Source: Neptunicoccus cionae (GTDB lineage Bacteria; Pseudomonadota; Alphaproteobacteria; Rhodobacterales; Rhodobacteraceae). From it: a stretch of DNA of 64,000 nucleotides. Where the stretch lies: NCBI RefSeq assembly GCF_014643735.1, contig NZ_BMKA01000003.1:434001-498000 (forward strand). Direction: 5' to 3'. Positions 1 through 64,000 of the stretch are shown here, one piece after another. Numbering within the stretch: position 1 is the stretch's first letter; every line of letters starts with the position of its first letter. The translations under genes and the position numbers were made by a program. The notes beneath the pieces were generated by a model. It made no database searches. It was given only the letters and a program-made list of their open reading frames with translations, and had not been told where the DNA came from.

Positions 1-80
1 GCCCAAACGATTGCGGAGCCGGTTGCGTCTGTATCGGGGGCCATATGGCCGAAAACTTGGATCATTGTCATCATTTCCAT
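1..80 (-). CDS. ppaC: Manganese-dependent inorganic pyrophosphatase, N-terminal fragment
   Basis: The reverse complement opens with an ATG at 78-80 and reads without a stop to the window edge. It carries VFGHMAPDTD followed by ATGSAIVW, which matches the first metal-binding motif (GHxxPDTD) of DHH-family Mn-dependent inorganic pyrophosphatases, cytosolic enzymes that hydrolyse pyrophosphate. Only about 26 residues are visible. Several in-frame ATGs (at 80, 74, 71 and 65) compete as start; a GGAA stretch lies just ahead of the ATG pair at 74/71. The gene continues beyond the left edge. Confidence 0.75.
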   Translation of the reverse strand, partial: MEMMTMIQVFGHMAPDTDATGSAIVW

Positions 81-160
81 GCAAAATAGGGGTGTTCGCG
101 GCGCTTATAACGGCGCCTGTCCCACCTGTCACTACTCTGTGATGCAATGCACCCCTGCGC

Positions 161-1540
161 TCAGCGCAAATGGGCGATGGCGTTGGCGTAGTAGCGCACG
201 ACCTCCAGCTGTTCGGGCTGAAGCGTGAATCGTCCGTCCTTTTCCACCAGCGCGCGGCGCAGCACCAGCATCCGCAACCCGACCTCTACCGCATAATCCA
301 GCCGTTTGCGCGGAATATGCATATGGGCGCCATTGGCAAGTAACCGCTCCAGCTCTGCCTCTGCCAGATGTTGCACCTCAGCGGCGTTCAGCGGCGTTTC
401 CCCCTGATCGAGAAGAACCGTCGACACCAAGGACACCGGCAGCACCGGTATCACCCGCCCGACCTGCTTCATCAAGGCTTTGCCCAGGTCGGCAGTCATC
501 TTTTCGTGGCTGACCTTCTCCTTCTCCGCCAGAAACGCCTTCAGGGACAGGGGCACGCCGAAACTAACACTGGCATAGCCGAATTTGTAAAACCGCCCCG
601 TCAGGCGCAGCCACAAATGGCGCACCACGAAATGCACAAAGGTCCAAAGCTTGAACAGAAGGCCAGTCTTCTCCCCGCGGTTCGCCGCAAGCAGCACACG
701 GTCCTCCAACACACGGTCGTAATTCACGCCCACAGGCACAAAAACCACGTCCCGTTCCTGATCAGGGTCAAAATCCGACACAATATAATTCAGCAAGCCC
801 AGCTTTGCAGGACGCAAGCTGCCATCCCGCGACAGGCTGCCCTCTGGGAACACTGCTTGCGTCACCCCCGCCGCCGTGGCCATCTGCACATAGCGCGACA
901 AAACCCGCCGATAGAGCAGATTGCGCGATTTGCGCCGGATAAAATAGGCCCCGGTGGAGCGGATCAACTGTTTTAACGGCCACACCCGCGCCCATTCCCC
1001 AACCGCATAAGACAGCGCAGAACGGGAGGCAGCCAGAAAGGTCACGATCACATAATCCATGTTAGAGCGGTGGTTCATCACAAAGACGACCGTGGCATTC
1101 GGGTCCATCTTTTGAAGCGCACCCTCATCCACATAGCCCAATCGCACACGATATAGCGTCCGGCTAAGCCAGCGGGCAAAGCGGATGCCAAAGCCGAAAT
1201 AGGCAAATGCGGAAAACGAAGGGACGATCTCGCGGGCGTACCCCATCGCCATTTTTGCCGCAACGTGATAGGGAATGCCCTCCTCGTTGGAATGCTCCAA
1301 CACAGCCTCCATAACCTGTGGGTCATGGGCCAAGCGATCCACCATCACCTGCCGCTGAGTCAGCTTGAATGGCTGAATCTGCAATTGCAGCTTGGAATTC
1401 AACTGTTCAATCGCGCGGTTGAAACGGCGGCGCAGATACCACCGGACAGAAGGCATGAGGATACGGTCCAGCAATCCCGCCAGCGCCAGCAACCCCGTGA
1501 CCCAGACTACCCAGACCTGTATTTCTACCGTTTCAAACAT
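161..1540 (-). CDS. Glycerol-3-phosphate / 1-acylglycerol-phosphate acyltransferase (PlsB-like)
   Basis: The 459-residue protein belongs to the PlsB/PlsC acyltransferase family, which moves an acyl chain onto glycerol-3-phosphate or lysophosphatidate at the membrane. Visible are an N-terminal hydrophobic segment (about residues 8-24), the catalytic HX4D motif in NHRSNMD (His157, Asp162) and the phosphate-binding FPEGSLSRDG near residue 235. It is longer than a plain PlsC and shorter than E. coli PlsB, and is of the kind annotated as PlsB-like in Alphaproteobacteria. It lies 80 bp upstream of the pyrophosphatase gene on the same strand and is divergent from ethylmalonyl-CoA mutase. Which acceptor it uses cannot be told from the sequence. 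Confidence 0.85.
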   Translation of the reverse strand: MFETVEIQVWVVWVTGLLALAGLLDRILMPSVRWYLRRRFNRAIEQLNSKLQLQIQPFKLTQRQVMVDRLAHDPQVMEAVLEHSNEEGIPYHVAAKMAMGYAREIVPSFSAFAYFGFGIRFARWLSRTLYRVRLGYVDEGALQKMDPNATVVFVMNHRSNMDYVIVTFLAASRSALSYAVGEWARVWPLKQLIRSTGAYFIRRKSRNLLYRRVLSRYVQMATAAGVTQAVFPEGSLSRDGSLRPAKLGLLNYIVSDFDPDQERDVVFVPVGVNYDRVLEDRVLLAANRGEKTGLLFKLWTFVHFVVRHLWLRLTGRFYKFGYASVSFGVPLSLKAFLAEKEKVSHEKMTADLGKALMKQVGRVIPVLPVSLVSTVLLDQGETPLNAAEVQHLAEAELERLLANGAHMHIPRKRLDYAVEVGLRMLVLRRALVEKDGRFTLQPEQLEVVRYYANAIAHLR

Positions 1541-1757
1541 TCCGCTCAGATGTAGCCTGATTTCACCGCCCCGCCAATTCTTAGTTCAGCCGTGTAACAC
1601 CGGCTACAACAGACTGTTGCGCCCTCGCCTGCCCCATGTGGTTGGTGTCGCAGCGTCGCCGCTTGAAACTTTCTGCGCACGAATATTATACAGACAGTTG
1701 CAATTGGGTAATTTTATAACTTATGCTGCGGCGCAGCACAGATCGGAGTCGCAACAC

Positions 1758-3722
1758 ATGACACAAACACCTGACCGCCCTTGGCTCTTCCGCACATATG
1801 CGGGCCACTCCACCGCCAAAGACAGCAACGCGCTGTATCGTGGCAACCTTGCCAAAGGGCAGACCGGCCTGTCAGTGGCTTTCGATCTGCCAACGCAAAC
1901 AGGCTATGACAGCGATCACGAACTGGCACGCGGCGAAGTGGGCAAGGTCGGTGTGCCAGTGGCCCATCTTGGCGATATGCGGTCCCTGTTTGACGATATC
2001 CCTTTAGAAAAGATGAACACGTCCATGACAATCAACGCCACCGCTCCGTGGCTGCTGGCGCTTTATATCGCTGTGGCCGAGGAACAAGGCGCGGATGTCA
2101 AAAAGCTGCAAGGCACTGTTCAGAATGACATTATCAAGGAATACCTGTCGCGGGGCACCTATGTTTGCCCGCCCAAACCGTCCCTGCGGATGATCACCGA
2201 TGTGGCGGCCTATTGCTATACCAATGTGCCCAAATGGAACCCGATGAACGTCTGTTCCTACCACCTGCAAGAAGCGGGCGCGACACCGGAACAGGAACTC
2301 GCCTTTGCACTGGCAACCGCCACCGCCGTGCTGGACGATGTGCGCGGCAAGGTCCCTGCTGAGGATTTTGCGACCGTTGTTGGGCGTATCTCTTTCTTCG
2401 TGAACGCGGGCATCCGTTTCGTCACTGAAATGTGCAAAATGCGTGCCTTTGTGGACCTGTGGGACGAAATCTGCGAGCAGCGCTACGGTGTGACAGACCC
2501 CAAAATGCGCCGCTTCCGCTATGGTGTGCAAGTGAACTCGCTCGGCCTGACCGAGCAGCAACCGGAAAACAACGTCTACCGCATCCTGATCGAAATGCTG
2601 GCCGTGACCTTGTCGAAAAACGCCCGCGCCCGTGCGGTGCAACTGCCTGCATGGAACGAAGCGCTCGGCCTGCCCCGCCCTTGGGACCAACAGTGGTCCC
2701 TGCGGATGCAACAAATCCTCGCCTTCGAAACCGACCTGCTGGAATATGACGACCTGTTTGACGGCAACCCTGCCGTGGATCGCAAGGTCGAAGCACTGAA
2801 ACAGGGCGCGCGGGACGAATTGGCCCAGATTGACGGAATGGGCGGCGCAGTTGCCGCGATTGAATATATGAAGGGCCGTCTGGTGGATTCCAACTCCGCT
2901 AGGTTGGGGCGGATCGAAACCGGCGACACGACTGTCATCGGCGTCAATAAATTTACCGAAGGCGCGGACAGTCCGCTGACCGCGGGGGACGGCGCGATCA
3001 TGGTGGTGGATAAAGCTGCCGAAGCCGACCAGATTTCCCGCCTGGAACAGTGGCGCAATGATCGCGACGAAGGCGCAGTAAAAGCCGCACTGGCCGATCT
3101 TCGCCGCGCCGCAGAAGACGGCAGCAACATCATGCCCGCTTCCATCGCCGCCGCCAAAGCAGGCGTTACCACCGGCGAATGGGGCAGCGCCATCCGCGCC
3201 GTCTTTGGCGAATACCGCGCGCCCACCGGCGTTGGCAAATCCGTTTCCAACCAAACCGAAGGACTGGATCACATCCGCGACGCGGTTGACGCCGTGTCAG
3301 ATAAACTCGGCCGTCGCTTGAAATTTGTTGTCGGAAAACCGGGACTGGACGGTCACTCCAACGGCGCAGAACAAATCGCCGTACGCGCACGGGATTGCGG
3401 CATGGACATCACCTATGAAGGCATCCGCCTGACACCGGAACAGATCGTCAGTGCCGCCTTGGAAGAACAAGCCCATGTGATCGGCCTGTCGATCCTCTCC
3501 GGCTCTCATGTGCCGCTGATCGAAGACGTGCTCAAACGCATGAAACGCGCAGGACTGTCAGACATCCCGCTGATCGTCGGCGGCATTATCCCCGAAGACG
3601 ACGCAGCACACTTGCGCGCACTCGGAGTGGCAAAGGTCTACACCCCCAAAGACTTTGAGTTGAACACAATCATGATGGACATCGTCGCCCTTCTGGACAG
3701 CAAAGCGGTGGCGGCAGAATAA
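1758..3722 (+). CDS. ecm: Ethylmalonyl-CoA mutase (adenosylcobalamin-dependent)
   Basis: The 654-residue acyl-CoA mutase has a large substrate domain (from WLFRTYAGHS near the N terminus) and a C-terminal cobalamin-binding domain with the base-off motif GLDGHSNG near residue 530. Both halves are in one chain, as in ethylmalonyl-CoA mutase, which converts ethylmalonyl-CoA to methylsuccinyl-CoA in the ethylmalonyl-CoA pathway of acetyl-CoA assimilation. The frame is open upstream to 1392, but the ATG at 1758 has a GGAG about ten bases before it and begins where the family homology begins. A methylmalonyl-CoA mutase is the alternative; the length and sequence style favour Ecm, but this needs an alignment. 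Confidence 0.87.
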   Translation: MTQTPDRPWLFRTYAGHSTAKDSNALYRGNLAKGQTGLSVAFDLPTQTGYDSDHELARGEVGKVGVPVAHLGDMRSLFDDIPLEKMNTSMTINATAPWLLALYIAVAEEQGADVKKLQGTVQNDIIKEYLSRGTYVCPPKPSLRMITDVAAYCYTNVPKWNPMNVCSYHLQEAGATPEQELAFALATATAVLDDVRGKVPAEDFATVVGRISFFVNAGIRFVTEMCKMRAFVDLWDEICEQRYGVTDPKMRRFRYGVQVNSLGLTEQQPENNVYRILIEMLAVTLSKNARARAVQLPAWNEALGLPRPWDQQWSLRMQQILAFETDLLEYDDLFDGNPAVDRKVEALKQGARDELAQIDGMGGAVAAIEYMKGRLVDSNSARLGRIETGDTTVIGVNKFTEGADSPLTAGDGAIMVVDKAAEADQISRLEQWRNDRDEGAVKAALADLRRAAEDGSNIMPASIAAAKAGVTTGEWGSAIRAVFGEYRAPTGVGKSVSNQTEGLDHIRDAVDAVSDKLGRRLKFVVGKPGLDGHSNGAEQIAVRARDCGMDITYEGIRLTPEQIVSAALEEQAHVIGLSILSGSHVPLIEDVLKRMKRAGLSDIPLIVGGIIPEDDAAHLRALGVAKVYTPKDFELNTIMMDIVALLDSKAVAAE

Positions 3723-3900
3723 CGCCGCCCCGCTTCAAAGTTCCCCAAATACTCCCGCCGGAGGGGTATATCCTTCGTATCAAGCGCTCTCACAAACGCT
3801 CTGAGATTTAAATCGTGCTTTAATAAGAGTGCGGTAACGTCTCAGCGCGGTCCAGAAATTCCCGGGCAGTATCATCTGCGTTTGTAGATATTTCGCAAGC

Positions 3901-4600
3901 GCACAGGAAGGTCGGCTCCATGTCCTGGCCTACGCTGCTTTTGAAGCCCATCGCTCCACGCTGAAGCATGAGGGATCGGACGGGATGTGGTTCAGCCCGA
4001 TCAAGAACCATCTTCTGCCCCATCTGGGAATGATGCCCGTTGTCAAGATTGACCAGCATGACATTAAACAGGCACTGTCCCGTGGCTGGGAGACCTCTCC
4101 CGTCACAGCAAAGAAGGCCTTGTCCCGACTAAAGGTGATCCTGAGCTATGCAATCGCAGAGGGCTTTGACGTGAACCTCGGCATCATTGACCAGGCACGC
4201 ATCCTGCTCGGTGTTCCAAGACACACCGTCACCCACATTGCCGCGCTCGACTGGGCTGAGGCGCCAGCCTTTTACCAATCCCTTGGAGAGCTCGCGCCCG
4301 CAGAACTTGCGCTCCGCATGCTAATGTTGACAGGTGTGCGTTCGGATGCAGTCAACAATATGCAGCTTGAGCAGATCACCGAAAACAAATGGACGGTGCC
4401 TTTAGAGCATGTCAAAGGCCGCAAAGGCTTTACCAAGCCCTTCCGCGTACCCCTGTCCGATGAGGCCCTGCGGGTGATCGATCTCGCCCGCGCGATAGAG
4501 CAGAACGGCTATCTTTTCCCCAACAGCCGTGGCGGCCCGCTGAACAAGATGGCTATGCGCAACTACATGGTCGAGCGCGGCCGTGAAGCCCGCCCCCCAA
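3901..4600 (+). pseudogene. Tyrosine recombinase (phage-type integrase) remnant
   Basis: Frame 1 encodes a core-binding segment (LHVLAYAAFEAHRSTLKH, then PIKNHLLPHLG) and half of a catalytic domain. The first catalytic Arg lies in LTGVRSDAV and a Lys in HVKGRKGFTK. The expected N-terminal domain is not in this frame, and the His-x-x-Arg ... His ... Tyr end is missing. After about 4600 the frame reads non-homologous sequence to 4740. No integrase function can remain. The nearest in-frame ATG (3985) falls inside the conserved region, which also argues for a broken gene. Confidence 0.75.
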
Positions 4601-4616
4601 TGGATCAGCCGCAACT

Positions 4617-4765
4617 TGCTTGCACACCTCAAACGCGTCCTTGGGCTGGGACGACTACAATTACGAAGGCCATGTGGCGTTCAAGACGAATTCACCCTCG
4701 CCGCCACCGCCCAAAACCTCCGGAAATGGGCCAGACTTAGGCCAATGATGACCGCCACCGGATAA
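4617..4765 (+). pseudogene. Transposase C-terminal fragment
   Basis: A frame different from the integrase remnant encodes HLKRVLGLGRLQLRR, then FTLAATAQNLRKWARLRP and a stop. This is the usual C-terminal end of DDE transposases of the IS5/IS1182 kind (…AAAQNLRKLARL…). It has no start of its own and no catalytic residues. The joint with the integrase remnant at about 4600-4617 looks like the scar of an insertion and deletion. The family assignment is from memory of the motif. Confidence 0.55.
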
Positions 4766-4875
4766 AAGAGAGCGACTTAGGGACATTCAAAACAAATCAA
4801 CGCGATAGCAGACTTCGAAAGGCTGAAACCAAAGAGCTGTTCAACACAATCAGCTCGGAACTGCCGTTCGCTGCA

Positions 4876-5454
4876 CTATTCAGGATCGGTAAGCCTCGCC
4901 ACAAGGGCAGCGATCAGATCCTTCTGCGAGTGTTTCAACGGGTCTTTGATCCCGTTTGCGAGACCAAACATCAGAGCAAGCCCCAAGACCGCACAATGGA
5001 TCGATGTTGCCTGCTGGCGAGCGAACAGCGGATCTCCCCCAAGGCAGTCGGCCAGGGCGCCATACATTCGGCTCGTGGTGGCATGCACCTGATCGAGCGC
5101 CCCCGTTTCCATCGGGGCCTGCATTTCGACCTTCAAGGTCTGCGGCGCTAAATACATCATTCGGAACCGATCCAAGTCACCTAAATGGAACGCCGCAACA
5201 GCCTCGACAAAGGCAGAGATTGCAGCGTTGGGCGTATCTGTACCGTCAACGGCGGTCACAGCGACGTCCGCCTCCGCCGCCAACCAAGAGCCAAGCATTG
5301 CAGCAAGCAACTCTTGTCTGGATGGATACCAATAGAGTACGGCCTGTTTCGACATTCCAAGAGCACGCCCAATTGCGTCAAAAGAGACTGCCCCGAACCC
5401 ATCCGACGCCAATAACGCCTGTGCGGTCTTAAGGATTTTCTCGTCCGTCTTCAT
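4876..5454 (-). CDS. TetR-family transcriptional regulator
   Basis: This 192-residue protein has an N-terminal TetR helix-turn-helix (residues about 5-50, with VSFDAIGRALGMSKQAVLYW) and a helical C-terminal half that would bind an unidentified ligand and form the dimer. It is divergent from the MAPEG gene at 5563, and the 108-bp space between them holds two identical-form palindromes (5479-5493 and 5501-5515). Divergent placement with paired operators is the usual layout of a TetR repressor that controls its neighbour and itself. Inducer unknown. Confidence 0.9.
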   Translation of the reverse strand: MKTDEKILKTAQALLASDGFGAVSFDAIGRALGMSKQAVLYWYPSRQELLAAMLGSWLAAEADVAVTAVDGTDTPNAAISAFVEAVAAFHLGDLDRFRMMYLAPQTLKVEMQAPMETGALDQVHATTSRMYGALADCLGGDPLFARQQATSIHCAVLGLALMFGLANGIKDPLKHSQKDLIAALVARLTDPE

Positions 5455-5471
5455 CCAATCACCCGAAAATA

Positions 5472-5515
5472 TTGACTACTTACCAACGGTAAGATATACA
5501 CTTACCATTGGTAAG
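5472..5515 (+). promoter_or_regulatory. Promoter with twin TetR-type operators
   Basis: A near-consensus promoter, TTGACT (5472-5477), a 17-bp spacer and TATACA (5495-5500), points toward the MAPEG gene. The palindrome CTTACC-AAC-GGTAAG (5479-5493) fills the spacer, and a second one, CTTACC-ATT-GGTAAG (5501-5515), starts right after the -10 box over the likely transcription start. Their centres are 22 bp apart, two helical turns. A dimer on either site would block RNA polymerase; the adjacent TetR protein is the obvious candidate. Confidence 0.75.
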
Positions 5516-5562
5516 TAAATAAACATATGGTTTGAACGCTAAGGCCTAAAAGGAGATTTACG

Positions 5563-6027
5563 ATGCAGGAAATCGGCTTTGAAAACCCGATCTTTGTGAC
5601 CTACGCAGTTGCATCGGCCCTAATGGTCCTAAAAGTGATGGGGCAAGGTTGGATGACCGTTTACCGGATGCTTCGGAGCAACTCAGGCCTGGCGAGTCCG
5701 GAAGACCTGCGCGCTGGCCCGATCAATAAAAAACCGGACCCCTCTCAGCTTGAAGTCAATGACTACGTAGATCGCTCACGCCGCATGCATCGCAATGACC
5801 TTGAAAACATTCCGGCGTTCTGGATTGCCGGGCTGCTGTTCGTGCTGACAAATCCACCGCTTATCCTTGCCCAATTCTTGATGTATGGGTTCGTCACAGC
5901 CCGCGCGGCACACTTCGTCGCATATGCGACACGGCAGACACACGAAGTTCGGGCCACCTGCTATACCATTGGTTCTTTGATTGTCATCTATATGGCTCTC
6001 CACGCACTGATCGCCCTTTTAACGTAG
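5563..6027 (+). CDS. MAPEG-family membrane protein
   Basis: The 154-residue protein has about four hydrophobic segments (residues about 10-30, 83-100, 100-118 and 133-153) and the central RSRRMHRNDLENIPAFW, typical of MAPEG proteins (microsomal glutathione S-transferase 1 type). Family members conjugate or reduce hydrophobic electrophiles and peroxides with glutathione at the membrane; the substrate here is not known. AGGAG lies eight bases before the ATG. Control by the divergent TetR protein is inferred from the operators on its promoter, which suggests an inducible detoxification function. Confidence 0.85.
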   Translation: MQEIGFENPIFVTYAVASALMVLKVMGQGWMTVYRMLRSNSGLASPEDLRAGPINKKPDPSQLEVNDYVDRSRRMHRNDLENIPAFWIAGLLFVLTNPPLILAQFLMYGFVTARAAHFVAYATRQTHEVRATCYTIGSLIVIYMALHALIALLT

Positions 6028-6796
6028 GAAAAAGGCTAAAGGCGTTGAGGGGAAGTGTCACGATACTGGCAAAGCCGACGTTCATTCAAGTCCCGTCGAA
6101 TATCATCTCTGCGCCCAGTCTAGTGCATTGGCGGTGGCCTGCAACATCCTGCCTTGCAAACCTGGAAGACGCCAAAAGCCATCCTGCCGTCACAACGCCA
6201 CGGTAATTGCCGCGCGTGACAATTAGTATATTTCGCAGCCGTTTCTTCTTTTAGTGCACCCCTCAACCTTATCCAAACCGTTACCTCCCAAACATCGAAA
6301 GAACCGCAGCACGGGATCTAGCGCTTATGCGTGGTTCGCTGCTATCGGCAGCTTTCGTTATCTTTTGCAACCACTCTAGCTCATTCGCCGCCACCATTGC
6401 TCCGGAATATCTCGGTAATCGCTTCGGAGCACCCTGCTTTAAGTCAAATCAGAACACAATCGGGCGAGAGGTCGATCGCATCACGTAATCTGCAAACAAA
6501 TAGATCATCAATTCCTACCGCAGCATGTCGCGGGTCGTCTCGCAGCGCGTCATCAATATCCATTCGCTACATGTAGTGACTATACGCAAGCTGAACGGTC
6601 GATAACGGATACCGCGCTGTGAGCGTTTGTGCCTCCCGGCCCAAGCTGACGCTCAGCGGTGGCAATCTGGTGCTGAAGCTGCACTACTGCGCCTGAGAGG
6701 CCCCTTGGCGCCACTCGTCGATCACCGCCTATGGCTGTGCACAATCCAGTTTTGCCTATGATTCCACGCAGCTCTTTAGGAACCGCCAAAACGCAC
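6028..6796. other. Long intergenic stretch without a recognisable gene
   Basis: No frame here has convincing coding character or a ribosome binding site. The only small shared sequence seen is AAAGCCGAC-x-TTCATTCA at 6071-6088, which recurs with one mismatch near 13143. The region lies between the MAPEG gene and the left end of the prophage and looks like decayed sequence. Confidence 0.5.
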
Positions 6797-6821
6797 AAAG
6801 CCCCCGCGATGCAGGGGCTTT
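6797..6821 (-). terminator. Former terminator of the host tRNA-Val gene
   Basis: AAAGCCCC at 6797-6804 pairs with GGGGCTTT at 6814-6821, followed on the minus strand by a T-containing run. It sits about 20 bp beyond the tRNA 3' fragment of the left attachment repeat, where the terminator of tRNA-Val would have stood before the prophage separated the two. Confidence 0.6.
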
Positions 6822-6841
6822 TGTTGGTAGTGCTAAGGTAA

Positions 6842-6894
6842 ATGGTGGGTCGTGAGAGGCTCGAACTCCCGACATCTTCGGTGTAAACGAAGCG
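6842..6894 (-). repeat. Left attachment repeat (attL), tRNA-Val 3' fragment
   Basis: These 53 bases equal 46917-46969 exactly. On the minus strand they run from inside the D-arm side of the anticodon stem through the TAC anticodon, variable loop and T arm to the encoded CCA end. The 5' half of a tRNA does not follow (sequence diverges at 6895), so this copy is a displaced fragment and not a tRNA gene. Confidence 0.92.
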
Positions 6895-7305
6895 ACCCCA
6901 GCACAAGTTATTGTAACCCCTTGTCGTAAGCACTTTATATTTCGCCCCAAATCACCATATTCACAACATAACCGGGTTCACACCAGTTCAATGAACTGGC
7001 AAGCACTTCGCAAAACATCCGGATATTTTCCACAGGATCTCGCCGTGCCGAGCAGTCCCCCGCCAAACAGAAAAACACTCCAACCAGAAATCCTTGCGGC
7101 GGGGGATTTTGAAACCTGCCGAAGTAATAAATTTCAGTTAGTTACTTTAATTCTTACCCACCGACATATCGTGAACGTAACGTGAAAGTGGGAAAACTGA
7201 TGGCAAATCGGCCACGGCACATGAATGACCAGCTGTGCGAGACACGAGGACTCGTAGCGAATGACTTCATTCTACTCTTTGTGTTGAGGTCACCGCCCAA
7301 ACCTG
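6895..7305. other. Prophage left end, no recognised gene
   Basis: The sequence between attL and the IS has no frame with coding character and a ribosome binding site. The plus-strand frame 6991-7185 (64 codons) lacks one and resembles nothing recognised. It presumably contains the left end of the phage genome. Confidence 0.45.
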
Positions 7306-7312
7306 ATGGGGT

Positions 7313-7389
7313 GGATGGCTCCTGCTCCAACCAGCGTTGCCATGCGCTATAACGCGGGTGTCATAATCAGCAAACGAGAGGAGCCATCC
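7313..7389 (+). promoter_or_regulatory. Left-end hairpin that can cover the transposase Shine-Dalgarno
   Basis: GGATGGCTCCT (7313-7323, the left inverted repeat) is perfectly complementary to AGGAGCCATCC (7379-7389), which contains the ribosome binding site AGGAG of the transposase. RNA started outside the IS would fold and hide the site. A weak candidate promoter (TTGCCA at 7338-7343, TCATAA about 18 bp later) lies in the loop, so RNA started inside would lack the left arm and be translatable. Confidence 0.55.
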
Positions 7390-7390
7390 C

Positions 7391-8410
7391 ATGCAAGTTA
7401 CAACAATCGGTGTCGATCTGGCCAAGACCATTTTTCAGGTTCACGGGATCACTGAACATGACGAAGTCGCTTTCAACCGACCTTTGCGGCGCGCTCAGGT
7501 GTTGCCTTTCTTCACGCGGCTCGATCCTTGCCTAATCGGCATGGAAGCCTGTTCCACAAGCCATTACTGGGCACGCGAGCTGAGCAGGCTGGGCCATGAG
7601 GTTCGGCTGATCCCGCCCATGTATGTCAAACCTTATGTGAAGCGTGGCAAGTCAGACGCTATCGACGCCGAAGCAATCTGCGAGGCTGTCACCCGTCCTA
7701 CGATGCGGTTTGTTGAGATCAAGTCGGTTGAACAGCAGGCGCTGCTATCCCTGCATCGCGCGCGCAATCTCATGGTTCGTCAGCGTACGCAGCTGGTCAA
7801 CGCCTTGCGCAGCATGTTGGCAGAGTTTGGCGTGTATATTGCCAAAGGCATCGCACGTATCATCAGTTTTTCGCAGGGCGTGTTGGCTGGCACCAAGTTG
7901 GCACTCCCCGAGATCGCGCAAGACGTAGTTCATAATCTGTGCGGGCAGTTGGACGTTTTGCACGGACAAATGCGTTGGTATGAAACGCGTCTGAGGCTTG
8001 AAGCCAAACGCGATCCCCGGATCAAACTTTTACAAACCATTCCCGGCGTTGGTCCTGTAACGGCCTCTGCCATTGCTGCGAGTATCGGTAGCGGGCATCA
8101 GTTCAAGAATGGCCGTGAATTTGCGGCGTGGCTGGGTTTGACGCCGACAAACCGATCAAGCGGAGGAAAAGAACGATTGGGCCGGATCACCAAAATGGGC
8201 GACCAATATTTGCGCCAATTACTTGTCGTAGGAATGACGTCGCTCGTCAGGCAGACAAAATCCCACCCAGAACGGGCGAACAAATGGCTCACCGCACTTT
8301 TGGAACGTAAGCCTGCGCGCTTGGCAACTGTCGCAATGGCGAACAAAACAGCACGGATCGTCTGGGCGGTTTTGACAAAGAACGAGCCGTACATGCCTCG
8401 AACAACCTGA
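7391..8410 (+). CDS. IS110-family transposase (IS1111 type)
   Basis: The 339-residue DEDD-type recombinase has an N-terminal RuvC-like domain starting TTIGVDLAKTIFQVHG (Asp near residue 9, GMEAC near 51, SDAIDAEAICEA near 90). A coiled middle follows, and then the C-terminal Transposase_20 domain with TIPGVGPVTASAIAASIG and the serine-containing LTPTNRSSGGKERLG. It appears intact. IS110 elements move without flanking duplications by an RNA-guided recombination mechanism. SD AGGAG lies eight bases before the ATG. Confidence 0.93.
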   Translation: MQVTTIGVDLAKTIFQVHGITEHDEVAFNRPLRRAQVLPFFTRLDPCLIGMEACSTSHYWARELSRLGHEVRLIPPMYVKPYVKRGKSDAIDAEAICEAVTRPTMRFVEIKSVEQQALLSLHRARNLMVRQRTQLVNALRSMLAEFGVYIAKGIARIISFSQGVLAGTKLALPEIAQDVVHNLCGQLDVLHGQMRWYETRLRLEAKRDPRIKLLQTIPGVGPVTASAIAASIGSGHQFKNGREFAAWLGLTPTNRSSGGKERLGRITKMGDQYLRQLLVVGMTSLVRQTKSHPERANKWLTALLERKPARLATVAMANKTARIVWAVLTKNEPYMPRTT

Positions 8411-8637
8411 AAGAATTTTAGGAACACGAGATAGCAAGACCTGCGAAATGATGGTGCAAAAGTCAGCCGCCAAAACCAAGACACCCCGCCGAACGGCTCG
8501 GGCATTATAGCCCGCAAAGCTGATAGGGACTTGGTTTGCGGAACCCTTCAGGGCCAGCGGTCAAAACCGCGCAAACAGGCCGGACACATGACTGCTTCTG
8601 ACAAAAGCACAAAATCATATCAAAAATGTCTTGCTAT
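8411..8637 (+). ncRNA. Candidate IS1111 guide (seek/bridge) RNA region
   Basis: About 230 bases lie between the transposase stop and the right inverted repeat without a credible gene. In the IS1111 group a structured guide RNA is encoded in this 3' position (established for the group). A short hairpin can be drawn from gctcgggcattatagcccg (8498-8516). Boundaries and target loops could not be defined by eye. Confidence 0.35.
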
Positions 8638-8716
8638 GCAGGGGCCATCCACACAAGCCATTCGCCCTTATAGCCATCGCCGCAGTGCAGCTTTCGTTGA
8701 GCAGACATTGCGGCGC

Positions 8717-8986
8717 CTACCATTCGTCGTTGCGCACCCGGACATCATGGAGAATTGCCCAAACGTAAGCAGGTCCACGAACGATACTTTGAACGGCGCC
8801 TGGGCCATCAAATGGCGCATTCTCGAGTCCCTTGGCAAAGTTGCCTTTGCTCAAGTTGTACTCGGTCCTACTGACCCGAAGCACATCGCCTGACACGGTG
8901 AACGTAAACAGTTTTCCAGTCTTTGTATGAAAGGTATCTCCCTCAAGGGAGCGAATACGTTTCCAGACTTCTTCAATGCTTTTCAT
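8717..8986 (-). CDS. Small conserved-type protein downstream of Gabija, function unknown
   Basis: This 89-residue protein begins MKSIEEVWKRIRSLEGDTFH and contains SRTEYNLSKGNF and GPAYVWAILHD. It has no membrane segment and no recognised domain. GGAG seven bases before the ATG supports translation. It follows gajB by 110 bp on the same strand and may be co-transcribed. The FxxKTGKLFTFTVSG section looks like a beta-rich start followed by a short helical region. I recall similar small proteins without assigned function; a role in the defence block is inferred only from position. Confidence 0.7.
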   Translation of the reverse strand: MKSIEEVWKRIRSLEGDTFHTKTGKLFTFTVSGDVLRVSRTEYNLSKGNFAKGLENAPFDGPGAVQSIVRGPAYVWAILHDVRVRNDEW

Positions 8987-9096
8987 AGCTATACTCCTTA
9001 ACGTTGTGCTCGCGTAGTATCGGCCCTTAGCGGACCTTCGAACCTAAATGTTTTCTGCAGCGCAATAGCTTTACTATTCGATAAACTTTATGGTCG

Positions 9097-10995
9097 TTAA
9101 AGTTCTAAAATTTCCCATCTGTGTACGTCGCGTAGTTTTGCTCTAAGCTCATTTGATAGATGGTCCGCGTGGATAGCCATACAAACAAGATGTCGTGGAC
9201 GACTTGCTCCAACAAAAAGCCTTCGCATTCGCTCAATATTGCGCTTCCCTGTAGGGGCGCTATCAATGTCGCCCGATAGGTAGGGCAACATCTTTTCCAG
9301 ATCAAAGTCATGATGCTTGGTCTCTAGTACGAGTGTAGCGTCGTGCGTCTCACCCTTTACGGAATGAATTGTGGCTACTTCTATCTCTCGGCCATTCGTC
9401 GATCTAAATTTATTGTTGGTAGCCATAGACTTTGACGCGTGCTCACTTTCGGCATAATCGAAAAATTGCCCAGTGCTGGTTGCCTTTATCGTAGGAATAA
9501 CATCCTGAATGTCTCTAGTTTGGGCAGTCCAATTTTCTGAAGTTCCCGCGCCATCTAGCAGCAAGCTGGCAATTGCGCGCCTGAAAGTGCCATAGTTTAC
9601 ATGTGACTTTAGATGTTGATCCAATTTGCTACGCGAATTGATTGCGTTACCGTCAGATCTCAGCATCACAACAATGCCGTCCAGTATTTTCTTGTAAATG
9701 ACCGCGCCCTCCACGCATCCATCGACTTCAAGTATCTCAATCAAACGCGTTGGTTTATCTATTGAGGTAGATTTGCCTTGATTAAAGTCAGCCCAATATT
9801 TTTCTATGTGACCTTGCTGCCCATTAGATGCACCAACGGCCTTTATTTGCTTCCAAGTACCCTCCGGATCGCACTTGGCAACCAATTCGGAGAAGGCGTT
9901 CAACACATTTTTTTGCGTCGTGTCATCGAAAACAAATATTGTATGAGGATGTGCCGAATAGGCATCAGGCCTTTCGGACTGGATTTCGCCAATTCTATTG
10001 TAGCTTAACCTCGTAATCTTTTGCGAGATAGAGCTGCCAAATCGGTGTGTATTTTGAATAGTGTGAAGCGTCGTTGAGTTATTATAGCTCGCGTTCGGTT
10101 GACCGCCACCGATGCCGTCAAATATTGCTTGATCTGGGTCGCCTAGCCGCTGCAAGAGCACATCACTATCGTGGATGATCTTCTGCAGTAAATTGTCCTG
10201 ATGCAGTTGGGTGTCCTGCATTTCATCCACAATCCAGCATGGGAAGCGGGTTGCCAAAATAGAAGGCAACTTTGTATTTTGATCAATAGCACGATCTGCG
10301 ATTGCGTACATATCCCTGTAATTAAAAAGGCCTTCTTCCATCATTTTGGTTTTGAGGGAACACAGCATTTTGCGCCGATCAGAGTGACTTGATGTCGCTG
10401 ACTCCACTTTGGAACCATTTAATCGATGGAAAGTCAGGTCCAAATTTTCACTCGAGAAATGAAGTGTCCCCAAGCAGGATCGAATTTCATCATTGGAAGC
10501 GCCCGACAGTTCCCTTTTTAGATTTCTATACAATCCACGAAGGTCGCTATTATTAGCGAGAATCTTCCCAACAAAATTTTTGGCGACATCTCCGTCCGAG
10601 AATGAAGTGAACGGATATTTTCCACGAACTTTAGGCAGGCCCAAAAATTTATTTACAAATTCTTGAATGGTGCCGATGAAATGCGGATAGGATAGCAACC
10701 GTTCTCCTGCAGGGTGCAAGGTCATCTTTTCAATGATTTCGTGTTTAGCGACGTTGGTATGAGTAAGAACGCATACGCCCTTGTTCCTATGCTCCCACTT
10801 TTGAGCTAACAAAATTAGCTTAGTGGCAACAAGTGTAGTTTTCCCGCTGCCTGGACACGCCTGCACGTCCATCCAGCCCTTAATAGCGTCTCGTCGTTTA
10901 AGATCAAATTTCCATGCACCACCTCCCGAGTTATCACCAGAAAAGTAGCTCTCCAAGGCATCGATGTCTGCTTCAGAAATCCTCATACTATCCAT
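9097..10995 (-). CDS. gajB: Gabija defence protein GajB, UvrD/PcrA-like helicase
   Basis: This 632-residue superfamily 1 helicase has Walker A ACPGSGKTT near residues 46-54, Walker B WIVDEMQDTQ, motif III RLGDPDQAIFDG and the late motif TIHSVKGETHDATLV. In Gabija, GajB senses DNA ends or nucleotide state with GajA and degrades or opens DNA during phage infection. Its start overlaps the end of gajA by eight bases. The ATG at 10995 is chosen because GGAAG precedes it by six bases; an open frame reaches 11025. Longer than the roughly 500-residue Bacillus GajB. A generic UvrD helicase is excluded mainly by the gajA neighbour. Confidence 0.87.
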   Translation of the reverse strand: MDSMRISEADIDALESYFSGDNSGGGAWKFDLKRRDAIKGWMDVQACPGSGKTTLVATKLILLAQKWEHRNKGVCVLTHTNVAKHEIIEKMTLHPAGERLLSYPHFIGTIQEFVNKFLGLPKVRGKYPFTSFSDGDVAKNFVGKILANNSDLRGLYRNLKRELSGASNDEIRSCLGTLHFSSENLDLTFHRLNGSKVESATSSHSDRRKMLCSLKTKMMEEGLFNYRDMYAIADRAIDQNTKLPSILATRFPCWIVDEMQDTQLHQDNLLQKIIHDSDVLLQRLGDPDQAIFDGIGGGQPNASYNNSTTLHTIQNTHRFGSSISQKITRLSYNRIGEIQSERPDAYSAHPHTIFVFDDTTQKNVLNAFSELVAKCDPEGTWKQIKAVGASNGQQGHIEKYWADFNQGKSTSIDKPTRLIEILEVDGCVEGAVIYKKILDGIVVMLRSDGNAINSRSKLDQHLKSHVNYGTFRRAIASLLLDGAGTSENWTAQTRDIQDVIPTIKATSTGQFFDYAESEHASKSMATNNKFRSTNGREIEVATIHSVKGETHDATLVLETKHHDFDLEKMLPYLSGDIDSAPTGKRNIERMRRLFVGASRPRHLVCMAIHADHLSNELRAKLRDVHRWEILEL

Positions 10996-12955
10996 TATGA
11001 TCTTCCGAGACTGAATAAACATCACTTCCGTCTTCTGCAGCGGCCGCCGCGCAAGCCATCACTGCGGATGCAACAGAGGCTTCGGGCGGCACGTTAGTAT
11101 CAGAATGCTCTTCGGTCACGTGATCGATGGCTTCAAGGATGTATTTAGGGAGCCGACTTCGGAGCCGACCTGCGCCTCCCTGTTTCGAATAATTGCGGGT
11201 TAGTTCGCTTGATAAGCTATATGCAAGTTCTGTTTTTTTGCTTGAGCTTTCAATCTCCTTATAAAGAGCTACGGCACGCTCTTCAGGGTCTTCAGGAAGA
11301 TCCGCAAGCTTGCAGTTCAACGAAGTCGCGATTTCCGAATGCAAGCCCGATTTGATCAAACAATATTCAAAGGTCCACTCATCGGAAACCTGCACTCTTA
11401 CATTTTGTTCATGAATTCCTTTTTGGAGGGTCTCAATTTTGGAGGGGACTTGATCCGCTTTTGTCGGATCTAGCCAATATGCCAGATTGCCTCCGCGACC
11501 GTTCTTATTTGGCTTCTTCCTCTCTTTAAAACCATGAGGATTGCCATCTGTTTCTTCAGCTGAAGCAGGCCACAGATCCAAATCACGTAACACAGCAACT
11601 TTAATCGGCATAACTGGGCTACCATCATCAATATTCTTTCGCAGAAAGATTTTTGCGAACCTCGCAAATGCGGTACTTCCAACGTTTACGATACTGACGC
11701 CGTAGTCTTCTAAATTCCGCCCCAATAGTTCGGCAATCGTTGGCAAAAGTATAGCCTCGGCATCACCTTCAACGATGAGAATGCCTCTAGCGAAGAATAA
11801 GTTGGCTTTGGTCACGTCGAGGAATTTTTCAAGAAAAACATAGTCATCTTCATCAAGCAGGGTTTCACCTTTTCGCAACGGAAAAGCTCTCCCTTCATTC
11901 ATTATGATAACGCTCTCTAGCGGTGCTTTTGAAGCTAGGTTTGGGCTATGTGTTGTCAAAAAGATTTGTGGACCCTGCTTATCGCCTTCGGACTGCCAGT
12001 TTTTGAGATATTGAAGGAACTTCATTTGTAGCTGCGGATGGAGGTGAGCTTCCGGTTCTTCGATTAGTAATAGCGGAAACTGTCCTTCTTCTTGTTTTAA
12101 TAAAAGCAACTCAGTAGCCATAAACAAAATATTGTTATAGCCGAGGCCTTGGCGGGGCGTATCCGTATCAAGAACTAGGTTTAGTCGCTCAAGAATATCT
12201 GAAAACGAGCGAGTTTTTTCCGTCTCATTCATCTCTGAGAACGGCTTATCTCCGGTCATCTGAATTGAAGGATTGAATGGCGTGTTTTTAAAAGAAAGTT
12301 TCTTTACCAGTTCAGCAATGTCAGTCTGATTTTTTGTAATGCTTGAATTCTTTTTAAAAGAGCTGCTAGCTTGAATGAACACTTCCAGAAGAGCCTTGAA
12401 ATCATCAGTATCTGGTCGCAACTCTACTTTGGATGCAAGTATTTGTGCGAGCCTCGAAGAACGGCCCGATGAAAGTTCCTGCTCCGCGTCACGCAATGGC
12501 TTTAGATAGGTTGCTGACAAATAGTCCCGAATTTCCCGCTCGATCTGAGGGCCGCTGCCATCAAGTCCGGATCTAAACTCAGTTTGTATGAATCTGGTGC
12601 CGCGCCTTAGATTGTTTGTTAGTTTCGCGGACAGTTTCATATGAAGAACGCTACTACGCTCCTCACCGTTAGTTTTCTTATGGGTCAAGTGTTCCACGAA
12701 AATGGATGCTTGCTCGACCGTAATTCCATCAAATTCTAGTTCGATACTGAATTCATTAGATGGCGAATTGAAATCGTCTTCTTTAACACGATTCCATTCG
12801 GCAGAATTCGTATCTAGCGCCAATCGAATGGCATCTATCAGCGCTGTTTTTCCGGAGTTGTTTTCCCCCGCGATAACATTCAACCTCGGGTTTAACTTCA
12901 ATTTTATAGATGAGAATAGACGGAAATTTCTGATTTTTATATTAGATAAATACAA
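10988..12955 (-). CDS. gajA: Gabija defence protein GajA, OLD-family ATPase-TOPRIM nuclease
   Basis: The 655-residue OLD-type protein starts MYLSNIKIRNFRLF. It has Walker A GENNSGKT (30-37), an ABC-like signature region near GLGYNNILFMATE, Walker B LLLIEEPEAHLHPQ, a switch His in TTHSPNLASKAP, and a TOPRIM domain starting GILIVEGDAEAILLP near residue 390. GajA is a nucleotide-inhibited, sequence-influenced endonuclease that forms a complex with GajB. Together they make the two-gene Gabija anti-phage system. The order gajA-gajB with overlap matches known loci. Class 2 OLD nuclease with helicase partner is the same thing by another name. Upstream 200 bp contain a palindromic repeat and presumably the promoter. 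Confidence 0.88.
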   Translation of the reverse strand: MYLSNIKIRNFRLFSSIKLKLNPRLNVIAGENNSGKTALIDAIRLALDTNSAEWNRVKEDDFNSPSNEFSIELEFDGITVEQASIFVEHLTHKKTNGEERSSVLHMKLSAKLTNNLRRGTRFIQTEFRSGLDGSGPQIEREIRDYLSATYLKPLRDAEQELSSGRSSRLAQILASKVELRPDTDDFKALLEVFIQASSSFKKNSSITKNQTDIAELVKKLSFKNTPFNPSIQMTGDKPFSEMNETEKTRSFSDILERLNLVLDTDTPRQGLGYNNILFMATELLLLKQEEGQFPLLLIEEPEAHLHPQLQMKFLQYLKNWQSEGDKQGPQIFLTTHSPNLASKAPLESVIIMNEGRAFPLRKGETLLDEDDYVFLEKFLDVTKANLFFARGILIVEGDAEAILLPTIAELLGRNLEDYGVSIVNVGSTAFARFAKIFLRKNIDDGSPVMPIKVAVLRDLDLWPASAEETDGNPHGFKERKKPNKNGRGGNLAYWLDPTKADQVPSKIETLQKGIHEQNVRVQVSDEWTFEYCLIKSGLHSEIATSLNCKLADLPEDPEERAVALYKEIESSSKKTELAYSLSSELTRNYSKQGGAGRLRSRLPKYILEAIDHVTEEHSDTNVPPEASVASAVMACAAAAAEDGSDVYSVSEDHNG

Positions 12956-13024
12956 TGCAAAACTCCAAAATATTGGGGCAATGTAACTGCATTGATTATT
13001 TTGGCAAATGATTCAAATTTTCAG

Positions 13025-13114
13025 CCGCAGCGAATGACCGCTTCCCGCCGAAAATGGTGAAACGCTGCATCGCAGAAATCGACACTTCTGGCGGAATGCT
13101 GACATTCGCTGCGG
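13025..13114. repeat. Palindromic intergenic repeat upstream of gajA
   Basis: CCGCAGCGAATG (13025-13036) and CATTCGCTGCGG (13103-13114) are perfect 12-bp inverted repeats enclosing about 66 bp without a gene. Immediately beyond lies AAAGCCGACATTCATTCA (from about 13143), seen with one mismatch near 6071. The form is that of a small dispersed palindromic element. Confidence 0.55.
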
Positions 13115-13156
13115 GCGCGAGTTAGCTATAGGGCTAGGGCGAAAGCCGACATTCAT

Positions 13157-15259
13157 TCAGTGTCGCGGCGCTTGTGCGTTCAGACGCATATTCAAGCGGT
13201 TGTCACCTGATGTGTGGATATACAGAGAGCCATCATCTAGTTGATCAGGAAAAACGCCTACCTCAAACAGTAGGCGCTCAAAGTGGCGATTTATAAAGTA
13301 AGTCGCTTCAAACTCCTTCCAACCATCAATTTGATCAATGAACATCGACATATCCGCCGCAAACAAATCTGCCCATTTCAGAAGTTCCACCTGCGACAAC
13401 CGCGTAAGCAGCACTGTTTCGGGGTTTTTAGGGCCGATAAATCTTGACTGTGCAGCCAGTACACGAGTGATCGCACTAAGGAAGGAAGAAACCGAGCTTG
13501 CACAACACTGAAAGAGTTTCTCATGGTCCCCATCCAATTCATAGGCTAGGCCAGCTCCGCGTGTAAGCGCTATCACGGCCTCTAGCTGGTCAACGGCGAG
13601 GTCTGAATAAAAAGAGAGCATATCCACGGTAGGAATAGTCGTCGATATTGAGAAGTAGGTCGAAAGCAACGTATCGTTGTACTGCGCTAACCACCCTTCA
13701 TATTCGTCTTTGTGCTTAAAGCGCACGGTATCAGGAAATTTATTGCTCACAATGCTGTTAAAGGTAACAGTGCCAAGGCAATTCAAAAGCAGCGAAACTG
13801 CCGCGTCTTTGTGGTCAACAATCTCGCTTACGAAGTCTTCTGCGAGATATGCCTTCATGACTAGATGAGTTTTTTGGCCATCTAGTCTGTGCACCAAAAT
13901 TGGAAGGGCCACTCCGTTGGCGTTGCTAACTGTTGAGTTACGCTCCACACTTCGAAGTCCGTCACCACGATCCAATTCTGCGATGGCTTTCTCGTAGTCT
14001 ACGGCAAAGGTTATGCCATCAAGGTTCTTCACATCGCAAATGGCCGCATAAGCCAAAACTACTTCATTTACAGCGTTGGCAACCTTCTGGGCGTATTCTT
14101 GATCAGCAAAATCTTTGAGCGAAACCGAATAGGAAAAGTCCTTTGAGCCTTCTGCAACGGAGGCCTCTGATCTTATGCCGTGCTCATCGTCAGAAGCTTC
14201 AGCAACGAAGTTCTCAATGGCTCCACGTATAGCTGATGAGGTCAAGCCTGAAACTGTTTCGCGAGCCTTATGTCCTAAATCACTTAGGTCTTTTTCTGTC
14301 TTTTCTTGGAGTTGATCCGAAAGGTAAAAAGAAAAGCAACTTTCTACCGCATGGCGCGTGTATTGCTGAGCTTGTTCTGACCAATCTTGCTTGCCACTGC
14401 CAACAATAACCTTCGTCGGTGAAAGCGGTAGAATAACGCATACTGTGCTTTTGGGGCTGGCGAGCAGATACGGCCCCCAACCATTTTCATCTTTTGCGAT
14501 GGCGACACAGTCTGCCAACGGCGCATCATTTTCGGCAATTTTGACTACCTGCCAAGTCAGCGCTTCCAATTGTCGCTTTCGCTCCATCGGAACTAATTGG
14601 TCTTGAAGGATTTTAGTGTGAGCTGATTGCCCCATCCCCGTGAAATTTTTCTCAAACACAGTAACCCAGTCCGCGAACTGTTCGATTGCGTTGGCGTGCA
14701 GTAAGTCAAAGTCTTCTCGTATGCCAAAGTACAAGAGGCGCACAATTGCTTTGGTTGAAATGTTGGTCATTAGATGAAAGCCACGCTTCTCGAACTCCTC
14801 AGTGGCCATCGCGGCAAATTTACTAGGAACGCGGTGTTTGAGCAGCCTTATGCCATCCAGTAATTCAGTTGGGTTATTTATCAGCGTATCAATCGCTGAT
14901 GCCATTTCCGAGGCTCCAACTCCGATCAATTCTCGTAAGTATGCAGCACGCATCGTCAAATGAGCTACAACTTCGCTTGCATCGCTTGACTTGACCTGAG
15001 TGGAAAAATCAGCGCCCCGAAGTTTGTCCACCAAGAACTGTAAGTGCGTCTCATAGTCGGTAATCAGGTCATCTAACGTTGGAGAACCATCAAGTGACGG
15101 TTTAGAGTAAAAATCTCTGGTGGCGGCTGCATCATCGCGTGAAACTGGAACAGGTTTTTTCAAACCGCGCCTATACATCCAAAGCTTGTCGTTTCCGTCA
15201 TTGATCACGAAGCTTTTCAAAAAGTGCCTTGGGATGAAATGTTGCTTTCGTCCTGCCAT
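13157..15259 (-). CDS. DUF4238-domain protein, putative defence component
   Basis: The 700-residue protein begins MAGRKQHFIPRHFLKSFV, the hallmark start of DUF4238 proteins (QHxxPxxxLKxF), which extends to about residue 280. The remaining 420 residues have no recognised domain; no membrane segments were seen. DUF4238 proteins often occur in defence islands and mobile elements, but their biochemistry is not established. It is a single gene between the TIR pair (105 bp upstream) and Gabija (about 200 bp downstream), same strand. It may be a stand-alone system or an accessory of either neighbour. The ATG is the first in the frame and starts the conserved motif. Confidence 0.8.
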   Translation of the reverse strand: MAGRKQHFIPRHFLKSFVINDGNDKLWMYRRGLKKPVPVSRDDAAATRDFYSKPSLDGSPTLDDLITDYETHLQFLVDKLRGADFSTQVKSSDASEVVAHLTMRAAYLRELIGVGASEMASAIDTLINNPTELLDGIRLLKHRVPSKFAAMATEEFEKRGFHLMTNISTKAIVRLLYFGIREDFDLLHANAIEQFADWVTVFEKNFTGMGQSAHTKILQDQLVPMERKRQLEALTWQVVKIAENDAPLADCVAIAKDENGWGPYLLASPKSTVCVILPLSPTKVIVGSGKQDWSEQAQQYTRHAVESCFSFYLSDQLQEKTEKDLSDLGHKARETVSGLTSSAIRGAIENFVAEASDDEHGIRSEASVAEGSKDFSYSVSLKDFADQEYAQKVANAVNEVVLAYAAICDVKNLDGITFAVDYEKAIAELDRGDGLRSVERNSTVSNANGVALPILVHRLDGQKTHLVMKAYLAEDFVSEIVDHKDAAVSLLLNCLGTVTFNSIVSNKFPDTVRFKHKDEYEGWLAQYNDTLLSTYFSISTTIPTVDMLSFYSDLAVDQLEAVIALTRGAGLAYELDGDHEKLFQCCASSVSSFLSAITRVLAAQSRFIGPKNPETVLLTRLSQVELLKWADLFAADMSMFIDQIDGWKEFEATYFINRHFERLLFEVGVFPDQLDDGSLYIHTSGDNRLNMRLNAQAPRH

Positions 15260-15364
15260 CTATTAACCCACCCACTTTTTGCCATAATCAATTAGAAACA
15301 CTCGAACTGCAAAGCCAGACAGGGAAAATCCGAATTTCTGGGACAACCTCGGGATAACAACTGT

Positions 15365-16282
15365 TTAGGCAGTATCCGTAGATGGTACCCTCAACGATTT
15401 CATCCACTGAAGCGCTCTCGTGAAGGTCTGCTCGACTGTAGTCAAGGCACATTCAAGGTGATTTAAAAAAGGCTCCCAATCGGCGCTCAAAACAATAATC
15501 AATAAAGCTATCCACAAAAGATATGAGAATAGGTTAGGCACGTTTTGTTCGGTGCTTGTAAAGGACTGATACTTTTCGTTTCTTGCACCCTTTCCCAACG
15601 CGACCCACTCAGCTGCGAATACTTGCGCCCCAAATGATCGCTCTAGTCGATGGATTACCTGAAACTTCCCAGTGTTGAGCTTTCCGTAGTTCTCAATAAG
15701 GTTTTTCCATGACCGGCACATTAAGAGGCCGATCAAGATGGGGAAAACAAGTACGAGAACAGTGCTATCACTAAGAACTTTTTCTTTAGCCAAAAAACCA
15801 GAAGCTCCAATGATTGCACCAATTACGGTAATGAAGAATCCGTTTGTAATTTGTCGCCTTTGGATGAGTTGCTCCGAAGACGTTACCATTATCTTATAAA
15901 GCTCAAGAAGTTGGTCTAAATCTTCAGTTTGTTCGGCGAAGCATTCATCAAATTCGGAACTAAAATCATAATAGGATTGAAGTTCACCAAAGTTGTGGCA
16001 ACCAATATCATCGCGGGACAGCAATATGAGATCTTTTTTAAGCTCTGTGGCACGTTCGATTTCCCAAGTTGTGTTTTCGGATTCAGCGCAAGCTTCATTG
16101 TCGTATACAATGACAACCTCCGATGATTGCATCATGCTTTCGGCTTGCTGTTGCCACTTGCTGCCATAAGACTTTTTGAGAATTACTAGATCAACATAGA
16201 TACCGTCAGTGCTCCGCAAAGAAGAAAAGAACACCTTTGCTTCAGTCCTCATACTGGTTCGGTGGATTAGAAATGCGCGCAC
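15365..16282 (-). CDS. TIR-like domain fused to a transmembrane module, putative defence effector
   Basis: Read from the GTG at 16282 (305 residues), the N terminus VRAFLIHRTS...VFFSSLRSTDG followed by SSEVVIVYDN and NTTWEIERATELKKDLILL has the strand-helix order of a TIR-like fold. A Glu sits where NAD-cleaving TIRs carry theirs. A helical linker follows, then RRQITNGFFITV, two hydrophobic helices (about 149-165 and 173-189) and WKNLIENYGKLNTGKFQVIH, a two-helix membrane module seen in bacterial conflict proteins. A third hydrophobic segment lies near 251-266. The GTG is one base after the stop of the TIR gene, so they are probably translationally coupled; an alternative TTG is at 16300 and an ATG at 16252. 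Confidence 0.72.
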   Translation of the reverse strand: MRAFLIHRTSMRTEAKVFFSSLRSTDGIYVDLVILKKSYGSKWQQQAESMMQSSEVVIVYDNEACAESENTTWEIERATELKKDLILLSRDDIGCHNFGELQSYYDFSSEFDECFAEQTEDLDQLLELYKIMVTSSEQLIQRRQITNGFFITVIGAIIGASGFLAKEKVLSDSTVLVLVFPILIGLLMCRSWKNLIENYGKLNTGKFQVIHRLERSFGAQVFAAEWVALGKGARNEKYQSFTSTEQNVPNLFSYLLWIALLIIVLSADWEPFLNHLECALTTVEQTFTRALQWMKSLRVPSTDTA

Positions 16283-16283
16283 T

Positions 16284-16676
16284 TTATCTATGACCTGCAA
16301 TCAATTGCTTCAGATTGGGCCAAGTCCATTTGTATACTTTGTCGCTTGCCGCAGCAGTTGTCGGCTTTGTACAGCTCTTGCCGGAGTACGCGGCAAGCAA
16401 AAAGTACTTCTTTTTTAGTTCTTTAGCTATCCTTATTTCAGCCGCGACACCCTTAGCTGTGTGGGTTTTAGTTCCGCACAACGCTATGACTACATCGATG
16501 TTCTCCATCCTTCTGCGTACCTTTTGTTCCCAATCACCCGTCAAGTGTGCTGTGATCGAATTGTCTTTAAAATCAAAAGGGCTATCCGGGTTTTTCGCTT
16601 GGCCAGCCAAGTACATCTTTGCAGTGCTATCGTTGTCATAGTCGAAACTTACAAATGCTCTTTTTTTAACCGCCAT
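16284..16676 (-). CDS. TIR-domain protein, ThsB-like
   Basis: The 130-residue single-domain protein starts MAVKKRAFVSFDYDND. It continues with WEQKVRRRMENIDVVIALCG, THTAKGVAAEIRIAKELKKK and YFLLAAYSGKS, the layout of small TIR proteins of the MTH538/ThsB type. Glu80 in VAAEI is the likely catalytic residue for NAD+ cleavage. In Thoeris, ThsB makes an NAD-derived signal on infection that activates an effector. AAGGA precedes the ATG pair at 16679/16676; the second gives better spacing. It is the first gene of a two-gene unit with the TIR-like membrane protein at 15365. No ThsA-type SIR2-SLOG or macro-domain partner is present. Confidence 0.75.
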   Translation of the reverse strand: MAVKKRAFVSFDYDNDSTAKMYLAGQAKNPDSPFDFKDNSITAHLTGDWEQKVRRRMENIDVVIALCGTKTHTAKGVAAEIRIAKELKKKYFLLAAYSGKSCTKPTTAAASDKVYKWTWPNLKQLIAGHR

Positions 16677-16984
16677 CATCAAATCCTTATATGCAACGGT
16701 CATATTCTATTTGTCCCGTATTAGTCATACAAGGCTATTCGGCCTCGCTTGCTCGAACCAAGCGTCAGCACAAGGTCTGTTCGGATGGTTTCAATCCGCG
16801 CTTCTTCACACGCTGCATCGACCATGAACGGCGGCTTTCGGGAAGTGGACAATTGATTTCTGAAAGTGATCAAACGGCAGCTTTGGGCCGTTCGCGGGAC
16901 TTTGCAAAGATCACCATCTTCGCTTAGCTGCCGTTCTAGAAAAATGCGTTGGATGACCGCTCTTTCGGATTAACTTTTCTGAAT
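16677..16984. other. Intergenic region with palindromic repeat
   Basis: AACGGCAGCT (16873-16882) and AGCTGCCGTT (16926-16935) are perfect inverted repeats. The sequence to their left (from about 16780) also repeats the GAACGGCGGCTTT theme, so this looks like another dispersed palindromic element. The promoter of the TIR operon should lie in its left part. No gene is seen. Confidence 0.5.
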
Positions 16985-17170
16985 TCAAAACCGGCCAGAG
17001 TGCTCACGTGGCGGATCCGTTGGCAAATCATCTGGCGGCTCCACACCTAAACGCTCGAGCTCTTCCGCCATAGCAGTGTAGAGTTCCGCTGCCCCCCAGT
17101 TCCTATATGACGTAACGCGATCGAAAGCCGCCCTGAAATTCGGCGGGCATTGGTTTGGCCACTTTTTCAT
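16985..17170 (-). CDS. Small protein, function unknown
   Basis: The 61-residue frame MKKWPNQCPPNFRAAFDRV...NWGAAELYTAMAEELERLGVEPPDD has an AGGAAG eight bases before its ATG and an amphipathic helical centre. It resembles no family I can name. It stands alone between the repeat region and the dam gene on the late strand. Confidence 0.5.
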   Translation of the reverse strand: MKKWPNQCPPNFRAAFDRVTSYRNWGAAELYTAMAEELERLGVEPPDDLPTDPPREHSGRF

Positions 17171-17239
17171 TTTTCATCTTCCTGACAGCCCAGACACACA
17201 CATTGACAGAAACGAATACTGAATCCAACTACCCCAAAC

Positions 17240-18055
17240 TCAAAACAACCCTGCCACCGCCTTCCAGTTCGAGATAATCAACTCCGACGCCTTCCCGTCC
17301 GTCCCTTTTTGCGAGATGGTATATTTCAGCCGCACCTCATCGATATAGAACCCATCAAACCATTCGCGGATTTCCGGCTTATCGTTGATCGAAAGCAGGA
17401 ACTTGCCTTTAATCTTGCCCAAAGTCTCGGCCATGGTTTTGTACTGCTGCCGATCGAACATATCTTTCCCGTAGTCTTTCTCACCGCCAAAATAGGGGGG
17501 ATCCAGATAAAACAGCGTGCCAGGCGTGTCGTAACGTTCGACCACGTCTTTCCAGTCGAGACTTTCAAAGACAACGCCCGCCAGACGTTCATGGGCTTCT
17601 TCCAGGATTGGCCCGAGGCGGGTGAGGTCAAAGCGCGAGCTGCGCGCAGCGGCGACACCAAACACCCCCCTCACCTGCCCGCCAAAGGCTTGCCGTTGCA
17701 AATAGAGGAACCGCGCCGCGCGCTCGAGGTCAGTCAGGGTTGAGGGGTCGATCGACCGCAGGCGTTCAAATTCACGGCGAGAGGAAATCTGGAATTTCAA
17801 GCAATCCATAAACTGAGGATAATGCCGCTGAAGGATCCGGAACAGGTTGATGATCTCGCCGTTAAAGTCGTTGATGACTTCGCTTTCAGGGCGATAAGCA
17901 CGGCGCAAAAATACACCGCCCATGCCCACAAAGGGCTCAACATAAGATTTATGTTCAACACCTTCGATGCGCTCGATCAGAGTTTTGGCCAAGGCTTTCT
18001 TGCCGCCAAGCCACGGGGCGACGGGCGCGGCTGCGCCAACATAAGTGGTTGTCAT
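17240..18055 (-). CDS. dam: DNA adenine methylase, D12 class (Dam-type)
   Basis: The 271-residue methyltransferase has the SAM-binding start APWLGGKKALAKTLIERI, motif I VEPFVGMGGVF (residues 39-49) and the catalytic DPPY at 185-188. This is the order of D12-class N6-adenine methylases, most of which recognise GATC. It lies at the end of the late region. Phages use such enzymes to protect their DNA from host nucleases or to time packaging and gene expression. The ATG at 18055 starts the homology; an upstream ATG at 18070 also exists. The recognition site is inferred from the family only. Confidence 0.88.
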   Translation of the reverse strand: MTTTYVGAAAPVAPWLGGKKALAKTLIERIEGVEHKSYVEPFVGMGGVFLRRAYRPESEVINDFNGEIINLFRILQRHYPQFMDCLKFQISSRREFERLRSIDPSTLTDLERAARFLYLQRQAFGGQVRGVFGVAAARSSRFDLTRLGPILEEAHERLAGVVFESLDWKDVVERYDTPGTLFYLDPPYFGGEKDYGKDMFDRQQYKTMAETLGKIKGKFLLSINDKPEIREWFDGFYIDEVRLKYTISQKGTDGKASELIISNWKAVAGLF

Positions 18056-18354
18056 TGTTTGTGGACTCACAATAAAGAGGCCCGGCTCACGTGGGCTCGG
18101 GCGACGATTCTGAGTTTAGCTCGTCGGTGCAGCTGGTGTGAAGATTGGCTGCATGGTAGGTGGCGTTGGCGCGCCACCTGCCCCCGGTATAAAACCGCGG
18201 GCAAGTTCGTTTGTTATGGCGTTCTATTTCGAACGCACGATAGCTTCTGGGTTTGAAGGTTCGCTGTATAACTCAACCAAACATTGACAGCACGGGCACC
18301 CTCAATAAACTCTGAGCAAGTATTTTCATTATTTCAAACTATGGAATATTCTTG

Positions 18355-18885
18355 ATGTTAAAATTTCTTCTTCGCCTTTTTAGTCCCCCTAAACTTCCTC
18401 CTAGAAAATTTATAAAAAGAAAGGGCAGTTCCTATTCCAGGTCACGTGTTCCCCCGCCCCGTCCTGTCAGCAAACAACGCATGCCCCCCACACTTTCCGG
18501 TGCCGATGACCTAAAAGGCAAGTGCTACGTAATTGACGGAGACACTATTTCAATTGGAGGAACACACATTCGACTGGCAGGAATTGACGCTCCCGAGCTG
18601 GATCAACCTTGGGGGAAAAAAGCCAAGTTTGCGATGGTCGCTTTATGCAAAGGGCAAATCATCACCGCTGAGGTGCAGGAAGGTCTAAGTTACAACCGTC
18701 TCGTTGCAAAATGCACCTTGTCAGATGGCACAGATCTTTCAGCAGCCCTCGTTGAGCAAGGGCTGGCACTCGACTGGTCAAAGTTCTCAGGCGGGGCTTA
18801 TCGGCATCTTGAGCCGCAAGGTACTCGTAAAAAATTGTGGCGCGTTGCAGCCAAACATAAAGGCAAACTGCGGATCGAAAACTAA
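18355..18885 (+). CDS. Thermonuclease (SNase)-fold nuclease
   Basis: The 176-residue protein has a basic N-terminal segment (about 1-45) and a staphylococcal-nuclease domain. The three catalytic residues of the family are visible: Arg in HIRLAGIDAPE, Glu in APEL, and Arg in SYNRLVAKC. GDTISIGG is the usual start of the domain. These enzymes cut DNA and RNA with calcium. The N terminus is hydrophobic only briefly (LKFLLRLF), so export is uncertain. It is on the strand opposite to the late operon, is more A/T-rich than its neighbours and has its own upstream region, all typical of an added single gene. A TTG at 18352 is an alternative start. Confidence 0.85.
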   Translation: MLKFLLRLFSPPKLPPRKFIKRKGSSYSRSRVPPPRPVSKQRMPPTLSGADDLKGKCYVIDGDTISIGGTHIRLAGIDAPELDQPWGKKAKFAMVALCKGQIITAEVQEGLSYNRLVAKCTLSDGTDLSAALVEQGLALDWSKFSGGAYRHLEPQGTRKKLWRVAAKHKGKLRIEN

Positions 18886-18902
18886 TATGAATCCCCCTCC
18901 CC

Positions 18903-19178
18903 TCACCGCTTCACCGTCAGCGCCGCAATCACCTGTTTATGGTTTTCCCGCATTTCTTCCCGCAGATCCCTGACGTTGCCGTCGAGCCGCTGGATATGCC
19001 CATCGAGATCATCCCGCCGGACGTAGTTGTCTTTGACGTTATCAATCCGCTTGTGCAAATCTCGATCGCCATTTGAGACGCGTCCCGCGAGATTGCGGAA
19101 CGACGCAATCAAAGCTGTTGCAAAGGTCACGCCGAGGCTGATCCCCAGACCAATCACCCATTTGAGATCAGATTCCAT
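18903..19178 (-). CDS. Small membrane protein with coiled coil, lysis-region
   Basis: Read from the ATG at 19178 (GGAG six bases upstream) the product has 91 residues. One transmembrane helix (about 8-26) is followed by a charged helical tail with HKRIDNVKDNYVRRDD and QRLDGNVRDLREEMREN. The form recalls XhlA-like or DUF2730-like phage proteins next to holins. It follows the spanin pair on the same strand. A role in lysis or membrane anchoring is inferred from position. Confidence 0.65.
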   Translation of the reverse strand: MESDLKWVIGLGISLGVTFATALIASFRNLAGRVSNGDRDLHKRIDNVKDNYVRRDDLDGHIQRLDGNVRDLREEMRENHKQVIAALTVKR

Positions 19179-19188
19179 CTGCTGCTCC

Positions 19189-19386
19189 TTAGTCCACGCA
19201 GCCAAAGCGCGCGCATTTCTTCGCTGTTTCTGCGATCCACTCTGCAAGCGGCCGCGCGTTTGTCACCAGATAGCTGGCTGTGGCTTCACTCACGACTGGG
19301 GGCTTGCGCTGGATGTCGGCAAAACTAACACCCTGCCCCGCGCAGGCAGGTAATAAGAGCATCGTCAGTATCACTGCGTGTTTCAT
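19189..19386 (-). CDS. Outer-membrane spanin subunit (Rz1-like lipoprotein)
   Basis: The 65-residue product MKHAVILTMLLLPAC has a short signal peptide with a lipobox ending at Cys15, followed by a small polar mature part. It overlaps the 3' end of the TM-plus-helix gene at 19325 by 62 bases in another frame, the arrangement of many Rz/Rz1 pairs. Spanins join inner and outer membranes in the last step of phage lysis. Proline content is lower than in classical Rz1. Confidence 0.65.
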   Translation of the reverse strand: MKHAVILTMLLLPACAGQGVSFADIQRKPPVVSEATASYLVTNARPLAEWIAETAKKCARFGCVD

Positions 19387-19543
19387 ATTCAATGGTCCTT
19401 GCATCTTGGATCTGCTCCAGCCGATCGGTTGTTAAATCGGCTTGGTAATCGCGCACGGCATCCCAGCGCAGCCACAGCCCGAAGGCCAGAACTGCAACGG
19501 CGACCGCGCCGTAGAGGTAACGTTTTGGAAGGCTGCGGATCAT
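19325..19543 (-). CDS. Inner-membrane spanin subunit (Rz-like)
   Basis: The 72-residue product has an N-terminal transmembrane helix (about 8-25, YLYGAVAVAVLAFGLWL) and a helical periplasmic tail with DRLEQIQDARTIEYETR. It starts in an ATGA overlap with the holin stop at 19540 and overlaps the Rz1-like lipoprotein gene. Placement after endolysin and holin fits the i-spanin of a lysis cassette. Confidence 0.65.
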   Translation of the reverse strand: MIRSLPKRYLYGAVAVAVLAFGLWLRWDAVRDYQADLTTDRLEQIQDARTIEYETRSDTDDALITCLRGAGC

Positions 19544-19761
19544 CTGAACAGACTTGCCAGCGCCTTGCGCGAGGTGCTCCAAAGGTACCAGGCCAATGCG
19601 CCCCCTGCGATCAGCAGAGAGGCCACCAGATCCACAACCGCGGGATCATGAGCCATGGCTTGGGCCAACTCAGGCGGGATCACCCCGCCTTGCTGCACCA
19701 TCCCTGCCAGGAACAAGAGCAGATAGCGCACAAAAGGGGTCAGTTCGGCAGCGGTTTTCAT
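19540..19761 (-). CDS. Putative holin
   Basis: This 73-residue protein has two hydrophobic segments (about residues 10-27 and 43-60, VVDLVASLLIAGGALAWYLW) and a short positive C terminus, as in class II holins. Its start overlaps the endolysin stop by four bases (ATGA). Holins form the membrane holes that release or activate the endolysin. Confidence 0.7.
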   Translation of the reverse strand: MKTAAELTPFVRYLLLFLAGMVQQGGVIPPELAQAMAHDPAVVDLVASLLIAGGALAWYLWSTSRKALASLFR

Positions 19762-20519
19762 AGGAAGAGTCCTTTCAGGGTGGTGAGAATGAGGGACCAG
19801 AGGCCTTTGGGCGGGCCGTCCAGATCGTTTGGGGGGCGGATGGTTTGGATGTGGACGAAGGGGGCCTCTGCGCCCCAGTCGGCGGATTTGAGGGCTTTCT
19901 CAAAAGTCTGGGCGTAGTGTTCAATCAGTTGCCCGACGCTAAGAATGGCGCCCTTGTCGAACTTGGCCTTGTCACCGTTCACGATGTCCCGCGCGCCGAA
20001 GTGATCAAAACCGTCGGGGTGGTCATAGTCCGAGAGCTTGCGCGTGGTGAACAGGCCCTGCCACATGCCTTCCACGGCAATCCGCGCGCTGATGGCAGGG
20101 ATCAGCGCTTTGGACGGATCCGCCAGCAGATCAACACCCACCACCTCGGACAGTTTGGCGTAATTCTCCGCATGGGTAATCTGGATCTGGCCACGGCCGA
20201 ACAGGCCACCCCGCCAATAAGGCGTGCCAACCCAGCTCAGCTGGCCTTTGGCAAAGGCTGCATCCAGCCGCGCAATCACCGCGGCGTCGGACGGATCTTG
20301 ATCCTTGTGGCTGCGATAGACGGTCTCTTTCACAGGATACATGCCGCCGCCGGTTTCTCGAAAGACCTGGGCCAGCACATTGGCCATATGGGGCAGCGGC
20401 AGGCCCTGCCCTGCATCCAGCAAGGCTTCAATCCCCACCACCTGGCGCTGGGAGAGTGCCCCGCCAAACAGCCCGCTGGTGCTGTTGCGCAGGCTGTCAA
20501 AGAACAGTTCTTTCTTCAT
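19758..20519 (-). CDS. Endolysin, GH19-type (chitinase/lysozyme-like)
   Basis: The 253-residue protein carries FRETGGGMYPVKE (Glu as likely catalytic acid) and GLFGRGQIQITHAENY, the signature loop of glycoside hydrolase family 19 endolysins that cut peptidoglycan. A hydrophobic C-terminal stretch (WSLILTTLKGLFL) could bind membrane. It begins the lysis cassette, after a terminator that separates it from the tail genes, so it may also have its own promoter in 20531-20600. Confidence 0.82.
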   Translation of the reverse strand: MKKELFFDSLRNSTSGLFGGALSQRQVVGIEALLDAGQGLPLPHMANVLAQVFRETGGGMYPVKETVYRSHKDQDPSDAAVIARLDAAFAKGQLSWVGTPYWRGGLFGRGQIQITHAENYAKLSEVVGVDLLADPSKALIPAISARIAVEGMWQGLFTTRKLSDYDHPDGFDHFGARDIVNGDKAKFDKGAILSVGQLIEHYAQTFEKALKSADWGAEAPFVHIQTIRPPNDLDGPPKGLWSLILTTLKGLFL

Positions 20520-20530
20520 GTGATTTCCTC

Positions 20531-20558
20531 AAAAAAAAGACCCGCACAAAGGCAGGTC
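20531..20558 (-). terminator. Rho-independent terminator between tail and lysis genes
   Basis: On the minus strand GACCTGC, a six-base loop and GCGGGTC (one G-T pair) are followed by eight T residues. It stands between the last tail gene (20596) and the endolysin start. Confidence 0.8.
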
Positions 20559-20595
20559 GTTAAACGGTCAGGGAGTGGGTAAAGCTGTGCGCCAC

Positions 20596-21030
20596 CTAAG
20601 GCGGGGCAAAGCCTTGAACGGTTGTTTCAAAACCAGTGAGGATGCCATCGATCGCCGCGGAGGTATCCGCAGCGGCAATGGCCACATTTGCCCCCACGCG
20701 CGTGGCCTCGATCAGCGGGCCGATCTGGCGCCAGAGATCCGACTGGAACAGGATGATTTGCGCCAGCTCCTGCGCGGAATAGCCCGTGGCCGCCGCCTCG
20801 GCCTTCATAAAGGGAAAAGCATCGAGATTGGCAGGTTCGGGATCGGCCGCGAGATAGGCTTTCGCCTCGCTCTCTTTTTCCAGATAGACCATCTCCTGCC
20901 CGGGCAGCGCCGTGATGAACTCTTCCCGCTTGGCCCCGATCGCAGCATTCACAAAGCGGGTCGCAGCCGCCTTTGCCTGGTCCAGCTCTCTTTTCTTACT
21001 GGCGGCCGATCTGTTTAAAACCAATGTCAT
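20596..21030 (-). CDS. Phage tail-region protein, function unknown
   Basis: This 144-residue protein has an Ala-rich helical composition (ELDQAKAAATRFVNAAI, YSAQELAQIILFQSDLWRQI) and reminds of proteins that follow tail fibres in many phages (DUF4376-like or fibre-assembly type), without a firm match. It overlaps the preceding gene by four bases (ATGA) and is the last of the tail operon. Confidence 0.7.
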   Translation of the reverse strand: MTLVLNRSAASKKRELDQAKAAATRFVNAAIGAKREEFITALPGQEMVYLEKESEAKAYLAADPEPANLDAFPFMKAEAAATGYSAQELAQIILFQSDLWRQIGPLIEATRVGANVAIAAADTSAAIDGILTGFETTVQGFAPP

Positions 21031-21452
21031 GGCAGGATCACCCTCAATTCGGAGTCAATAAATGGAAACGGCTGGGCCGCCTCGATGACGTAGACGCCGG
21101 CATCGGGCAGATCCACCACCAGAGCCGCCGCCCCGTCTTCAACCGCGTGGTCCAACAGAACCTCCCCACCGGTTTGATCCGCGATCACAATCACCGTGCC
21201 GGCAGGATAAGACGGAAAGGTCAACACCGTGCCGAGGAGCACGGGCTTGGGCGTGACAGGGCGCGGCACCAAAACACCCTCCAAAAGATAAGAGGTCGCC
21301 AGCGCTGGCACAGACAAAGGCACCCCAGCCAGAACTTCCCCTTCAGCGGGTGTCCCAGCCCCAATAACCTGCAAATAACCCTCTGTGGCGATACGGTTGA
21401 CCGCAGTGCTGTCCACTGCGCCCGTGCTCGAGAGTTTGACAAAATACCCCAT
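21027..21452 (-). CDS. Phage tail-region protein, function unknown
   Basis: The 141-residue product MGYFVKLSSTGAVDSTAVNRI is mostly beta-strand in pattern, with no recognised domain. It lies directly after the giant tail protein gene and overlaps the next one by four bases. A role as small tail appendage or fibre component is inferred from position. Confidence 0.7.
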   Translation of the reverse strand: MGYFVKLSSTGAVDSTAVNRIATEGYLQVIGAGTPAEGEVLAGVPLSVPALATSYLLEGVLVPRPVTPKPVLLGTVLTFPSYPAGTVIVIADQTGGEVLLDHAVEDGAAALVVDLPDAGVYVIEAAQPFPFIDSELRVILP

Positions 21453-21454
21453 CT

Positions 21455-24400
21455 CTATCTCCTCACCGAATAGGCCGAGATGCCAATTCTTCTAAAGTTG
21501 TTCTGGAAGCTGTAAGCCCCGCTTGGGCTGTTGACGTCGGGGTGGGCTGTCAGGCGGAACTCCACGTAATCCGCTTTAAACGAGAAGGATTCGATGTAGT
21601 AATAATCGGCCCAGGTGTCATTCAACGCGGGCGCAGAGGTATGAACATCCACCCAAGCCCCCGTCGCTCCGCCCACCGTCAAACGATATTGCACCCTGCC
21701 CCGAACCGGGATCTTGTTTCCCGAGGCAGTGTTGGATCCATAACACCGCATCTGCCAATAGGCAGCGATGTCAAACACCCGGTTTGGCTGGACAGATTTA
21801 TCCCCCTCCTGCCCCTCAAAGGTGACATCCACCACCGTGGCATCATAGTTATACTGCCCCGCACCCCCCACATAATCTTCGCTTCCGTCAGACACAGCAT
21901 CCGCTGTCAAAGAGCTTCTGACGATCAGATCATTAAACTCGGCATCCCCGTTTTTCTTGATGCGCCAGCCCGCGGCCCCCGAGGCAAAATCATCCGACTG
22001 CAAAGGCCCCGAGAAGACCCCCATGCCGCTTGTGATTGCGCCCGTTGCGATATGGCCCGCCACAATGGCATCCGCCGTGATATGCTGGGCCGCCACAGAA
22101 TTCGTGGCCAGTTCAGAGCTGGTCACAGCCCCCGCTTTGATCTCGGTCGCCGTGATCGTATTGGCCGCAATATCATCCGCAACAATGGACCCCGCTGCGA
22201 TCTTGCCTGCCGTAATCGCCCCCGCCGTAATATGCTGCGCATAGACCGCGTTTACAGCCAGTTCAGAGGCCGTCACAGCCCCCGCCTTTATCTCCGCCGC
22301 TGTAATCGTATTGGCCGCAATATCATCCGCAACAATGGACCCAGAAGCGATTTTACCCGCTGTAATTGCCCCGGCTTGGATTTTTGCAGCCGTGATCGCA
22401 TTGGAAGCGATCTTATCCGCAACAACAGCGCCCGCCGCCAGCTTTGCCGTCGTGACAGCCGAGGACGCAATGGCATCAGCCTGAATCGCGCCTGTCAGTA
22501 TTTCGGAGCCGGTGATGAAGGTTGCACCACTTACGGCGTAAGGTGTCGGCTCTGTCGCTGCAGCATGGGTTTTCGCAAGCATAGGCTTGTGCATAAAGAG
22601 ATAACTTGTGGTGCCCGATGTTGTGCCTGACTTGTAAACGATGATCGACACCATAGCCGTGTTCGCAGGCGCTTGCCCCTTAACCCAAAGCCGCGCCCAG
22701 CCGTCAGGGTTATCCGAGCCGCCAGAGTTGACCACATTGCCGGATTGCACAAACCCAAGCCACCCGCCGCTCGCATTGCGGAATGTAACCGAAATAGTGG
22801 CATCACACCGCAGAGCATAAAGATACATGCTCGCCTCATACCACTCCCCCGCAACAGCCGGAAACCCATCAGAAATGCCCCCATTAAGCGCATGGAAGTA
22901 AATGGACTGCGTGCCCGCTGATACACCATTTTGAAACGCATGGGCCGTTTTATAGCTTGTTCCCGCATAATTCGAACCCGCAGAACGGATACTCAACGAG
23001 TGCTCGCCTTTGATATCCGAAGCCCCCAGCACAAAGCTGGAAACACCAGCAATCCAATTGGAATTTTCCATAAGATTGCCGCCGCCGCCAATGGCGAGTT
23101 TCGTTGTCGCAACCGAACCCGCTGCAATCTTATCTGCAACCACCGCGCCCGCAGCCAATTTGGCTGTTTCGATTGCACCCGCCTGGACCTTAACTGCCGT
23201 GACTGCGTTGGAAGCGATCTTATCCGCAATGACTGCGCCCGCTGCCAACTTGGCTGTGTCAACCGCACCCGACGCAATTTTTTCAGCGATGATAGACCCG
23301 TCTACGATCAATTCGCCCCGCGACTTGCGCCGCACTTGAATGTCACCAATGAAACAGTCTGTCGTCCCGTCGTTTCCCTTAATCATGCGAATACGACCGT
23401 AACGATACCCTGATGGGACAACGATCTTATCGGCCAAACGGGTCAATGATGTGGCTGTTACAAAACCGATACCCGCAAACGTGAAGTCCACACCATTCGT
23501 CCCTGTGAAGTCTGGGTTCTTCGATAGTTGCAGATCAACGTAGACCCTACCCGTTCCAGAAATCACCCGTGCTCGATAGGAAAGCCATAATTCCTCACCC
23601 TCAATGTCGAGCGTGAAGATGTTTTTAGATGTTATAACTGTGTAAGCGTCGAAGTATCCGGACAACCTTGCGATATTGGGAGAACCCCAGTTCCCGCCGC
23701 CTATCTGCCAAACCAAATTTGAATTGGCACCCCAAGCCGCGTGATCCGTGAAGTCAGGGTCAAGGTTGAGGTTTTCAAGATACCCGACTGTTAGCTTACT
23801 TGCTGTCACAGCACCCGCTGCGATCTTGTCGGCCACCACAGCGTCAGCAGCGATCTTATCCGCAACAACAGCGCCAGCAGCCAGCTTTGCAGTCTCAATC
23901 GCGCCCGCCTGGACCTTGGCAGCCGTGACAGCATTGGAAGCGATCTTGTCAGCAACGACCGCCCCAGCGGCAAGTTTGGCTGTTTCAATCGCCCCTGCCG
24001 CAACCTTGGCTGTGCTGATTGCCCCGTCCGTGATCTGGGTTCCTGTGATTGCGCCCGTGATCTTGGCCGCAGCCAGATCGGCGATCTGGGCATTGCTCAT
24101 CTGCCCTGTGACCTTGGCAGCCGCAACAGAGGCAATCCGCGCCTCCGCAATTGTGCCCGTCAGCTTGGAGGCATTCAGGCTTGCCAAACGCGCTTCAACC
24201 ACAGTCCCGGACAGTTTGGCCGCGTCCAGTGCGCCAATCTGTGCGTTGGTCATTTGCCCTGTGATCTTGGAGGCCGCCAGAGACGCCACACGGGCCTCCG
24301 GCAGTGTTCCCGTCAGCTTTGCAGCGTCTAGGCCCGCGATCTGTGCACTTGTCATTTGGCCCGTGACTTTTGCGGCAGCAATATCTGCTATCTGCGCATT

Positions 24401-27076
24401 TGTAAGCTGACCGGCGATCTTGGCCGCAGACAGGTCTGCAATTTGTGCATCCGTAAGCTGCCCCGTGACCTTGCCGGCAGAGACCTCGGAAAGTCGCGCA
24501 TCAACAACAGTCCCCGTTAGCTTTGCCGCATCGATCTCGGCAAGCTGTGCATCCGACAATTGCCCCGTTACATCAACAGCCGCCACTTCGGCCGTCCACA
24601 CCCCGCCATGGAAGCGGTAGAGTTTGCCATCCACCGTAAACACCACCAGCCGGCCCTCATAGTTCCCCACAGTTGGCAAAGCCGAGACAATCTCGGGCGG
24701 GCGAATGCTGGAGGCAAAATCCTCGGAGACCAGGCGGATGTCTTGCGTGGAGACAGCAACCCAAGCCGTCCAGGACACAGGCCGCGCGGTGCCGGTGATA
24801 TATTTCGCGCGACATTCATAGGCTGTGGCGGCCACAAGTCCGGATTCAACCAACAGCTCGCCTTCCTCAAAATCACGGCTCTGCGCGCGGCTCACAATGG
24901 ATGTCTGTCCTGCAATGCGGATCTGGAACTTGATCCCGATGATATCTTCCACCGTGCCGTTCCAGGTCATCACCAGCGCCGCGCGCCGCTGCTGCCCCGC
25001 ACTGTCCTGCACCGCAGCCGCCTGCGCCTGGAAGCCCACCACGCCCTGCGCGCTCGGGCGCACCGGAAGCAGTGGCACCGGTACAACCGGCACATAATCC
25101 GAGGTATGGTCCCAAGAGCCATGATCTGCCGGATCCACCTCTGTGAGATCCACAATCACATCACAATTGGGCAGATCGATCAGACCATCCACGCGGAACT
25201 GTTTGGCATCGTAGCCATTGCGGATGCTGGTCCAGGTCACCACATCGCCGGGCTCAATCAGACGGAACCGCGCTGGCAAAGAATGGGTATGCCGGCGGGC
25301 ACGCCGCGCCGCCGCCAATTCCCCTGTGAGCAACCGCTGGGCTTGGGCTGGAAAGGGCACAAAAGACAGCTGCACATCGGTCAACAACCGACGGCCGCCA
25401 TCCTCGAGTTCATAATTCGGGTTATAAAGCGGCGGGGTGGAACGCATCACATAGCCCTCATCGGGCGAAGGATAGGTCGCAACCACCCCGTTGACCGTAT
25501 CCGACAGACCAAAAAACGGCGTGAAGCTTTGCGGCGCAAGGCTCAAAATATCCGCATCGCTAAAATGCGCGATCGGCGCATCCGGTGCCCCCACATAGAT
25601 CTTGAAGATCCCGCCCACTTCACTCATCCGCCCCGCACAAGCGGTCAGGATCGCTTCAAAGGCCGAACCGATCTCGGAGTTGACGGTCACCTCACCCGCA
25701 CAGCGGTAAATCGGCTCAAGCCCGTCTTCGCCCTCAATCTCCGCGCGGCATTTCTCAATCTGGGCAATCCAATGGGCCGCCGGCAGGCGCGCAGTGCTCA
25801 ACCCCTGCAACCCGTAAAACCACTGTGGGACAATCGTATCAAAGGCTAGATCCGCCGTATAAACCACATAGCCAGACCCCGCATCCGTGGCACCAGCACC
25901 AATCATAATCTCCAGCTGGGGATCGGTGAGGCTGGTCAGATCATAGTCCGTGATCTCCACAAAGCCGCCCGCACCGCCGCCTTTGATTTCCGGCTGGATT
26001 TCACCGCCGCCTTCGCCTGCCGCGAAGATCCTTTCCTGACCCTCCGCGCCATTGCCATGGGGCGCAAAGCCCGAGGCAACCCCGATGTGATCATCGGACG
26101 CCCGCGCAATCCCCCCCGCCGCCGTCCAGGTTGCGATCACCGTTGCGCCATCTTTGAGGATCACCGTGGTGGCAGCCCCATTGGCATTGGTCAGACCGCC
26201 ACCGCCGCCGCCCACCAGCTTCAGGGACAAAGTTGATTTATCCGCCCCCAGCGCGACGGTGGAATTTTCGTCAGTGCCCCCCGCAGCGCCCGGATCGCGG
26301 TAATAAAACCCGCGTGCCAGATTATAGGCCTGCACCGCGGGCAAAGCATCGCCGTCCCCGCCCCAGCTTTGCGGAGCATCCCAACGCTGGGGACCTGATC
26401 CGCCCTGGCTGCTGTCCTTGCTGATGTCGTAGAGTTTCACCCCGTTGAGCACGAACTTGGAGGTGGGAAAGCCGGTGAAGATTTCCGCATTCACCCGGAA
26501 GGTCACCACCGCATAAGCAATGCCGCGCCCCACCCGTGTGGCCTCATAGATCCGGGGCGCACCCGAGTTCACCGTGCCCGTCAAAAATTCATCGGCAAAG
26601 AGCTGGGTGCCATCATGAAAGCGGATCCAGGCATGATCTTTCTCGCCCTCACGGTATTCCACAGCCGCCAGACCCCGCTCATCGCCGGTGTCTTCCAATG
26701 TGACCGCGCGCCCCTCGATAAACCAGCGGTTCAGCCCCGCCACAGGCAGATCCGACAGCGCAATCACCTGGGTGTAATACGCATTGGGCGTGCCGCCCGC
26801 TTCACCCCATTCCGAATGCCAGACCAGCGAACCCGCAGAGAGCCCGGGCCCCAAGACAAAAGAGCGCGGCACACTGCCCCCGGTGCGCACCGAGCCCTGG
26901 ATCGAGAAGGGTGTCGATCCGCCCTTCTTGGAAAAAGCCATGGCCAGCGCAGAAACACCAAGTTGCACGGCTGCGCGCAGTAAAAAATTGCCCACTGCAA
27001 TCTGGAAGGCCCCAACCGTGATGGTCCAGGAGCTGATCAAAGAAATGGTGGACGCGATAGCGGTAAAAACAGCCAT
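21455..27076 (-). CDS. Tail tip / central fibre protein with long repeat region
   Basis: The 1873-residue protein starts MAVFTAIASTISLISSW with hydrophobic segments, then a large domain typical of gpJ-like tip proteins with a fibronectin-like section. About residues 825-1100 are imperfect repeats of the kind VTGQLTDAQIADLSAAKI and IETAKLAAGAVVADKI. Two beta-rich modules that may bind sugars follow (about 1105-1250 and 1300-1480), separated by more repeats, then a second repeat block (about 1525-1690) and a C-terminal domain with GWRIKKNGDAEFNDLIVR. It probably recognises the host surface. The start at 27076 has GGAAT eight bases ahead and follows the GNAT stop by four bases. Confidence 0.85.
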   Translation of the reverse strand: MAVFTAIASTISLISSWTITVGAFQIAVGNFLLRAAVQLGVSALAMAFSKKGGSTPFSIQGSVRTGGSVPRSFVLGPGLSAGSLVWHSEWGEAGGTPNAYYTQVIALSDLPVAGLNRWFIEGRAVTLEDTGDERGLAAVEYREGEKDHAWIRFHDGTQLFADEFLTGTVNSGAPRIYEATRVGRGIAYAVVTFRVNAEIFTGFPTSKFVLNGVKLYDISKDSSQGGSGPQRWDAPQSWGGDGDALPAVQAYNLARGFYYRDPGAAGGTDENSTVALGADKSTLSLKLVGGGGGGLTNANGAATTVILKDGATVIATWTAAGGIARASDDHIGVASGFAPHGNGAEGQERIFAAGEGGGEIQPEIKGGGAGGFVEITDYDLTSLTDPQLEIMIGAGATDAGSGYVVYTADLAFDTIVPQWFYGLQGLSTARLPAAHWIAQIEKCRAEIEGEDGLEPIYRCAGEVTVNSEIGSAFEAILTACAGRMSEVGGIFKIYVGAPDAPIAHFSDADILSLAPQSFTPFFGLSDTVNGVVATYPSPDEGYVMRSTPPLYNPNYELEDGGRRLLTDVQLSFVPFPAQAQRLLTGELAAARRARRHTHSLPARFRLIEPGDVVTWTSIRNGYDAKQFRVDGLIDLPNCDVIVDLTEVDPADHGSWDHTSDYVPVVPVPLLPVRPSAQGVVGFQAQAAAVQDSAGQQRRAALVMTWNGTVEDIIGIKFQIRIAGQTSIVSRAQSRDFEEGELLVESGLVAATAYECRAKYITGTARPVSWTAWVAVSTQDIRLVSEDFASSIRPPEIVSALPTVGNYEGRLVVFTVDGKLYRFHGGVWTAEVAAVDVTGQLSDAQLAEIDAAKLTGTVVDARLSEVSAGKVTGQLTDAQIADLSAAKIAGQLTNAQIADIAAAKVTGQMTSAQIAGLDAAKLTGTLPEARVASLAASKITGQMTNAQIGALDAAKLSGTVVEARLASLNASKLTGTIAEARIASVAAAKVTGQMSNAQIADLAAAKITGAITGTQITDGAISTAKVAAGAIETAKLAAGAVVADKIASNAVTAAKVQAGAIETAKLAAGAVVADKIAADAVVADKIAAGAVTASKLTVGYLENLNLDPDFTDHAAWGANSNLVWQIGGGNWGSPNIARLSGYFDAYTVITSKNIFTLDIEGEELWLSYRARVISGTGRVYVDLQLSKNPDFTGTNGVDFTFAGIGFVTATSLTRLADKIVVPSGYRYGRIRMIKGNDGTTDCFIGDIQVRRKSRGELIVDGSIIAEKIASGAVDTAKLAAGAVIADKIASNAVTAVKVQAGAIETAKLAAGAVVADKIAAGSVATTKLAIGGGGNLMENSNWIAGVSSFVLGASDIKGEHSLSIRSAGSNYAGTSYKTAHAFQNGVSAGTQSIYFHALNGGISDGFPAVAGEWYEASMYLYALRCDATISVTFRNASGGWLGFVQSGNVVNSGGSDNPDGWARLWVKGQAPANTAMVSIIVYKSGTTSGTTSYLFMHKPMLAKTHAAATEPTPYAVSGATFITGSEILTGAIQADAIASSAVTTAKLAAGAVVADKIASNAITAAKIQAGAITAGKIASGSIVADDIAANTITAAEIKAGAVTASELAVNAVYAQHITAGAITAGKIAAGSIVADDIAANTITATEIKAGAVTSSELATNSVAAQHITADAIVAGHIATGAITSGMGVFSGPLQSDDFASGAAGWRIKKNGDAEFNDLIVRSSLTADAVSDGSEDYVGGAGQYNYDATVVDVTFEGQEGDKSVQPNRVFDIAAYWQMRCYGSNTASGNKIPVRGRVQYRLTVGGATGAWVDVHTSAPALNDTWADYYYIESFSFKADYVEFRLTAHPDVNSPSGAYSFQNNFRRIGISAYSVRR

Positions 27077-27080
27077 GATC

Positions 27081-27527
27081 TTATTCCAGTATTTTGAGAG
27101 ATTTCTGCTCACAGAGCGCAAAACCTGCGCCTGCAAAAAACCGCGCCACACGCGGGTCGTTCAAATTGGACAGCCCGGCCGCCGCGCAGCCCTCTGCCCG
27201 TGCCCAAGCCTCATAGGCAGTGAGCAAGTCCCGTGATCCACGGCCCCGATGCTGCGGATCCACCCAGAACACCAGTTCCTGGGCAATGCGCACCGGCGCC
27301 AGCGGCGAGATCGATGTGCTGGCCGCCAAAACACCGCGCAGCGCGCCGTTCACCTCGAGCACCAGGCACAGCTTGCGCGGATCCTCGATGTGGTCTTGTG
27401 CGGCGCGCGACGCATGGGCCGGATCAAAAGCAAAGGGAATGCCTGAGGCTGCATGGAAGGCCCGACACAGAGCCAGCACCGCAAAACGCTCATCGCCCCG
27501 CGCGGCGCGGAGAATACCCTGCCCCAT
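27081..27527 (-). CDS. GNAT-family N-acetyltransferase in the tail module
   Basis: The 148-residue product contains ELVFWVDPQHRGRGSRDLL, the acetyl-CoA-binding Q/RxxGxG/A motif, and NDPRVARFFAGAGF, typical of GNAT enzymes. The ATG at 27527 overlaps the stop of the preceding tail gene by one base; an upstream in-frame ATG (27569) lies within that gene. Inserted between two tail genes, it could modify a virion or host protein; the target is unknown. Confidence 0.8.
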   Translation of the reverse strand: MGQGILRAARGDERFAVLALCRAFHAASGIPFAFDPAHASRAAQDHIEDPRKLCLVLEVNGALRGVLAASTSISPLAPVRIAQELVFWVDPQHRGRGSRDLLTAYEAWARAEGCAAAGLSNLNDPRVARFFAGAGFALCEQKSLKILE

Positions 27528-28168
27528 CAGCTGTCCGCCGCATCGCGCACCGTGCCGCGCCGTCCCCAAAAGATCACCAGATCGCCGCAGCTGGTCACAT
27601 CGCGGTAAAAGTTATCGCCCGCTGCCCGCGCGATCTGGCTTTCATGGCTGCGCAGATCCGGATTGCCCCGCGTCAGCTCTTGCGCACTCGACACACATTT
27701 GATCGAGATACTGCCCTCGCCCCCTTCCGCCGGGGTTTCCACCGGCGCGCCGTCAATAAAGCCGACAAACCGCGAGGTGGCCGGTTCCACCATCTGCATG
27801 GTCTCAGGATCAAATTCACCACGGTAGATTTCCACCTTGGCTTGGCGGATATCGTAAACCCGCAGCAACTCATTGATCCGATCGTCCAACTGGGAGAAGG
27901 TCACCTCGATCTCTTGCACCGTCAGGTTCGAGACCATCGGAATCGGATCCACCGCAATCAAAGAGCCAACGCCTTTGAAGTCATAAGACACCACCAGACC
28001 TGTATCCGCATCGATCACTTGGGCCGAGACATCGCCGAGATCAGACCAGAAGCCTTCGGTGATCGGCGCGCCCGTGGCACGGACCCGCCCCGTGATCCGC
28101 ATAAAATCGCGCACCACAAGGGTTTGCGCCTCAAGCAAAGCCTGAGTGCTGACAGGAATACTCCGCAT
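27527..28168 (-). CDS. Tail tip / minor tail protein
   Basis: The 213-residue protein has beta-rich parts such as LVVRDFMRITGRV and KVEIYRGEFDPE, and IKCVSSAQELTRGNPDLRSH. It sits between a DUF2460-like gene and the tail tip protein gene, where lambda-like phages place minor tail proteins. I infer a baseplate or tail-tip role; no firm family was recognised. Confidence 0.72.
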   Translation of the reverse strand: MRSIPVSTQALLEAQTLVVRDFMRITGRVRATGAPITEGFWSDLGDVSAQVIDADTGLVVSYDFKGVGSLIAVDPIPMVSNLTVQEIEVTFSQLDDRINELLRVYDIRQAKVEIYRGEFDPETMQMVEPATSRFVGFIDGAPVETPAEGGEGSISIKCVSSAQELTRGNPDLRSHESQIARAAGDNFYRDVTSCGDLVIFWGRRGTVRDAADS

Positions 28169-28193
28169 GGGATCCCCTCCTAAAGTTAGAGTG

Positions 28194-28823
28194 TTACAAG
28201 ATTTGGATGGCCGTGAAGCTCACCGACGAGGTGCGCCCCTCCGCCAGGGACGGCGCGCCTTGTCCGGGCTCGAGGATCATCTCGCAGGCGGCGCGATTGA
28301 CGGTGACCGCAGCGCCAATTTCCGCCCCCGGGCGCAGCGCGGGGCGCAGTTTGAACTTTTTGGAGGCCCCAGGCGTCACAATTTTGCCCGCCTCCACCAC
28401 CATATGCAGCGCGCGGCTTGGGCGTGGCCCATACTCAAACCCGATGTAATCCCCCGGGCGCAACTCCAACCCGCCATCAGGCGCGGTCAGCTGGATGCTG
28501 AAGGCATCTTCAGAATAGAGATTTGAGATCGACAGAGCACCGCCATAGCCGCCCGGATGGGCGATCGGAAACGGCCGGCGCAGATCATGGGCCAAGAATG
28601 AGCGTGCCGATCCGTTGAGCGAGATCAGCGCCGCCTCGATCGCCGCTGCATCCGCAATGCGCGCCGGTGCCGTGGTATAGCTGGCCCGCCACAGGGCCGA
28701 GCCCAGATCTTTGGCTTGGGTCACCCCGCCCGCCGTGCGGCTCAATTCCTGACGGAACAGCGGCCAGAAGGTGGTGGTCTTAATGGTGCAGAGATCAAAC
28801 AGATCAGACCGCGGATCCGCCAT
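28194..28823 (-). CDS. Minor tail protein
   Basis: This 209-residue product follows the tape measure gene (one-base overlap at 28823). It has a helical start and a beta-rich remainder (YIGFEYGPRPSRALHMV, CEMILEPGQG). The location fits a distal tail protein that closes the tail tube below the tape measure. Confidence 0.72.
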   Translation of the reverse strand: MADPRSDLFDLCTIKTTTFWPLFRQELSRTAGGVTQAKDLGSALWRASYTTAPARIADAAAIEAALISLNGSARSFLAHDLRRPFPIAHPGGYGGALSISNLYSEDAFSIQLTAPDGGLELRPGDYIGFEYGPRPSRALHMVVEAGKIVTPGASKKFKLRPALRPGAEIGAAVTVNRAACEMILEPGQGAPSLAEGRTSSVSFTAIQIL

Positions 28824-31030
28824 TACAACTTCCTTCCCGATTGTGCCTTCAAGACCGCCTGTTGCACCTTGCCGTTAAACTGCGCCGCATCCGCCCGCAT
28901 CCGTTGATCCAACTCTTGCACCGCCTGCACCGAAGCCCCCCGCGCATCAATATTGGGCGCATAGCTAAAGCGCATACCGCCCCCGCCCATGCTGCCGATC
29001 TTATTGTTGGGAATGACCTGCGCCCCCATGGGCAGGTTCACCAGTTCCGGCCCGCGTTCACCGACCCAAGACAGACCGCCCCGCCAATTGTCCGTTCCAA
29101 GCGCGTTGTTCCCGATCAGGCTGCCGGAGAACCAGTCATCCCCCCCTAAGATCTTGGAGATCCCCCGCACGGCGAGGATTTTGACAATCTCCAGACCAAA
29201 GCCCACCAAAGCCTCCCGCCCGCTTTCGATCTGGTTGATCAAATTGCCAAAAGCCCCGTTCAGATCCTCCGCAAGGGTGCCACCGGCTGTGCCCGCATCG
29301 TCCAGCGTGTCTTTGACGGATTTCACCCCCGCAGCGGCTGCGCCCGCCAGCTTGGGGGTTTCCCCAAAGGCCTCATTGATCTGTTTGGCGCGCAGAATAT
29401 ACTCCGCATCCGTAATCACGCCTTCCTGCTTGGCTTTGGTCAACAACTGCATCGCCGCTGCCAGCTGCTTGGCTTTGGAGGCCGCCGGATCAATGGTCGC
29501 AATCAACTTTTGCAAATCCGTGTTTAATTTGGAAACGCCAAGCGGATCATCCCCGCCACCGCCACCGCCATTATCAGACCCCACCGGACGCGTGCCGCGT
29601 GCGGGATATTGGCTCATCTCAAAACCCTGCATCACCTTTTGCAGCCGTTCAAGATCAGCCTGCCGATCCGCAATCATCTGACTGTAAACCTCAGCAGCAA
29701 GCGCCGCATCATCCTCCGCCTGCTCAACCTCATCATCCGCAAAGAGGTTGCCAGGCATCGCCTCGCGCCGCATTTTGGCTTGCTGCACCGCGCGGTCCGT
29801 CTCAGCGCGCGCAAGTTCATATTCAGCCTGAGCCGCCGTGATCGCCGCGCGCGCTTGTGAGATATGGGTTGCGATCAATTCGCGCCCGGATGCCACAGCA
29901 TCGCCGTTGGCCGTGTCCACGGTTTCCAATGCTGCAAGCAATTCCTTTTCAGCCGTTGTTGCCTCATCCGCCGCCGTGGCGTTCTCCCCCAGACGCGTGG
30001 ACAAAAGAAACACACCGCCCGCGACGGCCGCCACCGCCAAGCCAATGGGCCCGCTAAAAAACGCCATCGCAGCCCCGAGCGCAATCATTGCAGCCCCTGC
30101 CAATTCCGCATGATCAATCAGTGCCACCAGCCCCCGAGACAGGGCCGCAACGCCCCGCGCGATAGTCGTGCCAAACACCGCAGCCGCCTCGATAAAGGCC
30201 GGGTCCAGAATAGCCCTGGCCAGATCCCCAAAGGCCTCCACCAGCGTGGACACCGCCGCTTGCAACGGACCGCCCGCCACACTGGCCGCCTGGAAGTTCA
30301 CCGCCAGCTCCCGCAGCACAGGCGCCAGCCCCACCGCCAGCTGGTTGCGCATGCCTTCAAAGACAAAACTCACCCGAGACAGCGCATCATTGGCCGCCTC
30401 AACCCCGGCCGCCATGTCGCCTGACATGCTCAGCCCGTATTTCTGCACCTCTGTGCGCGCCGCCCGAATGGCCCCCGAGCCTTGCAGCAAAGCCAGCGAG
30501 ACCTCATTGGAGCGCACGCCAAATTCCCGCATCACACCCGCCGCATCCTGCGCACTCATGCCCATGTCATTGATCCGATCGGCAATCGCTCCAAAGCGCG
30601 CGTCCACATCCATGTCCATCAAGGTGCGCGCATCAAGTCCGAGCATTTTCAGGGCCTTGGCGGCTGGCCCCGTGCCTTTGGTGGCCGCTTCCGCCAGGCG
30701 TTTGCCCATCATCTGCACCGCGCCGTTCATCTCCCCCACAGCGACACCCGCATCCGAGCCTGCAATCTGCAAGGCCCGCAGCCCGTCAATGGTGCCATCC
30801 ACCGAGCGCGCCATTTTGGCCTGCGCATCCACCGCAGACAGCCCGCCTTTGGTCATCGCCACCATCCCCGCCGAAGCCGCCGCAAAAGCCGCCCCTGCCG
30901 CAACGCCGCTCACTTTGGCCGCCCGCGACAGGCTGCCCATCAAAGCCTTGGCCCGCCCGATCCCGCGTGCCAGATCCGACGTATCCGCCCCGATCGAGAC
31001 GCCGAGTTTTCCGATGTTCTGATTTGCCAT
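28823..31030 (-). CDS. Tail tape measure protein
   Basis: The 735-residue protein has a long helical N-terminal region (ADTSDLARGIGRAKALMGSL...), hydrophobic helices at about 270-345, a coiled region with many Ala, Glu and Gln (AAQAEYELARAETDRAV), and a glycine-rich C terminus. It is the longest helical gene directly after the two frameshifted tail chaperone frames, as in lambda gpH. It sets tail length and is probably ejected on infection. Confidence 0.85.
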   Translation of the reverse strand: MANQNIGKLGVSIGADTSDLARGIGRAKALMGSLSRAAKVSGVAAGAAFAAASAGMVAMTKGGLSAVDAQAKMARSVDGTIDGLRALQIAGSDAGVAVGEMNGAVQMMGKRLAEAATKGTGPAAKALKMLGLDARTLMDMDVDARFGAIADRINDMGMSAQDAAGVMREFGVRSNEVSLALLQGSGAIRAARTEVQKYGLSMSGDMAAGVEAANDALSRVSFVFEGMRNQLAVGLAPVLRELAVNFQAASVAGGPLQAAVSTLVEAFGDLARAILDPAFIEAAAVFGTTIARGVAALSRGLVALIDHAELAGAAMIALGAAMAFFSGPIGLAVAAVAGGVFLLSTRLGENATAADEATTAEKELLAALETVDTANGDAVASGRELIATHISQARAAITAAQAEYELARAETDRAVQQAKMRREAMPGNLFADDEVEQAEDDAALAAEVYSQMIADRQADLERLQKVMQGFEMSQYPARGTRPVGSDNGGGGGGDDPLGVSKLNTDLQKLIATIDPAASKAKQLAAAMQLLTKAKQEGVITDAEYILRAKQINEAFGETPKLAGAAAAGVKSVKDTLDDAGTAGGTLAEDLNGAFGNLINQIESGREALVGFGLEIVKILAVRGISKILGGDDWFSGSLIGNNALGTDNWRGGLSWVGERGPELVNLPMGAQVIPNNKIGSMGGGGMRFSYAPNIDARGASVQAVQELDQRMRADAAQFNGKVQQAVLKAQSGRKL

Positions 31031-31385
31031 CAGGTCTCTTCCCTTAATTTACGCACATCCGCGAGTTGCGCGGGATCCCCGCCCCAGGCCAGAAACAACT
31101 GGTCCAGACCGATCTCTTGGTCTTGCAAGGTTTGGGTTGGCTTTTGGGGGTGGGTTTGCAGCAGGCTGGCGAGATCCGGCAGCTTGCTTTGACGGGACAA
31201 GGCCGCCACATGCCAGGCCAGCCAGACCCGCCCGTCCTGTTCATTCAGCAAGCGACGGCGCGCTCCTTCAAGGCGCACCACCAATTCGCGCGGGGTGATC
31301 CGCCAGAACCCTTCGGGATCAAGCCCGAAGGCTACATAGACCCGCTGCAACTCCAGCCAGTCCCAGCCTCTGGACGCGCCCTCTA
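31030..31385 (-). CDS. Tail assembly chaperone, -1 frame extension (gpT-like)
   Basis: This frame is open from the slippery site at 31386-31392 to the stop at 31030, about 118 residues starting VEGASRGWDWLELQRVYVAF. It holds PEGFWRITPRELVVRLEGA, typical of the second tail assembly chaperone of Rhodobacterales phages and GTAs. There is no ATG near its beginning; the only nearby start is a TTG (31350) without a ribosome site. It is therefore probably made as a fusion with the upstream frame by -1 frameshifting, about 239 residues in all, as in lambda gpGT. Confidence 0.75.
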
Positions 31386-31748
31386 CTTTCCCGGCGCACC
31401 CGCCCCCGCATCACCGTCTGCCCTGTCGCCACCTTCCCCGTCCTCTTCCGGAAAGGCCGCCACAATCGCATCCGTCATGATCCGCTGGTGATCCCCGCGC
31501 AGCCCGTCAATCAACCTGCCCGCGTCTTTAAGCGTGGCTTTGGGGCGTTCTTCCAGCATCAAAGCCCAGAAGATCAGGCGCAGATCTTTCATCCGCACCT
31601 TTTCCACCTCCTCAAAGCGCTCGAGAAACACATGGATTTGTTGATCCACAACCGCCTCCAACTCGCAGATGGCATTTGTGGACAGGGTCAGATTGATCTT
31701 TTCACCGTCAAACTCGGTCGTGATCTGACCGCGCAATTTATTTCCCAT
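31383..31748 (-). CDS. Tail assembly chaperone (gpG-like)
   Basis: The 121-residue protein MGNKLRGQITTEFDGEKINL has the beta-strand start and the helical part (AICELEAVVDQQIHVF, LIFWALMLEERPKATL) of GTA gp10-type chaperones. It ends in an acidic, glycine-rich tail just before the slippery heptamer. It lies between the tube protein and the tape measure, where this chaperone always sits. Such proteins coat the tape measure during tail assembly. Confidence 0.8.
   Translation of the reverse strand: MGNKLRGQITTEFDGEKINLTLSTNAICELEAVVDQQIHVFLERFEEVEKVRMKDLRLIFWALMLEERPKATLKDAGRLIDGLRGDHQRIMTDAIVAAFPEEDGEGGDRADGDAGAGAPGK
31386..31392 (-). other. Programmed -1 frameshift slippery site GGGAAAG
   Basis: On the minus strand the zero-frame reads ccG-GGA-AAG-TAG, a perfect X-XXY-YYZ heptamer placed directly before the stop codon of the first chaperone. 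Slipping back one base gives GGG-AAA-GTA and continues into the second chaperone frame. Lambda gene G uses the same heptamer. Confidence 0.82.
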
Positions 31749-31800
31749 GAGAGGGCCTTTCGAAGCTGGTTTAGGGATAAGTCGGAAGCGCTGCGCCCGA

Positions 31801-32232
31801 TTAAGAGGCCGCCGTCAGGGTTGGAATACCCGAGGGTTTCACCGTGAACTCGCCCGCCATTGTGGTGGTCGAGGGATCCCCGGGCTTCCAGCTTTGTGCA
31901 ATGCCGGAAAAATCCATCTTCACCCCATTCGGGAACGTAATCCGGAAGTCACCCTTGCCCGCAAGCATGGCGGCATACAGCGAATCCGTGGCCGAGGCGT
32001 TATAGTTAAACGCGATGGTGGCAGGATCCGTATCCAGCAAACCCGCGATATACTCGCGCGCATCATCTTCGCTTTCCAGATGGGTCACATCGATGGCCTC
32101 CCGGGTCATCCCCGGCGAGGTGATAGTGGTGATTTCAAAACCGACTTTGGTGTAAGTGGTGGATCCCCCATCCACACCGTCGCCGATGGAAAAGGTCGCT
32201 TTCATGCCAATTGTGGCGCTTGTTACGGGCAT
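31801..32232 (-). CDS. Major tail tube protein
   Basis: The 143-residue product contains MTREAIDVTHLESEDDAREY and FRITFPNGVKMDFSGI, characteristic of siphovirus tail tube proteins. It is beta-rich and forms the stacked rings of the non-contractile tail. It lies between the tail terminator-like gene and the chaperones, in standard order. Confidence 0.85.
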   Translation of the reverse strand: MPVTSATIGMKATFSIGDGVDGGSTTYTKVGFEITTITSPGMTREAIDVTHLESEDDAREYIAGLLDTDPATIAFNYNASATDSLYAAMLAGKGDFRITFPNGVKMDFSGIAQSWKPGDPSTTTMAGEFTVKPSGIPTLTAAS

Positions 32233-32254
32233 AGCCGAACTCCAGTTTTAAAGA

Positions 32255-32713
32255 TTAAAGAGAAGGATCATCCGGCGTCACGCCGTAAGTGATCTCGTAT
32301 TTCATCAGGCGGGTGCCGATCATCAGCGCCCCCTGATTTTGGGCGATCTCCACCGACATCAGCCGCAGACTGCGGGCAAGACCAAACCCGCCCGCAGTGA
32401 TCAGTGTTTGTTCGACAGCCAGCTGCATGTCATCCAGCCCGTCCATGGGATCGCCGCCGCCCCGCGCCATCAGAACCACATCAAGGAAAAGCTGACGTGT
32501 GACCTCGCTCAAAGCGTCATGAGACAGGCTTTCGCCCGAGGCAAAGACATAGAGTGCGGGCAGTTTGTCCTCGGGAACCACCCAACCCGAAGGCGGAATA
32601 TCCAGAATGGTGACCGCAACAGCCCCCGCACCCGCATCGACTTCCAGCACAACGCCATTCAACGCCGCTTTAAACCGATGCCGGATTTCTTTGGCCACCA
32701 AAGTGTCACTCAT
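32255..32713 (-). CDS. Tail terminator-like protein (gpU-like)
   Basis: This 152-residue protein (IRHRFKAALNGVVLEVDAG, LFLDVVLMARGGGDPMDGLDDM) has the mixed alpha-beta layout and position of lambda gpU-type proteins, which cap the tail tube. It overlaps the upstream gene by eight bases. Confidence 0.7.
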   Translation of the reverse strand: MSDTLVAKEIRHRFKAALNGVVLEVDAGAGAVAVTILDIPPSGWVVPEDKLPALYVFASGESLSHDALSEVTRQLFLDVVLMARGGGDPMDGLDDMQLAVEQTLITAGGFGLARSLRLMSVEIAQNQGALMIGTRLMKYEITYGVTPDDPSL

Positions 32714-33038
32714 CGTCAGGTACCTCTTCCAGCTGGGCTGTCACCAGCGCATCCGAGGCGGGGCTTGCACTCTCCTCGAGAAACAGGAAGCGGTAGATCT
32801 GCCCGTCCTTGGGATCAATCAGATCCCCTTCAGAAAGATCGACCAGCTCCGAGCGCGGTGCGCGCAGCACCGGCACAAGGGTTTCAATTTCAACCCCGTT
32901 GTGCCCATCGACGCGGCGCGGGACCTGGCGGAACACTGCCACCACATCGCGCGCCTGCGCTGTGCCATGATGCAAAGTCACGGGGCCACCAAATGCGCCG
33001 GCCAGCGCAGCGGCAACCCCGAGGAAGGGACCCTGCAT
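32706..33038 (-). CDS. Head-tail joining protein
   Basis: The 110-residue product (TLHHGTAQARDVVAVFRQVP, SEGDLIDPKDGQIYRFLF) is small and beta-rich like lambda gpFII-type joining proteins. It stands between the capsid accessory gene and the tail terminator gene. Assigned mainly by position. Confidence 0.65.
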   Translation of the reverse strand: MQGPFLGVAAALAGAFGGPVTLHHGTAQARDVVAVFRQVPRRVDGHNGVEIETLVPVLRAPRSELVDLSEGDLIDPKDGQIYRFLFLEESASPASDALVTAQLEEVPDDE

Positions 33039-33041
33039 AGT

Positions 33042-33368
33042 TTAGCGCGCCGCCCCGTCCAGCAGCACAATCCCCGTGGCAGAGGGATCCGCCGCCGATT
33101 GCACCGCCACGCCGATCAGCTTGTTGGTGGAGACAACGGTCGTGCAAGCGCTGCCATCAAAGTAGATCTTGGCACCCACCGTCCAGGCTTGCGCCGACGT
33201 TTTGGGCAGCTCGAATACACCCGTGCGCACCAGGGTAACGGTCTCGCCGATGGCCGCGTCACTTGTGGCAACGCCAAAGAGCGATCCGATCAGCACAGGA
33301 TCACCTGCATCAGCGGCCGCCGCCGCAATGACGGAGATATTCGCGCCGGTTTGAATGAAGTTTTTCAT
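33042..33368 (-). CDS. DUF2190 capsid decoration/stabilising protein
   Basis: Read from the ATG at 33368, the 108-residue product MKNFIQTGANISVIAAAAAD has the DUF2190 pattern (…GDPVLIGSLFGVA..., AIGETVTLVRTGVFELPK). These proteins sit on or near the capsid of many siphophages. The longer open frame to 33440 runs through a terminator and is rejected. Confidence 0.8.
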   Translation of the reverse strand: MKNFIQTGANISVIAAAAADAGDPVLIGSLFGVATSDAAIGETVTLVRTGVFELPKTSAQAWTVGAKIYFDGSACTTVVSTNKLIGVAVQSAADPSATGIVLLDGAAR

Positions 33369-33407
33369 AAGAGAAGTCCTTGTTTTCATGTGAAGGAAGG
33401 GAAACGC

Positions 33408-33431
33408 AAAAAGGCGTCCGATTGGGACGCC
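33408..33431 (-). terminator. Terminator or attenuator after the capsid gene
   Basis: On the minus strand GGCGTCC, a five-base loop and GGACGCC are followed by five T residues. It lies between the capsid gene and the DUF2190 gene, inside the late operon, and so probably reduces rather than ends transcription. Confidence 0.72.
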
Positions 33432-33472
33432 TCTTTCCAAGTTAGGGTTTCGGCCTCAGTTGGCCGTCTGGT

Positions 33473-35584
33473 TTAGCCGCGGCGATAGGCACCACGGAAT
33501 TCAACAGGTGTGGCCGCAAAGATATGACGCGCTACCATGTTCACACCGTCGGGGTTCATCCCCTCTTTGGTCATCACCGTTGGCGCTTCATAGCCATCGA
33601 GGAAGGCATGCTCGAGCACCGGCAGATCCGAGGCAAAGAGATACCAGCGACTGTCCGATCCACCCGCCGCCGCAGACAAAGACGCCTCCACGACAGGGCG
33701 CATGGTGCCATTAAACGGATTAGCATCCGCCATTTTGGTCGGCGTAGCTTGGGCAACAAACTGGCCTGCAACTGTTTCAAGCGCAGGCGGCACAAACAAC
33801 AGATCCGGTGTCACAGAGATAAAGTCATCGGCATCTTTCGAACCCGCTGGCCGTTGGTGATACATGGCCGCGCGCCCGTCCCCGACGGTGGTCACCGCAA
33901 TGGCACCCGAGGCCCCGAGGTTTTTATGATCCGCATGGAACAACGCGATGCCATCCCCGACTTTGGCATTGTCACGGATCGCGCCCCAGGCGATCTTGCT
34001 TTCCAGCACACCCGCCGCACGGGCAAAGTCCCCCGGCAGACGTTCAAACACGCCCATGTCATCGTTGATGATCGCCTCAAAGGTCAGGTTGATGTTGCGC
34101 CCGTATTTAGCCAACCGCAGACCCTGCCCTTCATCGGTGATGCTGGATTGCAGGTATTCCCCATTCTCGCCCACAGGCTTCAGCTGGAAGTCCCCGCCCG
34201 CCGCAATGGAATGCAATTCACGGAAATCGGTCGCCGTGCGCATCCGCGAGATCATCTGCCAGGTCGCGGCGCGGTGTTCATAAGCAGCGCGCAGGGTCCG
34301 GTTCATCACTTCCGTGGTGATATAGGCAAAGTCCGACACACCCAGGGCACCCGACATCAGCGACGTGCCGCGCAGACCAGCACGCACTGTCTCAATGTCA
34401 TTAAAGCCGCGTCCCACCGCCGCCAGATGCATGGCAAGAGACTTCACCCGCAGACCTTTGAAGGCTTCGGCCGGGCCTTCCAGCGCATGCATCCGCGGAT
34501 TGGCGCGGTGCATCAGTGCCCCGATCATCCCTTCCAATTTTGTGTCGGTTTCATCGCGCGTGATGTCCACCCGCGAGGTGCGCGGTTGCGCCGCCGCCGC
34601 AGCATTCATAATCACCTGATTGGCTTCCGCCACGCTGGTGCCCTCATCACACATACGGTCAATCTCGGCTTCGCTGATATGGGCACTGAAGGGCTTGGCG
34701 TTCATCCGGATGGTTTTGATCCGCAGACGATCGGCCGCAACCGCATCGGATTGGTTGGCCTGCATGACAGGATCCGCACCTGGTGCGGACACAGCCGCAG
34801 GTGCAGGGGTTTGAACAGGCGCGGCCGCAACAACTGGGGTCGCAACAACAGGCGGGGTTACATTTTTATTTGGCATGGGATCTCCATTGGTTTCATTGGC
34901 CTCTTGGCCGGTTGTTTGGCTTTCACCAGCTTCGAGGCGTGGGTCATCTGCCGCCTCAAATTTCATCTGCGCTTCTCGAGCGCGGCTCATGGCAACGGTG
35001 ATCGCCGCCAAAGCAGCCGTCCGATCGCCGGGAGATTGGGCTTTTTGCATTTCAGGCAAGCGGGTCACCGCATCGGCAAAGCCAGCTTCAACCGCCGCCT
35101 CCGCGCCCAGCATGGTTTCCGCCTTCATGATCGCGCGGGCCTCTTCCAAGCTGATGCCAGCACGGGCCGCGTAAACCGTGGCATAGGCATCGGCCATCAC
35201 ATCCAGTTCAGCGGCCGCCGCCGTCAACTCGGCTGCGTTGCCACTGGCATAGACCGAAGGATCATGGATCAGCATCAAAGAGCCCGCAGACATTTCAATA
35301 TGATCCGCTGACATGATCATCAGCGAGGCCGCCGAATGGGCATTGCCGGTGACTTTCACAGTGACTCTGCCAGGATGCGCCTCAAGGGCCGCGCGGATCG
35401 CTTCCCCTTCCGAGGGCATCCCGCCATCCGAGTTCACATAAAGCGTCACATCGCCGGGCGTCTCTGCCAGCGCGTCCAGCACCATTTGCGCAGAAAAAAA
35501 GCCCGTATCCTCGGGCCAAATATACTCGTCTTTTACAATTGTGCCGAACAGCCGAAGCTCTCCGGCTTTAAGTCTTAGGCTCAT
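33473..35584 (-). CDS. Head maturation protease fused to major capsid protein
   Basis: The 703-residue protein has an N-terminal ClpP-like protease (about 1-200; Ser84 in GNAHSAAS, His107 in LMLIHDPS), a Pro/Ala-rich linker (about 240-290) and a major capsid domain of the prohead-protease-fusion type (about 300-703, ends FAATPVEFRGAYRRG). The protease part should cut itself free and trim the capsid during maturation. GGAGG lies six bases before the ATG at 35584, which overlaps the portal gene by 17 bases. Fused protease-capsid genes are known in related phages. Confidence 0.85.
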   Translation of the reverse strand: MSLRLKAGELRLFGTIVKDEYIWPEDTGFFSAQMVLDALAETPGDVTLYVNSDGGMPSEGEAIRAALEAHPGRVTVKVTGNAHSAASLMIMSADHIEMSAGSLMLIHDPSVYASGNAAELTAAAAELDVMADAYATVYAARAGISLEEARAIMKAETMLGAEAAVEAGFADAVTRLPEMQKAQSPGDRTAALAAITVAMSRAREAQMKFEAADDPRLEAGESQTTGQEANETNGDPMPNKNVTPPVVATPVVAAAPVQTPAPAAVSAPGADPVMQANQSDAVAADRLRIKTIRMNAKPFSAHISEAEIDRMCDEGTSVAEANQVIMNAAAAAQPRTSRVDITRDETDTKLEGMIGALMHRANPRMHALEGPAEAFKGLRVKSLAMHLAAVGRGFNDIETVRAGLRGTSLMSGALGVSDFAYITTEVMNRTLRAAYEHRAATWQMISRMRTATDFRELHSIAAGGDFQLKPVGENGEYLQSSITDEGQGLRLAKYGRNINLTFEAIINDDMGVFERLPGDFARAAGVLESKIAWGAIRDNAKVGDGIALFHADHKNLGASGAIAVTTVGDGRAAMYHQRPAGSKDADDFISVTPDLLFVPPALETVAGQFVAQATPTKMADANPFNGTMRPVVEASLSAAAGGSDSRWYLFASDLPVLEHAFLDGYEAPTVMTKEGMNPDGVNMVARHIFAATPVEFRGAYRRG

Positions 35585-37064
35585 CAGGAACCTCCTTTCC
35601 ATTAGGTTTCGGGGCGGTATCTTCGGGTGCGGGAGGGTCTGCTGCGGGTTTCGGAGCGGTTGATTCAGGCGCAGGGGCCTCCGGCGCGGGATAACGCGCC
35701 TCATCTTCCGCCCGCTCGCGGGCAATCACATCCGGATCAAGCCCAAGGCGACGTTGTTCCCGCTGCAAGCTGGTCAATTTCCCATCGATGCGCTTTACGA
35801 TCGAGGGAATTTCTTTGTTGGGATCCACCAGCGCACGTGCCTGGGCTGTCCAATCAATCCCCACGGCTGCGACCGCCCGACTGTTTGTGAGCCGGAAGGC
35901 ATCCAAAACCCAGCGCCCGACTCCTTTGCAAAACTGTGTAATCAAAACCTGCTGCTGCCAGGTCTCGATGTTCTTATCCATTTCCAGCCGCCCGGCGCGG
36001 AACGAAGTGAAGTTTGTGCCCCGCAAATCTCCGGAGAGGCTTTCATAGGTGATCCCGATCCCCATCGCGACGGCGCTCAGCCCCAGGCGCATCACCCCGT
36101 CATAATCATTCACCAATGGCGGATCCGTGAAGGTGACCTTCTGACCTGCCTCCGTGTAAACAAACGCCCCGGGTGATAGACCATCTAACCCCGAGTGATC
36201 TTTAGGCACCCCGTCATCACCCGCCTCAACCACCCCCGCTAACAAGGCTGATATCTTTTGCTTGAGAATTTGCGCCTCTTGATAATCGCGCATTTCCCCG
36301 AGGGTCAGCATCACGGGGGCCAACCAAGGCACGCCCCGCATTTGGCCCGGGCGATCAATCCGCCGGATATGCAGCACATCCGCCGCCGGCACACGGGTGG
36401 TTTTGCGGGTGATCCGCCGCGTTGCCGCGCCCGGGTGCTGCGCATAAATATGATAGGCCACCGCAATGCCCTGCTCATTCACCTCAATCCCATCGCGCAC
36501 CTCATTGGAGCCACAGGTCAAAACCGTAGTGTTAAGATGATCGATCTCCAGCAATTCGATCGCCAGCGGCAAGGCACGCCCATCCCCCGGCGACAAGGTG
36601 CGGCGCAGCACCAGCACTTCGCCACTTTCAAACACACTGTTGCAGACCACCGTTTGCATCGAGGCCAGATCAAGCGCCCGCTGCGCATCCAGATCCGTTG
36701 ATTGCAAATAGGGCAAGATCACCGCCTCTGCGGCCGCTTTGGCCTTTTTGCTTTTGGCCGTGATTGAGGGCGCAATGCCAGAGCCAACCACATTGTTGGT
36801 GACCACCGATTGGGCCCGTTTGGCAAAGGGCGCATTGCGGATCATATCCCGTGACCGCTGGCGGATGGTCCCCCGCAGACCGCTCGCCGCATCCGCATCC
36901 GTGCCGGGCCTCTTCCAGCTTTTTAGACGCCGACCGTTGCCGCCCGCGTCATAGTTCATCAGGATGTTGGCTTTGGCCCGTGCTTCAATCCGGTTCAGCC
37001 CTCGAAGGGGCGAGACCGCCAGAACTGCGCGGTCAAACATCGTGGCGTTCGAGAATTGTTTCAT
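35568..37064 (-). CDS. Portal protein (lambda-type)
   Basis: The 498-residue protein shows the lambda gpB-type start (LSPLRGLNRIEARAK-like section, then RSRDMIRNAPFAKRAQSVV, NNVVGSGI) and LEIDHLNT, VAYHIY, LHIRRIDRPGQMRGVPWLAP. It forms the dodecameric ring at one capsid vertex through which DNA is packed. The C terminus is Pro/Ala/Glu-rich. Standard order after terminase and gpW-like protein. Confidence 0.9.
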   Translation of the reverse strand: MKQFSNATMFDRAVLAVSPLRGLNRIEARAKANILMNYDAGGNGRRLKSWKRPGTDADAASGLRGTIRQRSRDMIRNAPFAKRAQSVVTNNVVGSGIAPSITAKSKKAKAAAEAVILPYLQSTDLDAQRALDLASMQTVVCNSVFESGEVLVLRRTLSPGDGRALPLAIELLEIDHLNTTVLTCGSNEVRDGIEVNEQGIAVAYHIYAQHPGAATRRITRKTTRVPAADVLHIRRIDRPGQMRGVPWLAPVMLTLGEMRDYQEAQILKQKISALLAGVVEAGDDGVPKDHSGLDGLSPGAFVYTEAGQKVTFTDPPLVNDYDGVMRLGLSAVAMGIGITYESLSGDLRGTNFTSFRAGRLEMDKNIETWQQQVLITQFCKGVGRWVLDAFRLTNSRAVAAVGIDWTAQARALVDPNKEIPSIVKRIDGKLTSLQREQRRLGLDPDVIARERAEDEARYPAPEAPAPESTAPKPAADPPAPEDTAPKPNGKEVPDEPKT

Positions 37065-37067
37065 ATC

Positions 37068-37274
37068 CTAAAGCCCTCGATCCGTGGATGCATAGCGCAC
37101 CGGAAATGCGGGCTTTGCCGCGGCCACTAGATCCGCCTCGATCAACCGCTGGATCTTCTGCATCTCCGCCAGAGGGCGATATTGCACCATCTCGCCCGCA
37201 ATCATTGCTTGGGTCAGCCCACCCGCAATCATGGCTTTGATTTTTACAAGATCCGCTTCTGTGTAGTTTGCCAT
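37068..37274 (-). CDS. gpW-like head-tail joining protein
   Basis: The 68-residue product MANYTEADLVKIKAMIAGGL has the two-helix start of lambda gpW proteins, which plug the portal and prepare tail joining. It lies exactly where gpW lies in lambda, between the large terminase and the portal. The ATG at 37274 starts the homology. Confidence 0.7.
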   Translation of the reverse strand: MANYTEADLVKIKAMIAGGLTQAMIAGEMVQYRPLAEMQKIQRLIEADLVAAAKPAFPVRYASTDRGL

Positions 37275-37279
37275 AAGTC

Positions 37280-39397
37280 TCAATCCAAATATGCAATCCG
37301 CCGGGGCGATTTGCGCTTCTGTTCAACAGGGTCGATGCGGGCGACAGTTGCAATCTGTGGCGCTTCGCCTCGAGACGGATCCGCAATCGCCACCGCATAG
37401 GTGTTTTCCAAACCACCAAGGGCCCAGGGTCTGGGATTGCTCGGGTCCAGTTTCAAAAGACCTTTGTGCTCGGCCAAGGCTTGGGCATATCCGCTCAGAT
37501 CGATGCTTTCATTGCGCGGCATATTGGGCCGTCTCACCCAACCTTTGTCGCTGCGCATCTCTGCGGTGAACTCTTTCAGCTGATCATCCGACATCCACTG
37601 CCCGAGGATCAGCGCCCCCGCCCCGCCATCCGGGCGCGACAGGCTGGCAAAGGTTGTGTCTTTGTGTTTGTCCGTGGCGATATTCAGCAGCTTGATATCC
37701 CGCGCCGGCTTGCCATCACTGGCCCGAAGCGGCGCGCGGTACCATTGCCGCCCTTCCACTTTGAAGCCGCCATGCCCCCGTACAAAGAACCACTTTGAGA
37801 CCTCGCCGAGTTTGCGCCGTTTCTGCCAGAAGGCCGTGGCCCGATCAGATACCCCGGGCTTGCCGTGGAAGTCGCAGGCCAGCGCCATCACCCGCAACCC
37901 GTAATCTTGCCCCTGAACCGGATAGACCGTCTCCAGGATCGGCAGCAGCGCATCCCAATCCTCGATATAGGTATGAGGCTCCAGCAACCGCCCCGCGGCC
38001 CCCGGTGCGCTTTCCGGGGCGTCTTTGATCGGATAGCGATCGATAATCGCGCGCCGGCCATCCAAACCAAACGCCGTGATCTGCACCTCAAAATAATGCG
38101 CCTGTACATCCACCGAGGCGATCAGGAACCGCGCCCACTCTGGCGCAATCTTCTGGGCAAGCGGCTGACACAAAGCCCGCAGCCCTTCCACCGTCAGCGC
38201 GCCTTCGTCGCTCATGGCGCGGGGCAAATAGGGCATCCCCTGATCGGTGTTGATCGTCACCTGCAGCGGGCTTTCATCGCCGCCGTTTTTATAAGATTGC
38301 AGCGCGGTTTCGTATTTGCTGACCAGACGGGCCCAAGACGCAAAAGACGCCGCCGCGCCATTCAGGTGATAACTCACCCGATCGGATTTGAGCACGTCGC
38401 CGCTGTCCAAGCGCGCCAGCCCACCCTCAGGGGTTTCGTGGAGCCAGTAGCCGGCGCGGTTCAGGGCAATCTTCTGGCTGTGCTCGATCACACAGCCATG
38501 ATGCGGGCAGAGCATATAAGCCGCCGCCCCTGCCTCAGCCGGAGACAGGGTCTTATCATAGCGCAGCCGTTCAAACCGCGGTTCAAAGGCTTCGCCACAT
38601 TCGGGGCAATCCCAATACCAGCGGCCCCGTGTGCCGCCATTGTAGAGATCCAGAATTCCCGCACAGGGCGGTGCCTCATGAGGCGTCTTCGCGCGCCAGC
38701 CCGGATCGGTGATCACATGACCTGGCGAGGCTTCCGCCACCGTCATACCCCGCGAGCCCAAAGTCTCTGTGCGTTTCGCGCCCATGGCAAAAGGCGAGCC
38801 CTCTTTGCCGATGTTGAGCGCCATCCGATCGATATCGGTAAACAACACCACCCGCGTGGTATTGCCCGACAGGAAGTTCTTTGTCGGTGCGCCGATCAGA
38901 ACTTTGGCCCCGCCAATGAACTTCTTGCTCAGGATATTGCGATCAGAACGCCCCCGACCCTGCCGCCTGGACAGCTCGGGACTGTTCTCGATCATCGGCA
39001 TCAGCTCTTCATCAACCCATTGCTCGCCACTGTTCTCTGTCATGTGCACAATCCGGCAGATTCCCGGATCGCACACGATGAGGTGACTCACGGTGGCCAG
39101 CAGCATCACGGTTTTGCCCGCCCGCGCGGGCCCGGCAAAGATCACTTCTCGGTAGAGCCGCGAGTTGGTCATATCGCTTGGCTCATTCATATAGGGCGTG
39201 GTGTTGCGATCAAAATCCGCCCACCGCCCGTTGGCATTCACCTTCATATTGGCCTCGGCCGCGTCCACCACCCCCATCCGCGTGGCAGGCGACAAGGACG
39301 GCAGCGCCTGGACCAGAACACTGGCCGCACTGGCATGGGGGGGCATCGGCGGCAGTTCGGGGATTTCCCCCGCTTGTCGATCGGGAAGCGTCACCAT
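37280..39397 (-). CDS. Terminase large subunit (gpA-type)
   Basis: The 705-residue protein has Walker A AGPARAGKTV (near residue 90), a Walker B-like VVLFTDIDRM, a zinc-finger-like pair CPECGEAF and CPHHGC, and a C-terminal nuclease domain with DVQAHYFEVQITAFG. It is the packaging motor that cuts concatemeric DNA, of the lambda gpA class. It starts in a four-base overlap with the small subunit. Confidence 0.92.
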   Translation of the reverse strand: MVTLPDRQAGEIPELPPMPPHASAASVLVQALPSLSPATRMGVVDAAEANMKVNANGRWADFDRNTTPYMNEPSDMTNSRLYREVIFAGPARAGKTVMLLATVSHLIVCDPGICRIVHMTENSGEQWVDEELMPMIENSPELSRRQGRGRSDRNILSKKFIGGAKVLIGAPTKNFLSGNTTRVVLFTDIDRMALNIGKEGSPFAMGAKRTETLGSRGMTVAEASPGHVITDPGWRAKTPHEAPPCAGILDLYNGGTRGRWYWDCPECGEAFEPRFERLRYDKTLSPAEAGAAAYMLCPHHGCVIEHSQKIALNRAGYWLHETPEGGLARLDSGDVLKSDRVSYHLNGAAASFASWARLVSKYETALQSYKNGGDESPLQVTINTDQGMPYLPRAMSDEGALTVEGLRALCQPLAQKIAPEWARFLIASVDVQAHYFEVQITAFGLDGRRAIIDRYPIKDAPESAPGAAGRLLEPHTYIEDWDALLPILETVYPVQGQDYGLRVMALACDFHGKPGVSDRATAFWQKRRKLGEVSKWFFVRGHGGFKVEGRQWYRAPLRASDGKPARDIKLLNIATDKHKDTTFASLSRPDGGAGALILGQWMSDDQLKEFTAEMRSDKGWVRRPNMPRNESIDLSGYAQALAEHKGLLKLDPSNPRPWALGGLENTYAVAIADPSRGEAPQIATVARIDPVEQKRKSPRRIAYLD

Positions 39398-39987
39398 CAC
39401 AAGAATCCGGAGTCCAGCGGATCATCCGCATCCAACTCGCCCGCGAGCGCCGCCTCTTTGATGGCATGCTGCACCGCGCGCAGAATCCCGTCGTTGTATT
39501 TGATCACCGCCGCAACCCCTTCCCCGCTCAGCGAGAACTCCCGCTCCAGCCAATCGGGCAACCCATCGAGACCCGCGCGCATTTCCGAGAAGACCGTATC
39601 GAGCAGCTCGACCATTTCATCTGTGGGTACCAAAGCGCCCCGCTGTTTTGCCGCCTGCATCCAGACCAGCTCGGCCTGCGCCAGCTCGCGCATTTGCGCC
39701 GGCGTAAACCCCGCCCGCGCATCGGTTTTTTCAACGCCCAAGAACTCCATGCGGCGTTGGGCGACAAATTCATTGGCCGCCGCTTTCTCAGCCGCCGCTG
39801 CCTGCTGGGCTTCTTTGAACCACAGCTCGCACTCGGAAAACCGGAACTCATAGGCGACCCCATTGCCGCCTTCGGTCTCCACCGGCATGCCCTTGGAGAC
39901 CCATTTGTTGATGGTGTTTTCCGAGACGTTAAAACACTGGGCAATCTGCCCGCGGTTCAGCAGAGGTTCAGGAGATGCAGGTGTCAT
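39397..39987 (-). CDS. Terminase small subunit-like DNA-binding protein (Nu1-type)
   Basis: This 196-residue protein has an N-terminal winged-helix-type DNA-binding part (LLNRGQIAQCFNVSENTINKWVSKGMP) and a helical C terminus, as in Nu1/DUF1441 proteins. It recognises the packaging site and brings in the large subunit. The next gene downstream is the large terminase. Confidence 0.8.
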   Translation of the reverse strand: MTPASPEPLLNRGQIAQCFNVSENTINKWVSKGMPVETEGGNGVAYEFRFSECELWFKEAQQAAAAEKAAANEFVAQRRMEFLGVEKTDARAGFTPAQMRELAQAELVWMQAAKQRGALVPTDEMVELLDTVFSEMRAGLDGLPDWLEREFSLSGEGVAAVIKYNDGILRAVQHAIKEAALAGELDADDPLDSGFL

Positions 39988-40137
39988 GATCGCCCTTTCC
40001 GTTAGGGCGTCTGCACAACAACAACACCAACCCTAATCTTCCCCTCAAAAAATTCCCAAACACACAAAACGCACGGGGCGCGAATTACCCCCGTGACACC
40101 CGGGGCCCGGAAGGACCCAAAAGCTTTGCGGCCATCC

Positions 40138-40761
40138 TCACCGCGCGGTTTGAACAGCCAGCCGCAGACGTTTTGCAATCGCAGGGCCGATCTCTCTATC
40201 CGCCAGCCGATGGGCGCGCGGCACAAACTTCAGGCGCGGCGCATAAGATACGCTGGCTTTATAGGCCACCAAGAGCTTCAGCCCTTTGGTGTTTGCGCCA
40301 GCACCGACACCCCGCCGCCCCCGCCGGGCGCCGCCTTTTGGCCGCTGATAAATCCCCGCCACGCCACGCACCTTGCCCGAGAAGGTATCGGGCCGGGCAA
40401 GCGCGCGTTTGATCGCATTCTTTGGCAGGTTGCCGTATTTGTTCACCCGCAACCCCACGGGCACCAGCACCGCCCGTTTCTTTGCGCGCCTCTTACCTCC
40501 ACTCGCTTGGGTGGCCAGATACTCTGCCTGGATAGGTTTGAACCCCACAACGCCCGTAAGTTTGCGCTTGGAGGCGCGATCAACAGTCAGGCCGCGTTGT
40601 GTGAACGGCGTCGGGCGATCGAGATCCCGCCCCATTGCGTCCCGCTCGGCTGCCGCGATCTGCCCCGTCACATCATTGATCCCCAGCGCCACCGCAAAAG
40701 GCAGCTGGGATGTGGCAAGGCGGGTCAGCCGGCGCTCAATCGCACGGGTATCAATGGACAT
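40138..40761 (-). CDS. Basic phage protein, virion morphogenesis type
   Basis: The 207-residue product has MSIDTRAIERRLTRLATSQL and a very basic middle (KRRAKKRAVLVPVGLRVNKYG, RPKGGARRGRRG). Similar proteins are annotated as virion-morphogenesis or head-tail connector proteins, usually later in the operon. Here it is upstream of terminase. The function is inferred from resemblance and location. Confidence 0.6.
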   Translation of the reverse strand: MSIDTRAIERRLTRLATSQLPFAVALGINDVTGQIAAAERDAMGRDLDRPTPFTQRGLTVDRASKRKLTGVVGFKPIQAEYLATQASGGKRRAKKRAVLVPVGLRVNKYGNLPKNAIKRALARPDTFSGKVRGVAGIYQRPKGGARRGRRGVGAGANTKGLKLLVAYKASVSYAPRLKFVPRAHRLADREIGPAIAKRLRLAVQTAR

Positions 40762-40863
40762 TTGCAGCATGTGAGTTTTGATCCCCAGACACCGATACGC
40801 ACTCAGCTAAGCCTAAAGGCCCAGCCGAGTGCGGTCGCGGTGTCGTTGGTGAATTGGAAGTCC

Positions 40864-40902
40864 AAAAATGAAAGCGCCCGTCTGGAACTCTCCAGCGGGC
40901 GC
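40864..40902 (-). terminator. Rho-independent terminator
   Basis: On the minus strand GCGCCCG pairs with CGGGCGC around an inner CTGGA/TCCAG stem, followed by a T-rich run. It separates the gene at 40944 from the morphogenesis gene at 40138. Confidence 0.68.
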
Positions 40903-40943
40903 ACTTCGGTCACGTGCTTTATGGCAAGCTTCCTAGTTTGTGG

Positions 40944-41606
40944 TCAACACGTTTTTTTCCACGGCATCAGTGTCGGCATGGCATCCGTCACCTCATAAGC
41001 AATCAAATCCCGCCCCGCCTGGAACGTATACCGCAGCACATCAAGCGCCGCCCACCAGTCCAGATAATTCCGCCGTGCCGCCGCCACTTCAGCAGCAGAG
41101 TTCACATAGCGGATCGGGCACCAGTAGACATCCACCGCCCGCATTCTGTTTGACACGGTGTAGGTTTCTCGACGAAGTTTCACAGTCTTGGCAAAATCCC
41201 CCCGCCAATGGCTACGCCATTCCACAGGTTCCACATGGGGCTTCGCCCGCGGCATATAATCGGGCACCGCCCCCACTCGCGCCAGCTCGGCAATCTGCAC
41301 CGCCATGGACCGCCCGCCCCGCGCCACCGGCAGAACCGACAGCGCCGCCGAGACCAGTTCGGCATCGTGATGGGGCTCCGACCGACCGCCGCCATCGATG
41401 CTGCACCCGACCCGTGCGCGTTCCAGCAGCAGATATTCCATCCCGAAGGACGGCGCAGGCTCCGCCCCAAAACGCCGCTCGCTGTCAAAATCAATTTGGG
41501 CAAATTCGCGCTGGAAGGCCCATTCCACCAGTTGCCGGATGCTGACCTGCTTTTTGCCATTGGACTGTGCAACACCGCCGCCGTTGATCTGCACGCGCAT
41601 GTTCAT
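40944..41606 (-). CDS. Conserved phage protein, function unknown
   Basis: This 220-residue protein (KKQVSIRQLVEWAFQREFAQ, SHWRGDFAKTVKLRRETYTV, WWAALDVLRYTFQ) shows no recognised catalytic motif. It is in an operon with the 41603 and 42208 genes, overlapping the former by four bases. In related prophages such a protein commonly precedes the terminase genes. A regulatory or packaging role is possible. Confidence 0.65.
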   Translation of the reverse strand: MNMRVQINGGGVAQSNGKKQVSIRQLVEWAFQREFAQIDFDSERRFGAEPAPSFGMEYLLLERARVGCSIDGGGRSEPHHDAELVSAALSVLPVARGGRSMAVQIAELARVGAVPDYMPRAKPHVEPVEWRSHWRGDFAKTVKLRRETYTVSNRMRAVDVYWCPIRYVNSAAEVAAARRNYLDWWAALDVLRYTFQAGRDLIAYEVTDAMPTLMPWKKTC

Positions 41607-42196
41607 GGCTCGGCCCTTTTGCTGATACCCTCTTCAACGAGGCCTTTGGCGATCGACTGGGCATTCCGATAAGATTTGAGCCAATTCAACTCTTCGGGGC
41701 GCGCCCGCCCGCAGGCGCGGTTTTCTTCAATGCGCACCACGCGGCTTTGGTTTGCCTCAGCTTCAACACCGAGACGGTGCAGAAAGTTCGGCAGCGGCGG
41801 ACGGCGGTATTTGGTGAGATATTTGCGCAACTCAGCCGCGTAACCGCCCCGCAGCGCTTCCTCGCCGGCCCGACTGCGCAGAAAAGACAACACCAGTTCG
41901 GGCTCGGTTGCCGGCTCCGGCTCGATCGAGCGGGCCCAGGCATAAACCGTGGCGGGATCCATCCAGCGGTTTTTGTTTTTCCCCAGCAGATTGCCCTCGA
42001 TCGACAGGCGCAAACTCAGCAAGCCCTCTTCGGACATATACCCAAGATTGTTCGCAAACCCGCTTTGGGCTTTTTCGAACAACGCCGCCGACATGCCCGC
42101 AGGTCGTGCCAAACCCAATTCCGCCAAAGGCTCCAGCACCACCCGCTTCACCCGCGCCGCACCCGTCTCTGTCTGCTCTGCCGTTTCCATCACCAC
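41603..42196 (-). CDS. Phage protein, function unknown
   Basis: The 197-residue, mostly helical product has GMSAALFEKAQSGFANNLGY and LLSLRLSIEGNLLGKNKNRW. It lies between the HTH protein with the iteron-like array and the 40944 gene. No domain was recognised; its place suggests replication or late control. Confidence 0.65.
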   Translation of the reverse strand: MVMETAEQTETGAARVKRVVLEPLAELGLARPAGMSAALFEKAQSGFANNLGYMSEEGLLSLRLSIEGNLLGKNKNRWMDPATVYAWARSIEPEPATEPELVLSFLRSRAGEEALRGGYAAELRKYLTKYRRPPLPNFLHRLGVEAEANQSRVVRIEENRACGRARPEELNWLKSYRNAQSIAKGLVEEGISKRAEP

Positions 42197-42207
42197 TGTC
42201 CCTTTTC

Positions 42208-42843
42208 TCAGCTCAAACCGATGTGTTTTGCCACTGCCGCATCAATCAATTCTTCCGCCATCAAACATTCCGCCACTCGCCTTGGAATGCGCTGCCCGTT
42301 GACCGCCCCACCGCCTCGAATGTAATCAGAAATCTGCTTTGCCTCGAACCGCTCATCTGCCGTGAAAAACGGCTTCCCGCGCGCCCCGCGCTGGTTAATT
42401 ACAGGTTCTTTACAGGTTACCTCTCCAGTGGGCTGGAGACGGCTCCCCCTCCAAATTGGAGACGGGTCACCCCCTAAATTGGAGACGGCTCCGTCTCCAG
42501 ATTTTGGAGACGGCTTTTTGGGTTTTCCGTCTCCAGTTTTTGGAGACGGGTCACCTGATTTGTCGAACTCAAAACCCAGAATATAGCGCGTCGGTTTTTG
42601 CCGTTTCGAGCGCTTGTCCCAAGCCCGGTGCCGGCGGATCAAGCCCTTGCCTTCGAGCGCATTCAACGCATTGTTCAGCGTCCCGTTTGACACCCCCGTG
42701 GCCTCCAGAAGGTAGGCCTGCGTCGGGAAACATCCCTGCGACGGGTTGTGGCAATCACACAAGTGGAACAGCACCCTGAACTCGCTGGCCCCGATCTGAC
42801 GCGCACATAGGCTTGCCAGCCAGTTTGTTGCTTTATGGCTCAT
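42208..42843 (-). CDS. Winged-helix replication-type protein
   Basis: The 211-residue protein has an N-terminal helix-turn-helix domain of replication initiator kind (ASEFRVLFHLCDCHNPSQGC, AYLLEATGVSNGTLNNALNA). A low-complexity middle SGDPSPKTGDGKPKKPSPK is encoded by the array at 42435-42549, and a helical C terminus follows. Lambda O has the same layout, with the origin repeats inside the gene, so I infer replication initiation. ATG at 42843 is the first in frame. Confidence 0.7.
   Translation of the reverse strand: MSHKATNWLASLCARQIGASEFRVLFHLCDCHNPSQGCFPTQAYLLEATGVSNGTLNNALNALEGKGLIRRHRAWDKRSKRQKPTRYILGFEFDKSGDPSPKTGDGKPKKPSPKSGDGAVSNLGGDPSPIWRGSRLQPTGEVTCKEPVINQRGARGKPFFTADERFEAKQISDYIRGGGAVNGQRIPRRVAECLMAEELIDAAVAKHIGLS
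42435..42549. repeat. Iteron-like array of GGAGACGG with two perfect hairpins
   Basis: Five direct copies of GGAGACGG start at 42435, 42458, 42481, 42506 and 42542. Inverted copies CCGTCTCC start at 42491 and 42527. The pairs at 42491-42513 and 42527-42549 form perfect 9-bp stems (CCGTCTCCA/TGGAGACGG) with five-base loops. The first three are spaced exactly 23 bp apart. The array lies inside the 42208 gene. Confidence 0.8.
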
Positions 42844-43049
42844 GGGAGCGCCTCCTTGCTTCGGCCTGCCAATGAAGACCGCGTTTTGCGGGCGCCCTAA
42901 GGATAATCACCGCCATCACCCCTGCCCCTTGACCCGTTGGAAAAACTTTTCCGATCGCTCTTTAAACAATCCATGCAGCCGCAGACTGCGCTGCGACCGC
43001 TTATGATAAAATCTTCCAGCTATGCGCCAGAACACTTTGCCCCCAAAGA

Positions 43050-43352
43050 TCATGCTGCCTCCGCGTCGATCAGGTTGAACACCGCTTCAGCCCCCGCCAT
43101 CACCAAAATGGAGCGGATGTAACGAAAATGCGGTGTATTATCCCCGCGCACCCAGTTCTTCACTGTGCGCGGGGTAACGGTGTGGTCGGCCGTGCTCAGC
43201 ACCTGGGCAGCCAACTCGCACAAATCGTTTTCTGACTGCGCTTCAGGCAAGGCCCGCCACAGTGCTTTGCCAACCCATGCAAGGTCCGCATCCACTGTGT
43301 GCCGATCCAAGTTACTGTTTTTATGTGATTTTTTTCTGAAAGACTTTTCCAA
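43050..43352 (-). CDS. Phage HTH-type regulator, TTG start
   Basis: Read from the TTG at 43352, which has AGGAG seven bases upstream, the product has 100 residues with a basic start and TVTPRTVKNWVRGDNTPHF, likely a helix-turn-helix. An ATG at 43433 extends the frame but lies inside a terminator stem and has no ribosome site. It follows the Cro-like gene on the same strand and may be a CII-like control protein. Confidence 0.6.
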   Translation of the reverse strand: MEKSFRKKSHKNSNLDRHTVDADLAWVGKALWRALPEAQSENDLCELAAQVLSTADHTVTPRTVKNWVRGDNTPHFRYIRSILVMAGAEAVFNLIDAEAA

Positions 43353-43419
43353 CTGTTTACTCCTATGCTGTCCTTGTGAGTGGGACAGAGCATTGGAATG
43401 GACAGTCGAAAGGGCAGAA

Positions 43420-43453
43420 GGGGCCGCAGTCATTGCGCGGCCCCTTTTGTTTT
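43420..43453 (+). terminator. Strong hairpin terminator in the regulatory region
   Basis: GGGGCCGC (43420-43427) pairs with GCGGCCCC (43437-43444), followed on the plus strand by TTTTGTTTT. The minus-strand side has fewer T residues. It lies between the Cro-like gene and the next minus-strand gene, so it may act on both strands. Confidence 0.65.
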
Positions 43454-43494
43454 AGAAAATGAAGGCAGACCGCATCGGGATACATAATCACCCT

Positions 43495-43707
43495 TCACGC
43501 CGCGTCTTCTTTTTGAGAACTGTTTGGCTGATTAACAGACATATACGCACGAATGCGATCCACAATTGCCAAAGTCGGGGAACTGTCCCCAAGCTTCCAC
43601 CTTGCCCAGGTACGACCGCCGCCGCACTTCGCGTCTTGAACGACCGTTCCTGGACGCTTCCCAACGGCATTTGCATAGGCTTCTATTTCACGAATAAATT
43701 CTTCCAT
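43495..43707 (-). CDS. Cro-like small DNA-binding protein
   Basis: The 70-residue product MEEFIREIEAYANAVGKRPG with WARWKLGDSSPTLAIVDRIR resembles short HTH proteins that face CI-type genes in Rhodobacterales prophages. The ATG at 43707 lies six bases behind a -10-like TATCTG, so its mRNA is probably leaderless. It is divergent from the repressor at 43793 and shares the operator at 43718-43733. Confidence 0.65.
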   Translation of the reverse strand: MEEFIREIEAYANAVGKRPGTVVQDAKCGGGRTWARWKLGDSSPTLAIVDRIRAYMSVNQPNSSQKEDAA

Positions 43708-43743
43708 GTCCAACAGATAGGTTTTTATACCTAAGTCGGTCAA
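43708..43743 (-). promoter_or_regulatory. Leftward lysogeny promoter with operator
   Basis: On the minus strand TTGACC (43743-43738), an 18-bp spacer and TATCTG (43719-43714) precede the Cro-like ATG. The spacer holds the palindrome TAGGT-N6-ACCTA (43718-43733), also found at 44356 and, with one change, at 44386. A repressor bound here would block this promoter. Confidence 0.6.
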
Positions 43744-43792
43744 GCAATTTATACCCAATGCGGATCCAGAAGAAATAGTTCAAAATAACTAC

Positions 43793-44152
43793 ATGGCTAA
43801 ACTACCTATAACAGAACCCTTCCTCTTAAAGCTGGATGCAGTAATTGCCGCTGATCCAGAGCTCACTGTATCAAACCTTGCAGTTAAGGCAGAGCTTTCG
43901 AACAGTGCTATCCGCCAAATGTTCGACCAGAACCGCAGTCCTAGAGTCTCGACAATGCGGAAGATCTGCTCAGCACTCGGAACGACGCTAGAGGAATTTA
44001 TGTCTCATGCTCAGACAGAAGAAGAACTAGAGATTGTTCGCCTAATATCTCAATTACCGCCTGCCTTGCGCCACGAGTTACTAGGATATGGACGAGCTCT
44101 GACTGTTCAAGCTGCGAAGCTGAATCAAGAATCAACTGAAGATAACGAATAA
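43793..44152 (+). CDS. CI-like repressor, short XRE-family protein
   Basis: The 119-residue product has an N-terminal helix-turn-helix (TVSNLAVKAELSNSAIRQMF, VSTMRKICSALGTTLEEFM) and a short C terminus without a LexA-type peptidase domain. It would keep the lysogenic state by binding the TAGGT-N6-ACCTA sites on both sides of its gene. Because the self-cleavage domain is missing, induction cannot go by RecA-triggered self-cleavage. Confidence 0.75.
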   Translation: MAKLPITEPFLLKLDAVIAADPELTVSNLAVKAELSNSAIRQMFDQNRSPRVSTMRKICSALGTTLEEFMSHAQTEEELEIVRLISQLPPALRHELLGYGRALTVQAAKLNQESTEDNE

Positions 44153-44355
44153 TTTCGCCGGCCGAGATATCATAAATTTCAATGCTCATCACGGGAACAT
44201 AAAGTGAACAAATTCTCAAGACAAGGATAATTGAATATATTTTAGGCGCTTTTATGATCCCAAAATCGACAACTCTAAATTGATCCGATGGTAGCCGTAC
44301 AATTTATTTATTTACCGGAAAATGCTCCGAATAGGTAATGTAAGGAAACTCGTTA

Positions 44356-44401
44356 TAGGTAAATAAACCTACAAATTTATTGACATAGTTTTTTATACCT
44401 A
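44356..44401 (+). promoter_or_regulatory. Rightward early promoter region with repressor operators
   Basis: TAGGT-AAATAA-ACCTA (44356-44371) and TAGTT-TTTTAT-ACCTA (44386-44401) are two operators of the same consensus as 43718-43733. A half-site TAGGT lies at 44332. TTGACA (44380-44385) overlaps the second site's edge as -35; the -10 (TACCTC at 44403) is poor. The region 44153-44431 has no gene besides these sites. Confidence 0.6.
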
Positions 44402-44431
44402 ATACCTCTTCTGCAAAACGGAGGCATCAAC

Positions 44432-44692
44432 ATGACTGCAATCATCCTTATTCATCCCAGCTCTGCAAAGGGCTATGAACGCATACGCACCCGGAACATT
44501 TCCACCCTGCGCGCGCTGTCAAATGCACGGATCGTCCTGGCAAATCCTTGCGAACATCCGATCCAGATCATTCAAGACGCCGTGCAAGTATTAAATTATC
44601 TCGGGACACCGACAGATCACCTCATGACGCAACAGCGTTGGGATCAATTCCAGCGCCAGTACGCCGCCAGCCATTCACAGGTGGCGCAATGA
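44432..44692 (+). CDS. Early phage protein, function unknown
   Basis: This 86-residue product starts MTAIILIHPSSAKGYERIRT, with GGAGG nine bases upstream. It is the first gene of the rightward early operon. No domain recognised. Confidence 0.65.
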   Translation: MTAIILIHPSSAKGYERIRTRNISTLRALSNARIVLANPCEHPIQIIQDAVQVLNYLGTPTDHLMTQQRWDQFQRQYAASHSQVAQ

Positions 44693-44802
44693 TGGCTCTT
44701 ATCTTTTCCACCTGCTCCCTGCCCTTTCTGGCAGCCATTGCTGACAGCGGAGTCTTTGACAAACTACTAGCGGCCTTCGACCGACAAGGCGGTGACTTAT
44801 GA
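44689..44802 (+). CDS. Small hydrophobic protein
   Basis: The 37-residue frame MMALIFSTCSLPFLAAIADS starts in an ATGATGG overlap with the preceding stop and ends in an ATGA overlap with the next gene, a strong sign of coupled translation. One hydrophobic stretch (3-18). Function unknown. Confidence 0.5.
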   Translation: MMALIFSTCSLPFLAAIADSGVFDKLLAAFDRQGGDL

Positions 44803-45098
44803 TCAATCGCATGCTTGAGTTGGCCAAGGCCGAAGGGCACAGGCCACGCCACAAAATGCCGTCGGCCCCCATCAACACGTTCAAGTTCAAAAGCTGCAAT
44901 CAAGAACGGGCAGAGCAATTCATCGCGCAGTGGCGCGGTGGCCCCTTCACCAGCAAAGACATCGCCAGAACGGTCGGCCCTGCAAGCGCATCCCGCTGCA
45001 CCACGGCCAACTACATGGTTACTCAGAACCTCGCGAGACGGGTCGGCAAGCGGGCAGCAACGGCTGTTCTATTCGAACTTACAGGTGAACCGACATGA
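44799..45098 (+). CDS. Early phage protein with HTH-like part
   Basis: The 99-residue product (FTSKDIARTVGPASASRCTT, YMVTQNLARRVGKR) may contain a winged-helix motif. Overlaps both neighbours by ATGA. Confidence 0.62.
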   Translation: MINRMLELAKAEGHRPRHKMPSAPINTFKFKSCNQERAEQFIAQWRGGPFTSKDIARTVGPASASRCTTANYMVTQNLARRVGKRAATAVLFELTGEPT

Positions 45099-45418
45099 CC
45101 CAGCTCCCCCTCTTCACTATCGTCCGAGACCTTCTCGATCGCATTGAACAGAAAGATACGCCCACCGAGCGCTGGGACTTTCTGGCCAACACCGCGATTG
45201 AAACTGGCGGGCAGATCATAGATCCGATCCAGCAAGGCTGTTGGACAGCTGACGCAACGCTGGCCATCACCGTCTACAATGTCTTCGCACAAGGCGAAAA
45301 CAAGCAAGCCGTGGTCCGTAATTGGTGCAAGGCAGCCCATTGCATGCTGGAAATCGCAGGGGAGCCTTTGCCAACAATCGACAGCGGCCCCCAGCCACAG
45401 CGGCGGGTTTTGCAATGA
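45095..45418 (+). CDS. Early phage protein, function unknown
   Basis: This 107-residue helical product starts MTQLPLFTIVRDLLDRIEQK. It overlaps the previous and next genes by four bases each. No domain recognised. Confidence 0.62.
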   Translation: MTQLPLFTIVRDLLDRIEQKDTPTERWDFLANTAIETGGQIIDPIQQGCWTADATLAITVYNVFAQGENKQAVVRNWCKAAHCMLEIAGEPLPTIDSGPQPQRRVLQ

Positions 45419-45711
45419 TCACATCGAAACACAAGAGCACCGAGCCACGGCGCCGCTTCAACGATCTATCTTGCGCCCAGCAAGCAGGGATGTTGTGCAA
45501 CGACGATCGGTTCCAGCGGTTTGCAGCCACTCGCTGCGGCCTGCCAAGTCAACAATTCAGTCCAAGTGCGACAGCACAATTTCTGCGCGACTGTTGTGGC
45601 ATCACCAGCCGCAGTCAGTTGAATAATGAACGATCAGCACAAAACAAATTCCACGCTCTGTGCACAGATTTCGACATGTGGCGCGGGCATATCGCAAGAG
45701 CACGGAACTAA
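45415..45711 (+). CDS. Early phage protein, function unknown
   Basis: The 98-residue product begins MITSKHKSTEPRRRFNDLSC and has FAATRCGLPSQQFSPSATAQ and CTDFDMWRGHIARARN. I recall similar small proteins in rhodobacteral prophages without function. The ATG at 45415 overlaps the preceding stop; the frame is open further upstream. Confidence 0.62.
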   Translation: MITSKHKSTEPRRRFNDLSCAQQAGMLCNDDRFQRFAATRCGLPSQQFSPSATAQFLRDCCGITSRSQLNNERSAQNKFHALCTDFDMWRGHIARARN

Positions 45712-45726
45712 GTTGGACAAATAGCT

Positions 45727-46017
45727 ATGACAAAACCATTCACCCCAGAATCCCTCGCTAAAAGATGGGATGTAAGTGCAACCACCGTCCGGAATATGTG
45801 TTTACGGAACGAACTCGTTCATTTTAGGCTCGGCCATCTTTATAGAATTCCAGCCACCGCTGTAGAGGAAGTAGAACAATGCAAGTCAACATCGGACGTC
45901 TCCGTGGCGGATACTGTGTCTATTGGGATGAGAAGCCGTCCGGAAAACGTAAGCGATATCAACTTAAGGCACGCACCAGAGCGGAGGCCGAGAGCGAAGG
46001 TAGGGACAGATATCTAA
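45727..46017 (+). CDS. Excisionase-like helix-turn-helix protein
   Basis: The first 50 residues (MTKPFTPESLAKRWDVSATT, VHFRLGHLYRIPATAVEEVE) form an AlpA/excisionase-type winged helix. The last 45 residues overlap the integrase gene (from 45879) in another frame and look unstructured. The location directly before the integrase supports an excision role. Confidence 0.75.
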   Translation: MTKPFTPESLAKRWDVSATTVRNMCLRNELVHFRLGHLYRIPATAVEEVEQCKSTSDVSVADTVSIGMRSRPENVSDINLRHAPERRPRAKVGTDI

Positions 46018-46907
46018 AAGAATCCCAGCCTACAAACGGACTTACTGTGGCCCGCATATGGGAAACCTACATCTATCATCTTGGGACCAAGCCAACCGCA
46101 AAGACCATGGGATGGACGGGTAAAGCTGTATTACTACACTTCGGTGAGTTACGGCCTGACCAGATCACGGTGGATGATTGCCGTGGATATCTAAGACAAC
46201 GATTAGCAGCAGGCCGAAAGATTGGTTCGGCACATACAGAACTTGGGCACCTTCGCAGTGCCCTAAAATGGGCTGGGAAAACAAACTTAATAGACAGAGT
46301 ACCATTCATTGAATTACCGCCGAAGCCAGATTCGGATGTCCGGCCCCTAACGGACACACAAATCGTGCGTATCATCGATAATTGCCTCGCCCCTCACATC
46401 AGATTAGCCGTGATCCTTTTGCTCACCACGGGTGGTCGGGTCGGCTCTATCCTGGACAGAACATGGGATAAGATGGATTTTGAGCGCGGCGTTATTGACC
46501 TGCGTAAGAGCGACGGCGTGACACGCAAGGGCCGTGCTGTGGTGCCGATGAATCGCATGGCCCGAGCCGCACTACAGACTGCCTACGATTCTCGGCAAAC
46601 AAATTGGGTGGTCGAATATAATGGCAAGCCAATCAAATCTATGAAGACTGGTTATTATGCTGCCTTGCGGCGCGCGAACATGGTTGGCGTAAACATCCAC
46701 CAGATTCGTCACACTGTGGCTGTGAAGATGCTGAGCGCGGGCCAGCCAATCGAGGCCGTATCCCAATACCTCGGGCACTCGAATACAGCCATCACTTACA
46801 AGACATACGCCCGCTATATGCCGGAGCATTTGGCTGACGCAGCAGAGATTTTGAACATCGACAGGTTCAGCGAACTAGCAAGAACTTCGCAAAAAACAGC
46901 TAAGTAG
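45879..46907 (+). CDS. int: Tyrosine recombinase integrase of the prophage
   Basis: This 342-residue integrase has an N-terminal arm-binding part (QVNIGRLRGGYCVYWDEK), a core-binding domain and a full catalytic set: Arg in TGGRVGSI, Lys in TRKGRAVV, HQIRH, LGHSN and Tyr in TYARY. AGGAAG lies seven bases ahead of the ATG. It integrates the phage into the 3' part of tRNA-Val, 11 bp downstream. Its stop codon lies inside the terminator hairpin 46891-46916. Confidence 0.93.
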   Translation: MQVNIGRLRGGYCVYWDEKPSGKRKRYQLKARTRAEAESEGRDRYLKESQPTNGLTVARIWETYIYHLGTKPTAKTMGWTGKAVLLHFGELRPDQITVDDCRGYLRQRLAAGRKIGSAHTELGHLRSALKWAGKTNLIDRVPFIELPPKPDSDVRPLTDTQIVRIIDNCLAPHIRLAVILLLTTGGRVGSILDRTWDKMDFERGVIDLRKSDGVTRKGRAVVPMNRMARAALQTAYDSRQTNWVVEYNGKPIKSMKTGYYAALRRANMVGVNIHQIRHTVAVKMLSAGQPIEAVSQYLGHSNTAITYKTYARYMPEHLADAAEILNIDRFSELARTSQKTAK

Positions 46908-46916
46908 CTGTTTTTT
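46891..46916. terminator. Bidirectional terminator shared by int and tRNA-Val
   Basis: AAAAAACAGC and GCTGTTTTTT pair around TAAGTA, giving a stem with an A run on one side and a T run on the other, usable in both directions. It includes the int stop codon and lies one base from the tRNA 3' end. Confidence 0.8.
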
Positions 46917-46993
<77 letters not shown>

Positions 46994-47005
46994 GATAGCG
47001 GCCTT

Positions 47006-47401
47006 TTAGTCGGCGTTTCCGGGGTCTGCAAGAGAAGAATTACCTTCCTCGTCATCTTTTTTCTCAGACTTCGGTTTTTGCAGCATAACCTTATGAATTA
47101 GCTTGGCATTTTCACCCTCGCCCCGTTCGATACTGCGGATTTTACCCAAGGGCGGTATTTGCAGGTCGTGGCCTTCGCTCAGGCATTTGTGGAAATAGGC
47201 CAAAGTCGCATCGACAGCTTCGCGGACTTCGCGTTTGCGCATGCCGGTGGCTACGGTCACGTGGTCGTAGATGTCTTTCTTGCGAATCTTCCCGTCAAAC
47301 TCTGCGGCTTCGGCCACGGTTTCTACCACGGTTACGGATTCGCTCTCGTCAGTCTCAATCGCGTCGGTCAGGTTGGTAGTCGATGTCGTCGAAGTAGCCA
47401 C
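47006..47401 (-). CDS. HU-family DNA-binding protein with long tails
   Basis: The 131-residue product has a central HU/IHF fold (about 40-105; KKDIYDHVTVATGMRKREV, AVDATLAYFHKCLSEGHDLQ, LGKIRS) and extra acidic or Ser/Thr-rich tails at both ends. It begins with GTG, preceded by GAGG. In E. coli hupB also follows lon. It probably bends or organises DNA, or acts in a related regulatory role. Confidence 0.8.
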   Translation of the reverse strand: MATSTTSTTNLTDAIETDESESVTVVETVAEAAEFDGKIRKKDIYDHVTVATGMRKREVREAVDATLAYFHKCLSEGHDLQIPPLGKIRSIERGEGENAKLIHKVMLQKPKSEKKDDEEGNSSLADPGNAD

Positions 47402-47521
47402 GCTGGTGCCTCTTTACGTTGTGATTTCAGTCAGGTTCAGGGGAAGTATTGGGCCAAAACACCAGCGCCACAACCATAAACATGGATGTGGCGCCAGATA
47501 GTTTTCAGATGTGCGGCCCGC

Positions 47522-49933
47522 TTAGTGGGCGACGGTTGGTTTGTCCCCGCCGGATGCAGATTTCAGCGCGGCAGCGGCTGCTGCCTCTTCGGCGGCTTCA
47601 TCCCATTCAATCGCTTCGGGTGCACGCACCAGTGCATGTTTAAGCACTTCGCGCACGGTGCTGACCGGAATGATCTCCAGCCCTGCCTTAACGTTGTCAG
47701 GGATTTCCGGCAGATCTTTCTCGTTGTCTTTGGGGATGAGAACGGTTTTGATCCCGCCCCGCAACGCCGCAAGAAGTTTCTCTTTCAACCCGCCAATCGG
47801 CAACACATTGCCGCGCAAAGTCACCTCGCCTGTCATGGCGATGTCCTTGCGCACCGGAATCTGCGTCAGAACTGACACGATGGACGTTACCATGCCAACA
47901 CCCGCAGACGGACCGTCTTTCGGTGTTGCGCCTTCAGGGACGTGAACGTGGATGTCGATTTTCTCAAACTCGGTCGGTTTCACGCCAACTTCAGGGCTGA
48001 CAGAGCGCACAAAGGAACTGGCGGCGTCGATGCTTTCTTTCATCACATCGCCCAGCTTACCCGTGGTCTTCATCCGCCCCTTACCGGGCAATTTAAGCGC
48101 CTCAATCGACAGCAATTCGCCACCAACAGAAGTCCAGGCCAGACCGGTAACAACACCCACCTGATCCTCTTCTTCGGCCAGACCGTATTTGAACCGTTTG
48201 ACGCCCAGAAACTCTTCCAGATTGTCCTTGGTCACTACAACGGCCTTTTCGGCACCTTTGACGATCTTGGTCAGCGCCTTGCGGCACAGTTTGGCCAGTT
48301 CCCGCTCCAGATTACGCACGCCCGCTTCGCGGGTGTAAGTGCGCACGATGTCCAGCAGCGCAGGCTCTTCGACTTCAAATTCACCCTTGCGCAGACCGTG
48401 GTTCTTGATCTGTTTGCTGATCAGGTGCTGCTTAGCAATCTCGGTCTTTTCGTCCTCGGTGTAGCCGGACAGCGGAATAATCTCCATCCGGTCCAGAAGC
48501 GGCCCCGGCATGTTATAGCTGTTCGCCGTGGTCAGGAACATGACATTAGAGAGGTCATATTCCACTTCCATATAGTGGTCGGTGAAGCTGGCGTTTTGCT
48601 CTGGATCAAGCACTTCAAGCATGGCAGAGGCCGGATCACCGCGGAAGTCCTGACCCATCTTGTCGATTTCATCGAGCAGGATCAGCGGGTTGGTGGTTTT
48701 CGCCTTTTTCATCGCCTGAATAATCTTGCCCGGCATAGACCCGATATAGGTCCGACGGTGGCCACGAATTTCGCTTTCATCGCGCACGCCACCAAGGGAA
48801 ATACGGATAAATTCACGCCCTGTCGCCTTCGCCACAGATTTACCCAGCGAGGTTTTACCAACGCCCGGAGGGCCAACGAGACACAGGATCGGGCCTTTCA
48901 GCTTCGCACTGCGCTGTTGCACGGCAAGATATTCAACGATGCGTTCTTTGACCTTCTCCAGACCGTAGTGATCCGCATCGAGCACGTCCTGTGCTTTGTT
49001 CAGGTCTTTCTTCACGCGGGATTTAACGCCCCACGGGATCGACAGCATCCAGTCGAGATAGTTGCGCACAACAGTGGCTTCGGCAGACATCGGGGACATC
49101 TGTTTCAGTTTTTTCAGCTCACCCTCGGCCTTTTCTTTGGCCTCTTTGGACAGCTTAGTCTCTGCGATGCGGCCTTCCAGTTCGGCCAATTCGTCGCCGC
49201 CCTGTTCGCCGTCGCCCAGCTCTTGCTGGATCGCCTTCATCTGTTCGTTCAGATAGTATTCACGCTGGGTGCGTTCCATCTGGTTTTTGACGCGGGATTT
49301 GATCTTTTTCTCAACCTTGAGAACAGACATCTCGCCCTGCATCAGGCCAAAGACTTTCTCCAGCCGTTCGGACAGGTCCAGCTCTTCCAGCAGTTCCTGC
49401 TTTTGATCGACGCGCACGTTCAGATGGCCCGCAATGGTATCTACCAGCTTGGCAGGGCTATCGCTTTCGGCGGCAGCGCTCAGGGCTTCTTCGGGAACGT
49501 TTTTGTTCAGCTTGGCGTAACGGTCGAATTCTTTGGCAACTGCGTTGCCGAGCGCCTCAAGGGATTCAGGCTCGCGTACGGATTCATCAAGAATATCCGC
49601 GTTGGCCTCAAAATAATCGGGGTTATCCAGATACTCTGTGATGCGCACCCGCTCCCGGCCTTCGACCAGAACTTTAACGGTGCCATCGGGCAATTTGAGC
49701 AATTGCAGAACCGTGGCGAGAACGCCGGTTTCGTAAATGCTGTCTTCACTCGGCTCGTCCTCGGACGGGTCGATCTGACTGGACAAAAGGATTTCCTTGT
49801 TGTCAGCCATCACCGCTTCGAGCGCGCGAACGGATTTTTCACGTCCCACGAAAAGCGGAACGATCATGTGGGGAAACACCACAATGTCGCGCAAGGGGAG
49901 TACTGGGTAAGAAACGCTGCTCGCGTTGGTCAT
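47522..49933 (-). CDS. lon: ATP-dependent protease Lon
   Basis: The 803-residue protein has the LAN substrate domain (LPLRDIVVFPHMIVPLFVGR), a coiled middle, an AAA+ domain (Walker A GPPGVGKTS near residue 353; IRISLGGVRDESEIRGHRRT) and a C-terminal protease with the Ser-Lys dyad (Ser in GPSAGVGM near residue 678). It degrades misfolded and regulatory proteins, and is upstream of the HU gene. Confidence 0.97.
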   Translation of the reverse strand: MTNASSVSYPVLPLRDIVVFPHMIVPLFVGREKSVRALEAVMADNKEILLSSQIDPSEDEPSEDSIYETGVLATVLQLLKLPDGTVKVLVEGRERVRITEYLDNPDYFEANADILDESVREPESLEALGNAVAKEFDRYAKLNKNVPEEALSAAAESDSPAKLVDTIAGHLNVRVDQKQELLEELDLSERLEKVFGLMQGEMSVLKVEKKIKSRVKNQMERTQREYYLNEQMKAIQQELGDGEQGGDELAELEGRIAETKLSKEAKEKAEGELKKLKQMSPMSAEATVVRNYLDWMLSIPWGVKSRVKKDLNKAQDVLDADHYGLEKVKERIVEYLAVQQRSAKLKGPILCLVGPPGVGKTSLGKSVAKATGREFIRISLGGVRDESEIRGHRRTYIGSMPGKIIQAMKKAKTTNPLILLDEIDKMGQDFRGDPASAMLEVLDPEQNASFTDHYMEVEYDLSNVMFLTTANSYNMPGPLLDRMEIIPLSGYTEDEKTEIAKQHLISKQIKNHGLRKGEFEVEEPALLDIVRTYTREAGVRNLERELAKLCRKALTKIVKGAEKAVVVTKDNLEEFLGVKRFKYGLAEEEDQVGVVTGLAWTSVGGELLSIEALKLPGKGRMKTTGKLGDVMKESIDAASSFVRSVSPEVGVKPTEFEKIDIHVHVPEGATPKDGPSAGVGMVTSIVSVLTQIPVRKDIAMTGEVTLRGNVLPIGGLKEKLLAALRGGIKTVLIPKDNEKDLPEIPDNVKAGLEIIPVSTVREVLKHALVRAPEAIEWDEAAEEAAAAAALKSASGGDKPTVAH

Positions 49934-50234
49934 TTTATCGTCCTTTAATTAGCAAGAAGCATCAGGCCCCGGATCACCAGCAACACACCGCTTCTTCTGT
50001 TCTCGGTCTTAGTATGTGGTATCTGATAGCATGATCGTCAAGCACCGCCGAATTTATTGGAAACCATACTGACGTGATGTGGATAGGCGTGCAAGTACGC
50101 AGGCGCGAAAAACTCCGTTTCCCAAAGCTTCCTATTGCAGCAGGACGCAGCACTGCCTAGTATTTAGAACAGATCTGCCATTTTCCGACCCGCACACAGT
50201 GAATTATCCACGTTGCGACACAAGGAAGACCCCA
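49934..50234. other. lon / BLUF intergenic region
   Basis: Divergent promoters for lon and the BLUF gene must lie here. On the minus strand TTGACG (50041-50036) is a candidate -35 for lon, without a clear -10. Nothing else was recognised. Confidence 0.4.
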
Positions 50235-50663
50235 TTGCACTATCTCATTTACCAAAGTTCGGCCCTGATTCCACGCAACTCTAGCGAACACGATTCCATC
50301 CTCATTTCCAGCTATCGTTGCAACAAACGGGATGACATTACCGGCTTCCTTCACCGCGAGCAGGATAATTTCGTACAATATCTGGAAGGCCCAAAAGACA
50401 AGATCGATGACCTTTTGCACCGGCTTGAGAAAGACTGGCGCCACAAGGGTATCGAAGTCCTCGACGAGGGCACCCTGTCTACCCGCCGTCTGCCGGACTG
50501 GCAGATGGGAATGGTGGAGCAAGGAACATTTGCGATCAGCGACCTTCTAGAGATTTCGGACACGAAACTCGCCATTAAATCTGCAGACCCCTTTGATCTG
50601 GTGGTCTTCATGGTCGCAGATGCCGGACTGCTGCGCCAGATATTTGACGCTGACGCGAATTAG
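50235..50663 (+). CDS. BLUF-domain blue-light photoreceptor
   Basis: The 142-residue single-domain protein has the BLUF signature: Tyr in LHYLIYQSS, Asn in SSYRCNKRDDITGFL, Gln in NFVQYLEGP, and LPDWQMGMV near residue 95. FAD bound by these residues changes hydrogen bonding on blue light. The start is a TTG with GGAAGA eight bases ahead; an upstream frame to 50079 lacks homology. No output domain is present, so it probably acts on a partner. Confidence 0.85.
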   Translation: MHYLIYQSSALIPRNSSEHDSILISSYRCNKRDDITGFLHREQDNFVQYLEGPKDKIDDLLHRLEKDWRHKGIEVLDEGTLSTRRLPDWQMGMVEQGTFAISDLLEISDTKLAIKSADPFDLVVFMVADAGLLRQIFDADAN

Positions 50664-50680
50664 GACGGCGCCCTGCCCCA

Positions 50681-51811
50681 CTAAAGAATTTCAATATCAC
50701 CCTGCGCGCGCCGCGCATGGAAACGGGCCACGAAATCATCCAGCGTTCCATCGGCGATTGCACCGCGCAGACCGGCCATGAGTTCCTGATAATAATGCAG
50801 GTTGTGCCATGTCAGCAGCATGGAGCCGATGATTTCCTGTGATTTGATCACATGGTGCAGATAGGCGCGGGAATAATTTGCACAGGCCGGACAGGTACAT
50901 TCCACATCCAGCGGGCGCGGATCATCCTTATGGCGCGCATTGCGCAGATTGATCGCCCCCATACGGGTTTGCGCCTGACCTGTACGTCCCGAACGGCTGG
51001 GCAGCACGCAATCAAACATATCCACCCCGCGCTGAACTGCGCCAACGATGTCATCAGGCTTGCCGACCCCCATAAGATAGCGGGGTTTATCTTCGGGCAG
51101 TTGGCCCGGCGCATAGTCCAGACAGCCAAACATTGCCTCCTGCCCTTCGCCGACAGCCAGACCGCCAATGGCGTAGCCGTCAAATTCGATGCCGCGCAGA
51201 GCCTCGGCGCTTTGGGCGCGCAAATCTTCTTCAAGCCCGCCTTGCTGAATGCCAAACAAGGCATAGCCCGGACGATCCCCGAACGCATCCCGCGAACGTT
51301 GCGCCCAACGCATCGACAACTGCATGCTTTCCTCGATGCGTTTGCGATCCGCAGGCAGCGCGGGGCATTCGTCGAAACACATCACAATATCACTGCCCAG
51401 CAGCTTCTGGATTTCCATTGAGCGTTCCGGCGTCAGGTTATGTTCGGACCCGTCGATGTGGCTTCGGAACTTCACGCCTTCCTCTGTCAGTTTGCGCAGG
51501 TCTGTCAGGCTCATCACCTGAAACCCGCCGCTGTCTGTCAGGATCGGACGGTCCCAGTTCATAAAGCGGTGCAAGCCGCCCAGATTGTGAATCCGTTCCG
51601 CACCCGGACGCAGCATCAGGTGATATGTATTGCCCAGCAGAATATCCGCACCTGTGGCGCGGACGTTCTCGGGCATCATCGCTTTAACGGTAGCTGCAGT
51701 GCCCACAGGCATGAACGCAGGCGTGCGAATTTCGCCTTTGGGTGTTGACACAACACCCGTGCGGGCGCGACCTTGGCGGGCGGAAATGGTGAAACCGAAT
51801 GTGTTAGACAT
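50681..51811 (-). CDS. tgt: Queuine tRNA-ribosyltransferase
   Basis: This 376-residue TIM-barrel enzyme has the nucleophile and substrate motifs [34 protein letters not shown] and a zinc site [16 protein letters not shown]. It exchanges guanine 34 for queuine precursor in tRNAs with GUN anticodons. Full length. Confidence 0.96.
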
Positions 51812-51869
51812 AGCGCCCCTCTACCGCTATGGCCCATAAAATCAAGCGTAAAGTGACAGGGGACGACAG

Positions 51870-53267
51870 ATGCCAGATACAGAAAACAACAGCGACACAC
51901 CGTTTATTCTGGGGTGGGAGGAATGGCTCTCTCTGCCCGATCTTGGTCTGCCCGCCCTGAAAGCCAAGATCGATACAGGTGCGCGCACATCGGCGCTCCA
52001 TGCGTTCAACATTGAAAAGTTCGGCACAGCGGATCGCCCCCGCGTGCGCTTTGGCATCAACCCCATTCCAGAGCGGGACGACATAGAGGTCATCTGCTCT
52101 GCCGATGTGATCGACCAGCGCGAAGTGACCAGCTCCAACGGCGAGCGCGAATCCCGCATCGTGATCCAGACGAATGTGCGTTTTGGCGAACAGACCTGGC
52201 CCATCGAAGTCACCCTGTCAGATCGCAAGAACATGGCCTACCGGATGCTGTTGGGGCGTCAGGCTTTCCCTGCGGGCACCACGATCAATCCAACGGAAGG
52301 GTTTAACCAACCAGAGCTTTCGTTCGATTTGTATAAGAAATCCCTGACAAACGCGCCCAAACGCCCGCTAAGAATTGCGATTTTGACAAGAGAGCCGAAC
52401 AACTATTCCACTCGCCGCCTGATCGAAGAGGCAGAATCCCGCGATCATGTGATCGAAACGATCGACACCACGCGCTGCTATATGAACATCCGCACAACGG
52501 CACCCGAAGTCCATTATGACGGCAAGACCCTACCCCGCTATGATGCGGTGATCCCTCGTATTGGCGCCTCTATTACGTCCTATGGAACGGCGGTAGTGCG
52601 TCAGTTTGAAACCATCGGCACCTACTGTGTAAACGGGTCTGACGGGATCACATCAAGCCGCGACAAACTGCATGCCCACCAGATTCTGGCGAGCTATAAG
52701 ATTGGCACGCCGACCACGGCTTTTGCATCGTCACCAAAGGACACAAAGAACCTGATCTCAATCGCCGGTTCCACCCCGCTAATTGTGAAACTGCTGGAAA
52801 GCACCCAAGGCAAAGGCGTTGTGTTGGCCGAAACCCAAAAGGCCGCAGAAAGCGTTATCTCTGCGTTCCGTGGGCTGAAGGCAGATTTTCTGGTTCAACA
52901 TTTCGTGAAGGAAGCCGCCGGTGAAGACGTGCGCTGTCTGGTAATCGGCGGCAAAGTGGTTGCCGCGATCAGACGTAAGGCCGCCGCCGGAGAGTTCCGT
53001 TCTAACCTGCATCAGGGTGGTGTAGCCGAAGCCGTCAAAATCACTAAATCCGAACGGGAGACTGCAATCAGGGCCGCGCGGGCGATGAAACTGAACTTCG
53101 CGGGCGTCGATCTTCTGCGCTCTTCAGAAGGACCCAAAGTGCTGGAGGTGAACTCCTCTCCGGGACTGGAAGGCATCGAAAAAGCCAGCCAGCGCAATGT
53201 GGCCGGTAAGTTGATGGACCACATCGAACGGAGCGTTCGCCCTAACCGAACTCGTAAGTCGTTGTAA
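51870..53267 (+). CDS. rimK: RimB-RimK fusion: retropepsin-like domain plus ribosomal S6 glutamate ligase
   Basis: Residues 1-150 form an ATP-dependent zinc protease/RimB-like domain with [13 protein letters not shown] (active Asp), and 165-465 an ATP-grasp RimK ligase ([41 protein letters not shown]). RimK adds glutamates to ribosomal protein S6, and RimB trims them in Pseudomonas-type systems. Having both in one chain joins the two opposite steps. Divergent from tgt. Confidence 0.88.
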
Positions 53268-53279
53268 CCAGTCTATAAT

Positions 53280-53351
53280 AGTGTCCAGTTCGCAAAGATC
53301 AGCGGCGACGCAAAATCGCCGCAGGTCGGGCATTCTTGTAAACTGGACACT
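53280..53351 (+). other. Two-stem inverted repeat after rimK
   Basis: AGTGTCCAGTT (53280-53290) pairs with AACTGGACACT (53341-53351), and GCGGCGA (53302-53308) with TCGCCGC (53316-53322). There is no T run on the plus side. It may be a terminator-like structure or small repeat element. Confidence 0.55.
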
Positions 53352-53404
53352 CCGCCTTAGATTCCATATAAGAACCGTCAGGAATTAAACAGCAGGCCCT
53401 TGTC

Positions 53405-53767
53405 ATGAACGCCGAAAATCAACACCTCGAAGGTCAACCCCTGATCAAGCCATCGACTACGGACCATCCGTTGCACGAGGCCATCACCGAGGCATGCCGC
53501 ACCGTGCATGACCCAGAAATTCCGGTGAATATCTTCGATCTGGGCCTGATCTACACCATCGAAATCGACGACGCTGGCGTGGTGGATATTCTGATGACCC
53601 TTACAGCGCCGGGCTGTCCGGTCGCCGGAGAGATGCCGGGCTGGGTTGAAGACGCCGTAATGGCAGTGCCAGGTGTGCAAACAGCCAACGTGCAGTTGGT
53701 CTGGGAACCCCAGTGGGGCATGGATATGATGTCCGACGAAGCGCGGCTTGAACTGGGCTTTATGTGA
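53405..53767 (+). CDS. SufT-like DUF59/MIP18-family Fe-S assembly protein
   Basis: The 120-residue product has the MIP18 motif HDPEIPVNIFDLGLIYTIE and LTAPGCPVAGEMPGWV with the conserved Cys. It helps iron-sulfur cluster maturation. It lies upstream of an A-type carrier and is like the last gene of alphaproteobacterial suf operons. Confidence 0.88.
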   Translation: MNAENQHLEGQPLIKPSTTDHPLHEAITEACRTVHDPEIPVNIFDLGLIYTIEIDDAGVVDILMTLTAPGCPVAGEMPGWVEDAVMAVPGVQTANVQLVWEPQWGMDMMSDEARLELGFM

Positions 53768-53932
53768 TTTTTCAAATGGTTACCAAGACGTTACCGCCCT
53801 ATGGAGACCTTTGACACGGCCCAGACGATTAAGCACAGTCGCGTTACCAAGCCACCCAGAACTGCGCCACGGGGTTCTATTTTGCGCGACGTCCCCTTAT
53901 ATTAGACCCGTAACAAGCTTCGAAAGACTGAA

Positions 53933-54283
53933 ATGTTTGGAATTCCAGGAAAACAAGCTGTGTCGATCACCGACAACGCAGCAGCGCAAATCGTTAAACT
54001 GATGACCTCGGGCGACAAAAAAGGCCTGCGCATTGGCGTGAAAAAAGGCGGCTGTGCGGGCATGGAATACACGATGGAATACGTGGACGAAGTGGACCCG
54101 ATGGACGAAGTTGTGGAACAGGAAGGCGCCCGCGTGATGATCGCGCCAATGGCCCAGATGTTCCTGTTTGGCACGGAAATCGACTATGAAGTGTCCTTGC
54201 TGGAAGCTGGCTTCAAGTTCAATAATCCCAATGTGACCGAAGCCTGCGGTTGCGGCGAATCCATCAAGTTTGAGGGCATGTAG
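53933..54283 (+). CDS. A-type iron-sulfur carrier protein (SufA/IscA/ErpA family)
   Basis: The 116-residue protein has the three cluster cysteines: GGCAGMEY near residue 40, and CGCG near residue 103. ITDNAAAQIVKLM is the usual start. It carries Fe-S clusters to target enzymes. 165 bp after the DUF59 gene. Confidence 0.92.
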   Translation: MFGIPGKQAVSITDNAAAQIVKLMTSGDKKGLRIGVKKGGCAGMEYTMEYVDEVDPMDEVVEQEGARVMIAPMAQMFLFGTEIDYEVSLLEAGFKFNNPNVTEACGCGESIKFEGM

Positions 54284-54377
54284 CCCCGCGCCCTTGGTGC
54301 CGGTTTCAATATGCTGTAAGTGATCCCGTAATGTCCGGTTTACGGGCTAAAATACTAACGGGATGGGACAAAACAAC

Positions 54378-55121
54378 ATGCCTAAAAAACTCGCCGCCGG
54401 TAATTGGAAAATGAATGGCCTGCGTCAAGCACTAGACGAGGTGCGCGCCCTGCACGATGCCTGCCCCGATGCGCGCTGCGATATTGTCATCTGTCCCCCC
54501 GCCACGCTGATCGGCCCTATGGTTGAGGTCAGCAATGATATGCAGATCGAAGTGGGCGGTCAGGATTGCCACGCAAATACCTCTGGTGCGCACACGGGCG
54601 ATATTTCTGCGCCAATGCTGGCCGATTCAGGGGCCAGCTACGTGATCCTTGGCCATTCCGAACGGCGTGCAAGCTATGGCGAAACCGATGCGCAGGTTCG
54701 GGCGAAAACCACTTCGGCTTGGAACGCAGATCTGACAGCTATTGTCTGTATCGGGGAAACTCTGGAACAGTGGGAGGCCGGTCAAACGCTGGACGTTGTT
54801 GGCCGTCAACTACAAGGCTCCACACCCGATGGTGCCACGTCGGAAACACTGGTGATTGCCTATGAACCGGTTTGGGCCATTGGCACAGGCAAAACCCCGA
54901 CACTGGAAGAAATCGGCGCGGTCCACGGTTTTATTCGTGACGCACTGGTCAAGCGCTTCGGGGAAGAAGGGCAAGCCATGCGGATCGTTTACGGCGGCTC
55001 TATGAACCCCAAAAACGCCAGCGATATTGCTGGAATTCCCAATGTAGACGGCGGGCTGGTGGGCGGTGCCTCTTTGAAAGCATCCGACTTTTGCCACATT
55101 GTAAAGGCCCTCGACGCCTGA
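54378..55121 (+). CDS. tpiA: Triosephosphate isomerase
   Basis: This 247-residue TIM-barrel enzyme has AGNWKMNG (Lys), HSERR (His), AYEPVWAIGTGK (catalytic Glu) and YGGSMNPKNA. It interconverts dihydroxyacetone phosphate and glyceraldehyde-3-phosphate. The ATG at 54378 gives the standard length; an in-frame ATG 15 bases earlier is possible. Confidence 0.97.
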   Translation: MPKKLAAGNWKMNGLRQALDEVRALHDACPDARCDIVICPPATLIGPMVEVSNDMQIEVGGQDCHANTSGAHTGDISAPMLADSGASYVILGHSERRASYGETDAQVRAKTTSAWNADLTAIVCIGETLEQWEAGQTLDVVGRQLQGSTPDGATSETLVIAYEPVWAIGTGKTPTLEEIGAVHGFIRDALVKRFGEEGQAMRIVYGGSMNPKNASDIAGIPNVDGGLVGGASLKASDFCHIVKALDA

Positions 55122-55124
55122 ATG

Positions 55125-56231
55125 CTAGCCAATCAGGCGCGACTCGTCCTTGGCCTGCGTATCGTAGTAATCCCGCAACCTTTGCAGGGCGATACGCAGG
55201 ACAATTTTGCCAGAGCGCGCCGACCAGCCAAGCTTTTTCTCTGCCGCTTCCAGCCCTTCCAGAAAGCAGCAACAGCGCAGCACGATGTCATCCAAACCCG
55301 TGCCAAGCGCACTAAGAGCAGCGCTCAGCCGTTCTTGTGCAGCGTTTGACCCGCCACTGCTGCTGCGAAAGCCCCCCCGCTGCCCGCCGGTCAGAAAACG
55401 ATCCCAGTTCTGCCCGACGCGGGGCCCCATTTGCGCCAGTTCAAAGTCCTCTCGCAGGCGATCCCCCGCCGCGATCAGCTCTCCGTTCAGGAACGGGGTG
55501 CCGAAGCGGTCCTTCTTACGCCCAAGCACCGTTAGGGGGCTTTCCCGCAGATTGACCCGTTTGCGTTCCATTCCGCGATCGGGGTCATGGATCACCCGCT
55601 CCCCCCATTCCTTATGCTGTTCGCTAAAGGTGCTTGGCGACTCGCTACATTCGTCCTGCGGTTTGCCTTTGATCGTATCCTGCGCAATGGCGCGTTTCAG
55701 GGCTGCGCGGCCGGCCTCGGTGACTTCATAAAGGGAAATACGGCCGGTTTTAACGCAGCGCAGCCAGTCCTTGATCACGGATGATCCTGCCAGATGGGCA
55801 TTCACAACGGCGGTCCGGCTTTGGGTTTTATCGGGATTGGTGCGCATCACCATCGCCTTTTTCAGACCTTTTGACACCACCAGTTGCGCGCCTGTTTCGC
55901 CAAGGCGTCGCAACAGGGTCATTTCCGCTGCAGACAAAACTTCGGGTCCGGTCCCCGCCAATGCTGGACGAAGCGGCGCGACGAGCTTCTTTCCGCGCAC
56001 CACGGCGCTGTTCAGGTATTGGTCCAACACCGGATCGTCCCGCATGGTTTCGATCTTGCGGATGCGCCGCATAATGGTGGACGGGTGCACATTTTTGCCC
56101 TGTGCAATGGAGCGGATGCTCTCTCCGTTAACCACATGGGCCAGATAACTGGCGGCGGCTTCTTCGAGGTTACCTCGTGGTTTTATGGTCTCTGGTTGTT
56201 TGTACTGTCTCTGCATTCGCGTAGTTTCCAT
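55125..56231 (-). CDS. DUF6456-like HTH protein
   Basis: The 368-residue protein has a resolvase-like HTH start (SIRSIAQGKNVHPSTIMRRIRK), a middle with MVMRTNPDKTQSRTAVVN, and a C-terminal domain beginning about WGERVIHDPDRGMERKRVN, of the DUF6456 kind found across Alphaproteobacteria. The pair with the DUF6477-like gene at 56425 is divergent. DUF6456-like proteins have been linked with regulators of gene transfer agents in Rhodobacter; this is from memory and uncertain. It meets tpiA tail to tail. Confidence 0.7.
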   Translation of the reverse strand: METTRMQRQYKQPETIKPRGNLEEAAASYLAHVVNGESIRSIAQGKNVHPSTIMRRIRKIETMRDDPVLDQYLNSAVVRGKKLVAPLRPALAGTGPEVLSAAEMTLLRRLGETGAQLVVSKGLKKAMVMRTNPDKTQSRTAVVNAHLAGSSVIKDWLRCVKTGRISLYEVTEAGRAALKRAIAQDTIKGKPQDECSESPSTFSEQHKEWGERVIHDPDRGMERKRVNLRESPLTVLGRKKDRFGTPFLNGELIAAGDRLREDFELAQMGPRVGQNWDRFLTGGQRGGFRSSSGGSNAAQERLSAALSALGTGLDDIVLRCCCFLEGLEAAEKKLGWSARSGKIVLRIALQRLRDYYDTQAKDESRLIG

Positions 56232-56424
56232 ATTTTGCTTACCCTGAAATAGCGAGGGATAAATTAACTAGTGGTTGAATTGTTGAAAACTTAGTTAAAG
56301 TTATCCACAAAACCCATCTATTGTTTCCAAACGATAAATCGAAGTTTACCCACAGTTCGCTGAAATCTGTTTCGCGCAACGGTTGTTTTCCTGTGGTTAA
56401 GCAGGGCGGGAAAGGAAATTTATT

Positions 56425-56727
56425 ATGTTCGAATCACACGAAATATTAAGTAATTTGCGTCGACCGAAAATTCTGATCAGTGCCGCCCGTTTGGGTCTGG
56501 CACAGTATCGGCGGGACTCTGATTTACGATATATTACAGGGACCAGCCGCACGCCCACCCGCGATCTGGCGATAGAGACCCTGCTGCGGCGTGAAGCCCT
56601 GATGGAAACCGATCGTAAAGAGGGCGCGGCGGGCTACAGCATCCAGAAGCACATTCGCGTTTTAACCGCTCTGTTGGGTGAGTTTCGGTTGCCAGTGCCC
56701 AAGCTGCGAATCGTAAAACCCGGTTAG
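56425..56727 (+). CDS. DUF6477-family small protein
   Basis: The 100-residue product (LSNLRRPKILISAARLGLAQ, LLRREALMETDRKEGAAGYS) resembles DUF6477 proteins of Rhodobacterales, of unknown function. GGAAA lies ahead of the ATG. It is divergent from the DUF6456-like gene; the region between has an A/T-rich stretch that likely holds both promoters. Confidence 0.7.
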   Translation: MFESHEILSNLRRPKILISAARLGLAQYRRDSDLRYITGTSRTPTRDLAIETLLRREALMETDRKEGAAGYSIQKHIRVLTALLGEFRLPVPKLRIVKPG

Positions 56728-56743
56728 GCCGGCAAAAAAATTG

Positions 56744-57751
56744 TCAGGGTGCCAGTTCGGCCGTGTCTCTGCGTTCATGCAGGGTTACGCCCCCGCGCAG
56801 CACTCTGACCGTCATCTGGTACCGACCGGCCCCCCAGCCACCTGCGGGTTGGCGTTTACCAGCAAAAGCGAACCACTGGGCCTGCGGTTTGCCTAAACCA
56901 TCCTGTGTAATATCCACGATGTTGCCAGTGGGACCGTCCAGAACCAGTTGCAACCGGTCGCCCACCTGCCCGTTCACCGCCAGCCCGAAAACCACCAGAG
57001 GTGCGTTCTTTTCAATAGTGAAACCGGCCCACCGCCCGTCCACCACATCGCGCATGTCCAGCGCCCGATCCCCCAGCCCGAGGTCAACGACCTTAACCGG
57101 CTGATAGGTAAAAGCCTGCGCAAATTGATCCTCCCAAAGCGTCCCATTTGGGCTGTAAGAACACGCTTCCTCGTCATAATCCGGCGCGAACGGGTCGATT
57201 GGCACGCCATCTTTACGCACCGAAAGATGGACATGGGGAAATTGGGTTTTTCCGGACAGGCCGACCTCGCCCAAGGGATCACCTGCGCTGACTTGCTGGC
57301 CCTTTTCCACAATCACAGAGCCGAGTTTCATGTGGCAATACTGGGTTTCCCAACCATCCTCATGACGCAACACGACGCCGTTACCGCATTCCTTGCCCTC
57401 TACCGCTTCACGGTCCTCGGGCAGGACGATACGACGATCTGTCATGGAATCGCGCAGGCCCGTAACCACTCCGTCCGCGGCAGCCAGAACGGCAACGCCT
57501 GCATCCATCATCGGTACAGAAACGCGGAAATCGGTGCCTTTATGCCCGTCATAACTGGCCCCGCCACAGGCAAAGTCGCGACTGCCCGCGCCGGTGTCAT
57601 GGTCCATGAACTGCTGGATTTCGCAGGTGTCTCCCAAGGTGCAATCGATGGGTTGTTGGAACAGCGGATCGGCCCCTGCCCCTGTGCTACACGCTACGCC
57701 CGCACCTACGAAAACCACTTTGATCAAACGCTTCAAGATTTCAGACATCAT
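56744..57751 (-). CDS. Secreted M23-family metallopeptidase
   Basis: Read from 57751, the 335-residue product has a signal peptide (LIKVVFVGAGVACSTGAGA), several cysteines, and an M23/LytM domain with zinc ligands in GHKGTDF, and HVHLS; CHMKLGSVIVEKGQQVSAGD is the typical beta section. A beta-rich C-terminal domain of about 120 residues follows. It probably cuts peptidoglycan cross-links or acts as a cell-wall factor. Confidence 0.88.
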   Translation of the reverse strand: MMSEILKRLIKVVFVGAGVACSTGAGADPLFQQPIDCTLGDTCEIQQFMDHDTGAGSRDFACGGASYDGHKGTDFRVSVPMMDAGVAVLAAADGVVTGLRDSMTDRRIVLPEDREAVEGKECGNGVVLRHEDGWETQYCHMKLGSVIVEKGQQVSAGDPLGEVGLSGKTQFPHVHLSVRKDGVPIDPFAPDYDEEACSYSPNGTLWEDQFAQAFTYQPVKVVDLGLGDRALDMRDVVDGRWAGFTIEKNAPLVVFGLAVNGQVGDRLQLVLDGPTGNIVDITQDGLGKPQAQWFAFAGKRQPAGGWGAGRYQMTVRVLRGGVTLHERRDTAELAP

Positions 57752-57827
57752 CCGCCAATTGCCCTTTAACTCCGCTTGGAAACAGTGTGTAGTTTTTCCG
57801 ATCCGAATACAAACACCGAAAGGCCGC

Positions 57828-59213
57828 ATGATGTCACTCGACTCCGTTCTCGCCCATATTGATGCCGATCAGGACAAGGCACAGGACCGTTTGCTGGACT
57901 TGCTGCGCATCCAGTCCATCTCTACTGATTCCGCGTACAAGCAAGATTGCGATAAGGCTGCCAACTGGCTGGTGGAAGATCTTCAGAGCCTTGGCTTTGA
58001 GGCATCCAAACGTCCGACTCCCGGTCATCCAATGGTGATCGGCCATCAGGACGGCAACGGCATCCACGTCACATTCTATGGTCACTACGACGTACAACCC
58101 GTTGATCCGCTTGAACTTTGGGACAATCCCCCGTTTGAGCCCGCGATTGAGGACACGCCAAACGGCAAAGTCATTCGCGGGCGCGGATCGTCCGATGACA
58201 AAGGCCAGTTGATGACCTTCCTAGAGGCCTGCCGCGCGTGGAAAGCCGTTACCGGCACCCTTCCCGTTAAGGTATCAATTTTCTTTGAAGGAGAGGAAGA
58301 ATCCGGATCTCCGTCCCTTGTGCCATTCCTGAAGGAAAACGTGGAAGAGCTGAAATCGGACATTACGCTGATATGTGACACCGGCATGGTTACTCCGAAA
58401 ACACCGTCTATCGTGACGATGCTGCGCGGGTTGGTCGGCCAGCAGGTGACGATTACCGGACCAAGCAAGGATTTGCACTCCGGCATGTTTGGCGGCCCCG
58501 CCCGCAACCCGATCCGCGTGCTAAACAAGGCGCTGGCGGCACTGCATGACGAAAACGGCGCTGTCACACTGCCCGGTTTTTACGAAGGTGTGCCGGAACT
58601 GCCGCAACAGGTAGCCGAACAGTGGCGCAACCTTGATTGGAGCGCGGACAGCTTCCTTGGCGATGTCGGGCTAAGCATTCCGGCAGGCGAAAAGGACCGC
58701 TCTGCGATTGAACAAATCTGGTCACGCCCGACCTGTGATGTGAACGGCATTTGGGGTGGATATACCGGCGAAGGATCCAAAACTGTAATCCCGTCACAAG
58801 CCCACGCCAAAGTCAGCTTCCGGTTGGTCGGCACACAAGACCCCCATAAAATCCGCGCCGCTTTTCAGGATCACATCCGCACCCATCTGCCCGCAGATTG
58901 CAGCGTGGATTTCATCGACTACGGCGCAGCCCCTGCATCCAACATGGAAATCACCCACCCTGCCTTTGAAGCCGCACGCACGGCTCTTTCGGATGAGTGG
59001 GAAAATGATGGAGTTTACGTGGGCTGCGGCGGTTCCATCCCGATTGCGGGACACTTCCAGAAAATCCTCGGCACTGAATCCATGCTGATCGGCTTCGGGC
59101 AGGATGATGACCAGATCCACAGCCCGAATGAAAAATACGATCTGCGGTCATTCCACAAAGGCATTCGCAGCTGGGCGCGGATACTGGATTCCCTGTCCCG
59201 CAACGCCGGATAA
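57828..59213 (+). CDS. M20-family dipeptidase
   Basis: The 461-residue protein has zinc motifs YGHYDVQP (His86, Asp88), GRGSSDDKGQ, EGEEESGS near residue 150 and CGGSIPIAGHF. M20 dipeptidases of this length cut dipeptides such as carnosine-like substrates; specificity is not visible. The ATG pair at 57828/57831 begins the homology. Divergent from the M23 gene. Confidence 0.92.
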   Translation: MMSLDSVLAHIDADQDKAQDRLLDLLRIQSISTDSAYKQDCDKAANWLVEDLQSLGFEASKRPTPGHPMVIGHQDGNGIHVTFYGHYDVQPVDPLELWDNPPFEPAIEDTPNGKVIRGRGSSDDKGQLMTFLEACRAWKAVTGTLPVKVSIFFEGEEESGSPSLVPFLKENVEELKSDITLICDTGMVTPKTPSIVTMLRGLVGQQVTITGPSKDLHSGMFGGPARNPIRVLNKALAALHDENGAVTLPGFYEGVPELPQQVAEQWRNLDWSADSFLGDVGLSIPAGEKDRSAIEQIWSRPTCDVNGIWGGYTGEGSKTVIPSQAHAKVSFRLVGTQDPHKIRAAFQDHIRTHLPADCSVDFIDYGAAPASNMEITHPAFEAARTALSDEWENDGVYVGCGGSIPIAGHFQKILGTESMLIGFGQDDDQIHSPNEKYDLRSFHKGIRSWARILDSLSRNAG

Positions 59214-59238
59214 GGCGGCTTGAAGGGCGCCGCCGCTG

Positions 59239-59514
59239 TCAGGAAATGCGGCGCGCCCGTCCCCCTTGCCGCCCCAAGGGACGGTCCATTTTTTGCAGCC
59301 CTTCGCGCAAAACCTGCGTCATGGCATGATCAGGGGCGTTTCCTGCATATTCATCCAGCAGCGTTTGCAACATGGCGGACATATCCGCGCCAAGCTGTGT
59401 GCCCATCGCCCAGTCGAGAAAAATACTACGGCACTCCTCCGGCCCGATATCAAGGCGGTATGCCTCATAGATCAGGCCACGGGGGTCGATATCCAGATTG
59501 CCTTTGAAAACCAT
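59239..59514 (-). CDS. Conserved small protein of Rhodobacterales type
   Basis: This 91-residue product MVFKGNLDIDPRGLIYEAYR with CRSIFLDWAMG has an AGGAGA seven bases before its ATG. I recognise it as a small conserved hypothetical protein of the group; function unknown. It lies downstream of glnE on the same strand. Confidence 0.75.
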   Translation of the reverse strand: MVFKGNLDIDPRGLIYEAYRLDIGPEECRSIFLDWAMGTQLGADMSAMLQTLLDEYAGNAPDHAMTQVLREGLQKMDRPLGRQGGRARRIS

Positions 59515-59578
59515 TATGTTGTCTCCTATTCGCCTTTCCGGTTAACAGCCGCACCGACGGAAAACAATTCTATAGGCG

Positions 59579-62341
59579 TCACTCCGGTGTCAGAATACGC
59601 GCAATCACCGCTTCTGCGTGGGAACATTGCGTCAGAATCTCCGACTCCAAAGCCTCCGCACTTTCAAAACCGGCGAAACCAACCACAAACCCCATTCCAT
59701 CCGTGCCCAGCTTGTCTGGGTCAAACCGCCCCTCAATCACCAGCCTTTGGGCCTGTTGCACGGTACACAACAGCCGGTGCACATCCGCCAGCGCGGCGAC
59801 TTCGCCATCCTTCGCAGCGGAAAGCTGGTCGCGGGGATCACGGGTATCGCTGCCTTCCAGAAGCGCCACCATCTGGGCGATCAATTCAATATCAAGAATA
59901 CCGCCCGCAATGTCCTTTACCTCCCAAACCGAGGCGCGGCTGCCCTTGGCGGCCGCCAGACGCGCGCGCATCGCTGCCACATCTTCGCGCACCAGTTCGG
60001 GGCGGCGCTCCTTGGAAATCACCGTGTCGCGCACCGCATCCACCTTGGCACTGTCACCCGCAACAACCCGCCCCCGTGTCAGGGCAAGATGTTCCCAGGT
60101 CCAAGCCTCATCCCGCTGATAGGCCGCAAAGCCGTTGATTGACGTGGCCACCGGCCCCTGTCGGCCACTGGGGCGCAGACGCATGTCCACCTCATAGAGT
60201 TCCCCTTCCGCCATAGGAGAGGACAGCGCCATGATCATCGCCTGCGTCAACCGCGCGAAATACTGGGGCGCGGACAGCCCCTTGCGCCCGTCCGACATAT
60301 CCCCTTCCACATCATAAAGCAGGATCAGGTCCAGATCGCTGCTGGATGTCATCTGACGAGAGCCGAGCTTGCCCATAGCAAGGATGCTCACGGATTGCTG
60401 ATCAAACCGGCCATAGCGCCGGATGATATCCGCTTCGATCCACGGCATAAGCACCCGAAGCACAGCAGTGGCCAGATCGGAATAGGCGCGCTCCACTTCC
60501 TCCAGCCCTGCCAAGCGGCGCAGCATCAGGACACCGATGCGGAAATGCTGTTCCTTCTGCCAGCGCCGTGCCGTATTCAGCGCATCTTCATAATCCGTCA
60601 CACCGTTCAACGCGGCTTGCGCGCCTTTCACGTAGCCATCCGCGTCCGGCAGATCGCCAAAGAACGCCCCGCTCAGCACCGCATCAAACACGCCTGTGTT
60701 ACGGGCAAGATATTGCGCCAGTCCGGGTGCTGTTGAACAGATATCGAGCAACAGGTCGAGTATCTGCGGGTTCGCCTCAAACAACGAGAAGAGCTGCACG
60801 CCCGCTGGCAAGCGGCGAATAAAGGAATCAAGCTGGCGCAAGGTAAATTCCGGCCATTTCACCCCTGCGATACGGCGTTCGATCTCGGGGCGCAGACGCT
60901 CGAATATTTGGACGGACCGGCGAGATCGCAAAGCAGGCAGCGCCGCCCAACTGTCCATCTGCTCGCGCAATGCCGGATCGAGCGCGACGACCTCATTCCC
61001 GTCTTCACCATTGGACACAGGGTTGTAGAGCGTTTCAATCCGGTCATGCACACCTTGCAATCGGGCCGTTTGATCGGCCAGAAACCCGTCCACGTCAGAC
61101 CAGCCTGACAGATTTGCGACCTGCGCCAGCCCTTCTTCGTTCGTGGGCATCACATGGGTCTGGGCATCGCGCAACATTTGGATGCGGTGTTCTGTTGTGC
61201 GGTGCGCGCGGTAAGCGGCGGTCAGGTTCTCTGCCACTTCGTCGGGCACCCAGCCTTTCTGCGCCAGCCCCGCCAGCGCGTCGAGTGTGCCCGAACAGCG
61301 CAGTTCCGCATCGCGCCCGCCTGCGATCAACTGCTGGGTCTGGGCAAAAAACTCGATCTCGCGGATACCACCGCGCCCGAGCTTCATGTCATGGCCCGAA
61401 ATCTCTATCGGTCCGCCCAACCCCTTGTGTTCACGGATGCGCAACCGCATGTCATGGGCATCCTGAATGGCCGCAAAATCCAGATGACGACGCCAGACAA
61501 ACGGGGCGATCCGCTGCAAAAACGCTGCCCCCGCCTTCATATCTCCCGCACAGGGGCGCGCCTTGATGAAAGCCGCTCGTTCCCACGTGCGCCCCTCGCT
61601 TTCGTAATACCGCTCTGCCGCATCCATCGGCACACAAACGGGCGTGACAGACGGATTGGGCCGCAAGCGCAGGTCGGTGCGAAAGACATAGCCCTCTGCC
61701 GTGACTTCGGACAACATTTTGGCCATATTCCGTGTGGCCCGCTGGAACGCCATGCGCACGTCATCAATGGTGTCATCTGAATGACGCTCGTCGTCGAACA
61801 ACACGATCAGGTCAATATCCGAGGAATAGTTCAGCTCATAAGCACCCATCTTCCCCATCGCCAGAACCGCAATACCCGCACAATCGGCAATATCATCGGG
61901 GCCACAACCGGGCAGCTTTTTGCGGGCAATCATGGTTGCTATCTGCGACCGCAACGCCGTGTCTGTGGCAAAATCGGCGAAACGGGTCAGATGGTGCGTG
62001 ACCTGTTCCAGCGTCCAGACACCGCCCAGATCACAGGCAGCCAGCAGTAACGCCACCCGCCGCTTTGCTATGCGCAAGGCAGCCCCAAGATTTGCGCCAT
62101 CTTCAGGGTCAATCGCTGACAACAGCGCCTCAAAACAGGCCTCCGGTTCCTGCCCGAGCGCGCCTTCAAACCAGTCGGCCTCCCGCTGTAACAGTCCGCG
62201 CAAATAGCCACTGCTGCCCGCCATTCCGGCCACAAGATTGCCTGTCAGGGCTGAATGTGCGTTAAACCGTTCCCGCGCCTCAACGGCGAGTTCAGGATTA
62301 TACGGGACGGGAGCGGATTTTAGCTGTGTTTCCAAGGTCAT
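59579..62341 (-). CDS. glnE: Glutamine synthetase adenylyltransferase/deadenylase
   Basis: The 920-residue protein has two nucleotidyltransferase domains, visible in YSSDIDLIVLFDDE (N-terminal, removes AMP) and SSSDLDLILLYDVEG (C-terminal, adds AMP), with a helical regulatory part between. It switches glutamine synthetase in response to PII. Length is near the usual 940-990. Confidence 0.95.
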   Translation of the reverse strand: MTLETQLKSAPVPYNPELAVEARERFNAHSALTGNLVAGMAGSSGYLRGLLQREADWFEGALGQEPEACFEALLSAIDPEDGANLGAALRIAKRRVALLLAACDLGGVWTLEQVTHHLTRFADFATDTALRSQIATMIARKKLPGCGPDDIADCAGIAVLAMGKMGAYELNYSSDIDLIVLFDDERHSDDTIDDVRMAFQRATRNMAKMLSEVTAEGYVFRTDLRLRPNPSVTPVCVPMDAAERYYESEGRTWERAAFIKARPCAGDMKAGAAFLQRIAPFVWRRHLDFAAIQDAHDMRLRIREHKGLGGPIEISGHDMKLGRGGIREIEFFAQTQQLIAGGRDAELRCSGTLDALAGLAQKGWVPDEVAENLTAAYRAHRTTEHRIQMLRDAQTHVMPTNEEGLAQVANLSGWSDVDGFLADQTARLQGVHDRIETLYNPVSNGEDGNEVVALDPALREQMDSWAALPALRSRRSVQIFERLRPEIERRIAGVKWPEFTLRQLDSFIRRLPAGVQLFSLFEANPQILDLLLDICSTAPGLAQYLARNTGVFDAVLSGAFFGDLPDADGYVKGAQAALNGVTDYEDALNTARRWQKEQHFRIGVLMLRRLAGLEEVERAYSDLATAVLRVLMPWIEADIIRRYGRFDQQSVSILAMGKLGSRQMTSSSDLDLILLYDVEGDMSDGRKGLSAPQYFARLTQAMIMALSSPMAEGELYEVDMRLRPSGRQGPVATSINGFAAYQRDEAWTWEHLALTRGRVVAGDSAKVDAVRDTVISKERRPELVREDVAAMRARLAAAKGSRASVWEVKDIAGGILDIELIAQMVALLEGSDTRDPRDQLSAAKDGEVAALADVHRLLCTVQQAQRLVIEGRFDPDKLGTDGMGFVVGFAGFESAEALESEILTQCSHAEAVIARILTPE

Positions 62342-62418
62342 ACTCGGACATTGCGCGGATCAGACAAACCCGTCAAGTCGCAGTTGCATCCCGTTGCTTT
62401 TCGGCGCAGAAATCATCC

Positions 62419-62889
62419 ATGAGCAAAAGTCTGAAACGGGTTCAACGCCACGCAGAGTCGCTGGGCTTGAACATCACAGTGGTGGAAACCGCAATCGACA
62501 CCCATACCGCGGCCCAAGCCGCGCAATCCCAAGGTTGCGAGGTGGACCAGATTGCAAAATCCATTATCCTTCGCGGCGAAACCAGCGGCGCCGCAATCCT
62601 GTTCCTGACCGCAGGCGGCAATCGCGTGGATGGGGAACAGGCCACCGCAGTGGCAGGCGAACCCCTTGGCAAAGCAGACGCCGCCCTGATCCGCAGTCAG
62701 ACCGGTTTTGCCATCGGAGGTGTGTCCCCTATCGGGCATCTCAACCCGATCAAAACCTTCATGGACCCGCGCCTGCTGGAATTCGATGAAATCTGGGCCG
62801 CCGCCGGAACCCCGCGCCATGTCTTTGCGATTGCACCAGACAGGCTCCGGGACGTGACAGAGGCACAAGTCGCCTCGTTCACAGGTTAA
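62419..62889 (+). CDS. YbaK/EbsC-type aminoacyl-tRNA deacylase
   Basis: The 156-residue product starts MSKSLKRVQRHAESLGLNI and has VDQIAKSIILR, GGVSPIGHLNP and DEIWAAAGTPRHVF, the signature of the YbaK/ProX family that clears misacylated Cys- or Ala-tRNAs. The ATG at 62419 starts the homology; it is divergent from glnE. Confidence 0.9.
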   Translation: MSKSLKRVQRHAESLGLNITVVETAIDTHTAAQAAQSQGCEVDQIAKSIILRGETSGAAILFLTAGGNRVDGEQATAVAGEPLGKADAALIRSQTGFAIGGVSPIGHLNPIKTFMDPRLLEFDEIWAAAGTPRHVFAIAPDRLRDVTEAQVASFTG

Positions 62890-62958
62890 CCGACAACTCT
62901 TTTTGGGTGCAATATCCGCGGGTGAATTGCGCGGATGCGCAAGAGGGCCGGCAGGCCC

Positions 62959-64000
62959 TTAGACCGACCGTTCCAGAAACCCGAGAACCGAGCGGGCCGC
63001 ACGAATGCCCGGATCGTCCCCGCCAAGACCAAGTGCTTGCATTGTTTGCACACAAGCCTGCTTCTGACCGTTCGCAACCTGCCGGTCCTTTAGCAGCGCC
63101 AGAAGTGCAGGCGTGATCTGGTCGGGCGTGCAGGATTCGAATAAAAACTCGGGTATTTCACGGGTTTGCGTGACGATATTGATAAGGTTCGCAGTGTCGA
63201 TTTGCGCCAGTTTCTTGACCATCCGCGTGGTTAGATAATTCGCTTTATACCCCACCACCATCGGACAGGCCGCCGCCGCCAGTTCCAGCGCGACCGTGCC
63301 CGAAGTCGCAAGCGCTGCGTCGCTCAGTGCAAAAACTATCCGCTTGCGATGCTCGTTTTCTTCCACGCCTAACCCGCGTGGATCAAGGATCAACGGCGCA
63401 ACGTCCCACCCCTGCACCATCGTTTTGGCCTGTTCCACCACCGCAGCGGCGGCGGGCAGGATAAATTGCACGCCGTCCACCTGCTGGGCGATCCGGCGGG
63501 CAACTTCACCGTGGATCGGCCCCATACGGGACAATTCCCCCTTGCGGGAACCGGGCAGCAGACAGACCACAGCCTTATTCAGATCAATGCCCTGCTCTTT
63601 CGCAAACGCGGCGGTTTCTTCACCCGTCGGCTGGCGTTCGGCCACGATGGGATGGCCAACGAAATCACAGCTCATGCCTGCGGCGGTCATATAGGGTGGC
63701 TCGAACGGGAGAAGTGCAAGCACATGATCCACATGGCGGGCCATTTTCGCTGCCCGCTCCGGCCGCCACGCCCAGACCGAGGGCGCAACGTAATGCACCA
63801 CTTTCAGGTTCGGGCGCGTTGATTTCAGCTTTTCGGCCACCCGCAGGCAGAAATCGGGGCTGTCTATGGTGATCAGCACATCCGGCTGAAATGCGTTTGC
63901 TGCGGCCACGGTCTGTTTGATCCGACGCAACAGTTTTGGAATACGGGGCAGCACCTCTAGCAGCCCCATAACGGACAGATCGTCCATATCAAACAGGCTG
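62959..64000 (-). CDS. lpxB: Lipid-A-disaccharide synthase, 3' part
   Basis: The 347 visible residues, beginning SLFDMDDLSVMGLLEVLP at the window edge, contain VVHYVAPSVWAWRPERA, LLPGSRKGELSRM and TSGTVALELAAAACPMVVGY, all of LpxB, which joins two acylated glucosamines in lipid A synthesis. The N-terminal about 40 residues lie beyond the right edge. Confidence 0.96.
   Translation of the reverse strand, partial: SLFDMDDLSVMGLLEVLPRIPKLLRRIKQTVAAANAFQPDVLITIDSPDFCLRVAEKLKSTRPNLKVVHYVAPSVWAWRPERAAKMARHVDHVLALLPFEPPYMTAAGMSCDFVGHPIVAERQPTGEETAAFAKEQGIDLNKAVVCLLPGSRKGELSRMGPIHGEVARRIAQQVDGVQFILPAAAAVVEQAKTMVQGWDVAPLILDPRGLGVEENEHRKRIVFALSDAALATSGTVALELAAAACPMVVGYKANYLTTRMVKKLAQIDTANLINIVTQTREIPEFLFESCTPDQITPALLALLKDRQVANGQKQACVQTMQALGLGGDDPGIRAARSVLGFLERSV

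Follow-up and report, generated by a model that had tools for sequence, protein, structure and literature searches.

Two adjoining minus-strand genes, gene A and gene B, in a 64,000-nucleotide stretch of the Neptunicoccus cionae genome (hereafter the window) pair a predicted ThsB-type TIR protein with a member of the 8xMP membrane protein family, and the pair is carried as cargo by a prophage. Our reading is that A and B constitute a Thoeris-like abortive-infection module, composed of a TIR enzyme and an 8xMP membrane effector, and we give this reading an even chance of being right. An earlier note on this DNA had placed a two-gene TIR unit at 15365..16676, with Glu80 in the first product and one base between the genes, and its coordinates and frames proved right.

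Gene A (16284..16676, minus strand; ATG at 16676, stop at 16284) codes for 130 amino acids, and its product would be nine residues longer if translation began at the in-frame ATG at 16703. It matches the Pfam family ThsB_TIR (PF08937) at 9.1e-10, with 39.3 bits relative to a cut-off of 21.2, and its sequence identifies it as a TIR protein. The PADLOC ThsB model matches it weakly (1.3e-5), a STALD match at 0.11 lies under the STALD cut-off, and no NCBIfam family matched gene A or gene B at E up to 1. Residues F8, F11, Q26, D38, G76, E80, W117 and W119 are invariant in all 37 aligned, hand-picked TIRs. Among them is the putative catalytic glutamate Glu80 (codon at 16437..16439, minus strand), which we take to be catalytic as carried over from known TIR NADases. 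Gene A therewith has the features of a Thoeris ThsB, namely a TIR protein with a conserved, putatively catalytic glutamate.

Gene B (15365..16282, minus strand; 305 amino acids) runs from a GTG at 16282 to a stop at 15365, a single base (16283) lying between the stop of A and this GTG. An alternative start is a TTG at 16300, and the GTG is preferred because the relatives of gene B at loci L021 and L032 start at the GTG position. The product is predicted to fuse a TIR-like domain (approximately residues 1-115; 15938..16282, minus strand) to an 8xMP domain (residues 126-265; 15488..15907, minus strand). The TIR-like fold of the N terminus, which the earlier note had assigned by eye, is borne out by several results. 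Specifically, the N-terminal domains of both full-length relatives of B (L021:3881-4720 and L032:6001-6840) pass the cut-offs, for ThsB_TIR in both and for TIR_2 in L021; a B-type N-terminal profile of three sequences aligns with a TIR profile across 55 columns (97.5% probability); and the AlphaFold2 model of this part of gene B matches solved TIR domains. Residues 4-115 of gene B itself match TIR_2 at 1.4e-4, under the Pfam cut-off, and the PADLOC ThsB match is weak (0.022). Judged from relatives, profile and model, the N-terminal part of gene B has a TIR fold and is probably best described as a degenerate TIR-fold domain. Its Trp73-Glu74 is kept in all three fused proteins (gene B, L021, L032), and Glu74 (codon at 16061..16063, minus strand) aligns with Glu80 of A.

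The remainder of gene B belongs to the 8xMP family PF24838 (1.6e-32; 112.7 bits relative to a cut-off of 30), which carries the title "octameric membrane protein family", the octameric state being taken from that Pfam title alone. The 'two-helix' membrane module of the earlier note thus already has a family name, and it contains three hydrophobic segments, seen as hydropathy peaks near residues 157, 184 and 257; the model places helices at residues 119-166, 174-217 and 241-266. Residues Y129, K130, V133, R143, K206, E214, E225, W226 and E245 are invariant in all 62 rows of an 8xMP alignment that holds B and 61 of the 86 listed 8xMPs, those omitted being three from plasmids and 22 more, of which many are extended at the N terminus by a long stretch. 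Pfam recognised no ligand-binding domain in the 8xMP part, and a sequence search found no solved relative of it. Towards its C terminus the model resembled assorted helical bundles only, and these were rejected as relatives. Foldseek matches among PDB and viral models were weak (best 7.1e-3 and 6.2e-3). In mainly open-access literature we found no defence role for the 8xMP family and, going by titles and the starts of abstracts, no paper describing TIR with 8xMP. Four 8xMPs (L031:5245-6465, L045:5161-6429, L083:5317-6429 and L074:4648-6465) carry N-terminal extensions of approximately 220-460 residues with no Pfam match over cut-off, which are possibly other sensor domains.

The pairing of TIR and 8xMP genes recurs well outside the window. 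We scanned a single genome from each species, using an 8xMP profile of eight sequences headed by B and one peptide pattern. Of 87 loci the best 80 were retained, which comprise 79 bacterial or archaeal loci with an 8xMP gene and one (L095) without an 8xMP match. Within this set, and with TIR and 8xMP profiles trained on ORFs from these very loci, a TIR gene touches the 8xMP gene in 38 of 79 loci (33 upstream, 8 downstream, 3 both) and none does in the other 41; co-occurrence of the two genes elsewhere, on which the earlier note's idea of a unit depended, is thus observed. By comparison, a TIR lies immediately upstream of only 5 of 562 other genes in the same loci. The stop-to-start gaps of the 33 upstream TIRs are also tight, falling between -59 and +10 in 32 and reaching 139 in one. 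Chance neighbourhood of A and B was rejected on these grounds, 33/79 standing against 5/562 together with the tight gaps. One upstream TIR is a weak match (L074, 7e-6), and 52 TIR ORFs lie at most 1.5 kb from the 8xMP gene with one farther away (809,804 bases). Where the upstream protein is not a TIR, no family recurs: among 20 of 21 such proteins of at least 100 aa (one of 118 aa was left out), the 25 Pfam families listed, out of 28, are found in one protein apiece. Downstream of 8xMP, 30 chosen proteins include TIR_2 in five and DUF4062 in three. By record titles, the hosts with a touching TIR include Bacteroidota, several proteobacterial groups, Chloroflexi (Dehalococcoidia), Planctomycetes, Acidobacteria, Ignavibacteria, Firmicutes, Patescibacteria and archaea. 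A TIR gene also touches a stand-alone 8xMP gene on plasmids or viral contigs (L001, L002, L004, L005, L006, L008). A single-sequence scan (P0002) gave no match in viral contigs or phage records, and the fused-type alignment gave none in viral contigs. After the Novosphingobium TIR-8xMP pairs of L002 and L029 there is a small gene (L002:5453-5926, L029:6423-6950), a possible nucleotide binder; that of L002 has a weak YpsA/SLOG hint (0.015, below cut-off) and its L029 counterpart has nothing at 0.01.

In 36 of the 38 TIR-touching loci the paired 8xMP protein itself has no TIR domain. This indicates that the core unit is TIR plus 8xMP and that a fused TIR is an accessory, and on this ground the earlier note's idea of B's TIR-like part as an indispensable sensor of the signal was rejected. 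Fusion of TIR to 8xMP has three clear cases (the window, L021 and L032). The full A-B layout repeats in the latter two, both Bacteroidota, where a third TIR gene comes next and the first (A-type) TIR ORF opens, by eye, with a hydrophobic stretch; the third TIR gene and this hydrophobic start would fit a membrane-bound assembly. Three observations speak for a mechanism without any diffusible messenger, in which TIR-TIR (or TIR-8xMP) contact and growth of a TIR filament gate the membrane protein directly: the genes are very tightly coupled, three proteins carry the fusion, and the hydrophobic start of the L021/L032 ORF could anchor a TIR. Its difficulty is that direct gating has to account for the 36 paired 8xMPs without a TIR domain of their own, and a further difficulty arises from the caspase-linked TIRs described below.

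Type I Thoeris has a ThsA with SIR2 and SLOG domains, and type II has a ThsA with TM and macro domains and uses His-ADPR. The earlier note had found neither SIR2-SLOG nor macro effectors here, which holds for the eight proteins scanned (A, B and six neighbours), where no SIR2, SLOG, macro or Peptidase_C14 match exceeds the Pfam cut-off. The unit therefore lacks the SIR2-SLOG ThsA of type I. With type II it shares a TIR paired with a membrane effector, but B has no macro domain and a different membrane module in place of TM-macro. The study cited for type IV Thoeris is reportedly that of Rousset et al. 2025. The earlier note counted SIR2-SLOG and macro effectors alone as Thoeris partners, a view since overtaken, as passages of PMC12847820 describe type IV as a TIR with a caspase-like protease that is activated by N7-cADPR. 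The likeness to type IV lies in the ThsB-type TIR and in the TIR plus effector operon; the difference is that no caspase occurs among the eight proteins and that the window's effector is membrane-borne and fused to a second TIR-like domain. Overall the unit resembles Thoeris in its proposed working but does not have the effectors that define types I, II and IV. Type III is present as a name in an excerpt of PMC12390725, and since the unit is set apart from types I, II and IV only, it could be the same as type III. Pairs of TIR and SLATT genes are similar in that a TIR stands beside a small 2TM protein, as in L018, L125 and L127, but they differ in that the partners in these loci match SLATT while gene B matches no SLATT profile at E up to 1. 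The possibility that B is a SLATT protein was rejected, there being no Pfam SLATT match and a probability of 0.2% between 8xMP and three-SLATT profiles. As a side observation, a QueC-like protein (PF06508) precedes the TIR gene in three operons, L125:771-2778, L126:733-1902 and L127:575-2596, with an ORF of 235-241 aa ahead of QueC in all three; the TIR is followed by a double SLATT protein (SLATT_3 + SLATT_1) in L125 and L127 and by a different gene in L126.

A tree of TIR domains links the 8xMP-associated TIRs to those found beside caspases. The tree has 84 rows, of which 52 stand beside 8xMP, 8 beside a caspase, one beside both, 19 are other TIRs and 4 were added; rows were TIR matches with E up to 1e-15 and at least 80 residues from non-duplicate loci, the B domains of L021 and L032 appearing twice. 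Caspase-linked and 8xMP-linked TIRs intermix in this tree, which is a further likeness to type IV. Specifically, TIRs that stand beside caspases in L014, L016 and L017 fall together with 8xMP-linked ones from L002 and L029 (support 0.82; 0.998 with L154), L010 and L013 group with L060 and L012 (0.94), and the caspase-linked L027_8734 groups with L101 (0.92). Gene A forms a pair with L036 (0.93) and sits among 8xMP- and caspase-linked TIRs in what is a tree without any TIR of published type IV Thoeris. The caspase profile picked out 14 proteins, and Peptidase_C14 exceeds its cut-off in all ten scanned, eight of them in TIR-bearing loci. Five related clusters (L027, L067, L091, L150, L152) combine a caspase with an 8xMP, again in likeness to type IV; a Pfam check was made on four, and L027, L150 and L152 are among the clusters in which Peptidase_C14 is present. 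TIRs are also present in L027 and L152, and none was detected in the fetched pieces of L067, L091 and L150. The L027 cluster (L027:5308-10092) consists of a TIR, an 8xMP, three more TIR-containing genes and a caspase-like protease, and is preceded by a gene that is possibly of Rossmann type, by eye. In L067, L091, L150 and L152 the 8xMP adjoins the caspase-like gene, and a caspase-activated membrane effector is conceivable.

The adjacency of related TIRs to caspases, taken with the N7-cADPR activation of type IV caspases in PMC12847820 (passages thereof), favours a soluble signal, and we regard gating by direct contact as unlikely. The caspase loci also bear on a reading in which the TIRs themselves kill by depleting NAD+, with the 8xMP acting as their sensor, anchor or restrainer at the membrane. 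Direct killing by TIR NADases is described in passages of PMC12847820, and the glutamate is kept in both TIR parts of the unit, as this reading would have it. Related TIRs are nevertheless shared with caspase-effector loci, and an 8xMP accompanying a caspase where no TIR was detected (L067, L091, L150) fits an effector better, so that we consider NAD+ depletion a decidedly improbable account.

In the mechanism that we favour, a TIR enzyme acting with an 8xMP effector, gene A would sense a phage product and its TIR domains would assemble. The assembled TIRs would convert NAD+ to an ADP-ribose-type signal through Glu80, and this signal, or TIR assembly itself, would activate the oligomeric 8xMP part of B. 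The activated 8xMP might then breach the inner membrane and stop phage growth. The TIR-like domain of B may co-assemble with A to recruit the effector, or may tune or bind the signal. The phage trigger and the role of the glutamate are carried over by analogy from known TIR systems, and the TIR-made signal is suggested by the exchange with caspases among related TIRs. The membrane breach is suggested by 8xMP being a membrane protein and by its likeness to two systems: the TM-macro ThsA of type II Thoeris, for which passages of PMC12847820 and PMC11204291 give membrane perturbation as a reported outcome, and SLATT proteins, for which an excerpt of PMC9503650 predicts control of membrane permeability by an ADPr derivative. 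Membrane killing by B is plausible. A broader proposal is that TIR plus 8xMP is a widespread uncharacterised class of Thoeris, in which an ADPR signal opens an oligomeric pore that is exchangeable with caspases among closely related TIRs, the pore of the window having its own TIR for co-assembly at the membrane; this we put forward tentatively, as possible but doubtful. If it is true, TIR immune enzymes across many phyla would have a partner in 8xMP, a membrane effector family for which we found no defence role in print. Whether one signal drives two death programmes would become directly testable where closely related TIRs have a caspase, an 8xMP or both beside them, and the fused variant would offer a single protein for studying the coupling between TIR domain and membrane effector.

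The TIR link is a property of part of the 8xMP family and not of the whole. The genome scan favours TIR-linked 8xMPs, given that seven of the eight profile rows are TIR-linked, one peptide pattern was used and the best 80 of 87 loci were kept. In the gammaproteobacterial class around genome G001, 8xMP exceeds the cut-off in 11 of 274 genomes, and in this sample, which was not chosen for TIRs, a TIR is adjacent in one of ten (G052), the seed genome aside. With a fused-type profile, a touching TIR occurs in 5 of 15 fetched non-seed loci from the class of the Novosphingobium genome (385 genomes; L129, L132, L133, L135, L145) and in one of four loci (L152) from the class of the Flavobacteriales genome (395 genomes). 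The contig of L149 starts inside a likely fused-type 8xMP, which a TIR follows. The rarity of an adjacent TIR in samples not chosen for TIRs indicates that the 8xMP family overall has other uses, and it lends something to the view that the pair is not antiviral at all, the 8xMP serving envelope stress or homeostasis under regulation by the TIR protein. Plasmid and viral-contig carriage and clusters with caspases and extra TIRs argue against this, as does the location of the unit in mobile, low-G+C cargo beside Gabija, and we hold a non-antiviral role to be very improbable.

That location is seen directly. An exact 53-bp direct repeat, with its left copy at 6842..6894 and its right copy at 46917..46969 in the 3' part of tRNA-Val, marks the prophage attachment site, and an integrase (45879-46907) stands beside the right copy. 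The prophage genes include integrase, terminase, portal, head protease, tail and lysis genes. From the left repeat to a D12 methyltransferase gene lie an IS110 gene, the separate defence system Gabija (GajA at 10988..12955, PADLOC 5.7e-210; GajB at 9097..11025, 9.6e-170; both minus strand), a DUF4238 protein and the TIR-8xMP unit, which agrees with the earlier note's placement of the unit in a prophage beside Gabija. The G+C content of Gabija, the DUF4238 protein and the unit is 43-47% as compared to 58% for the phage body. The unit is thus prophage cargo. Promoter and terminator patterns are no commoner than in shuffles. The DUF4238 gene (13157..15259, minus strand; 700 aa; PF14022, 8.2e-11) begins 105 bp after B, and its match spans only approximately the first 300 of the 700 residues; it is possibly another defence gene. 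As a regular third component of the unit it was rejected, being absent from the families of the 30 chosen downstream neighbours of 8xMP.

Flanking genes were sampled as at most four ORFs of at least 200 aa per locus (37 TIR-8xMP and 35 other 8xMP loci). PADLOC families numbered 347 among 120 proteins flanking TIR-8xMP loci versus 53 among 116 proteins flanking the others, a contrast that is suggestive only, because the models overlap: the counts are of families and not of proteins, and they are inflated by methyltransferase models that overlap. For positions 28000-45000 of the prophage, no close relative turned up among phage records. An IS110-family transposase gene (7391-8410) lies immediately within the left prophage end, and outside this end is a second, shorter integrase-like ORF (3985-4740) that is perhaps the remnant of another element. 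Finally, an 11.6-kb stretch of viral contig L159 is 93% identical to positions 18903-30510 of the window, which covers tail and lysis genes, and the contig stops short of the cargo.
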